Shown piece after piece: positions 1-64,000 of a stretch of 64,000 nt of DNA; position 1 is the stretch's first letter; every line of letters begins with the position of its first letter. The notes beneath the pieces were generated by a model, which was not told the DNA's origin, ran no database searches, and saw only the letters and a list, made by a program, of their open reading frames with translations. The stretch comes from Halichondria panicea (Eukaryota; Porifera; Demospongiae; Suberitida; Halichondriidae). The translations under genes were made by a program, and so were the position numbers. The stretch is taken from the NCBI RefSeq assembly GCF_963675165.1, contig NC_087377.1:5146042-5210041 (forward strand), given 5' to 3'.

Positions 1-150
1 CAAGTGAAGCAGCACAAGAAACAGGCGGACAGTTTCAAAGCCGAAGTAGAGGAGGCCAATGCTATACTACTGAAGACACAGCAGGAGCTTCAGCGTTGTC
101 AAGAGCTCATTAAAACCATGGAAATGGACTATCAGGATCAGGTATAAAAA

Positions 151-353
151 TACCATATATGGCGCGACATTTTTGAGGCACTTAAATTTCGTGGAGGAAT
201 GCCTCTAAAAGCATTTCAAATTTCGTGGGTTAACTGCTTACCGGAAGCACAACCAGGCCACGCCTTTATCTGTGCACGAACTATAGTTATTTTTGTGGAA
301 TTAATTTTTGTGTGGGATTGCTAACCCACGAAAACAGCGCCCGTTATACGGTA
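151..353. repeat. MITE with imperfect TIRs in the first intron
   Basis: The element starts TACCATATATGGCGCGAC and ends with the near-reverse complement GCGCCCGTTATACGGTA. Its internal segment 'gcctctaaaagcatttc...accggaag' recurs near 20933-21060. It is a non-autonomous DNA element of unknown superfamily. Confidence 0.6.
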
Positions 354-395
354 CATGTATATAATGTATGTATTTGGTATACATGTACTATGATA

Positions 396-516
396 TTATC
401 CTATGGATACTGAAGATTATCACGAGTCTGTGCCAGTAACTGCACGAGTGCCTGCAAGGCACGAGTGACAGTTACTAGGCACAGACGAGTGATAATCATC
501 AGTATCCATGGGATAA
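396..516. repeat. 121-bp foldback repeat
   Basis: The left arm (ttatcctatggatactga...) is almost exactly mirrored by the right arm (...cagtatccatgggataa), with almost no loop. It would form one long hairpin. It lies in an intron of the first gene. Confidence 0.75.
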
Positions 517-2933
517 TGCATTTATTGCTTGGCAACCAAAATGCAGGTTGAATCTGCGCATGCGCAACATGCGGTTGCTTTATCAACCAGAAGAATGCGT
601 AGCAACAAAATTGATTTCTCCCAGTTGAAGACGAGTTTAAGAGAAAGAAAACAGCTAGAAAGACAAAGAAATAAGACTCTAGAACACCAAGAGAGCTTGC
701 AGAAGGCTACTTAAAGATTTTGTAGAGAAAAGACAAGAAAAAAGACAAGAAAAACGTTGACAACCAGCAACCCGTTTGAAAATGGATAGTTCTGAAGGAT
801 AAACAGCATGTGCTTGCTTTCTATCATGCTCCAGTGTATCAGAAGAGGAAACATGCACCGCTATAACTGAAGAAAAGTGTGACAACCGTTTTTGAAGCCA
901 AAACGACTTTATACAAGCCTGAACAGGCTTATATGGTGGTGCAGTACACTTCTACATGTGCAATACTCCGCTCAAAGCACCCACTTCCAACACTGATGCC
1001 TGTTTGATGCGTTAAATATGAACACTGACAACCTCCTGACCCTCAGCTTCACTGCAAAAAGAGCACAGAAGTGATACAGAGCACCAGAAAACAAGAAAAG
1101 AGACTGATAAACATTGCAATGCATGATTATCAGTACAGTGTGTAAACTATGTTTTTCTTGTTCTCTCACTGCTGAAAACGTTTTATTCCAAATAAGAATC
1201 ACTTCCTAGTGTGCAATAACAAGTGTGCAATAATACTTCCGGGTGTGCAATATGGAAAAATATCTGCACAGTCGGTGATGAGTCGCTTCCTGTGCAATTT
1301 GAATGTAAAACGCTGATGTCAGCACTTATTAAAAAGCAATAAATGAGTATATACATTAATAATGAATTAATACTTCTTTCCGTATGCAGATTGAGCAAAC
1401 AAAAGCAGAAGCAATAAGTAACAAGCTTGCTATTGAGGACATGGATGTATACAGACAGATGATGGAAGAGAAAACACATCAACTAGCAACACTGCATCAA
1501 GAATTAACCTCGTGGAAAGCTTCTAACTACCAGGTATTAATATCGATTTAACCTAGGATGTTTTTGTATCTATATACCGTACTCACCCGAAGATACCCCC
1601 CCCCCCAGCCAGAGCACAAATGTATTACTGAGGTATTTTCTATATCTAAAATACTCTCCCCATGCAATATAAGTATAGATTATTATTGCTCATTGTGGCC
1701 TGACATCAAAGGATTGTACACTTCAGTTATATTAAGGACTGGGACCTTCAAATGAAAATTAATCAGCTAATAATTAATTATTATGCAGCCCTGCCCGCCC
1801 ACAGTTTTTAGTTTATGTGCAGTTAGCTACTTATCTTTTTTAGTTCTTGCCTAATCGTTCTTAGTGTAGTATATAGTTCAAAGGCTAGTTATTAGCTATA
1901 AAAATATAAATGTAGCTTGCAAAATTTCACCTTTGGCCGAATAAGTGGCTCCCTCCAGGAGGAGGTGTCTGCATAAGCCTTTGGACTTAAGAGCTGAAAG
2001 GGACGTTAAACTGATCTTGAATTTTTACATGCTAAAAACAAGTCCCGGTAACGGAATAAACGTAGTGCAATATTGCATTGCGTGCATAAAGATTGCGACT
2101 ATAGTTACATATGTACTTATGTAATTGCGCAATGAATTGCCTTATGGCGTAAACCAATACATTAACTTCGATTCTAGGACGCCGATAGAGGCTTCCAAGC
2201 TTTTTGATTTGATTTGTACACAAAAACATACGACTTCTAAGCAAATTTTAATTTTGTTGGGAGCTGCATGCCTAGTGTAGCAGGTCCTGAAGATAGCAGT
2301 CCTGTCTCAATAGTAACAGCTGCAATGTGCATGATGCGCATTTAAGGGACAATGCCCATTTTCTGAATTATTGCCAAGCTAATATGAGGTTCCGGATAAT
2401 GGAGGGCCATTATAATTATATAACTGAAGTTCTACTGTATACGTATCTTCAACTTATACTAATTTCTTTTTTTGCAGAATAGGGAAAAGATTGATTATCT
2501 AGAAAGAACTGCTATTGATAGGCAAAGTGTCGTATCAGGACTAGCGGTAAGTCCAATAAAATATTAATTATAGCGCCTTGCCTCATTCCAATTTAAATTG
2601 CAGAGTAACGTTAGAAGCCAAAAGCAACACATCCATCAATTGGAGGCAAGTAAAGTGTCATATACAGTGATATTTTCGAGGTGTTTGTGCAGACTCACAG
2701 TTTTCATTCTCATATTATTATCATTAAAATTAGGTTGAGATTGAGCACCAGAAAGAAACGAATGGACGCTTGGAGGTGAGTGCTTCTGAATCAATAATTT
2801 ATGTATATCCACAGCAACCACAGTCAGTATACACATATAATTATTATGTAAACCACCCTCGTCCTCGGAGGTTTACTGCCATAATTTTGATGTATATAAT
2901 ATGATTATAGCTAATGGACAATAAGTACCGTAT

Positions 2934-3088
2934 ATATAGCAGGTATATAACGAAGGTTTAAATGTTCGCATCTACCACGAACATTTATACCCACGAATTG
3001 ATATCGCATGAATGCATGCATGCTGCAGAAAGACTGCTATAGCTATTTCGCAAAAGTTTATACCCTCGAAATAATACCCCGCTATATA
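2934..3088. repeat. Small TIR element in an intron
   Basis: The left end reads tatatagcaggtatataacgaaggttt, and the right end is its imperfect reverse complement (aaactttt...ccccgctatata). It lies just before the kinase exon of the first gene. Confidence 0.5.
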
Positions 3089-4414
3089 CATTATACTACG
3101 TGCGTATGTGCCATAGCCTGCATGTATGCTGTTAATTTTTATCCACATCATAGGCTAGACTCGAGAGGCAGGATGAACTTGCTCCCTACTGTGTCTCACA
3201 AGTCCTTTACCTTGGGCAGCAAGAGGGATCTGGATCGTATGGGTCCATCCACTCCACTCAACTGAATGGAATCAACTGCATTGCTAAACGAGTTCACGAC
3301 ATTTTTCTTGGTCATGGAAATGTAGAGCAGCTAAGTTTAGAAGACAAACGAGCTGCTTACCAAAAGTTTCGCCGTGAGTGTGTGCTGTTGAGTCGAATGC
3401 GCCACCCCAACATTGTCCAGTTCATGGGTGTGTCCTACGGGCCACAGAGAGATTACGGAAGAGAGCTCACACTAGTTATGGAACATTTGTACATGAATTT
3501 GTACGACTGCTTACATCGCTATCCCAACATTGAAATGTGGTTGAAGATTTCGATTCTTCTAGACGTTTCCCAAGGCTTGCTCCACCTTCATTCTCAAGGT
3601 ATTGTTCACCGGGATCTGACCACTCCAAATGTTCTCCTCACAACGAGCTTCCACGCTAAGATTGCTGACCTGGGCGTTTCAAAAATCATTCAAGTTCGTG
3701 GTACTAAACTTACCACTGCTCCTGGTAATCCTGACTATATGCCCCCTGAGGCACGAACCGAAGTCCCCACCTACGGCTATGCTCTGGATATATTCTCGTT
3801 TGGTGTAATCATGCTCTTTGTGTTGACTCAAAAATACCCGACGCCATATGAGGTTCCTTTTACAGTCACTGGCGTTCAACGAAAGGAAATTCAGATACAG
3901 AAACGAATGAAATGGATCAGTAAACTATCTCCAGAAGATCCAATGAGACAATTAATCTGCCGTTGTCTTCAAGATGATCCTTAAAGGCGACCATTATCTC
4001 AAGAGCTCAACTCAACTCTGATTCGCTTTGCACAGCAGTTCCCAAAACCATTTGTGGATACTATTGAAATGCGAAGAAAATGTGTGAGTTGCGTATATGA
4101 ATAGCACTTTCGTTAATTATAAGCTAGTATATACATGTAGCAATGGAATATTTATGGTTTGCATTTGAACTTATTATCAGCGGCAGGAGCTTGAATACGC
4201 ACATGAAGTGAACATGTATTTATAATTATATGACTGTGCATGTGCTCCAATTCTCACTCAGATACCCACGACTCCACCCATACCACTTCCAAGGCATCTC
4301 AGTCAGGGACAGCAATGACTGTGATTTTGTATGATCAGCTAGAGGTGTGCAAGATTGTTGTTAATTATTTCATAATGTGTGTGTTAATTATAGTGACTGT
4401 GTTCCTTTACTGAT

Positions 4415-4790
4415 TATGCCTCGGTGCGCATGCGCAAGCGAGGTATACGGTAGTGTGTCTGTGTGTCTGTCTGTGTAGACTGCTACAGCTGCTCAAGGAT
4501 GAATCAAGTGCAAGTAAGAGTTTCTATAGGCTTCTAGTCATGTTTACTTGGATTTTAATTCGTGGATTTGCAAAATAATGCTTCGTTCTCGAGTTATGCC
4601 TAGTTTTGCTTACTTGGAATGCCATTGCAGCCTTTTCAGAAGAGCACGTATCCAAACTTGTTTACCGAGTGTTACTACTCTACTTAGTAGTTAGCTCTGC
4701 ACTAGAACGCTAGCTATTGGTAGCTGCAAGAGTGAGGAAGAGAGCTGCAAGGCTCTGTTGATGGCAGCCATTAATTTTATATCTTCCCTG
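4415..4790 (+). repeat. Dispersed repeat upstream of the MULE gene
   Basis: The segment starts gcctcggtgcgcatgcgc, has a GT-rich run, then tagactgctacagctgctca, and matches the layout of 12463-12830 (same order of GT-rich run, 'cttctag', 'ttggattttaattcgtg' and 'cttcgttctcgag' blocks). The superfamily is unknown. No terminal inverted repeat that would mark a MULE end was recognised. Confidence 0.5.
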
Positions 4791-4813
4791 GAACCACAAG
4801 CAATGTTCCGAAG

Positions 4814-7800
4814 ATGTATTCCATCTCACGAGATAGCTTGAAACGACTGAGACATAGAACACATTGTCCTTCAAATGGTAGTTGCTGGTTAAATGACGAG
4901 GTAAAAGTTACACAACTCCATGCATGCATGAATTAAATTGATATGACTATACACTTTTTTGTGTATAGGTAATCAATACCTATACCGCACTTTTGGCAAA
5001 GTCAGCAAATGATTCTAATAACGGAGTAAGAGTGAATAACTATAATATGCGCTCTATATTACTGATTCGATGAACTATATATACATGCATGCACTGCAGG
5101 GTTGTCGAGTGTACCCATTCAGCAGTCTGTTTTGCACACATTTGCTGACCAACCCTACAGCAAACGTACTAAGTACTTTCAGTAAGGTATAATCCTACGA
5201 GCCTAAACTAAGGTATGTATAGGTTATTATGAAAACATACATTAGGACAAACTGTTTAACTTCAATGTGTGGATTGTACCCGTCCATCTTGGAGCACACT
5301 GGGCTATGATGGTATATAACTGGGTAAATGTGTTTAGTCATTCCAGTATCAATACAGGTAGTGGATCAACGCAAAAAGTGCATTTGGTACAGTGACTCTA
5401 TAGATAGTATCAGTGGATTATCAACAATTGGGAGAATGATGTAAGTTATGCTGCATGCACGCACATGCATAATTATTATACCTCAGAAAGTACATAGAGC
5501 TGCGTTACAATGCTGAGAAAAATGCTACTATTAACTGGAAAGGATGGAGAGTTGGACTTTGTTGGGTAAAAAATAATTATCATATGACTGCAAGTATATA
5601 CACGTATATATACTAATGAATGTAATAGGATCTACCCGAACAAGAAAATGGCTACGATTGTGGAGTGTTTGCATTACAGGTAGAAAAACCAATGTTTACA
5701 TTCTTAACAAAATTAATGCTATATGCATGTGCAGGCAGCAAACTACATAGTCAATGAGAAGGTCCCAGACTATTGTCAGGTAAAACGATACTTATATATA
5801 CTGATGTCATTTTCAAAGCAAAGTCCTTCAGGCTGATATGCCAAGATTTCGTTTAGAGATGATTCATGAGCTTCTTACAGCCAAGGCATTGTAAGTACAC
5901 GCAGGGTTTTCACAGTATTATATACATTATATAATTATGCATTTTACAGACCTATCATATCGGAGAGATTTGACGCTCAGCGAAATGGGGCACTAGCATT
6001 CCAGCAAAGTTTGACACATATACACATAAATGATAAAAATGAATCAGAAAATGGTTTAGGAAGTCATACCAAAAATATTTCTCGATCAGGAGTCTTCAAA
6101 CTATCACCAAATGCAACATCAACAGTGATTGTTGTTCCCAATACTGAACAGGATATTAGTGAAAAGGAAAACACATATCCGCCACGTACCAAAGTAACGG
6201 CTAAACCTAAACCTAAACGTCTAAGTCTTAAGAAACAACCGGCTACAATATTGCAGTACAAGTATCACAAAAAGTCTTCAGTATTAACAACGTCTACGTT
6301 CAATGATATACTGTCTTGTCAAGTTTGTAATCAAACATACAAAAACAGATCTGGTCTATACAAACACATGATGACCAAACACCCCAGACATGGAACACCC
6401 AAAGCAATAAGATGCAAAGAACAACATTGCACATTTAGCTGTAGCCGTCTACACTCCCTCAGAAGGCATCTTAATGACGAGCACGCATTTTGTATGGACA
6501 TTGAACATATAAGATTTAATACAATAGAGGGTAAGTACTATAATTATAGTACATGCAATGATGTAATCTACAATTACCGTACTCTAATTATATTCACAGA
6601 GTTTTATCGTTGGAAGGAGGAATGTGAGCAGTCAACAAATACAAACTTTGTCAAGAGCACCGGGGGCAAAATTGTTCAAGCAGGAGAGGAAATAAAAACG
6701 TATTACTACTGTAGTCGAAGTGGCTACTTCAACAGTGAAAGTAAAGGTGAACGTTTACTGAAATCTCAAGGTACATCAAAGTTAAATACGTACTGTACTG
6801 CTGCGATCACACTTACTAAAACAAGAAGTCAATCTATTGAAGTTGAGTATTGCAAAACTCACTATGAACACAAAATATCTCTCGGACACTTAAGACTGGC
6901 AGATACAGACCGAAAGGCCATTGCAGGACAGCTAATGCAAGGAGTTTCCTTACAGCATATTCTAGATACAATTAGAAATTCTGTTGGGTCCAAGTTTGAC
7001 AGGATACACTTGCTCACTAAAAAAGACCTGAACAATATTGAGAAGGCTTTTGGTATACGGTCAGTTCAACGGCACCAAGATGATGCAACAAGTGTACATC
7101 TTATTGTTAAAGAAATGGAGCAAACATCAACATATAACCCAATCCTTTTATATAAACCTCAGAGTGAAGTACCGCAAGGCAAATGTTCAACATTATCACT
7201 TAAGGACTTTGCTCTAGTACTCCAAACAGAGATGCAAGCTGAAATGCTTGGAAAATTTGGTCCAAATCAAATTGTGTGTATTGATGATACACATGGTACG
7301 AATGGATACAACTTCACTTTAATCACAGTTATGGTAGTGAATGAGTTTGGTGAGGGCTTCCCCGTTGCTTGGTGTATCTCAAATAGACAGGATAGAATAG
7401 TTATGGAGGTTTTCTTTCAATCTGTGAAGGATAATGTGGGTGATATCATCCCCAAGTGGATCATGACAGATGATGCCGAACAATTCTTTACAGCATGGAT
7501 TAAAGTGTTTGGACAAGGCCCAAATAAATTGCTATGTGCATGGCATGTGGATCGTGCTTGGAGGACAAACTTACGTCAAATAAAGCCTCACGATCTCGCA
7601 GCCAGCATCTACCACAATTTACGCGTTCTTTTGGAAGAACATGACATAGAAAAATTTGAGAATCTACTTTTGGAAACTCTTTCGCAATTGTCATCTTCTT
7701 CAGCTACTCAACAGTTTTGTAACTATTTTTCTGTTCATTATGCTAACAGAAAACAACAATGGGCAAGCTGTTACAGAATATCTGCTGGAATCAACACCAA

Positions 7801-9889
7801 CATGTACGTGGAGTCTTTCCACTACCTACTAAAATATATATATATGAAAGGGAGAATGAACAAAAGAATGGACAAATGCATAAACATTTTACTAAGCCTG
7901 GCTAGAGACAAAGCATTCGAGAGGCTTGTGAAATTAGAAAAAGGGAAGATTTCTGGCAGGATCAAAACAATTCAACTGAGACATCAGGCAAGTAGTAAGC
8001 TCACTGCCCAACTTATTACAGAAAGTGGCAACTCAAAATGGCTAGTCACGTCCTCGGACAAAACAAGTGACTACACAGTGACGAGGCAACTGGAAACATG
8101 CCCACATAAATGCTTAATCAGATGCTTGGAGTGTGACATTTGTGTACACGAGTATACATGTACCTGTCTAGATCACCTTATCCAAAGTACTATTTGCAAG
8201 CATATTCACCTTGTTGCACAATACTGCAATCTGTCGCATGGAATGAAAAAAGCAAGCTCATGTACGACTCAGCCTAATAAAGATACAACTATGCTACTGA
8301 AATCCTTACAGAGTGATCGGTGTATAGAATATCAAGAAAAGATAGGAAAAGTACGTAGAAAACTTTTATGCTTGCAAGCGCTAATTGAAAAGTGTACCAA
8401 CATAGCAGCTTTAGATGCAACAGAACAACTTGTAGACAGAGCATTGATTGTTATTGACTTACCTAACCAACCAGCACAATTTGGATCTGCTTTAAACCAT
8501 CCAGCTAATAAGAGTATTACACCACAAAAAGCATTTTTTTCTACAAAGCGAAAAAGGACAACAACTAACATAAGGCTAGCTAAGCCTACACATGATCAGG
8601 TGAGGAAAATGACAATGGACCTCTTACATGGAACAAACGTACACGGCTCCATGGGGAACTCTTTACCACAAAGTATACAAGGTATGCGTATATGTATACT
8701 TATTGTTCATTGTGGTCATACATGCATCAAAGGATTGTACTACTAACTGTTGTATACAGTATTATCAAGAGTATATGATAGAGGAGAGAGTATCGAACGT
8801 AGGCATACTGTACATCAGATGTATGCGGAGAGTAACGTGACTTCCTGTATCTGTCACAAGCTTGGAATTTCCACACTGACCAATCCAAGTGTGGGTGATG
8901 TAATCTATCAAGAAAGTAGATTACATCACTCACACTTGGATGGGTTGATAGATTACATCACCCACGCTTGGATTGGTCAGTGTGCAAATTCCAAGCTTGT
9001 GACAGATACAGCGCATACATCTGATGTACAGTATGCCTACGTTCGATACTCTCTCTCTATCATATACTCTTCTCTATCATATACTCTTGGTATTATGCAT
9101 GCCTGGGTAATATTCAGAGGAGGTCCAACATGCGTGTACAAATCATTTATGACATTGATTAACATCCAGGCCAATATACACTAGCACTTGTAGTGATTTG
9201 TGCACGCATGTCGAACCTCCTCTGCATGGCAATATCATCCAGTGCATGTGGTCAATATAATTATACTGGATGATTGATGATAATTATATTGAGCAAAAGC
9301 ATGAGTAATAACCTACAGGTATATACTGTACCACTATATCCCTATTCAGATGTATTGCAGCTCTGCAGCAATGATATTTTAGCACTTAAAAGAGCTATTA
9401 CTGGCGAGGAAAACATTCAGAAGTCAGAAATAAAAGTCAATTTGTGTGACAGTATTGTAGACGAAGATATATCTACTATTCAAAGATATTTCTCAAAAGA
9501 TGCATGGGAACTACTAAAGGAAAAAGGTAGGAAGAGCAGTATTATTCAAAGAAACAGTATATGGATACATATTTACAGTTAGTGACAAAAGAAAAGAATG
9601 GCAGTGTGCAGCATGCCCAAGAGTTACGACTAAGCTAAACATGATTATGTGCGATACTTGCTTGGATTGGTATCATTGGTAAGCAAGTGTTACCGCTTTT
9701 GATAATTAATGCACTCTATCAATGCAAGCCCCACCTCCTCGGCCCCCTAGGTGCCATAGAGGAGTTAAATTCTTACTGCTTACCGGCTTTTACACATGTA
9801 GGTTGTGTGTTCACATAGAAGAGAAGGATACAGCGAGCTTGGAGACAGATTGGTACTGTAATAAATGTACAAAGACAATGTGCATCTAA
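4814..9889 (+). CDS. Ulp1/SENP protease - C2H2 - MULE transposase - SWIM - PHD protein
   Basis: Fourteen exons (4814-4900, 4969-5025, 5100-5186, 5246-5323, 5358-5440, 5487-5565, 5629-5679, 5735-5779, 5832-5890, 5950-6530, 6600-8681, 9350-9526, 9579-9678, 9802-9889) join to an uninterrupted 1217-aa protein with every phase matching. Residues 20-210 are a C48 cysteine protease: WLNDEVINTY, catalytic H95 (AHWAMM), D116 (WYSDS), Q162 and C168 (QENGYDCGVF). Two C2H2 fingers follow (about 330-385), then a FLYWCH/WRKY-like Cys/His region, a MULE DDE core with D near 625 (CIDDTHGTN), D near 690 (MTDDAEQ) and E near 804 (MYVESFH), a SWIM finger (CTC...CKH, near 920) and a C-terminal PHD finger (CAAC, CDTC, HWLC, CNKC). 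All catalytic residues are present, so it may be an active transposase or a domesticated one. The upstream start is uncertain; ATG 4814 is the first Met of the exon. Flanking TIRs were not recognised. Confidence 0.85.
6531..6599 (+). other. 69-nt intron that stays open in frame
   Basis: The segment begins gtaagtacta and ends tattcacag, so it is a canonical intron. It is a multiple of three and has no stop in the host frame, so retention would add 23 residues upstream of EFYRWKEECEQ. Splicing is favoured because the inserted residues are low-complexity. Confidence 0.65.
8760..9095. mobile_element. 336-bp long-arm foldback element in the MULE gene intron
   Basis: The arms, about 148 bp (8762-8909 and 8945-9091), are near-perfect inverted copies that include 'gtatatgatagag', 'tcgaacgtaggcatactgtacatcag' and 'caagcttggaatt' blocks. 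The ends read tattatcaagag and ctcttggtatta. The right arm has an extra 17-bp tandem copy of tctctatcatatactct. It lies within intron 8682-9349. Confidence 0.8.
9112..9229. repeat. 118-bp MITE with about 31-bp TIRs
   Basis: The left end 'cagaggaggtccaacatgcg' and the right end 'cgcatgtcgaacctcctctg' are inverted copies, and both continue into a tgatttgt/acaaatca motif. A related element is at 24145-24352. Confidence 0.65.
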
Positions 9890-10705
9890 CATACAAAGAC
9901 AATGTGCATCTAACATAAATCTGTTCCTATAATATCTGTACGTGTTCTCACCTTTTCATTAATCATTTTTTTAAGCCCTTGAGTGCATGCTATAATGCAA
10001 TGATGAGGGACTGAAGAAGCTAGTAGCTAGGCGAGCACAAACTGAGACCGCGCCCCATTTGATTCAAACATAATTGCTGACTCAGCAGTTCGAATCATTC
10101 CTGTGTCTAGCCGCTTTGTTAATTTTAGACTTGAACTTTTGGCATCGATCGTTTCAACAATCATGGGCGATCATTACCCACTCTTTGAGTCTGCATGCAG
10201 CAAAATAATTATTGCAAAAATGTTCATCAAGCTATTAGTAGCTTCATGTTATGTAGCTTTGGCATCTCCACCGAGGCATCAGCACCTGCGGTGCTTTCTT
10301 TTTGTTGATTGGGTTTTGCGGCCTGCACTCGAGGCTAGGGTTTACAATTCCCTGCATGTCATCTAATTTGGATACTGTCCGTAAAATCTTCACAGAAAAA
10401 CTCCCCTGGGATTTCCCCTTGTCAATCTATAATTATTATGAGACTTGCTAGTTTTAATTAGCTAGGCTGTATGTACGTACACACGTACGTACATGTATTT
10501 CTGATTTTAGTGAGAGGGAACCGGGTATACAGCTATTGCGTTTATAATACTCCCAAAGTGTTTGGAAGAGCAATTCAACTGATTGGAGACTGCTTATATT
10601 AGTCAAGTAAGCTCATGTCATGAAATACTAAATATCATGTTTATCAGCCTGTCCACGTACGTACCTTCCTGTAGGTCACTGAGTATAAATCAGCTATTGT
10701 ACATA
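9890..10705. other. Intergenic stretch and 5' leader of the UBAN scaffold gene
   Basis: It begins with a 22-bp tandem copy of the MULE gene's last coding bases (acaaagacaatgtgcatcta). No further gene was recognised. A leader intron is possible from gtaagctc at 10605 to cctgtag at 10673, just upstream of the ATG at 10706. Confidence 0.5.
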
Positions 10706-13700
10706 ATGCTTAAAAAAAAGAACAGTAGTCAACAAAAGGTGGACTTGACTGTGAGGCCTGCTCAAGGTGGTGGTGCTCAGAGACGAGAGAGTACTCAAAG
10801 TGAAAGTAGTTTTGGAACTGATCAACTGTTCGATGATGACCCACAAGCAACCCCCCATGGATCGGCCACACCTAACCCAGAGCGTAGGAGACCCACCATC
10901 AAGAGTATGAAGCACAAATTCGCTAAAACACTTGGACTTAGTAAAGGCTCAAGCTCATCTACTACTCCCTCAGATGACACCTCTGGTGCTAGGGGCTCAA
11001 ACAGTGGAACTGAACTGATTTCGTCTCTTTCCTCATCTCCTGTGCTGACTCATAAAGCTAATCCCCGATCCCCCACGTCCAGTGATAGACTATCGACTGA
11101 TCTCTCAGTGACTTCCAGTCCTCCATTACCTTCACCAGTAAGTTGTGTTTCAACAGTCGAGTCTGTAATGCCTATCAGTTAATAAAATTTGAAGGTAGTG
11201 TTTGGTTGGTAGTGTTAAAGTTATTCAATTTTCTCACAGCTTAACGACGATTCTACAGTGAGCAGTCCAGGACTAGATGAAGAGGACAAAACGGTCGGTA
11301 GTCAAGAATTTACTACAACTAAAGAAGAACAGGCCAGTAGATTGGTAATTGCTGCACAGAGGGCACGAGAGAGTGGCCGTGTGGACACAGGAAAACAATT
11401 ACCTCAGATTAACAGGTTAAAGGAACAAGTGAAAGATCTTAAGGAAAAACTCAAAGCAAAAAATGAAGAACATCAAACTAAATTAGACCAAATAGATATT
11501 GAACATCAAGACATCGAACAGCAACTTAAAACAGCCAATCAGGAAATTAATGATTTGAAAAAAACCAGTGACGCTCAACTCGAAGCACACAAAGAGGAAA
11601 TTAAACAAAAAGACATTGAGATAAGAAAAGCTGCAGTTCAAGTAAAGAGTTTGCAAGAACAAAATGAGAAGGCCAAACGACCTCCACAGCAAAAAATTGA
11701 TGCTATCACGCAGCAGCTTACAGAGCATTGGAAAGCTATAACCCAGTCACACAAGGATGAGCATGAGCAGAAAATCCAGCAACTTGAAGAAACTCATTCT
11801 GATGAGATAATAAACCTAACCAAAGAACACCAAGAAGAAATTAAGAAGGCTAGAAGTGATTGTCAGGATCAGCTTGAAAAATCAATTAGGGAAGAACTGA
11901 AGAAAGAAATCCAAGACGAATATGAACAGAGACGTGATGAGGATATCCAAAAAGCAACGACTGAAGAATCCGAGAGATGGCAGGTTTTCAATCAACAGCT
12001 CAAAGACAAACATGAACAAAAATTAAACCAAATTCAAGGTGACCACATAAAAGCTCTAGCCGAGAGAACTCAGAAACACAAAGAGGATGTAGCTGCTCTA
12101 CGCGAACAAGCAAGAACGTTGGAGTTAAAATATCTCAAGAATGGAGATTATGTTGGGGAGGTAACACAGCACGGCTCACCAAGCACATCCCCAGAACAAG
12201 GGAGGCATGCACAGAAAATGGACCAACCACATCAGATGATAGCCGACATTGATCTGGAGAAGGATCACCTTAAGACTGAGCTAGCTGCACAGCAACAAGT
12301 TGTTCGTGATCTCCAACATGAACTTAATCATCAGAAGGAGCAGTATGGACAGCTTGAGATACAAACCATGGCCAAACAGCAATTATCTCTGAGCCTATCA
12401 CCAACTGATTCAGAAGGAGATGTAAGTTGATCAGTGATTAGAGTATTAATTGTTGTATTGTATTTTTATGCCTCGAGGCGTAGCCGCACAAAAGATACGG
12501 TAAAGCTGACTGTGTGTGTGAACTGTGTGCGTGCGTGTGTAGACTGTGTGTGCGTGCGTGCGTAGACTGTGTCTGTGTGTGTTCCATCTGTAACTGCTAA
12601 TGATTTCAATGCGACGAAAACTAACAGCCTTCTAGCCACATTCTCTTGGATTTTGATTTGTGAACTAAAGCTTCATCTCGAGTTTAAAATGGCTAGTTTG
12701 ACTCACAGCGAAGGCTGTTTTGCAATCTCCAAATCTTTCATAGCATCATCTGTTCTCGACAACTATACTTACGAGTTAGCCTTCCACTAAAGCGCTAGCT
12801 GTTTGTTAGCTAATAGAGTCAGAAAAGACTGGCAATTGAAAGCTGCATGCATGTACACTGCTGGCAGCCCATGTGAACTCTGACCTGATTGCAGATCTAC
12901 ATGAAATGCATGATCTACTTGCTTCTATCCTTGAAAATCATTCTCATTAAGCCATCAGATAGCCTTGATATCAGGTCCACTTCATCATTGAAGTGGGCCT
13001 GGTATCGACTGCTTGTGCATGCTGTGCTAACCATCTGCCGGATCTGGATAACAACGTTTATAACGATGACAAAACTGACAAAACAATGACGTCACAACGA
13101 ACGGAAGTGGATTGAAGGAAGTAGATAGAATTGAGGGTTTCTAGCCCGTCTGATAATAGCTACCCTTAGCCTGCTATGTTACAAAAGTGGATGACAATCG
13201 TCTGAACGGAGTGAAAGCTGGCAAGAGTCTATATGGACAGGCCACGCCCATCTATAGTTACTATATTACTGCTACTGACTATCAGAAATAAAATAATAGG
13301 TGTACAACACACCTACAGTATAGCTCTGTCTACGCTAGCTAGCTATAATACATGTAGCTCTGACTTTCAATACTCTGTCAGGATTATTGTCTCAGAACAT
13401 TTTACAGGAAAAATAGCCAATACATGTAATTGTGCGCATTCGCAAGCAGTCAGTAGCAGGCCTTCTCTTCAGGGGAGGCCAGTGAAGGAGGCTAGCCATC
13501 AGATAGACACGTTTATTCTCTTCACTGTCAGGGTTTCATCTAGGATTAAAAGTTTGGGGAGGTTAGGAAAAATGTTTGGTCACTCCCACATGTGTTGACC
13601 ACACCCTTTATTACATGGTAGTGCATCACAGTAGATCTAGTTGTAGACTCGCAAACCGTAACTGTTGCACGGTGAACAGTAGACTGGTCAAACTCCGTGT

Positions 13701-16700
13701 AGGATCTTGTGTTACACAGTCAGCATATCAGATAAGATTCTAAGTGGCTCTGGTTGTGTGACGTCAGTCTACTACACTTGATACTTAGATGAGTTTTCTA
13801 GTGCTACATGTACGTCACTATCGATGATATTGTGGTAACCGCATGCGGTTTAGCCATTTGAGTTGCCCCAAATATAGTGGCAAACGTGAGTTTGACCAGT
13901 CTACTGTTCACCATGCAACAGTGACGGTTTGCGAGTCTACGTATTGCACATACTAATGTGATGATGTCATTATTCTACAACATTTGGGGAGGAAGGTTCA
14001 CCCCTGCCCCCCCTACCCCCACTAAATGAAACCCTGACTGTGGGGGTTCATTGTCAACAATTTATTGTAAAGTTGTTACCTTTACCAATAAATACTTTTT
14101 AAGCAAATCATGGCGAGAGGCTTTAGCACAGCGCAGCTTGCACCACTCGTTGTTAAAGGAGTCCGCTTATTGGTGTATGCGGTTTTGCAAAATCACTTGT
14201 CATTGCACACACCTGTACTAAGAGTACACAAAAGTTAGATCGCATTTTACTCATTCACAAATGGTTTTTCCTATGAAAAAACAGTATTAACACTGTACAT
14301 GTATATTACCATTCTTACAGGGGCTAGTTGATCAAAAGGACAATAGGACAGATACTGAGAAACTTCGTGGTGAGCTAGAGGAGCTGACTAAAAAAGCTGA
14401 GAAAGATGCTGTAACTCATCGCCAAGAAGCTGAATATCTTCAAAGAGAGGCCACAAACCTTCAAGCCCAAGTGGAGGACCTCACTCAGAGGTTGAACGAA
14501 GTTACTGCATCAATTAAGGACCTTCAAGAAGTCATTAATGAGCAAGCTCCACCCTCTGCCGACGGTATTCAAGCTAGTGATGAAGGTGATAGTGCCAAAA
14601 TACTGCAACGTATAAAAGGCAAATACCTTGAAAAGGCTACAGAAATTGCTGATTTGAAACAAGAAAATCGAACAGAAAAGGATCAGATGAAACAGCGATT
14701 TGACAGAAAAATGGGTGAGCTAACAGATAAAATCCACGAGAAAGATCGCCAGTTGAAAGCACAACGCTCCAGAGTTAGCCTCCCCCCTACTTCTAGTGTC
14801 GATGATGCTGACGAAGATGAGGAGTCATCCATTGCAGAACTGAGAGCAACTCTCAGAACAAAGGATAAAGAAATTCAGTCTCTTACTATTCAGTTACAAA
14901 CTTTCCAACAAGTGGCGTCTCAGCGACAGCAGTTACAAGAACACAGTAAAGTACAGAGCACTGTTGTGGTACAACTCAAGAAAGAGGTTGCGGCAGCTCA
15001 GGTACACATGATAATTAGTTTTTGAGGTCCGTTATATTTGCTGTATTCACGAATTACCAGTCAAGTTATACATGCAGGATATGCAGGACTGTAATACTTG
15101 TAGTTTCGTATGAGCTAGACCAAAATAATAATATTTTTCGTATAAATTTCCGGTAAGAGTCAATAGCGATTTTAATTAGAGACCGCTCTGCAAAATTTAA
15201 GCGCTCTTTATAATTATGTGTGCCTCGAGGCGTATAGCTACATGATTTTTTGGAGAAGATGCCCACCATAATAGATAAAGGAAAGAGGGATTGGCAATGG
15301 CATCGATCAAATAACCCGGCATCTGTGTTGCCTCGGATTTACTTAAAGTTGTTTTCAAAGAAAATCCAGGCTGGAGACGATTGAAGAGACAGACTATACT
15401 TACTGTCAGTTTAACAATATTGCTGCTGATTTTGCACTTTATTTCCATGCTTGAGGTTTTATGTGACCCAGGAGGACACTATACGCTTTAGAAGAAGAAA
15501 ATTTCCACATAATACCCACCATCACATTCTATTTTATGATTCAGGAGGAACTTCGAGTAGTCAGGGATGTATCAGAAGCCGCCAAAAAAATTGAAGAGCT
15601 CCATCAGACGATAATCAAGTGCAATGAAGAGCTTAGAGACCTCAAGGTACATTGCACTGTAACTACGTACACTATATATCATTGCTGGTTTTCAGAAAGT
15701 GAAGACAGAGGTTGAGGATGACTTGAATATGCTAAAGCTTAAGTGTGAAGCTGAGCAAACAAATCATAATTCTGTGAAGGTATATACAAATGTACATGTG
15801 CATGTGTTCTTTATAAAATGCCGTTAGCTCTTGACTTATAATAGTTATTCAGTGGAACCCATCTATAACGGACACCTTTGGGGAACAATGTTTTGGCATT
15901 TATACAGAGGTGGCCTTAATTTGTTGAGGGGTTGTTTGTACACAAACTGTTCATTTGGGACCTGGGTGCCTGGCCGTTATATAGCCTTTATTCGGAGGTG
16001 GTCGTTAACAGAGGTTCCACTGTACATGTATAATAATATTATTATGTGTCTGTAAAAGTGTTGGCTGATTCAATGGCAGTTAGCATTTGATCATCGTTTT
16101 TTCATCACTGGATCCCTATAGAGAGACCTTGCAAGGTCCCAAAGTGTTATATCATCTCTTACAACTGTTCAAGTGGGAGCAGAAGAAGATCCACAAGAGA
16201 TACAGATACTCACGGCTGAAGTGAATCTGTGTAAGGTATGATGAGTGCATAATTGAGTATTCTTGTTACGTTGTGCATTAATTGACCTCCTCCCCATGCA
16301 TGTAGACTGTACATGTGCATACATACTCTACAGAGAGTATGCTATATGTTGTAACAAGGGCGTATGAAGAGAAGAGGGCATGCATGCAACTACAATCTAT
16401 CGTATTACAAATGGGCGGGGGTTTATGTCTAAGAATGTATTGCACGTGCACTTTATACTCTGACTAGCCTTTATTCCCTAGTGGGCGGTGGCTAAATCAT
16501 GGCTAAATATAGCATATCCTGCTGACTCATCAATAATACGACGCATACACAGTATACATTGTGAGTTGCATGCCCTCTTCTCTTCATACACCCTTGGTGA
16601 TAATTATTATACATGTATGTATGTACACTCCCTATGTATTCCAATAAGTGTTTGTAATGTACACATGTACTAAATTAGAAATGTCAACTCCACAGATTGA

Positions 16701-19700
16701 GGTTAAAGAACATGAGAAAAAAGTGGAGAGACTCAACAACAGAGTCACTGAGCTTGGTAAAGCAAATCTATCGCTGGAGAGAAGATTGAGAGAGTCCAAT
16801 GAAGAACGTGATGTTTTGGCTCTACAAAGTGTCGAGTTGCGTGCTTCTAAACACATCTACAAAGGACAGTTGGATAAGTCCCGAAAAAGCAAAGTGGATA
16901 TCACACAAGAGCATCTCACTCATCTAGCCAGCACAATAGTCTCCAAGACTGATGAAAATGATCAGCTACAAGACAAGATAAAGGCGCTTAAGGAAGAGCT
17001 TGAGTTGGAAAAATTTCAAGTAAGTCCTTTATTTATTTGATGTACTGTATCCTTGTGCATAATTACCCGAGGCGTGCGTGGGCAGGCCACGGGTATTGTA
17101 GTCGTTCGGTTTGTTTGTTTGTTTATCTTTTTGTAATTTATAAGCCTGCTCACCTGGATGCCAATGCACTGCGTTTACAGCATGGATAACCTTCACGCAA
17201 CAAGTTATTAGTTAACAATAGCAAATTGCGATGTTAAAGCTTCTAGAAGCGAGCAAGAAGCACGTTGGCTAGCTCTATCCGCGACTTTTATTCGAGGTAA
17301 TTATTTGGTAAGAATTGTTCATTCAATGCTCCTCAAAATGTAATCATGTACAGTGGCGGATCCAGGGGAGATCCCAGGTGCCACGGATCCCCCATTTCAG
17401 TCTAGCTATTGTGGCTTTACTACAGCTACCAGCTAGCTATTTATCAGTTTTTGTAGCTATTGTAATTTGATTCAATGATTGTCTGTTGTTTTGATGTATC
17501 AACTGCCAAAGGAGTGTTCAGGTTAGCCTAGGCTAGCTAGTTGACTGTTCGTGGCAGCTAACTAGCTCTACGCAAGTATATTATGGGACTTCCCCTGGCT
17601 GAGTATGGGATTTTCCCTAGTCACGTGTGACCGGAAGTGGGCGTAACCCCAAAAATTTCGCGCTGCGCGTTCGTTAGTTTGGAACCCCCTTTCGTTTTTC
17701 CTGGATCCGCCACTGAATTGTATGTGTATACACAGTTCATTGTAAGCATAATTAAACAAGTGTGTACAAATGCGTCCGGGAGATACATGTAGTACCTTCA
17801 TATTGTGAGGGGGAGGGCACTCAATGTGGGCACTCAATGTAAATAAATGTACAGTATGCATGATTGAGTAATAATTATAATTTCAAATCCGTCCAATCCA
17901 GCCTTATAATCGTTGTATACATGTAAGTCTAGGCAATTTTTATTAACACTTCTACTAACCGTTTCTTAAATGCAGGCATTTCAATACAAACAAGACTTTG
18001 AAGAAGAACGTGCTGCTCGAGAACAAACTGTCGGTGCAAAGGATACACTGTCTGATCAAATCAGAGGCTGTATGGCAGAAGCTGAAACAGAGAAACGAGA
18101 GAAGCAAGCTGTGATAGCCAAACTAAAGACCACTGTCACTGAAAAACAACAAATAGCAAAACAAATGACACAAACTGAGAAAGACTTTGAGCTAAACCTA
18201 GGTACAAAGTTACAAGAAATCGAGCGAATTAAAGGAGAGAACACTCAATTAATGGCTCAGATGGAGCACTTCAGAACAGAATCGTCTAAGTTACAGCGAC
18301 AACTGCAAACAGCTGAAGCAACCTATGAATGCAGAGAAGCTGAGCTAGTACAAGAAGTCGATGCACTTAAGAATGAAGTTGCTAAAACCCAAGACAAAGC
18401 TCAGATGGCCGCTGCTATGAAAATTAGCTTAAATGAACAACTCGAAAGTGTCACTCAAGATAGAGATAGTAAACTGAAAAAGCTCGAAATATTGGCTAAT
18501 GAAAAGGTATCTGTTGATGATCAATTGACTCATGAGAGAAACCACAGTGCAGCATTGGCACAAGATCTTGCAGCCAAAGAACAGGAGTTGTCCCATACAA
18601 AACAAAATGGCAACAGGATAGCAGAGGAACTACAAGATGTTCACCAGAGGCTGAAGGTGTCCCTCGCTGACACAGCAAAGTTTCGCGATGAGGTCATGGC
18701 AAAGACGGCTCAAGTGAAGCAGTACAAGAAACAGACAGACAGTTTCAAAGCCAAAGTGGAGGAGGCCAATACTAAACTACTGAAGACACAGCAGGAGCTG
18801 CAGCGTTGTCAAGAGCTCATTAAAACCATGGAAGAGGACAATCAGTATCTGGTAAATTTACTACTGTAACAGTAATCATTAATTTTCTGCATATTCTATA
18901 CACTGTATACATGTCAGTGTTAGAAATTTCTCACTGCCACCGCGGTCATTGACTGGACGTTTAATTAGAATGACCATGCATTCCTGCATGTGTCCGGTTA
19001 GCGTGACTAGGCACAAATGACATTTGACCATACAGTCAATAAAAATTATTTCTAACACTGCTTGTAGGTGTGAATTATTATACACATACATGTACCTGTA
19101 CATGTATGTGTACCTCATGTGCAATCAAGGGTATTATAAGTACACTGTACATGTATCAACGTTTAACAACAGTATTATAGTAGAACTTCGATTATCTGGC
19201 TTGGCAATTTTTTTTTTAATGAATTTATAGTTCAGAAAATAGCGTGTCCCTTAAATGCACATGCGCGTGTTGCAGCTGTTACCATGGAGACAGGCCTGCT
19301 TATTCTGCGCATGCGCAGACAACCATGTGGCACTGCTGTTTATCAATAAAGTGGGTGGATCAAGGCGTGGTTTATCTGTTCGATTATCCGGCATATTCAG
19401 TTATCCGGCCTGCACACCAAGACACCAAGGTGTCCGGATAATCGAGGCTATACTCAGTATTAAATAAACGTTGTACACAAACTGATTTCATATTTTTCTG
19501 AGCCATGATTTTAGAGCAATACACATGTGTTTTTGGTTACACAGATTGAGCAAGCCAAAGCAACTGCAGAGAGCAATAAGCTTGCTGCTGAGATGGATTT
19601 AATCCAATCTCAAAGACGAGTTAAAGCGTTTGAAAGAGAACTACAGGAACTTAGAAACGGTGGGGAAATTCCCGAGGTTGTGAGGATTGAGGTTGACAGA

Positions 19701-22700
19701 CGAATAGAGGTGGAACAAAAACTACTAGTAGCCGAATCAAAATGCAGTGAGCTAATGGACAAGTGCAGTGAGCTAATGGACAAATGCAACGTACGTTTCT
19801 TGTGTAAATTTGTGTCGAGGAGTTTTGCCTTAGATACATACGTGTACATGTACATGTACTATATACTAGCCTCCTTCACCGGCCTTCATAGAAAAGAAGG
19901 CCTGCTATCGACTGCTTGCGCATGCGCCAAATTATTGGGTATTTTTTCCCGTAAAATTTCCTATAATACTGGATTCATCAGAGAAAATATCCTAAAAGTC
20001 ATACACAGAGCTATATAGCTAGCTAGCTAGAGACAGAGCTGTGTAGGTTTGTTGTACAGCTATTTTCTTCTGCAGTAGCAGTAGCATAGTAGACTTTCAC
20101 CAAAGTTAGTGTTAAATGGGCGTGGCCTGTCCATATAGGCTCTTGTCAGCTTTCACTCCGTTCAGACGATCGTCATCCACACTATTGCAGGCTGTGAGTC
20201 TTTTGTTAACATAGCAGGGGCTAAGGGTAGCTATGTTCAGAGAATGCTATCCGATGGGCTAGAAACCTTCAAGCGAACTTTCTATAGACCCTACTTCCTT
20301 CAATCCACTTCCATTCTTTGTGATGTCATAGTTTTACTGAGCATAATACGATGTTATCCAAAGCCCCCAGATACCAGGGGGATGTTAGCGCATGCGCAAG
20401 CAGTCGATACCAGGCCCACTTCCCTAAGTGAAGTGGAAAGTGCGGCCTGGGATCGAGGCTAATGTACTACATGCATGTACATTAGTCTCTACCACTGCAT
20501 GCTGTAATCGTAATTTTCTTATTCCTGTACAGACCCGCTATCAAGCCATTGAGAAGCTGAAAGGATCACTTGCACAGCACTCGATAGCAATTCCTGCTTT
20601 CAGCATTGACAAGGTAATGCTGTGTGCCATCTCAAGCCATTATTCAATGTATGGGACATTTTGCATTTAGGATGTCAGTCTTACTTCTTCCGATCATAAC
20701 AGTTCAATGTACGTATATATACATATATGTTTCATCTAGGATTAAATGTTGGGGGAATGTTTGGGCGCGCGTAAGCACGCCTCAAAATATTTAACCACAC
20801 CCCCTAGCACATGCTGGTGCATCTAAAGTCTATTTGTGTTGAGGTTGACCATCATAATGTTGTCATAACTTTGTTATACTTTGCAAAGTTTCATATACTC
20901 CTTGTTAAGAAGCACTTCTATCTACCGTATAGCGCGAAATTTCAAGGTACTTATATTTTGTGGAATGGCCTCTAAAAGCATTTCGTTGCGCACAATGTTC
21001 GTGGAATGACTGCATGATTACCGGAAGTCACACCTTTAATCTTTACACGTTATAGCAGATAATTCTAATTAAAGAACAATTTGCTAATAAGCTTCAACCA
21101 GCTAAAAGTTACATGTAGCATTTTCCATGTAGAAGTCTCTGGCATACTTTGTCAACCACAAGAAGCATAAATAAAGCCATAATTGAGCACCTAACTTCCG
21201 GGGGCCGAACTCAACGCAAATATACTTTAGTTACATGTTGCACATCATTAGGAGTGCATGAATATATATTCATGCACTCCTGACATCATAAACAGCTAGT
21301 ATACTAACGTGGTGATGTCATTATTCTACAACCTTTGGGGGAAGGGTTTATCTTTGCCCCCCCCCCATTAGATGAAACCTGGTATGTCCATAGCATTATT
21401 GTGATTATTGTAGATTGAGAAGATCCCAGTGCTACCACATCAGTCCAGCAACAGTCGACTGGATTCCCCGCAACACCAACAACCAGTCTCTCCTGTTATG
21501 GTGAGTGTTCGTGCATGCATGTATAAATTGTTTATTAATCTATACATTGTAATCTCAGTAACCTGCTGTCAGTATTGGATGTCACCTTAGACATGCTGTG
21601 TCGGTTAGTACATTTTGAGTGCCTAATTATATACATTTGTATGGCCTCCGCCACACTTCATTTTCACTTTACTGCAGAGGGACAGCCAACTTGATCAGCA
21701 GCAGAGAGGAGGCTACCCTCGAGACAGAGCAAGTTACGAGCAAAGGCAAGGCCCCTCAAATCCAGCCTTCAATACGAACCAACCTATAAGGCGCTCCACA
21801 GAGCCTCAAAACTCAATTCCACCCCATAGCCATGTCCAAACCATACCCCCTAGAGTACAGGAAGATGGTGCTCAGTATTGGGAGGGTCAACGAGCCAGGG
21901 AGAGTAACCGTCAAATGCCCCCCACCTCTCAAGCCCAACTACCAGCTCAGAACAGAATGGATACAGGACCTCCGATACGAGCAAGTGACCCAGGGATTCA
22001 GCACAACATGGGCCAACACTATCAAGGTCAACAAAACCAGCAGATGACAAATGACCCACAACAACAGCCTATGTATCAGTACGAGCAAGGAGGTCAACAA
22101 AACCAACCAATCCAATGGCTAGGTGGATACGATCCCAATCAGCAAGGCGGATACGATCCCAATCAGCAAGGCAGACACAATCCCAATCAGCAGGGTGGAT
22201 TCAATCACGACCCTCGACAGAACCAGCAGTTGCAACAAGGCTATGCTCAGGGTGGACCAAGCTTTAACCATCATGGCCAACAGCATCACCGTGGCCACCA
22301 CCCACCACCTAGAAGCCCCAACTACCAACCACAAGCGCAGAACTATCCGCCCACTAGCTATCCCCAAGGAAATCCATCGCCTTCTTATCACCAGCATGAA
22401 GTCAATCAGAGCCAGCAACCCCCAAGAGGCATGCCACAATCTCAAGCTCAATTTACCCCTCAAAATCCTGTCCAACCACAACAAATGGTGTCACATCAAG
22501 AAAGCCCGCCAACTGGAAGGGGTCAACCAGCTCCTGAAGTTCAACCAACACCCCTACCACGAAGAAACTCTAAAGAAAATTTACCGAACGCACCACGACT
22601 TAAACAAAGCTCGAGCGTGCAGGAAAACATTTTGCTTCAGGGCATAGATCGAGACATCAAAGACGCTGCCAAGTTTGTTATCCATGAAGGGGATGAGTTG

Positions 22701-22820
22701 GAATCGATGGGACCCAATGCTCCGTTTGACCCGAACCTCATCTGTCCTCTGTGTATGCGTAATTTTAGAGTGGGAGAGATTCAAAAGTATAGGAAACATG
22801 TAAATACTTGTCAAGGATAG
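10706..22820 (+). CDS. NEMO/optineurin-like coiled-coil scaffold with UBAN motif and C2HC finger
   Basis: Thirteen phase-0 exons (10706-11137, 11240-12421, 14321-15001, 15545-15646, 15696-15779, 16122-16235, 16696-17019, 17976-18851, 19545-19790, 20533-20613, 20671-20712, 21414-21500, 21678-22820) give 1797 aa. A Ser/Thr-rich N-terminus (1-145) is followed by about 1240 residues of heptad-rich coiled coil. Exon 8 opens with QYKQDFEEERAARE, matching the UBAN ubiquitin-chain-binding signature DFxxERxxRE of NEMO and optineurin (D980, F981, E984, R985, R988, E989). A Q/N/P-rich stretch with GGYDPNQQG repeats (22116-22190) precedes a C-terminal finger CPLC-x14-H-x3-C, similar in spacing to the NEMO ubiquitin-binding zinc finger. 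There is no kinase. It is probably a ubiquitin-reading scaffold in NF-kB-like or selective-autophagy signalling. The start MLKKKNSSQQ was chosen over an in-frame ATG at 10583 because a leader intron fits between them. Confidence 0.8.
12463..12830 (+). repeat. Dispersed repeat with GT-rich core
   Basis: It starts gcctcgaggcgtagccgca and continues with tgtgtgtg/tagactgtgtg runs, and matches 4415-4790 block by block. A further fragment with a similar start (cccgaggcgtgcg) lies near 17066. It is intronic. Confidence 0.5.
12960..13494. mobile_element. TAGCC...GGCTA MITE with 9-bp target-site duplication
   Basis: The direct repeat GCCATCAGA flanks it at 12951-12959 and 13495-13503. The ends read TAGCC and GAGGCTA. 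An internal block (tgtccatat/ctggcaagag, 'ctgaacggagtgaaagct') recurs inverted in the copy at 19867-20461. A 9-bp duplication is typical of Mutator-like elements. Confidence 0.8.
13529..14036. mobile_element. MITE with AGGGTTTCATCTA termini, carrying a nested element
   Basis: The ends are agggtttcatctagg and actaaatgaaaccct. Shared internal blocks (ccacacc...gtagtgc, gatgatgtcattattctac) occur in the copies at 20728-21382 and 34106-34353. The element at 13643-13940 is inserted within it. Confidence 0.75.
13643..13940. mobile_element. 298-bp foldback nested in another MITE
   Basis: Both ends carry the same inverted arm of about 53 bp with two mismatches (gtagactcgcaaaccgt... / ...acggtttgcgagtctac). 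The copy at 34106-34353 lacks it at the matching site (tctagtt/acatattgcac), which gives a natural empty site. Confidence 0.75.
15851..16027. repeat. pogo/Tigger-like MITE
   Basis: The ends read cagtggaacccatctataacgg and cgttaacagaggttccactgta. The internal 'tgtacacaaactgttcatttggga' block recurs near 51640. It is intronic. The assignment rests on the characteristic 'CAGT-GAACC-T-TAACG' terminus. Confidence 0.6.
17351..17715. mobile_element. 365-bp MITE with CAGTGGCGGATCCAG termini
   Basis: It starts cagtggcggatccaggg and ends cctggatccgccactg, near-perfect terminal inverted repeats. No clear target duplication was seen. It lies in intron 17020-17975. Confidence 0.75.
19180..19456. mobile_element. 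pogo/Tigger-like MITE, full copy
   Basis: It starts agtagaacttcgattatctgg and ends ccggataatcgagg, which is inverted. The internal block (tttatcaataaagtgggtgg) is shared with copies at 51017-51274 and 53741-54020. A partial copy lies near 2290-2440. Confidence 0.7.
19867..20461. mobile_element. TAGCCTC...GAGGCTA MITE, inverted copy of the 12960 element
   Basis: It starts tagcctccttcaccggcc and ends ggcctgggatcgaggcta. Subterminal tatcgactgcttgcgcatgc is mirrored at the right end. The internal sequence is the reverse complement of 12960-13494. Its flanks do not give a clean 9-bp duplication. Confidence 0.7.
20728..21382. mobile_element. AGGGTTTCATCTA-family MITE with an inner insertion
   Basis: It runs from tttcatctaggatt to attagatgaaacc. 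A piece of the 151-353 MITE family (taccgtatagcgcgaaattt) is inserted from 20933. It lies in the intron between exons 11 and 12 of the scaffold gene. Confidence 0.65.
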
Positions 22821-23329
22821 TGTGTGCTATAGCGTGTGTTGTGTTGTAGATATGTCAGTGGAGTTAATTCCTTTGTGTATAGTAAGAAATGCTCTTAATT
22901 TTTGTAGTGTTGTTGTCGTTAATTTTTTATAATTATCTATACGTATAATCTTAATTACATGTAGGATTATAATTATACAATTGTGCTGTACGTAGCTGTG
23001 ATTCAATTTCTCTGTGTTGATTTAATTTTGCACTGTACTATGCCGTTTATTATGTGAATTATAAATTTGATTGACGTAACTCAACATTTCAAAGACAACA
23101 GAATAATAATAATTGTTGCGGAAATAATGTTTGTGCATGTGCATGCTAAAAAAACTGCCTCATGCACCCATAAAAATTAATTAGCCCCTAGCTGATCGAA
23201 AATGTCACGCTAAAGTATATACGGCCGATAAAATTATAATAATTATTATTATAATTATTAACGATAATCAAAACGCACGATAAATCCTTCCATAAACATT
23301 TAATTTATTATTAAAGAAGCAGGAAATTG
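22821..23329. other. Convergent 3' flank between two genes
   Basis: This is the AT-rich spacer where the + scaffold gene and the - kinase-death gene meet tail to tail. No gene was recognised. It should hold both 3' UTRs. Confidence 0.6.
23304..23309 (-). terminator. Likely poly(A) signal AATAAA of the kinase-ZU5-death gene
   Basis: Read on the minus strand, the bases spell AATAAA about 20 nt after the TGA stop. The motif is short and AT-rich, so confidence is moderate. Confidence 0.5.
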
Positions 23330-23686
23330 TCATTGTTCTAACACAGTTCGACACACGTGTTCAGCTAGTTGAGCATCACTCAGTCTCAAACACACGCACA
23401 CTAACGATCTATAAGTGGCTCTAAAGCCGGTCCTTCTCTTCCACAAGTCTAACACTGAAACGGCCTTCATAGCAATGTCCTTATTCTTGTCAGTATCAAT
23501 GTCTTGTATCTGCTGAGGTGACAGTCCCAGTGCATTGGCATAGCTGAGCCAGTTGTGGAGGTGAGGTGCTATCAGTGAGAGAGCCTCTTTAGTGGAAGTT
23601 TGGTCCAAGTGTTGGTCAGTGACTCCAGTGTGCTCCATGAGATGGTCCAGACTAGGAGCCTCGGCTTCAGCTGGGAGGGGGGCGCC

Positions 23687-23717
<31 letters not shown>

Positions 23718-26305
23718 ACAACACAATGCATCCACACCACTTGTATACACAACACAAAACCTCGTGATCATAAAAGGTCACCCTAATAGCAGGTTGAGCT
23801 GTACACCTGCACACTCATAATTAGCTATAGGTAATGCTATAATGCGGATAGAGTGAATTCACCTCTCAGAGCATATCTTGGTCTCCTCTCCACCGCCTGA
23901 GGCTCAATATCTATCACCATGACGTTGGGTTTCTTAGCACCGTCGATGACCAGTTGATAACATAGCTCAGGGATGTTAGGCGTCTCCATGGCGACCCGCG
24001 CCTTGAATCGACAGTGTGGGATTGTAGGGGAGCCAGGTTGGAAATAGTCCACTCTCTTCCGAGTCAGCTGTTTGGGGGAGGAACATTAAAGAGCTACATG
24101 CATGTACAGGTATAGATAATTATAGTGCACTAATTAATACATGCAGTGCGGAGGAGGTTGGACACGCGCCATAATTTGTCAGCATGTCATGTGACATTTG
24201 GAAATGATCTCTTCTGGTCTCTCATAGCTCGCAACTGACATGTACAACACGTGCCATGACCCGTACTATAGCTGTGCTAAAAATCGACAGCTATAAACAA
24301 GAGGGATTCGCGTGATTATTGATGAAGCGTGTCCAATTAACCTCCTCTGCCTGTCATGTATAGTGTACACAAACAGGTAGGATCGAATTGTACAATGGCT
24401 CAATTGGGTTTTGCTATCTGGCATAAATTTTCTAACATTATGTGACTGCACAGTTCATAACAGTGTAGTCACCACAAATAGAACTAAAATGCTGACTCTG
24501 CATATTTGCGGGGTCTTGAAACGTATGCACATGAATCAACCTAAAATGTCCCTGTATCAGCTAGTCTCGAAAAAAGATAGTACAATGTACCTAAGATGCA
24601 TACTAATTTCAAAATCATAAATTCAGTAAAGAAAGCATTAGTTTCACTTTCATCATCAATGCCGTGCACACTACCTCACCTGAGGTGGGACGAGTGATCT
24701 GATAGTCCAGTTACCGACAGGGCGACCCTCGAATGGTATGTCCAGTGTCACTGTGTCCGCCTCAAACTCTATGGGCATATACGGACCCACCACCGCCCTC
24801 CGTCTAGTGTATGACCTCCCAATGCACTGATAGAGGAGAGAGAGAGGCAGAATGTTAAAGTGAGCATACATGCACGACGACGTGTAATTTGTAAAGAACT
24901 ATAACTAGTGTTGATTACACCAAATAGAAAAACTGCACGTATTATTTTAGCCTAATGTTTGTTTAGGCTGGACTTCTTTGTGCCTCAACAATGAGGAAAA
25001 GAATGTACATGTATATGGAAAAAGAATCACAAATGTTTTCTTTCTCTGAATCAGACAATAATATTCAACCAAACCAAACTACATGTAAATCACTGAATGG
25101 TTGTGGTACTATCCCAGATCAGCCATGGACCAGACAATGATCTACCTCAACAATAATTATTGTGGCCATAAAGGCTACCAGAAATGTATAAGTAGTTGGT
25201 AAATTGTAATGCAAATACTCTACAGACTACTAATAAAGCAAGCATAATACACACACACATACAGACACACACCACAACTCACTGTGTTATAAACCTCAGT
25301 GTCTCGGTTGACCACGAGATGAATCTCCCAGCTACGAAGTCCAAGTCCGATATAGTAGAGCCCAGCTGTGTACAGCATCTCCGCACCGCCCTCGGCAGTG
25401 ATAGCAAAACCAGAGAAATGCTCCAACTTTATCAAGCCAAATCTACTCTCCTCTGAAAACACCCCTCTTCCATCTAGCTTAGTGAACGTGTACGGTAGCT
25501 TCTCCTGCGTGCAAACTGCTCGAATAAAAGACAGGTTTTTGCGGTGAGATTTCTGAGCACAGTGTTGTAGTTGAAGCGTTACAGGCTGAGTGAATTTGCA
25601 GTAAGGGATTGGTCTGATCCAATAGATAGCGCTGACTAGCTCGTTATTGTCGGGTAGTTTGTATTGCCCTGAGAGACTGACGTAAATCTGCAGGACACAG
25701 TGATCGATTTCAGGGGGTAGCGTGTTGGGGGGTACGTTGATTTCCAGTCCGTGACCGTCCCATTTGAAGCACTGTGCTGATCGAGTGATAATAAGGGTGG
25801 TTTGACCTATGACCTCCACACCAGGCAAATCTGTATGGGAGAGAACATTTAAAAAAGCTACATGTAGACTTAATTGTCTACCATTATACCCTCCCGAGAA
25901 AGTGAATTGCAATCTGTACAGTGTAGATATATAATGATTATGAAATAGCAGCTAGAATAATTATGATGGGGCAGAACATGCTAGATTACGTAGAAATCAC
26001 CCTTGAGCAGACCAATAGTGGCTGTAAAGAAGAGAGGTGGTCTGCTAACACAGGTCCAACATGCTATGGAGATATTTTGAGGCCCATTAACTGAAGTGAC
26101 CCGCTTACAGTGTGACCAGAAATTGACACGTTTCACTGTAGGTACAGCCTCCAACACTCCACTTACTTATAGCTCCTCTATTCTCGGGAGGCTGGTCCTC
26201 TCTCTCCCCTGCAGTGTGTCTGGCCCTCAGAGCAGTGACCTGGGTCTGCAGCTCAGTCAGAGTTTGCTCTATCTTAGCACGAGAGGAAACCATCACCTTG
26301 CGTGC

Positions 26306-26349
<44 letters not shown>

Positions 26350-29300
26350 GCGTGGTGAGAGAGGTGGAAAGAGTGAAGCGGGTCACACCTTAATACTACA
26401 ATCATGCTTGTATATTACCAGTCCTGTATTGTGCAGAGCACTAGACTACAGTGGGTTGTCACCCTTGGAAATCTACATGTATACAGTAGGCTGTATACAT
26501 GTAGGAGCAAGTCTTAGAGTATAATTATAAGAGTAGATAAGAGTACTCTTATATACTCTTGGTAGGAGAAATAACAGCAAACAGGATTTATAATTCTATC
26601 AAAGCAATGTCAAGGACTTCTGGCCTACAGTACGGACCTTCCTTTGGGGGAAGAGTTAGCAATGTACATGTAGATTACATTGACATTGACATGTACTGCA
26701 TGTAAGTGCCAGTTCTCATACCTTCTCCAAGTTTTGAGCTAGTCCCATTTTCTCCTCTTCCAACAGCCGATTCTCGTTAACCAAACGGGCAATCTGAGGA
26801 GGATGGGTAAAAAATGGGTGCCATTACATCACACATTGCCTTCTGAGATTTAAATTGTTCTTTAGGAAGAAGTGAAATCACGGGATCGAATGAAAATAAT
26901 AGGGCATGTGATTATGAGACTAACATGGCTGTATTAAAAGAGGTGACCTACGAACACTAGACAATGGTGACAACGATATAGAGACTTTGAGGAGCCTAAT
27001 AAAATGGCTGCATTATATAGAGAGTGACATCTGTAGGATGACCTCAATAGATATAATAATTATTATGTGGTAGGGAGGAAGGAAGGTCACTGTAATGTGT
27101 TTGCATTGTTAAGTACACTGGTACTGAATGTAAAGAAGTAAACGGTAAAGATCAACAAAGTAATCAATGCTCTCTATAAAGGTCAATAATGACTTTGAAA
27201 ATCGATGACCCTTTACCGATTGCAAAGCTACTAGCTATTGCTACATGATAATTATACATGTACATGTAACTAGAGCAACACCAAAATAAAAAACTGATTT
27301 AGACATCTACTCAGTACAGTCCCCTACTCAGTACAGTCCCCAAAACTTACTGTCACTCACAACTCACAACAATAATCTTTATAACTCAGGTACAACAATA
27401 TCAAATTCTAAAACAACAAAACTTCTCAAAAAAAAACACTTCACATTTGGTCCACTATATTTTACTCAGCACACGTTCTATGACCAGCAATACCTCCCTC
27501 ACCTCTTCATCATTAGCCTCCTCCCTGGTCTGCAGCGTCTCTCTGAGCTCCCTCAGGCTATCATCACTCGCTGTCAGCTGACCCTCCTTCTCTGTCAGCT
27601 TGGTCTGAAGGCGTTTAAATTTCGCCTTCTCTGACTTCACCTGATTAAGAGAGGGCCAGGGAAAAGTTTCAATTTAACAATTGTGAATCATCACTATAAT
27701 TATTTTATGCATAGACAACAGAGACTAAGGAAATATTCAACTGCACCAATTGCAACCATCAAAAGTTGCTTTACAGCCATGCAATTATCTCGACACTATT
27801 CAATGGGACAGTTCAGTTATACATGTACATGGCAAATACATGCATGTACAGTCATGGAGTTATAGGGAACGCCTACATACATGTACATGTACATTGTCAT
27901 GTATAGCTATATTGCATGCTGCAGCCATTGAATACGTACAGGTACAAGATTGTATGTAGCTAAGAGTATCACCTCCTGTTTATTAGCCAGCACATCGTCA
28001 TGGAGACGTGCTGTGTCAGCAATGGTAGTCTCTAGTCTAACGCGGTCTGTCTGCATATCATTCCTTAGTTGAAGATTGGTGACCTTTTGACCCTCACACT
28101 CCTTGACTAGAGTAGCGTTCTCGGCTGAAGAGAAAGGTCACTATTATAGAGCTACAAAATACATTGACCGTTCATACTATAATTGGTGTGTATGTATAAC
28201 CACAGTTTTTTTTCTGATAGTACGAATAACTGCTAACAGTGTCTACATAAATTATAATTATAAGCGAGTGTTAGTACAATGTAGAGTGCAACAGTACACA
28301 CAGTGAGTACAGAATGCTAACTTGTCAGTGTGGTGACTTGGTCCCCTGCCAGTTTGAACTTGTGCTCGAGTCGTGAGTGCTGTTCCACCATCCCTTCTCT
28401 ATGTGTGACCATGGCCACCATCTCTCCCCTCAGGGCCTCCAACTGGTCAGCCAGCGCTCGTCTCATCTCCTCTGATGCTTTGAACTGGTCCTCTGACACC
28501 TGCACCCCCGTTAGTTGGGACTTGTCCTCCTAGGGGGAATGGGGGAGGTCGGATTAGACCAATTATTGGGAGCGTAATTAAAAGCATCGAAATGAGTGAT
28601 GTGTATAATAATCATTATTCATTATAATTATATAGGCATAAGGTTCTCTCTTGCTTTCTTGTTTCCACACATGCCGATTTTTCACATTGCAAAAATAATT
28701 CTTTGTAGTAAAATAAAATCAAGCTTCTCGAGTAATTCAGAATGACAACAAACTAAAGTAACTGCTAACAAAACCAATAAATTACTTGTCAGAAGTACCT
28801 CAGCTGTGACATCCAGTATGTCAGCGAATGTCTTTGGGTACTCATGGATGCAAAGGTCAGCCAGCCTCTTGTTGAGCTCCTCTGCAGGGGGTCTCCTAGC
28901 CGGGTTATCATGGAGACACTCGACAGCCAATGGGTGGAGAGGATGCTTCTCTCCCATCGTCTCTAACGCTTTCTTTCTCTTTGCTATCTCCATTAAACCT
29001 ACAGAGGGAGCGTACATGTACAAAATGATGCCTCGATTGTTTGCATTATGGTGGGTGAAGTATACATGTAAGCAATAAATTCTGTAAATATTGTTACCCG
29101 AGAAAAGATAAATGTACCACTACGGAAGGAAAAGACAAATAATTATAGGGGCTCGGAAGAAAATAACTGACCAGTTTTTGTATCCTAATTAAATTTCCAT
29201 CACATGTTACAATGTTAGACATATTGGTTACCATGCAGAAACATACTAGCAATGCAATAACTACACACAAAGCACACCCACCCGTCCGCCCACACACACA

Positions 29301-30010
29301 CCTTGCTGCATAGCTACATGGTCGTTCAACTCGTACACGGGTGGCCAGTCTTGAATAGAGATGTGCACGAGCAGGTGCCCAAAACTGAACACATCCACTG
29401 CAGTGCCGTATGTAGGGCTCTCCACTTTAGTCTCCGGGGACATGTAGTTAATGTTTCCAGGGGCTACAGTCTTCGTTACCAAATGAGGATTGCTCAGAAC
29501 TTTCGAAACTCCAAGGTCGGCAATCTTTGCCCTAAGGTCGCTGGTGAGGAGGACGTTGGGAGCCGTGAGGTCGCGATGAATTATGGGTGGAGTCTGAGTG
29601 TGGAGATAAAGTAGACCATAGGACACGTCCAACATGACAGAGGTCTTGATGGGGATGGGGATGTGGGCATGGACACGAACAAAAGCCGCTACGTCCGAGT
29701 GCAGTTTTTCCATGACTAGAGCTAGATCAATGTTTGACTCGAGGTAGCATACGCCAATAAAACGCACAATATTCGGATGTTTTAGACGACTCAGTAAAAG
29801 GCATTCGCTCCGAAACCTCTTCTCTATGTTGTTCTTGTCTTCTTTGGAGACGTTTTTGACTAGAATGGCGTGCAGACGTTTGGCCATACACGGCAGCCCG
29901 TTCAGAGTGACTTCAAACACGACGCCATACGCTCCAGAGTCGAGATTCTCCACAGTTTTTGGTTTGAGACCTTGAACATTTTGTAGAACGTATGGGCCTA
30001 GCTCGTCCAT
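23330..30010 (-). CDS. RIPK-like kinase - coiled coil - ZU5 - UPA-like - death domain protein
   Basis: Eleven exons on the minus strand (30010-29302, 28998-28799, 28529-28322, 28124-27973, 27640-27503, 26793-26722, 26296-26167, 25830-25283, 24826-24680, 24067-23863, 23685-23330) join with matching phases to 954 aa. The kinase (1-300) has loop LDSGAYG, K44 (CMAKRLH), E69, HRDLTAPN (D147, N152) and D165-L-G167; LDSG and DLG are also seen in RIPK1. Residues 304-536 are coiled coil. Exon 8 holds a ZU5-like domain (FKWDGHGLEINVPPNTLPPE...). Exons 8-10 continue into a UPA-like region (FSGFAITAE; WEIHLVVNRDTEVYNT). The last 118 residues are a death domain (NWLSYANALGLSPQQIQDID...AVSVLDLWKR). ZU5-UPA-death is the layout of UNC5 and PIDD, but here a kinase heads it. 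It probably transmits death-domain oligomerisation to a kinase. Its head faces the small gene at 30450. Confidence 0.85.
24145..24352. repeat. MITE related to the 9112-9229 element
   Basis: The left end 'ggaggaggttggacacgcg' is mirrored by the right end 'cgtgtccaattaacctcctc'. It lies in an intron of the kinase-death gene. Confidence 0.55.
26301..26354. repeat. (GT)n microsatellite abutting a splice acceptor
   Basis: The GT run with GC interruptions reads as (CA)n on the coding strand and ends at the acceptor GCAAG of exon 7 of the kinase-death gene. A second GT run at 23697-23717 sits just upstream, in transcript order, of the death-domain exon. Confidence 0.85.
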
Positions 30011-30449
30011 TGGGCGTGTGTGGGGACCTTCACAGCTTGTAAAATGGGGGTAGGTACCCCCGGAGAAGGTAGCCTAGTAGAAGACTGAGCTTGCTAGCAG
30101 GATCTTGCAAAGACATGCAAAGAGATTTAGAAGACACGTGGTGATGATGGGGTTTTCCCTTTCGTCTAAGTAAGGGGAAACCCCATCACACACAGAATAC
30201 AGTTTCAAGTGGAAGTGCAAGATGTCCATACTGTTTCTCCCTTCACTGGATCCCGAAAAGTACACAGTCCATGATCTGAACAGATATATCCCGTCCATTC
30301 TCAATCCAGAAAGTCAGTGATCCATCAGTATATATTTTTATCGGCTCACAACAATTCAGTATTAAATTATTCATACGTACTCTCACTTACGTACTTGTAC
30401 TTGTGTGTACGTGTACGTGTGCACAGGTAAGAGGAACTTCTACACGAAC
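30011..30449. promoter_or_regulatory. Divergent intergenic region between kinase-death gene and small coiled-coil gene
   Basis: The two genes start head to head 440 bp apart, so a shared promoter region is likely. It contains a hairpin at 30148-30190 (gatggggttttccc.../...ggggaaaccccatc). No clear TATA box was recognised. Confidence 0.5.
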
Positions 30450-32095
30450 ATGGCCAATTGCCCCTCCTGGTTTCCAGCTGGTGTACCCTTCGCAAGCCCT
30501 TATAACAGTACGTACGCAACCAATCGAATAATCAAATTCCCATCAATAGGGACCGGCATGACTAGTCAATACACGTGTACACGTGCACACATTATACCAT
30601 TTATATCTGTCGTACTTCCTTGAATAAAGCGCCTTTCTAATTAGTATACACATACATTGTAGCCCCATATGAAATCATTCTTTTTTAATATAAACACTTA
30701 ATAGTCTCGCAAATTTTTAAAAAAGAGGTGCCATCTTTCGAAGAACTTACAGTATCCATTTGTGGCAATCTTAACTTTGGACATACCCTCTTAATAATGC
30801 GACATTTTGTACTCAACTTGTTACCCAGCAACCTCTAACTGATTTTTACGTGTTATAATTTTCAGTGTTAACTTATCGTACGGATTGATATTGTTTTTCT
30901 GTACTTTATTTACACAGAGCAAGGCACGAAATTACCAGCAAAAAAGATCAGGAAAATATTCGCAGCATTTCTAGTGAACTGTCCCGAGCGATACGTGCTG
31001 TGAGCTTCGTTATACGTATATACATAATATGTGTATACATTGTAACCTGATGATCGGGTGTAATAATTATTAGCTATTAATAGTGTATGTACAATGATGT
31101 ATGTGTCCTTGCATGTGCCCCACCCCCTGCCCCCGTACAGGAAGTCTCCTGAGGATCCTAGCACATCTACTTCACTAACTGTACGTTGCATTAATACTAC
31201 GTGTTAATTCTTATTATTTACCAGCTGTTTGTGAACCTAACTGTTTGTCTGTAAACCCACCTCATGTACATGTGTCCAGTGTTTCTTTTAGTCCTATAAT
31301 TATGGTGGGTGATTTTTCACCCGCTTTAAGACATTTACAAATCCCTAATTACAAGCAAACTTTCCTGTGGGATCCGGAGGTGTTCGACAGCTTACACTTC
31401 GCTACTGCATGCTATCAGCTAAGGCCTAAGGTTTAAAGTCACCCCCTTAAAATATCGTGCCCACATTTTCACATGCATGTACGTACAATATCCTAAAAAG
31501 AAACCCTGTCAAAGATATGTGATTATGTACGCAAGTACTGCTGTTATAGATGCTATCGTGGTGTACAATTAAAACCGTAAACTAATTGTGTATACATGCA
31601 GCATTGTGTTACAGTATCATAATTCATTCACCCTGTGCATGTGTAGCGTGTATCTGTCTGTACCTATCTATTGTAGCTGTTAAAAATCAAAGCAACATCG
31701 AAATGGCGTCTAATTAACACAATTAATAATTTCGTAATTGTATCACTGCAGTGTTGTTTTCCTTCTCCGTACAGCCCATCACCACGGTATCCTATCTTTG
31801 TAAGACGGAGTCCATCTCTCCACCACAAGCCACTCCATTACCCACCACCTCGGCCACCCCGATCAACCAGAGACAACACCCACCACCTCTCACTAACGGT
31901 AACGGTAACGGTCTACAAACACCGTCCTTGATGAGAAATTTGGAGCAACATCTCCAGGCAATGGAGGACAGAGCACTTACTGCCGAGAGGAAGGTACAGG
32001 AATTAGCGATCGAGAATGAACAACTGAGAGAATACATCAAGAGAATCGCTGAACTTGCTGAACGAGCTCATGCAGTTAATATTGACTTGACTTAG
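30450..32095 (+). CDS. Small protein with C-terminal coiled coil, unknown function
   Basis: Four exons (30450-30507, 30918-30999, 31141-31180, 31775-32095) join with phases 1, 2 and 0 to 166 aa. The start MANCPSWFPAGVPF is the first ATG and is followed quickly by a consensus donor. A basic segment (KLPAKKIRKIFAAF) is followed by a Pro/Thr-rich linker (PLPTTSATPINQ) and a 45-residue coiled coil ending EQLREYIKRIAELAERAH. I do not recognise the family. The last exon is well supported by its length, acceptor and codon use; the small inner exons are a model. The short coiled coil suggests oligomerisation or adaptor function, which is inference only. Confidence 0.55.
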
Positions 32096-32463
32096 TGTAT
32101 GCATTCATTATTATTTTTGTTTGTTTTATTCACTTCATAATAATTATAGTATTAATTATGACATCGATATTTAATTCATCTCGCTGTTTCTATACTTATA
32201 ATTATGACATAATTATTGTACAGTCATGTCTGTTGCCTGTCAAGAATATATTATAATTGCTGTTTTAATTAATTCTGGCCCAAACATAATTATTTGTCTC
32301 ACATTCATGATCAATTTTAATAAGTGGATGTAACACGAGAAAATTATATAAAATTTATCTTTGCATCAAATACAACACGTGGGTCCGGGTAGAAACAAAT
32401 TATATACAAATACAACAAATGGGGTAGAAATAAAACTAAAAAAGAGTATAATTATTATGTAGT
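32096..32463. other. Convergent 3' flank
   Basis: This is AT-rich sequence between the stops of two convergent genes. No gene or clear repeat was recognised in it. Confidence 0.6.
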
Positions 32464-35400
32464 CTAGTTTGCTTTGTTCAGGCAAGTCTTATAGTGACTT
32501 CTGTAGTCCTGTATCTCACCCACTCTAAACTTTTGGGCGCAAACTGGGCACACCAGGTTAGGGTCGAGAGGTGGCAAATCAATGGAGGATTGTTGAAAGT
32601 TAGGTTGCCAGTGCTGGTCATAGCCCGTAGCAGTGCTAGCATACATTGACCAATCGTTACCTTGAACTGCCGAATGTTTCTCCGACGTCTGGCTATTACC
32701 AGCTGTTGATGACGACGAGTTTTGATATGGTTTAGAAGTTTCGAGTGTATCGGGTTCAGAATCTGGTGTGATGATTTGGAAACGTATATCACCAGCGACG
32801 TTTGACGATAATCGTATATTCTCGTACAAAGGTGGAGAGGGGTCCGAGTGTTGACGGAATTTTGATCGTACTGGTAAAGGGTCATTAGTTCTACTAGTGG
32901 CGTACTCATCTTGGGAACGATATGGATGCCTGGATCGTGTGGGAGAGGGTGTCCTTGACCGTATCTGCATTGACTGCATGGCCCCATCAGGGAGCTGATA
33001 GACTCTGTGGTAATGGGAGAAAAGTATAATTAGAACACTCGATTTTTGTAAAAAAAATTAATGACTGAATTCATATTAGTAGACAGACCCTAACCAACCA
33101 CAGTACAAATAATTATTGCAACTTGTATTAGTTAGCCAGTGACATAATTTAAAATACACACAATGCACAAGTAAAGATTGTTTACTCTAGTCTAAATTGA
33201 GGCCACAGGTACCGTACCTTCCCTCTGGAATAAAATTAGTTGGTCTCTGTGGCTGACGTAGAATCGGTGAGGCTGTCTGTCTCCTCTGTGGACTAGTGTC
33301 AACCGTAGTATCAGGAGCGGACAAAGATTGATCAAATCTTGGTGGAACACGCTCGTACGGATGGACACTACTGTCTTCGACACGAACGTCTTTGTTAGGA
33401 TTAGAACGAACCCTGCTGAAACTTTGATGACGAACAGGTGGCCGTGGACTAACATCACCTTGAGGTAAATCCAAGTTGGATTTCGATATTGCGTGCGATC
33501 GATCCCTAGTAACTGGAGACAGTGTGTGAGGTTGTTGAGATGGTTCAGGTCTCGAGACGGCAAAATCGTGACGTTGTCTAGACAACTCTTCACCAGTAGG
33601 ACGACCACCAAAAACATCACCCAAGTATCCTTCATCTCCCTCAGCCAGTAGTAGCTTTCCACCTTGGTTCCTAAACTTAGGCGGCAGTGTCTTTGAATTA
33701 CTCGCTGACAATGGAGAGTATTTGATCGTCGACTCTGTGCTTGCTCGATTTCTCATCGGAACAGTTGGATGAATATCGGGTGGTGTGAGAAGAGTCACCG
33801 GAGCTTGACTAGGATTGTAGTGTGCTGGATTCACTACTGGTGATGTTGCCTGGGGAATAGTCGCCAAGGTTGCATAGTATTGTTGTCGGCTCGATGCTTC
33901 GTCTCGTATGTTGACATACATGTGTGCGGGTGAGGGAAGTTGTTGGTGGTCAGGACACTCTTTGGGTTCTACGGAGTCCGGTGGGAAACTGAGAGAGTGC
34001 TGCAAACTCTGTGAGTGATCGTTGTAATATAATGTACAGGAGTATTATAATTATCATATGCAGCAATGAACCACATGCAGGGAGATATGTAATAATCAAG
34101 CTGCACAGGGTTTTATCAAATTGGGGGAGGGGGGTTTGGGCGCGTGTGAGCACGCTGCAAAATGTTTGAACCACTCCCACATTTGTTGACCACACCTCCT
34201 ATTTCATGCTAGTGCTGCATCACAGTAGATCTAGTTACATATTGCACAGTTACTAATGTGATGATGTCATTATTCTACAACATTTTGGAGGGTAAGCTGA
34301 ACATTTTGGAGGGGAAGGTTCACCCTTGCCCCCACTAAATCGATGAAACCCTCATACATGTACATGTCAGTAACACCGTAGCACAAGAAACAATAAGAGC
34401 ATATGTAAGTTTTGAGGCTCCGAAAACATTATGTGATTGTTGTAAGATTAGACGCTGTGATTTCAATCGGATTGCTCGTACCTCTACCAAACACAGATGA
34501 ATTGTGCAATACAAAAAAAAATGCAACACTATAATTATTATAGCTGCTCACATAAATTGCAGTATAATAATTTTATTGCGTATACATTTCTAGCACTATA
34601 GTTTGACACATGTCCCTATACGTACAGTGGTGACCTTACGTATTGTACATCGAACAAACTATTGAATAACGTACGGGCTGTGAAGGGAGGCTGTTCCAAC
34701 TGTGTGGCAGTGGTGCCACGGCTGCGTCTTCTCTGCTAACTGTCCTATAAGTGGAATAGGTGCAGTGAAGTCTATTAATGTACAGCATGCAATACATGCA
34801 CCGCAATGTGGTGGGAGGGTGGTAAAATAGATGATTATAGTCTAATAATCATTGCTGTACGATCACAGGAGTACGTTTGTACTAAACATTTACGTATAGT
34901 CAGTTAGTGTTGGAATAATAATATAATCGTTAATAGAAGAAGCTACTGGTCCATTACACAGTTATGCAAACATAATTTACTGCACAGATAACCAAGGCTA
35001 AAACACTCTAAGTAAACAAATTAACCTCTGTTTTTCCTCCACGAGCCGTAGTCGTGACAACAGATCCTCTTTCTCTCGCTGTAACTGTGACACCTCATTG
35101 TTCTTCTTTCTCAGAGCAGAGTGGAGCTCCTACCAGTGGAAAAGTACAATTGAATAAGTGCCACAACTTTCATGGCCGGAATAAACAACAATAAAAATAA
35201 TATGATTGTCTTTTCTAGGTACTACATGTACCTTAAGGTGACATATTTTCGCGTGTATTAATTTCTGCTATTTCTGCGAATGAGAGTAAAATCGCAAAAA
35301 TTAGTACTCGCAAATAATTGGCCGCCCTCTTGTTTAATGTATCCAGATCGACATTTCGCAAAAAATTATACCGCAAAATGTACAAAACTGTAAAAACGCA

Positions 35401-38204
35401 AACAAATCTACCTGTGAAAATAATTATGTCACCTTAGGATTATACACGTAGGAAATAATCACTGATACGTCATTCGAACAATGCATAATATATATGTATC
35501 ACTATGGAAAGATCCACTATGACAGTTACATGTACTCTGAGCTACGTGTACAGTGACTACTCGGTCACCATAATTTTGTATAATGGACCCCCTCGTTAAA
35601 AACTAGACCACGTCACATGCATGATTGATACATGATCATTTTACATGTACGTATGACTTAATATGCCAAGTTGAAAGTGAATTTGAATTAAGGAGATTCC
35701 CTTTGAACAATCTTGAACCATGCAGCCCTATAGTGTCTTCCCTTTGAACAATCTTGATCACATGTATGACTTAATTATGCCTATAGTGTCTTAATTTGCT
35801 CTTACGGTGGATTAGGTTATAATTATACCTCCACTTGGTGTGTTCTATCTGAGAGCTCGTTTTGTAGTGACAATCGTTGGCCCTCCATATCCGCCAGTTT
35901 AGAGTGAGCCGTTTCTCTGTCCTTCCTCTCAGACTGAAAGTCATCTCGGTACATCTGAGCCTGAATAGTGTGTGTGGGAATAGTAAAAGTATGATACATC
36001 ATTGTCAAGCGCACAATGTATTAGGATCATTGTCAAGCACACAATGTATTAGGATCATTGTCAAGCGCACAATGTATTAGGATCATTGTCAAGCGTAACT
36101 ATTATAAAAGTGAAAGTGCCTTGAAATGCTACTGTATGCTCATCTGTTACCTCAGCACACATGCAGAATCTCAGTGTAACAGACATATTAATTTGGGGAG
36201 ATAATTTTGGCCTTTTTCTAAGGGCCCGGGGGCTGTTGTCACTCACTGCCAGTTGGTGTGTTTCTATCTGAGTGAGAATGTCAGTCCTCTCTTGTTGGAG
36301 CTGTTCTATCTCAACGAGTTGTCTCCCAGCCAAGTCAGACAGTTCCCTCACTCTGGCTGACGCAGTGTCCTGAGGAGAACAGGTACACATTAGTTATTAA
36401 CGGGATAGTCTAAAGTGTCATTATTATTATTATAATACAGAACAAAAGTGAAAACTCAGAACTATACGACTAAGCTCTCAAGTTGCCTGTGCACAAGGCT
36501 TAGTAAGTGCGCACCTTTTCTATACTGCATACTCTAAAATAGCTATTAAAAAATCAAGAATGCATAACAATACTATACAACATAACTATATTGAATGTTA
36601 CATTCATACATGTATAATGCTGTACCGGCACATGTGTAGCATGAGCGGTCATGAATAATCCCCACAATCCAGTCACAGTTTAACTTAGGATTATTCACAC
36701 AAGCTCCTGAATGATCTTACTACCCACACACCCACAAGGTTTATCGAATTTATTGGCCTATCTAGTTACAGTCAAGAATGTGTTAGCAGGAAATCATATG
36801 AAAACAATCCAGCTATAGCAATTTAAGTCAGGTCAGGACACAGCAAAATGAAAGTTGTAACTTTCAAAAACAAATAACACATTGACATGTAGGCTCCATA
36901 TAATCCCTGTACTGTAGCTATAGCAACATCTGCAGGTGAGTCTAAGAGAAAGCTGTTACATTGAGACACAATATAGTCCTGAACAAACATCACATTGTTT
37001 TCATTGTTTAGGAAACTTGACATTATTTTAGATCACCAACAAACGCTCTATATACACTGTAGCTATTATTATAGGAACACTTGCATGAACTCTGTGAAGA
37101 CAAAGCTGTAGCCTCAGTTATTAGTCTAAGATATGTAGTTTTCATAAGGAACCCAAGCATATCGATCACCTCTAATACAAACTATACATAATTATATGTA
37201 CAGTACAGGTAGACAGTACATTGCATATAATAATCTACGTATCAACAAGGAAGCAAGCAAGTACATCATTAAATGCAATCTAATTATACACTCACCTCAC
37301 TTGCTTCCACTTGATAGATATCTTCCAGTTGCTTCGGGTGCTTCATGCTTATCTCGTTCACTCTCCTGTTGAACTCAAATGTGGTTGGACGATTCTTAGG
37401 GTTGTCTTGGAGACAATCCAACGCCAGATCGTACAAGCAGTGATCTTTTCCCATACCATTATCGAGAGCCGATCGACGTTCGGCTATTTCCGTTTGCCCT
37501 GGAGCAATCGAGAGATGATCGGTCACCTTGTACAGTTTTGGCCAGTCTTGTATTGCAATATGGATTATAAGGTGACCAGCTGAGAAGATATCTACACTCG
37601 TACCGTACACAGGATTTTGGGTCTTTGTTTCTGGAGCCATGTAGTTCACATTGCCTGGGGCAGTCGTGTGTTTAATTAGATTAGTGTCCATTAGTACCTT
37701 CGAAACTCCGAGGTCGGCAATCTTTGCCCTGAGGTCGCTGGTGAGGAGGACGTTGGGAGCCGTGAGGTCGCGATGAATTATGGGTGGAGTCTGAGTGTGG
37801 AGATAAAGTAGACCATAGGATACGTCCAACATGATGGAGACCATGATGGAAACGGGTAGTTTTGGGTGAGACTTGACAAACGCCGCAGTGTCAGTGTGTA
37901 AACGTTCCATGACCAGAGCAAGGTCGTTCTCAGATCGACCGTAGTGCACTCCAATGAAATGGACGATGTTCGGATGTTTTAATTTGCTCAAGAGCATGCA
38001 TTCATTCCTGAACTTGGACTCCATTGAGACTCTCTCGTCATAAGATACTTCTTTGACTAGAATCTGGTGCAGACACTTTGCAATACATGGTAGACCATTG
38101 ACAGTGACCTTGTAGACGACACCAAATGCACCATGGCCTTCCTCTGTCCTTAGTGAGCCCTCTAACCCATCCACTCGCTGCAGTAGGTATGGAGTTAGAT
38201 CCAT
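32464..38204 (-). CDS. RIPK-like kinase fused to NEMO-like UBAN coiled coil and C2HC finger
   Basis: Seven exons (38204-37296, 36369-36247, 35960-35829, 35129-35026, 34744-34675, 34008-33218, 33004-32464) join in phase to 889 aa. The kinase (1-300) has an intact loop (G23-HG-AF-G28), K43 (CIAKCLH), HRDLTAPN, DLG in place of DFG, and MAPET. Exons 2-4 are coiled coil. Exon 3 reads YRDDFQSERKDRE, a match to the UBAN signature DFxxERxxRE of NEMO and optineurin (D351, F352, E355, R356, R359, E360). About 400 Ser/Pro/Gln/Arg-rich residues, probably disordered, lead to the C-terminal finger CPVC-x14-H-x3-C after DPNLV. Kinase and linear/K63-ubiquitin reader would thus be one protein. The start MDLTPYLLQRVDGL aligns with the paralogue at 30010; an upstream in-frame extension runs through a MITE and is dismissed. 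Confidence 0.85.
34106..34353. mobile_element. AGGGTTTCATCTA-family MITE, short copy
   Basis: It runs from agggttttatcaaatt to aaatcgatgaaaccct with the family's inner blocks (tgagcacgctgcaaaatgtt, gatgatgtcattattctac). It lies in an intron of the kinase-UBAN gene. Confidence 0.7.
35232..35437. repeat. MITE with TTAAGGTGACATA-type TIRs
   Basis: The left end cttaaggtgacata and the right end tatgtcaccttag are inverted copies. The interior is rich in 'cgcaaa' words. It lies in an intron of the kinase-UBAN gene. Confidence 0.65.
35997..36097. repeat. 32-bp tandem repeat, about 3.2 copies
   Basis: The unit 'catcattgtcaagcgcacaa...' recurs as gatcattgtcaagc[ga]cacaatgtattag. The copies differ by single bases. 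It is intronic, next to the UBAN exon. Confidence 0.85.
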
Positions 38205-38270
38205 CTTGCTCGGCTTTACACACCGTACACACTGCACTGCCTCGAGGTCGAGTCTCGCAAAGTCCAGCCC

Positions 38271-38319
38271 TAGCCTCGAATCCAGGCCGATTAAAATAAT
38301 CGGCCTGGTCTCGAGGCTA
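38271..38319. mobile_element. 49-bp palindromic TAGCCTC mini-element with 9-bp TSD
   Basis: The element runs from TAGCCTCGAATCCAGGCCG to its mirror CGGCCTGGTCTCGAGGCTA. It is flanked by the direct repeat GTCCAGCCC (38262-38270, 38320-38328). It sits just upstream of the kinase-UBAN gene start. Confidence 0.85.
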
Positions 38320-38657
38320 GTCCAGCCCATTAGTGCACACTGAGTGGGTGGAGTGGACCAAAGCTATTGCGCAGGTACATGTAGATCTACGTGCCGTTGA
38401 ATATAGAGGCTGGGGGGGGGGGGCATGACAGCTACTTTGTTATTACTCTTTGGTTGGTCTTTGTTATTACTCTTTGGTTTACTCTACGATGGATAATGGG
38501 CTCTGGTTGCATTGAGTGTAGGTAGAGAAGTCCAAATGAAACATAGAGCAGAATGGCTGCTTTGATTGAGACTGGAACCACAGGGTGTATGCTTTTGTCC
38601 AGGAATCTGTCAAGATCGGTATGCATCTGCTCCATAACCAGAGAGATGGTTCCTTGT

Positions 38658-38727
38658 AGTTGGGCGTGGCCCCACCCTGGACGCGAACGTAGGCGTTCGC
38701 GTCCAGGGTGGGGCCACGCCCAACTAG
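38658..38727. mobile_element. 70-bp perfect palindrome with 9-bp TSD
   Basis: Arms TAGTTGGGCGTGGCCCCACC... mirror each other completely apart from the centre. The direct repeat GGTTCCTTG flanks it at 38649-38657 and 38728-38736. It interrupts the inverted kinase piece between FGQDIKQGT and SLVMEQ. Confidence 0.9.
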
Positions 38728-39814
38728 GTTCCTTGTTTAATATCCTGACCAAAATGCACACCAATAAACTCAACGATATTCGGATGGTACAACCATAGAT
38801 GATACAGTACTTAACTGCACGGAACATCCTTCTCACCAAAGATTTACGAGCCAAAATTGCTGATCTTGGAGTATCAAAAATGCTACGAAGCTTGGAGCCC
38901 GTTTCCAAAGCAGCACACACGAAATGTCCAGGTACGCAAGATTACATGCCACCAGAAGCTTTAAAGCAAGTTCCTCGTTACGGAATAGAGTTGGATATAT
39001 TTTCTTTTGGTCACCTTGCTTTGTGTGTAGCACTACAAGAGCCTTTGCAAGTCTTCGACATTTCAGATTACGATCCAGAGATGCTATTCGATTACATAAA
39101 GCGTCATCAGATACATATTCTCCAATGTAAGGTTTGGATTGACTCTCTACGGTCTCCAGATGCTTGTGTGCGTGAGTTGATTATTGGATGTCTGAAAGAT
39201 AAACCTGAAGAAAGACCAACAGCAAAAGAGGTTTCAAGTAAGGTAGAGCTATTGTACATGTATGAATCAATAAATAATAAAATCTCACGTATTCCCATGC
39301 ATGCATGCAGATGTGATGAAGATTGTATGTGACAAGTTTCCCATGGTGTGGAATGAATCAGAAACAGGTGCCCTGGAAAAGGACTTACCCACTGACTTGA
39401 AATCAATTCAGATTCTAAGGGAACAAATAAATCACATCTCATTGGAAAAGGTAACGCTGACATGCTTTACGCTGTGGTACGTACTTCGAAGTAGTTTAGA
39501 AGGGTTGAACCACATTGAACACATTGAACCACTCGATCTCACATATCTGTTTGCTTATGCAATGTACATGCGCCTAATATATTTTTCTGTTGTATATAGT
39601 ACATGCACGCAGTTATGCATGTATGCATGTGAACTTGCAGGAAACCCTAATCATTGAAAAAAGGACTTTAGAGGATGAAAAGAAGACGGAAGCAGAAATT
39701 AATCGTTGGCTGAACATGGAAATGAATGAGCAACTATATAGAGAAGATAAAACTATACTACAGCAAAAAGTTACAAGTACTAAAGTAAAGGTATATAATT
39801 CAATCCTCCTCATA

Positions 39815-40190
39815 CAGTAGACTCTCGTTAATCAGGCCATATACACTCTTGGGGCAGCGCACTTTGGCCGGATAGTGAGGTGGCTGCATTTCAGAAAATA
39901 GCCGCGGCTACCCTTCGAATAGTTAATTTTGCGGTTATGTCTCGAGGATAAGGAATCATTATGCTCTCTATTTAAGTATACCACACTACACCTACAACGT
40001 CATCCAGCCGTAATAAAATGAGTTTGGGGCAGCCGGTATAGGTTATAGCGAGTGGCCACATTTCAGGACGAGTTTTGTAGTAAATATCTATAGCTATATA
40101 GCTAGCAATCCGCGCCAAACCAAATGTCAGGTATACTGAGGTGGCCGTACTTCAGAGAGCCGGAATAGCGATCGAGAGTGTCGACTGTAT
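39815..40190. mobile_element. pogo/Tigger-like MITE, CAGTAGACTCTCG family
   Basis: It begins cagtagactctcgttaatc and ends cgatcgagagtgtcgactgt. Internal 'ttggggcagc' and 'gaggtggc' blocks recur at 45724-46113, and similar ones near 55279. Confidence 0.65.
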
Positions 40191-41685
40191 AATTATTTAG
40201 CACACTAAAACCAAAGTTCAGTGGCGTGTCCATGCTATAATTATGGTGCTCAAGCACTAAAAATTATTACTGTAACTTACTTGTTTATCTGGGAGCTATT
40301 CATAACTGGTGAGCTGCACTAGCTATTCAGAGCAAAGCTTTTGCAAGTCTAATGATTGAGACCATGCACAGGAAAATTGTGTGGCTTCTTGTGCGTAAGC
40401 GGTTAATAATTTTCACAAGCACTGCATTTCCTATACAAACGCCACTGCATGAGGTTGATCTACATAATTATATGACAATAGTGCGTATACAGGAGCACAT
40501 ACATGAGGGGATGGAGCGTCTTACTACACGAATTCTGTATCGTCTAGCTATTTGCCATAATTATACGTAGGTGCTGGTGACATTGTACTTAATGATTTCT
40601 ATATTAGTTCAACCGTGTTATCAGCCACACATGTACAGAGCATGCATTAGCACATTACAAACAAGGCATAGACGATAGTGAATCCGCAATATTATATCAA
40701 GACTCTCCTGCATAATTATATTATACAGATAATATTCAATTATATAGGTATAGAACAATGCATGTGAAGAGAGTCTTTGCAGAGAGAAGAAAGACCACTA
40801 CAACACCACTGCTTCATTCAAAGAAACCTGCATCAGCGCCCTAGTGGACATGAGTAGCAAACTAGAAAAGACTACACTAGAGACAAACTATACTACAAAG
40901 AAGTCTTAAAAGAATATGGAATTGCCACAGAGGGGCAGACATCTTGAACTGACGAGGAAAAGGTCTAAGAGTGATGCTTCTGATCATCAATGTGCTCGTC
41001 AAAAGCCAGTAAATAAGTATATAATTACATGCACATAATTATAATTATATAGTTTATATAGAATGATTCGCATCTGTATTTGCAATCGTCTGCCTATATA
41101 ATCAAATGGTGCATATATAATTATGACTGCCCGGAATGACTGATTGTGTACATTATATACAGGATGAAAAAGTAGTTAATGATGGTATATATGCTTTGCA
41201 CGAACTCACCCTAAATTGAAGAGGACCTCTATAGCCAGTTCAAAAGAACTCGCTGACCTAAGAGACGAAACTTCATTAATACGAAGTGGAGAAGACGGAA
41301 TGCTATTAGGGACTGGGTAAGGACAATGTTTATAATTATGGTTCCTTCGTTAATTCATGCACAATTGGAATAGACAGTCCATGGTCAAGACTGAAGAAGA
41401 AGACACTGCTGCATTCACAGGCTCTTGCATGGACAATATCTCACAAAATTCATAATTGCTATTGAATTGGCGTGCATGCTCATACTCAAAATTGCAATGT
41501 TAAACTCAATGATCGATAGCAATAATGTTATAATCGTATATATATGCATGCAGGTATATATTCTACGTCAGAAATTATAATAGCAAACAAAAGCTGAAAA
41601 TGGATGATATGACACAGATCGACAGTTTCTTGTCTTTTACATGGCATGCATTGCTTACAAACAAGCATGGGATTAATAAAATTTG

Positions 41686-43991
41686 TCAGTTTCCATCGCA
41701 CTTGTTGACATGACCTCTGTACAGTTGTATTTCTCCGATGCGATACTGCTTCATACACATTGGACAGATCAGGTTGGGGTCTAGTGGAGCACCCTCCCTC
41801 TCTCCTTCCTTCCTCGTCACCTGACTCAATGCAGCAGCTGCCTCACTAATCTCTCGATCTATGCCTTCTTGGAGGACGTTGGGTTTGACAAGAAATTCGG
41901 AACAATTCGGATTTTGAGTTTTGTACTGCTGAGGTTGCGGACTATCAATAGGATAGTTGCACGCTTGTTGTTCGGCACCTTGGTAACGATGGCCCTCCCG
42001 TTGAGAATTAGGGTTACACCAGTGAGGTCTCTGGTGCTGATCATTTGACGGTCCATAATTCTGTTGCTGTGGGTTATAGTGTAGTGACCGTGGCTGTTCA
42101 TCCTGAGGAGGACCAGGCTGTGCTGTCTGCTGCTGGTAGTAGTGGTCTTGCAGGTATGGTTGCTGGTTCGGCCATTGAGAGGGGTGGTTACTGGGTGGTA
42201 CATTCCGTGGCTGTCCTGGTTGTGGCTGATTCTGAAACTGGTAATGACCTTGTGGCAAGTTATCAACGCTGTTGACTGGATCTTGATAGCTACCTCCTTG
42301 GTGAATGTTAGCAGGATAATGACTTTGATTGAAGTCGAAAGGCACGGAGGAAGGTCTCTCCAACTGTTGAATGCCCAAAACCGGTACAGTCGGTTGTATA
42401 CGTTGTTGCAATTTACGATCGGATTCTTGTCGTTGTAGATGAGCACCTGGGGTAGGCTCGTAGTGGCGGCTTTTACCCGAAACAGTAGAATGTTTTCTTT
42501 GGATATTTCTGTGCTCGCTGATTAGTTGCTAGATTAGTGCATGAACATAATTATATAACTGCAATTTTAGTTCTAGTTGCTTATATAATTATAGATCATA
42601 TATTAGTGAGCACTCACTTGGCTTTGTGTATTTAGCTGTTTCAAAGGTTCGATAGAGTTTGATAGCTGCTGCAAATGTGTTAAAAGAGAATGCTTTTCTT
42701 TCCTCAGCTCCTCCACTTGAGATTGTACCTGAGACAACAGAAATTGAATTTAGCGAGTGCATGGGTGTATGTTGTCAAACCCTTCCAGAACATAACTTGC
42801 TTATCAAGATAATGTGGCAATGACCAACTCAGCCTCGTTTCCAGGCCGATTAAACATATCAGCAGCAACATCACCTGTTCATTTTGCATTTGCATTGCTT
42901 TCACTTTGCTATTCAGCTCTTCTACAGTTGTAATCTTGGTCCGGAGTTCTTCCTGTATTTTCAAGTAAGGATTATTATGATTACTTTGTTTAAACGTATA
43001 CCTTCAATGCCTGACTTTCAACCATGATTGTCTCATTTTCAGCCACCAGTGATTTGTTTTGAGCATGCATCTGTTTCCAATCTTTAATACCCAGCTCAGT
43101 TATCATCTCCTTAAGCCTTTCAGTGCTAGGTCTCCTCTCTTGTCGGTCCTGAAGGCAGCCTTTCACAATATCTCGAAGGCAATGGTCGGCAGGCATCATA
43201 TCAAACCATTTCTTGCGTCTCAGGATTTCGATCTCCCCGCGCTCAAGTGCAGCTTGCAGGTTGGGACTGTGTGATACATTGAACACTTCAGCAAACTCTT
43301 GATGAATGGTACAAAGGCATAATGCTCCAAAAGAAAATACGTCTAGTGCTTTTCCATAAACTGGTCTTTCTTGCAAAGCTTCGGGAGGCATGTAAGCTAG
43401 TGTACCTGGGCATTTTGTTTGAGAAGCCAGCCTGTTGGGACTGATATTCATGATTCTAGAAACACCAAAATCAGCAATTTTCGCTCTCAAATCTTTCGAT
43501 AATAAGACATTCCCTGTTGTGAGGTCACGATGAACTACGGGTGGATTCTTAGTGTGCAAATAAAGCAAGCCAGTGGTAACATCAAGCAGAATTGAGAGCT
43601 TTTGATTGATAGGAACATTTTTGTTGTTGCTCAAATATTTGTCGAGGTCAGTATCAAGCTTTTCCATGACAAGGGAGACATCAAATTCTATATTAGTCGA
43701 GCCAAAATGGATACCAACGAACTTGACAATATTGGAATGGTCTAGCTCACTCAGCAACAAGCACTCCTCGTAGAATCGCGCATAAATACCTCGTTTCTCA
43801 TCACGCCTAACATCTGGAGCAATCAACACACTGTGAAGCTGCTTAGCTATTCTTGGCACACCATCAACCATCACCTCGTACACAGTGCCGTAACTACCCT
43901 CTCCTTTTCTCTTGTTGGGGTCATTAAGCCCTTGAACATTTCCAATTTCAAATCTTGAAAGCTGACGCTGTAGAGTAGTTACCTGAGCCAT
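41686..43991 (-). CDS. RIPK-like kinase - coiled coil - Q/P-rich - C2HC finger protein
   Basis: Four phase-0 exons (43991-43002, 42952-42875, 42728-42618, 42528-41686) give 673 aa. The kinase (about 15-300) keeps G30-EG-SY-G35, K50 (RIAKQLH), HRDLTTGN and, unlike its paralogues, a true DFG (IADFGVSR), then MPPEA. Coiled coil covers about 300-395. A Q/N/P/H-rich region (about 400-600) leads to LQEGIDREISEAA and the C-terminal finger CPMC-x14-H-x3-C after DPNLI. No UBAN motif was seen. The start MAQVTTLQRQ has a good context (cacaATGg). The open frame continues a few codons upstream to a possible acceptor (tattcag, about 44019), so a further 5' exon cannot be ruled out. It is convergent with the broken kinase gene. 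The probable role is ubiquitin-responsive kinase signalling; substrate unknown. Confidence 0.82.
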
Positions 43992-44090
43992 TGTGCGATT
44001 AGTCACTGTAGGTCTCACCTGAATATAGATATGTATGTGAACGCAATTCGCAACTGAGCTAGGTATTAAAATACTGAATAATTACTGTAT

Positions 44091-44281
44091 AGCAGGTTGT
44101 TTTCGAGGCACTAAATTCGCGGATAGCCCAAACAAAACATTTTCGAGAATTTTATTTTCGAGGATAGCGGTTCAAACGACCACACCCCTACAGTAATACC
44201 AATTGTCGAGGCACTACATTTTCGTGTTCTCGGTCAATCCTCGAAAACCTCAAAAATTTAGTGCCTCGAAAATAACCAGCT
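44091..44281. repeat. MITE with AGC(A/T)GGTTxTTTTCGAGGCAC TIRs
   Basis: The left end agcaggttgttttcgaggcac is mirrored by gtgcctcgaaaataaccagct. Several 'tcgag' words lie inside. It is upstream of the kinase-finger gene. Confidence 0.75.
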
Positions 44282-44552
44282 AGATCTATACTCTGTAGAT
44301 CTATAGAATCTATAAAATTATGTTTTGGCTCAGTTATTAATGACTTGACTATTATTGACTAGATATATTAAGCTATTTATATGCTGTACATGTACATAAA
44401 ATTAATGCTAACCTTCACTTTCTGAATTCAGTATAAGCTGGAATTGAAGTTATGGTTTCTACCGTACCGCGGCAAGTTCTTACTTTGTAGGCGGATCTTT
44501 ATTTATGTCTCAAATACGTCACATGACATTTTACTTCTCTGCACTTGCACTC

Positions 44553-44606
44553 TAGCCTCGAGACCAGGCCGATTAAAATAATATTAATCGGCGTGGTCTC
44601 GAGCTA
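44553..44606. mobile_element. 54-bp TAGCCTC palindrome with 9-bp TSD
   Basis: The element runs TAGCCTCGAGACCAGGCCG to CGGCGTGGTCTCGAGCTA. The perfect direct repeat CTTGCACTC flanks it (44544-44552, 44607-44615). Confidence 0.85.
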
Positions 44607-44772
44607 CTTGCACTCAGATAATAAGCGAGTATAAATACCACACTCAGCTCTGCTACATGTATACTCGTTATTGTCTTCCTGATCCTCATAATTATGTCGA
44701 CTCTGTCTTCCAAGATATATAGACTAGATCTACTCTGCATGTATTCATATAGATTCTCATCTGTTGATGTAC

Positions 44773-44816
44773 TAGCCTCCTTCACAAGGCCTCAATAAGG
44801 CCTGGAATCGAGGCTA
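44773..44816. mobile_element. 44-bp TAGCCTC mini-element with 9-bp TSD
   Basis: The ends are TAGCCTCCTTCACAAGGCC and GGCCTGGAATCGAGGCTA. The direct repeat TTGATGTAC flanks it (44764-44772, 44817-44825). Confidence 0.8.
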
Positions 44817-45069
44817 TTGATGTACATGACACATAAAAGTTATATATGGATGAGAAGCTAATAATTAAGTTGCAGTCACGGTTACTAAATAGAGTCTCTG
44901 CATGGTCCTTTGAAGATCTGAAGAAAACAAGATTGTTAAACATCACTGTAGCACCTTGAATACTTACGAAGGCATGCTGCCCACTAACTCCAACATTTTT
45001 ATTGACCAAAAAAACATGGGAACAATACCATTTGTAATGTGAAAAATTGGGAAACACCGTATAAGCTTA

Positions 45070-45176
45070 TACCGTATTACTAGAATATTTTGCGGGTGAA
45101 AAACTTTTGCAAATGAGCCAAATCAGCAGAAAAGTTGCAAATGTTTGATGCTCGCAAAACATTCTAGTAATACGAT
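45070..45176. repeat. 107-bp MITE with about 22-bp TIRs
   Basis: The left end taccgtattactagaatatt and the right end aacattctagtaatacgat are inverted copies, both continuing into ttgcg/cgcaa. Confidence 0.75.
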
Positions 45177-45723
45177 AGAAACAAAAAAGCGGACGAGAGC
45201 ATAGCTCCAATCCGTCATTCGTACATGCATGCAGCTATACTACCAGGATTGGAGGCAAACCACAAAATAGCATGGAAATTTACCATGCACACAGGAAAAT
45301 ATTTTTGCGCATAATAATTATATAAAATGAATGACGTTGTAACGGATTATATAGAGTTATGCTCTCGTCCGCTTTCTTATTTCTACGCTTTTTGGTGTTT
45401 CCCCCAACCAATCCTAGCAATTTTTAACACAAAATTAATGTTTGCTAAAACATACCTTTCAATTTTGTTCAAATCAATCCTATCAGTTTTCAAGCGTATA
45501 CACTATAGTTTGCATGATACTATAACATCATTCAGAACCGCGTGGAGTCATGGATTCACTTACGTCTAATATATATAAGTATGTTACAACTTCAATAATC
45601 ATTCTTCAACACCTTCTCTCTTGTTTTCATCGAGTCTTTGTTGTTGAGGAAGGTGATTAATAAAATTATTATACACAAAATAAGTCATAATTATACATAA
45701 TTATAATTATACAGCTATATATA

Positions 45724-46113
45724 TAGACTCTCGATAAATCTGGTCATCCACCCTTGGGACAGTGTGGTTTGGCCGGAATAGCGAGGTGGCTGCATGCTGT
45801 GTCTAAAAAACCGTTCTGGATAATGAATCATTATGCTTTTTGCCAAACCACACCCAAAACATCATATCTGGCCGTAATAATGTACATTAAAGTTTGGGGC
45901 AGCTATATATATATACTAAGTACTCTTCCTATAATGAACTCTTGACGGAATATAATTATAGCGATCGTCTATATAATTATTATAACAGCCACATTCTTGG
46001 CGACTTTTGTGCAGTAAACAAATTATAGCCAGCATGCAATCTGTGCCAAACCAAATTAATGGCCGGTATATTGGGTGGCTGCACTTTAGAGAGCCAGAGT
46101 CTATATATACTGT
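45724..46113. mobile_element. pogo/Tigger-like MITE, second CAGTAGACTCTCG-family copy
   Basis: It runs from agactctcgataaatctgg to gagagccagagtctatatata, with the family blocks 'ttggccggaatagcgaggtgg' and 'tttggggcag'. Confidence 0.6.
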
Positions 46114-46230
46114 AAATCTATGTCATGTTTCAACTATAGACCATTCAAATATACCAGCTCACAACTGTGTCTATACAATCATAGCAATACATGCAGCTAA
46201 GTAATGACGTCATTAATTATTAAAGAACGT

Positions 46231-46551
46231 CATGATGTAGACTGGCGGCGACAGCCCCTCGCGTGCGTAGCGCGAGGGACTGGCAAACTGCCTATCAGTC
46301 ACTCGTCTCAGCTGCAACGAGCATTGCAGCCTATCAGATTGCTCAACGTCATATTAGCCCTGTAATTGTAACCGCACTTACACTTCAGGGGATTCAGTGC
46401 ATTCCATAGTAGCTGAATCTCATAGCAAAATTTAACCACATTATCTATAATGATATTTATGTTTGGTAGTGTCATACGATCTATTACACTTCCGCTGAGA
46501 CGAGTGACTGATAGGCAGTTTGCCAGTCGCCGCCAGTCTAGTCATGATGGT
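46231..46551. repeat. Inverted repeat with a nested palindrome in one arm
   Basis: The left arm (catgatgtagactggcggcgac...gtctcagc) is mirrored at 46494-46551. The left arm alone carries an extra segment of about 26 bp, agcccctcgcg...cgcgaggg, which is itself a palindrome. The loop is about 180 bp. Confidence 0.75.
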
Positions 46552-46968
46552 ACCTTTAATATCAACGCCATGGTTATGATCTTTAGATACATCTGTTACT
46601 AACGAGGCTCTCTCCGTCAACACTCAGCTCAAGCTTGATTCCTGCTTTTGACGGAGTTATACGATTCATAGGAGGCATTTATAATAGAAATTACGATAAA
46701 CCTTTGTTTGCATCTCTGCACAGTTTCTCATACTTCCCAAAACACAAGCAAAATGGATTGTACTAAATAAAAGCATGGTTGGCACCTTCCACACGCTTTG
46801 TAACTCGTTCATTGCCATCTCTAATGTTCTAGAGTCTCGTAGCTCTTTTCATATAGATAACTGGACAAATTTGTCAACTTGATCTTAGTATCTAGCTCTT
46901 CTTATGAAGAGAAACTCTCACCAACCACCAATTCAGCATCAGCCATCCGCGAGTCGCTTATGTGAGTT

Positions 46969-47017
46969 ATGCGCATGCGCGGTGTTGAGAATGCAGTTTC
47001 GGATATCCCATAAAAGT
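46969..47017 (+). promoter_or_regulatory. Promoter candidates of the secreted Cys-rich gene
   Basis: TGCGCATGCGCGG at 46970-46982 matches the NRF1-type palindrome TGCGCATGCGC, and CATAAAAG near 47010 is TATA-like. They lie about 115-165 bp upstream of the ATG. The same GCGCATGCGC word also occurs inside MITEs in this window, so the NRF1 reading is tentative. Confidence 0.4.
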
Positions 47018-47132
47018 ACGATGAGTGGGTGGTACTACTTGTTGTCTAGAGTACGAGTTGCTATTTAATCCGCATTGAGAACTAAAATCCTAGATCCACT
47101 CATCCAGCTAAGCTCTCAGCCAAAGAACAAAG

Positions 47133-48140
47133 ATGAGAGCAATTTCTTTGCTTGCTTTTGCACTGTTGGTATCAGTGGTTCACTCGAAAAGAGAACTACC
47201 AATGTTTCCGGGTGCAAGGAATACTGGAAGAGTCACAATCCAGACTCTCGATTCAACCAAACTGCAGGCTACCTTTTATCAGAAAGCCAGGTTCAATTTT
47301 GCCTCTGCTGAAACGGTTGAAGAGGGAGTGCATATCGAGACTGAAGTAAATGAAGACATTGAACGTGTCAAGATTCAAAAGTTGAATGGCGAAGTATTAG
47401 TTGCCTACCACCATCTTCCGAATCAAAAGGCCACGCTTCTTAACATTATGGGTCAAAGGTTTGTCTCCATCCAAAATGAACACGAACATCCCAAAAGATT
47501 GGAATATCGTGTTCCTGAGGTTTTTTCGCAAGGAATTGACCGTATTTTTAGTCAAGGCAAATTCGACTCAAAGTATATTCCGTTGTTCGATTCCCATGGA
47601 GCTAATGCTAGCAGAGTTGCAGCATTTCAAGAGATGCTGGTTGGACAGGAGATACCACTAATGCGAGCAGCGGTCGCAGCGATTGGTAACCGGGGAATAA
47701 ATGGCAGGGATAACCCGCCTGCCCTGCCTCTTATGGCGATGATCATGCGATTTTCTTCCCTGAGAGAAGCTCAGTTAGGAAAGGAACAATGGTTTTCGGG
47801 TATTTTGAAAACAATTAATAAATATGTAAACCCTTATAGTTATGTTGCCATTGATCCTGACGATTGCAAACTAAAAACTGGCGAGATGAGATGCTCCACG
47901 AACCCAGCCGTCAGTAACGGGGCTTGTTGTAAGAGTCAAGATTCATGCCCCACAGGCAAGAACGATTACTGTAATGGAATGTGTGGTTACAGCTGCCACT
48001 GCTGGTACCTTGTTTGTGGAGACTGTTGTGTGCATCAGGGCTGCTTGGGACATGACGAATGCTGTAGAAAGAACGGGATGACAGCTTGGGGTTGCGCATT
48101 CCCTACAAGGTTTAGTTGTGATGAACCGTACACTTGTTAA
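47133..48140 (+). CDS. Secreted Cys-rich protein with phospholipase-A2-like motif
   Basis: A single-exon 335-aa frame starts MRAISLLAFALLVSVVHSKR, a clear signal peptide with likely cleavage after HS. Residues 20-235 hold few cysteines and no family I recognise. The last 100 residues hold over 20 cysteines, ending in CLGHDECCRKNG and EPYTC. The C-x2-H-D-x-C core resembles the PLA2 active-site helix (usual form CCxxHDxC; here the first cysteine is Gly). The calcium-loop signature is not evident. It could be a divergent secreted PLA2-like protein or a Cys-rich defence or matrix protein. It is the only long intronless host gene in the window, and a TATA-like box lies upstream. Real gene: sure. 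Enzyme: uncertain. Confidence 0.75.
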   Translation: MRAISLLAFALLVSVVHSKRELPMFPGARNTGRVTIQTLDSTKLQATFYQKARFNFASAETVEEGVHIETEVNEDIERVKIQKLNGEVLVAYHHLPNQKATLLNIMGQRFVSIQNEHEHPKRLEYRVPEVFSQGIDRIFSQGKFDSKYIPLFDSHGANASRVAAFQEMLVGQEIPLMRAAVAAIGNRGINGRDNPPALPLMAMIMRFSSLREAQLGKEQWFSGILKTINKYVNPYSYVAIDPDDCKLKTGEMRCSTNPAVSNGACCKSQDSCPTGKNDYCNGMCGYSCHCWYLVCGDCCVHQGCLGHDECCRKNGMTAWGCAFPTRFSCDEPYTC

Positions 48141-50229
48141 TGAACTATACATACTTTCTTGCTGCGAAAAACTTATTAGCTCTAGAGTCTAGTCCAGAAT
48201 TGTAGTTTGACTTCTTTGAATAATTGTAATCAGTAATGACTGTATATTATGGGTGAAAGAATGAAAATTGAAGTGCATGCATGACTCTGTTAATGTGTGG
48301 AATGTTATAATTTTAACGTGACTATGACTATTATTTTAATTACCATAGTCACCAAGGACCTATATATAGGTATGCTGGGGAGTTCGTTCACATCGTGCAG
48401 CTTAAAATGCTTGAAGCAATAATATTATACTTAAGCTTACCATTATAATACAATAATCATTAACAGCATGTATGTATATATACGTACATCAGTGCCTCAT
48501 TGAATGTATTATTGCTAAGTGAATGCAATGCATGCAGTGGGTTATCGATAGTCGTTCTATTATAATTTATAGTGATGACATGTACAACAGATGCATGCAT
48601 GTTGGAACTATAGTTACACTGCCATGCATATAACTATAATATATTCAGGTGCAAATTGTGATAAATCCATGCAAGCTCAAGTAGACTATAGCCCCGTTTA
48701 CACGAGGCCTTTAATCCGGGTTGGAATCCGGATTAAACCTAACCGCGTTCGTGTGTGTTTCTAGAGTAAGCCTGTAGCTTCCTATCATCAAGTATGAGTT
48801 CCAAGTATTGCATACATAAGAGTTCCTTCCTGTTCACACCAACTCTGTTAATTAAGTATAGAATACCTGCATGGCTGCAATCTTTGTGCACATGCAGGCA
48901 GGTATGTGTATAACCTTAGGTGCATGTTATTGTACCCCATAACTGCAGTTTGCATCGTTAATCATGCATGCACTTGTGGGAGTCTTAATGGGTAGTTCCA
49001 AGTAATTGACCTTATGAGTAATTATGATGGACATTTTAAACTGCATAATTATGGTTTTCATAAATGGGTGAGTGGGGTGTATGTGTTTAATTAAGTGTTC
49101 ACATGTGCATACCTGCCGTGGCTTCTGTCTCTATAGGTCATTAATTTTGCCATGGATTTCTGCAATCACAGAGCTTCTTTTGGAGTGTTGCCGGATTGAA
49201 CGGCCACAGTCTAGTTTTAGTGGAATTAATGCATGGACCATGCATGCAGGCATCAACGCATTAAAATTATGCAGCACACCTATAGGCCAACATCTATATG
49301 TTATTTGTATACTAGACAGGGTCAATTATGTGATGTCCAGAACATTTGTTTTTCCTGTACCACCGCACCGACTCTTTATTTTCAGCATGCATGTGGATTA
49401 TAAAATCAAGATTACTAGGAGCATGCATGGGTCTGGGGCGAGCGAGCGACTTGTGTACAGTGCATAATCAACCGAAAAATGATACGACTTCCCTGTGCCA
49501 TTTGTATGTATATATATACCCGTGACAACGTTATCCACAGAGTGGTGTATAGGGTTGTTGTGGTAGTGGTCAGAACAAGCAACAAACCTCCTCACTGTCG
49601 TGCACTTGTCAGAGTCAGTTAGACCATAACTGTGGTCAGTGAACCATTGGACCATTAGTCGTGCACTTGTGGGAGTCAGTTAGACCATCACTGTGGTCAG
49701 TGAACAATTGGACCATTAGTCTGCACTTGTGGGAGTCAGTTTTTGAGTCTATAATGGATGAGTGGGGTATGTTTAAGTGTTCACGTACATATACACATGC
49801 AGTCTAGTTTCTAAGAAATTGTGAAATGGACCATGCATCAACGCATGAGAATTACTCATACCATCTTCAGTGCAGCCTGGAATCGAGTCTATTAAGTCGT
49901 GCTAGATCTAAACACCATACATATTTATTATGTTCTTATTATACTATGAACTCCCCACTGAGTCTTTCCTGTATCAGATCAGAGGAGGTACAAGGTATGA
50001 CAGAGGGTTAGCATAGCCCACATTATTATTGCACTAGCCTCGATTCCAGGCGCCCTCGAACTCGAACTCCTCCCATGGAGTTTCCTGTGGCGGCCTATAA
50101 CCAAGGCACTGGCCAGAGTGTCTTGAATGCAGATTATTCATAGAATGATCTCTTCCAAGTCTTCAGGTACGTGGTGTTGGCCGGCCATATCCATGCATAC
50201 TCGATTCGTGCACTACCCTATTTAAAGAG
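48141..50229. other. Intergenic, AT-rich, no gene recognised
   Basis: The stretch holds short palindromes (e.g. ttaatccgggttggaatccggattaa near 48710) and two related segments at 49064-49260 and 49752-49857 (gatgagtggggt...agtctagtt...catgcatcaacgca). A partial TAGCCTC-family element lies at 50034-50100. Longer open frames here lack coding character. Confidence 0.5.
49594..49742. repeat. About 70-bp direct tandem duplication
   Basis: The unit gtgcacttgt...gagtcagttagaccat...actgtggtcagtgaac.attggaccattagt is repeated, followed by the start of a third copy. Confidence 0.8.
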
Positions 50230-53200
50230 ATGAGTAAGTTCTATCAGTATGGGCCTCTACATTTCATCTCTCTGCGCTTTAATAATAAAACTGGTGTTTG
50301 CAGTAACCGACGAAATCGCTGACCAGCTATGGAGTGCAGTGTCTACCCAAGATTTGGGTGCCGTGGAGTCTCTATTGAAGCGAGGCGCTGATCCAAACCA
50401 TGAATGCTACTGGAGCAAAGATTGGACGACACATAAAGTGGACGTGTCCACAGAAGAAGGCCGCAATCCTCCACTGCATACTGCTTGTAGAGATGGTAAT
50501 ATCGAGATTGTCCGTGCCCTTGTGAAAGGCAGGGCTAATACAAAGAGGATTGGTGTATATTTTACACCTTTTCAGTACGCCATTATCGAAGGTCATTATG
50601 AGATTGTGCAATACTTGGCTGGCAGTCACTACACAGTTGGTGAGTATATCTATACACTTTTATTAATTAAGGTCACACAAACTTAATGACTTGTTTCTCA
50701 GGCCTGCTTGATATAAAATCAGAGCTAGCTATAAATATGCGTTTACTGCCAAGATCTTGATTTTGTATGTACTTTTACCTGACATGTAAGGAGGTATGGC
50801 CAAGGTGTGGTCGGAAGTTTTGCCCCCCCCCCCAAAAGCCTCCTCCCCTCCTCGATTTTTGGGAAAATATGCCCGCGAAACAAGTGATCAAGTTTGTGTG
50901 GCCTAATGTGGATCCCGTATTGTATATATTGTGTAGCTATCTTATAACATTGATCTCGATATAGACAGCATGCATGCTGTGTTGTATAGCACCATAAGGC
51001 ATTTTGTATAATTATACAGTACAACCTCAATTATCCGGACACCTTGGTTCCAGAGGCAGGCCGGATAACTGAATATGTCAGATAATCGAATAGATAAACC
51101 ACGCCTTGATCCACCCACTTTATTGATAAATAGCAGTGACACATGGTTGTCTGCAGATAAGCAGGCTTGTCTCCATAGTAACGCCCATTTTCTGAATTAT
51201 TAAAAAGAAAATTACCAAGCCGGATAAATCGAGGTTCCGGATAATGGAGGACCGGATAATGGAGGTTCTACTGTAATACATATTCTCATATTCCTACGGC
51301 ATAATTCATGTGTGTACTTGCATCTAATGTCAGACGCTAAGGATGTTGAAATGGCTGCTAACTTTGTGCGAGTTGGAGACGGTAATCTCAACATTGCTCT
51401 GTTCTTGCTGACCGACACTGGCAGCCAGATTGACGAAGCTACTAAAGTGAAGGTGCTCTATGGAGGGTGTGCATGGGGAAGACTGGACGTGGTGAAGACG
51501 ATCGTCGAGGAACACAACCTGGATCCAAATAGTGAATTATATTTTATCAGTTCTATAGCTTTCAACAATTTGTACAGTTGAACCTCTTTATATAAGGGAC
51601 ACAATAATTTATGGGAACAAGGTTAAAGCCATAATACATTTTGTGCACAAACTGTTCATTTGGGACTGGTTGCCTGGCATTAATTTTATATATAGCAGTT
51701 GTCTTTTCCTTAGACTGCGTGTGGCCATCACTTTCACTGTATACTTATCTGATGCTGCACAACAAGTATTGTAGAATGCAGTTAGATCTCCTCGCATTTT
51801 TGTTTTCGCATGCATAGCCTAACACAAGTGTTGGTGGTGCGTGTGCATGTGTATTCCTTTTCGATAATTCTCTTGTACTACTATAGAAAGAAATTCTATC
51901 ATCACGACTCTCAACTATGTTGACTAAAATCACGTCGATGACAGTTAGTGTACTTCCCCAACCTAGGAGTGTATAGCATGGAAGGGCGGTCTCCACTGAA
52001 GGCAGTACTGGACTCTCTCAATATCTTCTCCTATAGAGGCTGTGTGGATGTCGCTCTGTACCTGATAAGTGTGGTTGCGGTGGTGAGGAGGACAAAGTCA
52101 AGTTATTGTACAAGGCATGCTCAGTTGGCAAGCTGGATGTCGTGAAAGAACTGGTTGAACAACACGGCATCGACCCCAACGGTGAGATTGTACACGTACG
52201 TAGGTTAAAAAACAATTTAATTAGCAGTACCATGCATGACATCACTCGTCACATGTGTTGACATATTATTTTGGACTCAGGCACTGACATTTTGTGGCAA
52301 TTGTGTGTGTATTCAATACTGTTTTAGCGGCTTCATTTCATTATTCATAATCAATTTCATATTTGAAGCTACTATGCATGATTATGTAGTTGAGTCTCTC
52401 TCTCTCTTTCTGTGATTGAAGGCATTCAGTCACAACTGTAATTTATCCGCTGTTTGACATTTGACACAGGTCTGAGAAACGATTCAGGACATTCTCCACT
52501 GGACACCACCAACCTGTACATTCATGAAGACTGTCTGGATGTGGCTCGCTATCTAATCCAGCGCAACGGCACCGCCACTGAGGAGGAGATGGCGTGGTTA
52601 ATGAAGGGAGCGTGCTACTGGGGTAAGCGGGACCTCTTGAATGATTTAGTTGGTGAGTGTATTCAAATACAGTACACACCAGTGACCTTAGAGGTACAAG
52701 GTTGTGAGGCTGTTGTTTACATGGAGTTAATTTTTTGCTGTGGACGCATGTTTTCATTACACATGCATGTGTAGTTGGGTCTCTCTCTCGATCTCTGAAG
52801 GCATGCAATCAGGTCTGTATAATTTAGCCACTGTTTGACACTGTTCATTTGGTACCTGCTCGGCTGACCTTTCCTCATTTAGGGTGGCTCCTAAGACCTC
52901 CACCATAATTAGTACGTACTGCTTGAAAAGATAATTATATGGACTTGTAACATTTTGCAAATGATTACAACGTCTGCTACAATGTTTGCGAGCATAAAAC
53001 ATTTGTAATAAGTCAAAAAATAAGATTACCATGCAAGACATGTGTGATGCTTGTGTATGACATCACCATTTTTGCCTGATCGCAAAAGCTATATCACAAA
53101 GCGTCCAATTTTCTGATGATTCAGCTCATTCGCAAAAGCAGACTCGCATAATCAAGCTTTTTATTTCAATCGTATTGTCTTATATCTTGATCGCAATAGC

Positions 53201-54313
53201 AATTAATACACACTATAATAATACTGCATGCATGTATACCAATAATATTTCAGGTGACCCTGTGGATCGCAGTAGCCACTTGAGAGTTTTGAAGAATGCA
53301 CTTTGGGAGTTGAGGCCAAAGTGGTACCATCTGGGGATAGAGCTGGGATTAACTGACGGAACTTGTAAGGTACTAAAGGCAGAACTTGTCAATTGTGGTC
53401 ACCTTCTAATATACAACCAGCCCAAGTTCTACTTATAGAAAACATGTTGGCATGCTCTTTATTGCATGTTGCCACCTGGTCCCAGATTGACTGCTATTTG
53501 GGCCACATCTGTACCGTAGTAGTGGGTACTTTTCAAGGTATAACTTTTCGCAGTTTTCGCTGATTAAGCATGACCTAGCTATGAAGTTAAAATCGCATGC
53601 ATAAAGGATGAACATTTAATGGTATTTCCGCGAAGGTTTATACCTTCGTAATATTATACGGGATCCAATTCATCACTATGTTGGGAAATAATTATTGATT
53701 TGTCACAATTAAGTATATTAGGATTTTGTTTGTGTGTGTATGAGTACCTCGATTATCTGGCCCTTTATTATCCGGAATCTCGATTATCTGGCTTGGTCAT
53801 TCTCTGAAAATGGGCGTGTCCCTAGCTAATTAATGCGCAAGTGCATGCAGGCGCTCACATACATGCACTAAATTTCCACTGCTGTTTATCAATAACGTGG
53901 GTGGATCGAATGTCGAATGGATAAACCACGTACGTTTATCCATTCGATTATCCGGCATATTTAGTTATCTGGTCTGCTTCTGAAACTAAGGTGTCCGGAT
54001 AATCGAGGTTCTACTGCAGTATAAGTATTGAAACCATGCAAAGGGGAGAATTGCAATTTTTACAAAGAACTGTGTGTATTTGTATGAGATGAATGATCGC
54101 TTAATTGCTATCATCGTAATTATATACTCTCTGCAGGCCATCGAAAAAACCAACCGGGGAGTGTGCGAAGATTGCTTTACAGCTGTGTTAACAGAATGGT
54201 TAAAGAATAACCCTAAAATGTCCGCACTATTGGAGGCTCTGAAATCACCGAGCATTAATAGAACTGACGTTGTTAAAGATCTTGAGGAGAGTGGCAAACT
54301 TGTTTTATGGTAG
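50230..54313 (+). CDS. Ankyrin-repeat/death-domain protein with an apparent one-base frameshift
   Basis: Exons 50230-50233 (ATGA), 50304-50639, 51334-51531, 51967-52181, 52470-52652, 53254-53369 and 54137-54313 are proposed, with a phase-1 pattern. The ATGA mini-exon with donor gtaagt gives MITDEIADQLWSAV; the alternative start is ATG 50249. Ankyrin-type repeats follow (NPPLHTACRDGNIEIVRALVKG; VLYGGCAWGRLDVVKTIVEE; KLLYKACSVGKLDVVKELVEQ). The last two exons are a death domain (LWELRPKWYHLGIELGLTDGTCK...CFTAVLTEWLKNN...LLEALKS). Exon 51967-52181 is 215 nt where 216 is needed: the frame shifts between DVALYLI and DKCGCGGEEDKVKLLYK. So this is a polymorphic or dead copy, or a sequencing error. 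If intact it would encode about 409 aa, probably a death-domain adaptor. Introns contain two pogo-like MITEs. Confidence 0.75.
51017..51274. mobile_element. pogo/Tigger-like MITE in an ANK-death intron
   Basis: It starts cagtacaacctcaattatccgg and ends ggataatggaggttctactg. It matches 19180-19456 in the reverse direction. Confidence 0.7.
53741..54020. mobile_element. pogo/Tigger-like MITE in the last ANK-death intron
   Basis: It starts gagtacctcgattatctgg and ends ccggataatcgaggttctactg. The 'tttatcaataacgtgggtgg' block is shared with the copy at 19180. Confidence 0.7.
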
Positions 54314-55088
54314 CTAGGTCTTCATGTCATAATTATTAATGCTGCATGTGGTTGATTGAAAACAAGTGCACCTTTTGATATTATGCATGCCTGGCCTATA
54401 GGTCACAATGAATTAGAAATGTCCAAAAAACAACTCGAAAGGCCTCTCAAGTAATTATTGTACATTTTGTAGATTAATGACAGCTTTCTGGCCAAATCTT
54501 TTGTTTTCATGAAAAATGCGGTACACCCTCAGTGTACCTCGGCAGCTACAGTAGACTCTAAGTATACGGGCCATATGGCCACCTTATCTGTAATGTATGT
54601 GATTGGGTATCTGGTTGTCTATTTCATTAGCTTTCTCTTCACTTTTCTCTAGTGGATGTTTAGGTGAGTCATTTTCATTGTCATTGGGAGACGAATCTTT
54701 TAGTATAGCACCACATTTTTTGTAGACAGCAAGTGTGGATGTGTTTTAGTTAGACTCTCAACTGGCGGATGATTGATATTGGCAATAAAACATTTGTAAA
54801 CTTGTGAGTGCTTATAATAATAATACCAATAAATATAGGGTATCATTTCACATAATTATATCCTTATTCCTCTTTCCTAGCTACGCTATGCCTGCATAAT
54901 GCAGTCTTAAGGAAAGCTTATACCTATATAACACATGCGTGCAATGGACACACAATGATGGAACAAGTGATGTGAAAACAATGGTACATTTACGTATACC
55001 TGTATCCTAGCAGCTGCCTGAATAAAAATGTGTACAAAATAAAAAAAATTAATTGATGAATGTTCTATGAGCAGTACTGTTCCTAGCC
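54314..55088. other. Convergent 3' flank, no gene seen
   Basis: This is AT-rich spacer between the ANK-death gene and the minus-strand coiled-coil gene. A fragment 'cagtagactctaagtatacggg' near 54549 looks like one end of the pogo-like MITE family. Confidence 0.5.
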
Positions 55089-58000
55089 TCATACATTTTC
55101 AGGGCATTCTGGTGAACGACGCTGGCTGGCTTCTAAAAACGCTTTAGCACTTTCCAACTGCTTCACTGAGACTGAGGACATCATCTCTTTTAGTTCCTGT
55201 AGAAAAAAAGAGTGACGGCTGTTAATGAAGAGGACAAATACCAGTACAGTTAGCGTGCACATCAGTACAATAATAGTACAGTCGACTATCGCTATATAAT
55301 GAGGCTCTCTGATTTATGGTCAACTTAATTTAACTTCGTTTGGCACGGATTGCTAGCTAGATCAACACAGTGCAAAACTCGCCCTAAAATGTGTTACCTC
55401 GCTATTCCGTGTAATTAAACTGGTCAGTTCTGACAGCCTTAAACGGCCAGCTATATATATATATATGACATTTTGGGTGTGGTTTGGCAAATGAAAATGT
55501 TGATTACGTACAGTGAGCATGCATTACTGATTCATTATCCTCGAGACAAAAACTGCTACTGGATTTGAGTGCGCGATCGTAAATTAGCCATTACCGTACC
55601 GTCGCGAAAATACGCCCACCCTTTTCTGCAACAACTTTGGGCCTTTTAGGGGACTGGGCGTTTATTCGCGAACGGCGAATTTTCACTCGAATATACGCCC
55701 ACCGCGCCTTAACCTCGAAATAACGCGGCTTAACCTCGAATTAATTTTTGCAAACTCAGCAAAAAAACATTTTGTTCATTTTTCATTGATAGCAGTTACC
55801 ATACACATCGTTTTTGTTCAGTCTATATATGATACCATTAATAATTATGATAATGCTAACACAATACAATGAAGCTCAATGAAGCTAATATTATATAAAG
55901 TTTGGGTTTAGGCAAAATAATTATTGTAGTCAGTCAGTGTCACTTTCATCCTCTGAAAACGGATCAATCTTGTCGACATCATTGCTTTCTGGTTCATCCT
56001 CCGACAGTTCTACTTCTTCAGCACACATCAATGAGAACCTCGAAGTTACTGCTGACCATGGAAATGTTTTTGATGTCCATTCTGTAGCAGCATGGAAAGG
56101 TGGACAAGTCATCGGTCATGTTCCTAGAGAGCTATCCAGTACATTCTGGTACTTTCTCCACAGAAGGAACAGTAAGATAACCTGCAAAGTCACCGGGGAT
56201 CGACATCATTCCGAGATCCGTGGGAAAGGGCTAGTTGTTCCCTGCATCTACATCTTTGAGGGCAAGCGAAATCACATAGAGAAACTCATGACTGTTCTAC
56301 ATGTAGCTAGCAAAGAGACTGAATAACTAACTCTGTCACTAACCAGCTAGCTTTTCTAAAAGCTACCACTATGCAAAAATTTCACCACAAGTATGACGTC
56401 AGTTCTGGACACGTGATAGTAATAGTAGCTGGATGATGGGCTTATAATCGAGTGAAAATACCCTCGTGCAAGAACTTCGAGGCAAAAGAGGGGATGGGCG
56501 TTTATTCAAGATGGGTTTTTTTTCGCGAGGGTACGGTAGTAATAATGGCCACGTTCTGAATTGCAGCCACCTTGCAATGGTCAAACTGCACGGCCCCAAT
56601 TAAGATTGACGAAAGTCCACTAGAATTAATTTGACCAAAACACCCATATAATTATAATTGAACCATAACATACACATCTAAGAACAAGCTTGGCCGTTAC
56701 TCTAATAAGGTGTGGCTATTCTTAATTAATATTCACTGATTTGGGACGTTCTAATTTGTATCGCTGGCCTTTCTTCAGGGATGCCCTTAAGGAGGAGTTC
56801 TACTAGGTATATACTTACACGTAAGCATAGTGATACGTGTTGACGTGTATAGTAGCATATACAAATTGTGGTTACTATAATGACAAGGGACCATCAATTA
56901 TATTACTACCACAACTCACATTTTCATCTCTTTCATTCTTTACTGTCTTCTTTCCGGAGATATTCTCTCCTTCTATCTTATCTCCACCATCCCCACTGTC
57001 GGCTAGTTTCTCTGTCCTTGAGAGGAATCCTTTAGCGTTCCACATGAGCGTGTCTGTCCGATAGCACGCACCTGGTGGGAGGAGCTCATCAACTGCAGAA
57101 TACAGTGAAGTATTAAAGCACAGGTTACCAATCACAAAATCACTAGAATATGGGGTGACCCTGTCCCTTATAAAGCAGTGCAGCCATGACACTACATATA
57201 CAGAGATCATGGGTATGAGGGTCAAAGATGCTAATTACAGTTTTAATGCAGTGAAACTTGTATAGCGGTGGCAGACAAACAGTGGCTAGCTGTAACTCGA
57301 TAGAGAGGTGGCCGAAAACTCAGGTAAACACATCATGCTATAAGTATTGATTATTATAGGATGACCTGCATGCTGATGGAGTGCCGTACCACAACAAACA
57401 GGTTGCACTGTACACAATTATACCCTTCAGTCCACAAGTATACGTGCATCAATTTAACTGACAATTAACTGCTACTCAAACACCAGGAATTAACTCCTGT
57501 CACAAATAAACAGTTTGTGCATGCACATGCATGAAGTCCCTCAGCAAAGGCCACCTCTGTGCAAGGCCTACAATTGGAGTTAAAGTTTCTTACCATGATG
57601 CAATCCAATGGAGCAGCTTATAGCAACCATTATGTTTTGTTTATATACAGTAGTTTATGTGCTCAAGAGTCACCTTTTTCTCCATTCTGTGGCTGCTTTG
57701 TTGAGACATCATTCTGATTCTGAGACTCCGGTTCCAGTTCGTTTTTGCTCGTACCCACTTCTTGAGGCTGTTGTGTGGTTTCTTTTGAAGATGCACCTTT
57801 GTTACTTCGAGGCATTTCCTTGACTACTTCAACTTGTGCAGTTTCAGCCATAACTGTAGCGCCACTTTCTCCATCAATAGTTAACTTTTTAGGAATAGGC
57901 TGAGAACTAATTTTGCCGTCCAGTAGTGATCCAAGGCTTGGAGCCTTCTTTACGTGCGAGCTCTTAGTTTTTGCTGTCCGTTTGCTGCTATGGGTTACGG

Positions 58001-60123
58001 AACCATTGTAATCAGAGAGGTCAGAGTACATGGTCAACGGTCGAGACTTGGGAGCATGTTTCTGTAGAAACAAGAAAGCGTATAACGGCCGGATAAAAAC
58101 ATTTATTTATGACTTTTCGAATGGATGTTTCCTGATAATGAGAAGTGAAAGTTGTGTACTATGATTATTTGTATGCAAGTGTTTATCTAGGAACAGGCGT
58201 GCAAGGTTAGAATGCTTTGCATTGGGAATAAACAATCAACAAAGATCATGCACTTTACAGTAATGCAACACCTGGTTGTGAGGTCACCTTACCACTATAT
58301 ACTAGCTGTCAACTACAAACAGCGTTCCTTTAAGACCACTATACACACACGTACACTAGGCAACTTCCAGGCAATTCATTGCCTATAACTGTTGTATGAG
58401 CAACAAATTGCCTCGTGTATGTTACAAAATATGTTGCATGAGCTAGACCTGTTGCCTGAAGTTGATTGATGGCCTTTAGTAGTGAAACCTGTGGTGCATA
58501 CACCCTATAAACAAACCACACTCAAATTAAGTAAGCTCCAAAGTTTGCCATAGCATGTGTTTCAACATGTTAGCAGGCCATCTCTCTATTACAGCCACTG
58601 CGTAGGAGGGAGGTACACCCACTGGCAGTGGTCTGCCCATGCAGGGGAAACCACTGCATGTATTCGGGTCGCAACTATAGGTCCCGCGGCCGGTTATTAA
58701 ATAACTGTTGAGTATTAGAGAAAGAGAGAGAGTCATGTACCTTCTTCCTAGAGCCCGGCATGCTCCGGAGACCTGGGGGGGAGGGTGCTGTGATGTTGTG
58801 GGCTTTGAGGATCAGTCGGAGCTGGTCACTCTCCGATATCATGCGCTGAATGGAGATACACATGTTATGATGTACAAAGTATAATTATGTTTACTACACG
58901 GATTTCATATTAAGAAGTGAGTTGACATACTGGCACAGCAAGTAGTTTACAGACGTTAATAATTATACAGTATTATATCCACTATATAATTATATAGAAA
59001 GTATATATACAATGTCATATACACTATACGTAGGGTTAAATAACAAGATTATAAGGTTGACAATTTGAAGATTTGGTAGTTCATGCTGCTGTGAATATTA
59101 ATCCTACCTCGTATCTTTCCCTCAGTTCCTCTAGTTTTTGTTCAATCTGTGCCCGTAGGTCAAACTCTGCTTGGAAAGATGCCTGAAAATTCAGAGTAGT
59201 GCTTTGTGAAGCGTTTAACTGCTTCTCTAGTTGTTTCTTAACTTTCCGCAGTGTCTTCACTTCTTCAACGGGATTAGAGGTGGCAATATCATCTCTGCTT
59301 GAATGAAACGTTTCTTGTTTTGTTAAGAACTGTTCGTTTTGTTTTCCTTGTTCTGAAAGTTGTTCTTTGAGAGTGTGTACTTCATCTGTTAGATCCTCAA
59401 CAGTTTGATGGAGTTGCTGAAACAAACAACATTACACGTGTGAACAATTAGAGCCAGTTATTGTACTGAGTAAAGACTCCAGAGTGAAACTTGTCTATAG
59501 GGGTCACCACGGGTTACCAGCTCAAAATAATACACCCTATGGAGACCTGACTGTATGAGGGGGGGTTGCCTGCTCAAACACACGCTATGAAGACCTTGGA
59601 GCCTACCATCCTGACTGGAGGGTGACCACAATAGACATGCACGCTTCACTGTATGTATTCTAATTGATGAGTCATTAATTTATAGTGTACGGATATACTG
59701 TTAGGCTGTCGGCACAGAGACATGTTTACTTGTAATACCAGTGTGACACTACCTGTGCATGCCTGCACAGCATCAGTATACTATATATTATAGATATAGG
59801 GTAGGTGCTTGGTATGGATAATGCTGTTACTTCGTAACCTTGGCTCCCAGGACGTCCATTGTGTAACTGTGTAACGTTATTAATTACCACTAGATTGGTC
59901 GATATACAACTAAGTAATTGTAGCTCGACTGTTGTGAAATTCCTAAGAGATATAGTTGTAGTGATAATTATCACCAATCATATCCACTCACCACATTTTC
60001 CAATCTAAGTCGGTCGTTTATCTTCTCTTGCTCAGCATTCTTTCTTTGAAACAGTTCACTTGTTTTTGTTACCTTTTCTAGCATTGCCAGTAGCTGACTG
60101 GCATCTGCTCCTTCAACATTCAT
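55089..60123 (-). CDS. Coiled-coil protein of unknown family
   Basis: Six exons (60123-59992, 59416-59108, 58845-58741, 58061-57674, 57092-56920, 55196-55089) join in phase to 404 aa. Residues 1-147 are coiled coil, starting MNVEGADASQLLAMLEKVTK. A conserved-looking segment (RMISESDQLRLILKAHNI) follows, then a basic Ser/Lys-rich linker (147-370) and a short C-terminal helix (ELKEMMSSVSVKQLESAKAFLEASQ). SFQAEFDLRAQIEQKLEELRERYE only faintly recalls a UBAN helix: the key D, R and E are missing. I do not recognise the family; it looks like a structural or adaptor protein. Its start lies about 500 bp from the JNK gene's TATA box on the opposite strand. The intron between exons 5 and 6 carries the HIRAN-bearing element. 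Confidence 0.7.
55592..56538. mobile_element. 947-bp TIR element carrying a HIRAN-like ORF
   Basis: The left end TACCGTACCGTCGCGAAAA and the right end TTTTTCGCGAGGGTACGGTA are inverted. The similarity continues inward, for example ttttcactcgaatatacgccc against the mirrored ttttcactcgattataagccc, giving TIRs of roughly 120 bp. No clear target duplication was found. It lies in an intron of the minus-strand coiled-coil gene and truncates or adjoins a pogo-like fragment at 55279-55560. Confidence 0.75.
55937..56326 (+). CDS. HIRAN-like domain protein or terminal exon within the TIR element
   Basis: An acidic Ser-rich start (SLSSSENGSILSTSLLSGSS) precedes a domain with VFDVHSVAAWKGGQVIGHVPRELSSTFWYFL...ITCKVTGDRH...GKGLVVPCIYIF. 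The GHVPRELS and VTG...GLVVPC pattern resembles HIRAN-related domains; the family's link to transposable elements in cnidarians and sponges is from memory. The frame has no ATG before residue about 116 and opens after possible acceptors (gtttag 55911, ttgtag 55929), so it is either the last exon of a spliced gene or a 5'-truncated copy. It ends with TGAATAA. Expression, if any, would be antisense to the host gene. Confidence 0.6.
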   Translation: MSLSSSENGSILSTSLLSGSSSDSSTSSAHINENLEVTADHGNVFDVHSVAAWKGGQVIGHVPRELSSTFWYFLHRRNSKITCKVTGDRHHSEIRGKGLVVPCIYIFEGKRNHIEKLMTVLHVASKETE

Positions 60124-60666
60124 TTATCACAGCGCCCTCAGCTCAAAGGATCAACGAGAAAATCAACCTCAAGCTGTATTTTCAGAGCCAGAGAGTAAGT
60201 GCTTAGTATAACCTTGTCACATAATAGTACTACAATGCTTGTTAATTTTAGCTAGACAATACAGCACAATACAGCACAATCATGAGTCATTGACAGTACA
60301 TGCAGTACAGCTGAAGTAAGCAATACTATACTCTGAGTCTCCTTACTCTTTATCCAGCTACAGCTCAAACGTATCTCTTTGTTGGCCCCCACCGTGCACC
60401 TGCTCACAGGAAGCGATGACTGTACACACGATGACTTTATACACAGTGTGTGACTTTCTAGTGAAGTGGGTGGATCTCTGTTGACAAACAAAGTGGGCGT
60501 AGCTTGTACCTGACAAGCCTCAAGGTGGGCGTAGCTGGTCTAATTGTCTACACGTGCTGGACGTGACATCACAACCACCTAGGGAAGCTCCAAAGTACTA
60601 GAACTCCACAGTTCGATCACTCTTTTCTCCGCAGTATAAAGCCTTGCTTCCAGCCGTCTGCTCAGT
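60124..60666. promoter_or_regulatory. Bidirectional promoter region of coiled-coil gene and JNK gene
   Basis: The minus-strand gene starts at 60123. On the plus strand, TATAAA at 60635-60640 (gcagTATAAAgcc) lies upstream of a leader exon that ends at the donor gtaagaaa (60729). The two transcription units are divergent within about 550 bp. It includes a fragment of a pogo-like MITE ('agtgggtggatc', near 60465). Confidence 0.55.
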
Positions 60667-63824
<3,158 letters not shown>

Positions 63825-64000
63825 GTGAGTGAACAATTGTAGTAATTATTATAATAATGGGTGCACTTGTACTCTCGTTACTGGCAGTGCATTGTTACCT
63901 AACAACTATAAAGTATTCCTTAGGGAAGCCGATAAGTGTCTGTTTGCATAATAATAAATTATTGGCGTTTTCCGTATAGCTGTTAAACTTTTTTTAGCAC

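Follow-up and report, generated by a model that had tools for sequence, protein, structure and literature searches.

Vertebrate immune kinases are switched on by ubiquitin chains through separate reader proteins, and in humans the readers NEMO, optineurin, and ABIN are proteins separate from their kinases. The IKK-NEMO and TBK1-optineurin pairs illustrate this arrangement of kinase and UBAN reader as separate vertebrate proteins (described in part in PMC11854354). Here, we analyzed a 64,000-nt stretch of the forward strand of Halichondria panicea contig NC_087377.1 (positions 5,146,042 to 5,210,041; hereafter, the window) containing a gene, W1, that is best read as carrying a kinase, a UBAN coil, and a C2HC finger together, as indicated by its splice structure and by relatives in which kinase joins recur. 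On balance, we favor the interpretation that W1 encodes a single-chain, ubiquitin-responsive kinase consisting of an N-terminal TKL-like kinase domain, a UBAN coil of the NEMO/OPTN/ABIN type, and a C-terminal C2HC finger.

When the sequence is read as spliced, W1 comprises seven exons on the minus strand of the window (38204-32464) and encodes 889 aa. All introns are GT-AG, the frame is preserved across six of six exon joins, and the stop codon ends at 32464. The coordinates, the introns at 37295-36370 and 36246-35961, and the 889-aa length given by a first-pass annotation of this DNA were all exact. In this reading the domains follow the order kinase, UBAN coil, long linker, and C-terminal C2HC finger, distributed as follows (window coordinates):

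37296-38204, minus strand: W1 exon 1, encoding the TKL-like kinase domain (aa 1-303), with a phase-0 GAG/GTGAGT donor at its end
36370-37295, minus strand: W1 intron 1, 926 bp, containing an AATAAA (36754) and, in the frame of exon 2, an ATG (36390)
36247-36369, minus strand: W1 exon 2, coiled coil N-terminal to UBAN (aa 304-344)
35829-35960, minus strand: W1 exon 3, UBAN motif YRDDFQSERKDRE and subsequent coil (aa 345-388)
35026-35129, minus strand: W1 exon 4, coiled coil (aa 389-423)
34675-34744, minus strand: W1 exon 5, region past the coil (aa 423-446)
33218-34008, minus strand: W1 exon 6, linker (aa 447-710) that matches no Pfam model clearly
32464-33004, minus strand: W1 exon 7, linker, C-terminal C2HC finger DPNLVCPVC-x14-H-x3-C (finger at 32467-32574), and stop

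Related genes lie in the same window:

41686-43991, minus strand: W2, kinase-coil-linker-C2HC finger gene of four exons
23333-30004, minus strand: paralogous kinase (64% identity), then coiled-coil ORFs, ZU5, and Death; candidate joins
10583-22817, plus strand: long coil-UBAN-coil-finger exon set without a kinase domain (approximate span from ORF limits); candidate joins
3154-4071, plus strand: kinase with a frame that breaks after 3981, preceded by a UBAN coil exon

W2 adjoins W1 at a distance of 3.5 kb on the same strand and holds a kinase, a coil, and a W1-type finger in one gene (exons 43991-43002, 42952-42875, 42728-42618, and 42528-41686; introns of 49, 146, and 89 bp); the UBAN motif is absent from its coil. 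Downstream of the 64% kinase paralogue, a ZU5 domain is found in ORF 25223-25951 and a Death domain in ORF 23333-23767. The long window gene has its UBAN in ORF 17970-18866 and its finger in ORF 21627-22817, and a kinase lies 14 kb upstream of it with a transposase frame between. The UBAN exon preceding the kinase at 3154-4071 starts just outside the window, at about position 5145310 of the contig (C1:5145310), and shows an E to A change in its motif.

Elsewhere on C1, at C1:3820499-3830767, the top-scoring of the kinases that lie outside the window (59%) is followed by UBAN and finger, all on one strand and in the same order as in W1. The coil exons at this locus correspond to exon 3 and later exons of the long window gene; a search of 16.5 kb at E 1e-4 gave no counterpart of exons 1-2 of that gene. 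At C1:3829871, the paralogue lacks an ATG at the position matching the W1 start. The tightest coil-kinase gene found (C1:5019986-5021672) consists of two coil exons, the first with its UBAN motif degraded (R to N), and then a kinase, separated by phase-0 introns of 49 and 102 bp. Three UBAN-then-kinase pairs, each on one strand, are candidate joins (C1:4917017/4921918, 5026596/5030366, and 5145313/5149225). At C1:4927865, a UBAN-finger pair has a kinase ~5 kb upstream on the same strand, with an opposite-strand finger between them. A kinase at C1:3176159, a UBAN at 3164716, and a finger at 3158308 are also ordered on one strand; these were not counted as a fusion because the kinase frame ends soon after the fold and, as judged by eye, a plausible second start precedes the coil exons. 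Models of OTULIN, HOIP-UBA, the TBK1 coil, and RHIM had no match in the genome, and the control models likewise matched nowhere.

Fusion of the kinase to the coil in W1 rests on the intron 1 join, and we predict that a single fused transcript crossing this intron is likely. The donor ranks in the top 0.85% by score of the 8072 GT sites of the window, and the acceptor is mediocre: it scores within the top 9.9% of AG sites, and 16 of 17 training acceptors outscore it. The acceptor score is one of several observations in line with two adjacent genes, one for a kinase on its own, with its frame closing at 37287, and the other for a short UBAN-finger protein whose start is the ATG at 36390. We consider this reading unlikely, though it accommodates the stop only three codons beyond the donor, the AATAAA and in-frame ATG of intron 1, and the six UBAN-finger pairs of this genome with no kinase match upstream in the stretch fetched for each (excluding from the count the C1:4927865 pair and the long window gene, neither of which was counted as fused). 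The kinase exon ends in a strong donor of phase 0, which argues otherwise, as does the presence of GAG/GT at the aligned kinase-exon end in the two nearest kinase paralogues of W1. Moreover, the start of the putative second protein falls in a pyrimidine-rich stretch before a plausible acceptor, the protein would be without the longer N-terminal coil ORFs found upstream of other UBAN exons, and neighboring W2 links kinase and finger through introns of 49-146 bp. Where the first-pass annotation proposed a kinase and ubiquitin reader fused in one protein, the motifs, their order, the frame, and the splice sites hold, and the single transcript stands as a likely prediction.

The kinase domain was recognized in a Pfam search of the 889-aa protein (PF00069, E 8.4e-34). 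Its motifs are intact (IAK at residue 41, HRD as HRDL at 144, DLG at 164, and APE at 190), so that the lysine, HRD, D-x-G, and APE of an active kinase are all present at the motif level. CTR1, TNNI3K, and ROCO4 were the best solved-structure matches, and among the 60 listed of 435 there was no animal RIPK, the sole RIPK being ScRIPK (8ho6), which we take to be a plant protein. No Death, CARD, or RHIM module appeared when the 889 aa were searched against Pfam. The domain had initially been called a RIPK-like kinase; its identity as a kinase is upheld, and a specific RIPK relationship found no support in this solved-structure ranking, by which the domain is TKL-like and not specifically RIPK-like. 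A ten-row kinase tree omits the copy at C1:3831851, which failed the selection rule. In prokaryote genomes scanned for the W1 kinase, 14 stretches fit a peptide pattern and none was a relative.

The UBAN motif of W1 begins at residue 348. CC2-LZ scored 23.3 bits on the coil (E 8.7e-5) and 18.2 bits on the whole protein, below the curated cut-off of 35.3, which we treated as a naming rule and not as a biological feature; none of 14 places in a Pfam search of the genome exceeded it. With the W1 coil alone as query, without selection by motif, the best solved match was the UBAN of ABIN-2 (5h07; E 6.3e-4). A 12-row family profile searched against the PDB returned OPTN, NEMO, or ABIN chains for 20 of its 21 matches, with E-values of 4.3e-9 to 1.3e-6 against OPTN, NEMO, ABIN-1, and ABIN-2, all 12 rows having been selected by the UBAN motif and 9 of the 12 sitting at places of the Pfam genome search. 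These two PDB searches support assignment of the coil to the UBAN class despite its score under the Pfam cut-off, and the UBAN signature noted in the first-pass annotation is confirmed.

A real fusion could nonetheless have kept the coil only to dimerize the kinase, with ubiquitin binding lost and the UBAN motif an inherited remnant. Relatives joined or adjacent to kinases do show such loss or decay (no motif in W2, R to N at C1:5019986, E to A at C1:5145310), but the motif of W1 is whole, and we regard this explanation as quite unlikely. Our residue-by-residue mapping aligns W1 D351, E355, and R359 with NEMO D311, E315, and R319, changes of which cause ubiquitin-binding defects according to PMC11854354. 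That an ordinary coiled coil should resemble UBAN by chance is very improbable, for while the Pfam score is sub-threshold and other coiled-coil models also score weakly, DF..ER..RE occurs twice in the six frames of the window and never in 100 dinucleotide shuffles, ABIN-2 was the best solved match to an unselected query, and the same finger lies no more than 7 kb downstream, on the UBAN strand, at 12 of 21 UBAN places.

The C-terminal finger, C-x2-C-x14-H-x3-C at residue 862, is conserved among paralogues. NEMO's finger is spaced C-x2-C-x12-H-x3-C. Hence, of the "C2HC finger of NEMO-like spacing" originally described, the finger is present and the spacing differs (x14 versus x12); a NEMO-type identity was rejected on this ground and because no NEMO-type finger model appeared in the Pfam results for W1 or its finger at E up to 1. 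A finger profile gave weak solved matches to DNA polymerase kappa (best, E 0.0075), TAX1BP1 (0.11-0.31), and FAAP20 (0.68), and non-UBZ fingers scored about equal to TAX1BP1 (pogo element, E 0.084; ADR1, E 0.13). When five fingers were tested against Pfam, no UBZ model exceeded its cut-off: UBZ_FAAP20 reached 12.7 to 17 bits in three (cut-off 25) and zf_UBZ 12.6 bits in one (cut-off 25.6).

If W1 is indeed a single-chain kinase and reader, its coil would dimerize and grip linked ubiquitin, with chains of the M1 or K63 type as the probable ligands, and the finger may supply a second ubiquitin contact. Several W1 molecules on one chain would bring their kinase domains together, and the clustered kinases could phosphorylate one another before acting on a substrate, possibly in an immune-type signaling role. 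More tentatively, this animal may have repeatedly fused kinases with a NEMO-like reader family, in both orders and from several kinase lineages, within a fast-changing cluster, yielding a one-protein counterpart of IKK-NEMO or TBK1-optineurin in which the kinase is directly activated by the ubiquitin chain as its ligand, with immune-repertoire-like diversification beside a related, ZU5/Death-linked kinase. A natural single-chain version, if real, would directly test whether kinase clustering on a ubiquitin chain suffices for activation; recurrent fusion of the same two partners, if true, would be evolutionary evidence of their joint action; and the tandem family of reader genes with and without a kinase offers a natural series in which kinase gain or UBAN-motif loss can be compared.

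Among known systems, the UBZ fingers of DNA polymerase kappa, TAX1BP1, and FAAP20 resemble the W1-family finger only at the level of weak solved matches, with UBZ models sub-threshold and the pogo element and ADR1 matching about as well as TAX1BP1. RIPK1/RIPK2-type kinases, like the predicted W1 protein, combine a kinase and an adaptor module in a single chain and have a DLG motif, which RIPK1 carries; they differ in that no animal RIPK is among the 60 listed solved matches and a Pfam search of W1 shows no Death, CARD, or RHIM; a window paralogue of its kinase lies upstream of ZU5 and Death. NEMO, optineurin, ABIN-1, and ABIN-2 resemble W1 in having a UBAN coil whose motif is the same and whose key residues align, and NEMO likewise has a zinc finger C-terminal to UBAN; the spacing of that finger differs, NEMO's N-terminal kinase-binding model is absent from the Pfam results for W1, and W1 is predicted to add an N-terminal kinase domain on the same chain. 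The IKK-NEMO and TBK1-optineurin complexes couple a kinase to a UBAN ubiquitin-chain reader, as predicted for W1, but do so in vertebrates with separate proteins, whereas W1, with a kinase whose best matches are TKL, would accomplish this coupling within one predicted chain.

The first-pass annotation had placed a gene of 889 aa at 32464-38204, and this model of W1, the kinase-coil-finger gene under study, was borne out by seven in-frame exons. All six introns are GT-AG, and the frame runs unbroken through 889 aa to a stop, with four of the six exon joins in phase 0 and two in phase 2.

Exons of W1 (gene model)
38204-37296, minus strand, exon 1
36369-36247, minus strand, exon 2
35960-35829, minus strand, exon 3
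35129-35026, minus strand, exon 4
34744-34675, minus strand, exon 5
34008-33218, minus strand, exon 6
33004-32464, minus strand, exon 7

Just upstream of W1 lie kinase fragments on both strands (38474-39260), amid which a long inverted repeat was seen by eye at ~38660-38730.

Residues 23-277 of W1 are a protein kinase (Pfam models, E 8.4e-34 and 1.6e-33) in which the motifs IAK, HRD, DLG, and APE are all present. The earlier label of 'RIPK-like' did not hold: among the best 60 of 435 matches to solved structures, CTR1, TNNI3K, and ROCO4 lead, WNKs come next, and the sole RIPK is ScRIPK 8ho6, which we take to be a plant protein. Because of this ranking, we call the kinase no more than 'TKL-like'.

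The coil (residues 304-446) had been assigned to UBAN, the ubiquitin-chain reader of NEMO, optineurin, and ABIN. The corresponding Pfam model, CC2-LZ, gave a match to the coil that fell under its curated cut-off (23.3 vs 35.3 bits). When the PDB was searched with the W1 coil alone, i.e., with no motif selection, the ABIN-2 UBAN ranked top (E 6.3e-4), followed by ABIN-1 (E 0.1 to 0.2). A 12-row UBAN profile retrieved 21 PDB sequences at E <=0.1, 20 of them optineurin, NEMO, ABIN-1, or ABIN-2 (4.3e-9 to 1.3e-6) and the last a differently named entry (4r0r, E 0.015); since its rows were stretches of this genome chosen by motif (nine of 12 at places of the Pfam search), this profile depends on the motif. 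The pattern DF..ER..RE has two matches in the six frames of the window, and none of 100 shuffles has any. W1 D351, E355, and R359 align with NEMO D311, E315, and R319, changes at which are described as causing ubiquitin-binding defects (PMC11854354).

The C-terminal finger has the pattern C-x2-C-x14-H-x3-C, preceded by a conserved DPNL. Its matches to solved structures are weak (polymerase kappa, E 0.0075; pogo element, 0.084; TAX1BP1, 0.11; ADR1, 0.13; CALCOCO2, 0.18; FAAP20, 0.68), and none of five fingers scanned had a Pfam model above cut-off, so that ubiquitin binding by the finger is only a guess.

Using splice-site models trained on only 16 donors and 17 acceptors, W1 intron 1 excluded, we found the donor ending the kinase exon (GAG/GTGAGT) in the top 0.85% of 8072 GT sites. 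The aligned exon end reads GAG/GTAAGT and GAG/GTACTT in the two nearest paralogues, and TTG/GTGAGT, with a low score, in a more distant kinase. The intron 1 acceptor scores only middling, in the top 9.9% of 8035 AG sites and lower than 16 of the 17 training acceptors. There could be two genes instead of one across this intron: such a model could use two signals inside it, AATAAA at 36754 and, in frame, the ATG at 36390.

The window spans C1:5146042-5210041 of a genome (131 Mb, 39 contigs) that also has ZU5, Death, and CARD domains, as suits an animal. Genome-wide, CC2-LZ found 14 places at E <=0.001, none above cut-off. The UBAN profile found 21 at E <1e-5 in the window and genome stretches examined, 12 of them rows of the profile itself; 20 lie on C1, the contig holding the window, as do all 24 places of the finger search, W1's included. 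A same-strand finger follows within 7 kb at 12 of the 21 UBAN places, among them W1. Six of these pairs (C1:4950276, 4959657, 4983628, 4996618, 5001870, and 5006857) had no kinase in the 4.6 to 14.9 kb examined upstream. The W1 kinase family is far larger, with at least 133 matches at E <=1e-20 (130 of 798 candidates scored). A separate big array on another contig (C3:868093-2455444) holds dozens of kinase frames ~40% identical to that of W1, many of which sit in ORFs 450-590 aa long.

Most likely, a kinase was joined with the coil-finger family more than once, as suggested by three loci and a tree. In W2 (43991-41686, minus strand), three phase-0 introns (49, 146, and 89 bp) connect a kinase, a coil, a glutamine-rich linker, and the finger type of W1; the UBAN motif is lacking. 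At C1:3820499-3830767, a UBAN (E 1.3e-12) and a finger (E 1.5e-20), neither a row of the search profiles, come after the kinase that scores best outside the window (59%), all three on one strand. The coil exons there match the long window gene (about 10583-22817, plus strand), a UBAN-finger set without kinase, in its exons 3, 4, and 5 and in its UBAN, coil, and finger; exons 1-2 of that gene have no match, as if the kinase had replaced them; against this fusion, an ATG is missing at the expected place in the kinase frame and kinase and UBAN are 6.8 kb apart. C1:5019986-5021672 has the reverse order: the kinase comes last, after two coil exons, the first of which carries a degraded UBAN motif, DFEDERAANE (introns 49 and 102 bp, phase 0). 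In a midpoint-rooted, ten-row kinase tree with three of seven inner branches lacking resolution, W1 and two paralogues group at 100/100, two more trios at 100/100 and 100/99, and W2 stands by itself. Mostly phase-0 exon ends perhaps eased repeated joining.

UBAN coil exons followed by a same-strand kinase also occur at C1:4917017-4922745, 5026596-5031157, and 5145313-5150109, possibly additional reader-then-kinase genes; in two of the three, a Met before the kinase fold is missing. Within the window, at 23333-30004 (minus strand), a kinase 64% identical to W1's precedes same-strand coiled-coil ORFs, ZU5 (E 5.1e-5), and Death (E 9.7e-9), possibly as one protein. At 5870-8743 (plus strand), between the kinase at 3.2 kb and the long UBAN gene, an open frame of 958 aa encodes a MULE transposase domain. 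Another, of 342 aa (47112-48137, plus strand), is without a Pfam match at E 0.05; judged by eye, its start is signal-like and its end rich in cysteine.

Among the papers listed by full-text searches of a collection short of most subscription journals, no title or abstract opening describes a kinase-UBAN fusion, which is weak evidence of novelty. The simplest reading of an anatomy known from sequence is that the W1 kinase would be switched on once brought together along ubiquitin chains, with the coil as chain reader and dimeriser and the finger as a possible second contact. Because the motif is lost or changed in W2 and two other kinase genes, dimerisation may be all that the coil does in some relatives. 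NEMO offers a parallel for W1's coil and finger: its domain map (PMC10694592, PMC11854354) shows a UBAN together with a zinc finger, and the zinc finger is reported to bind ubiquitin (a reference title in PMC10694592).
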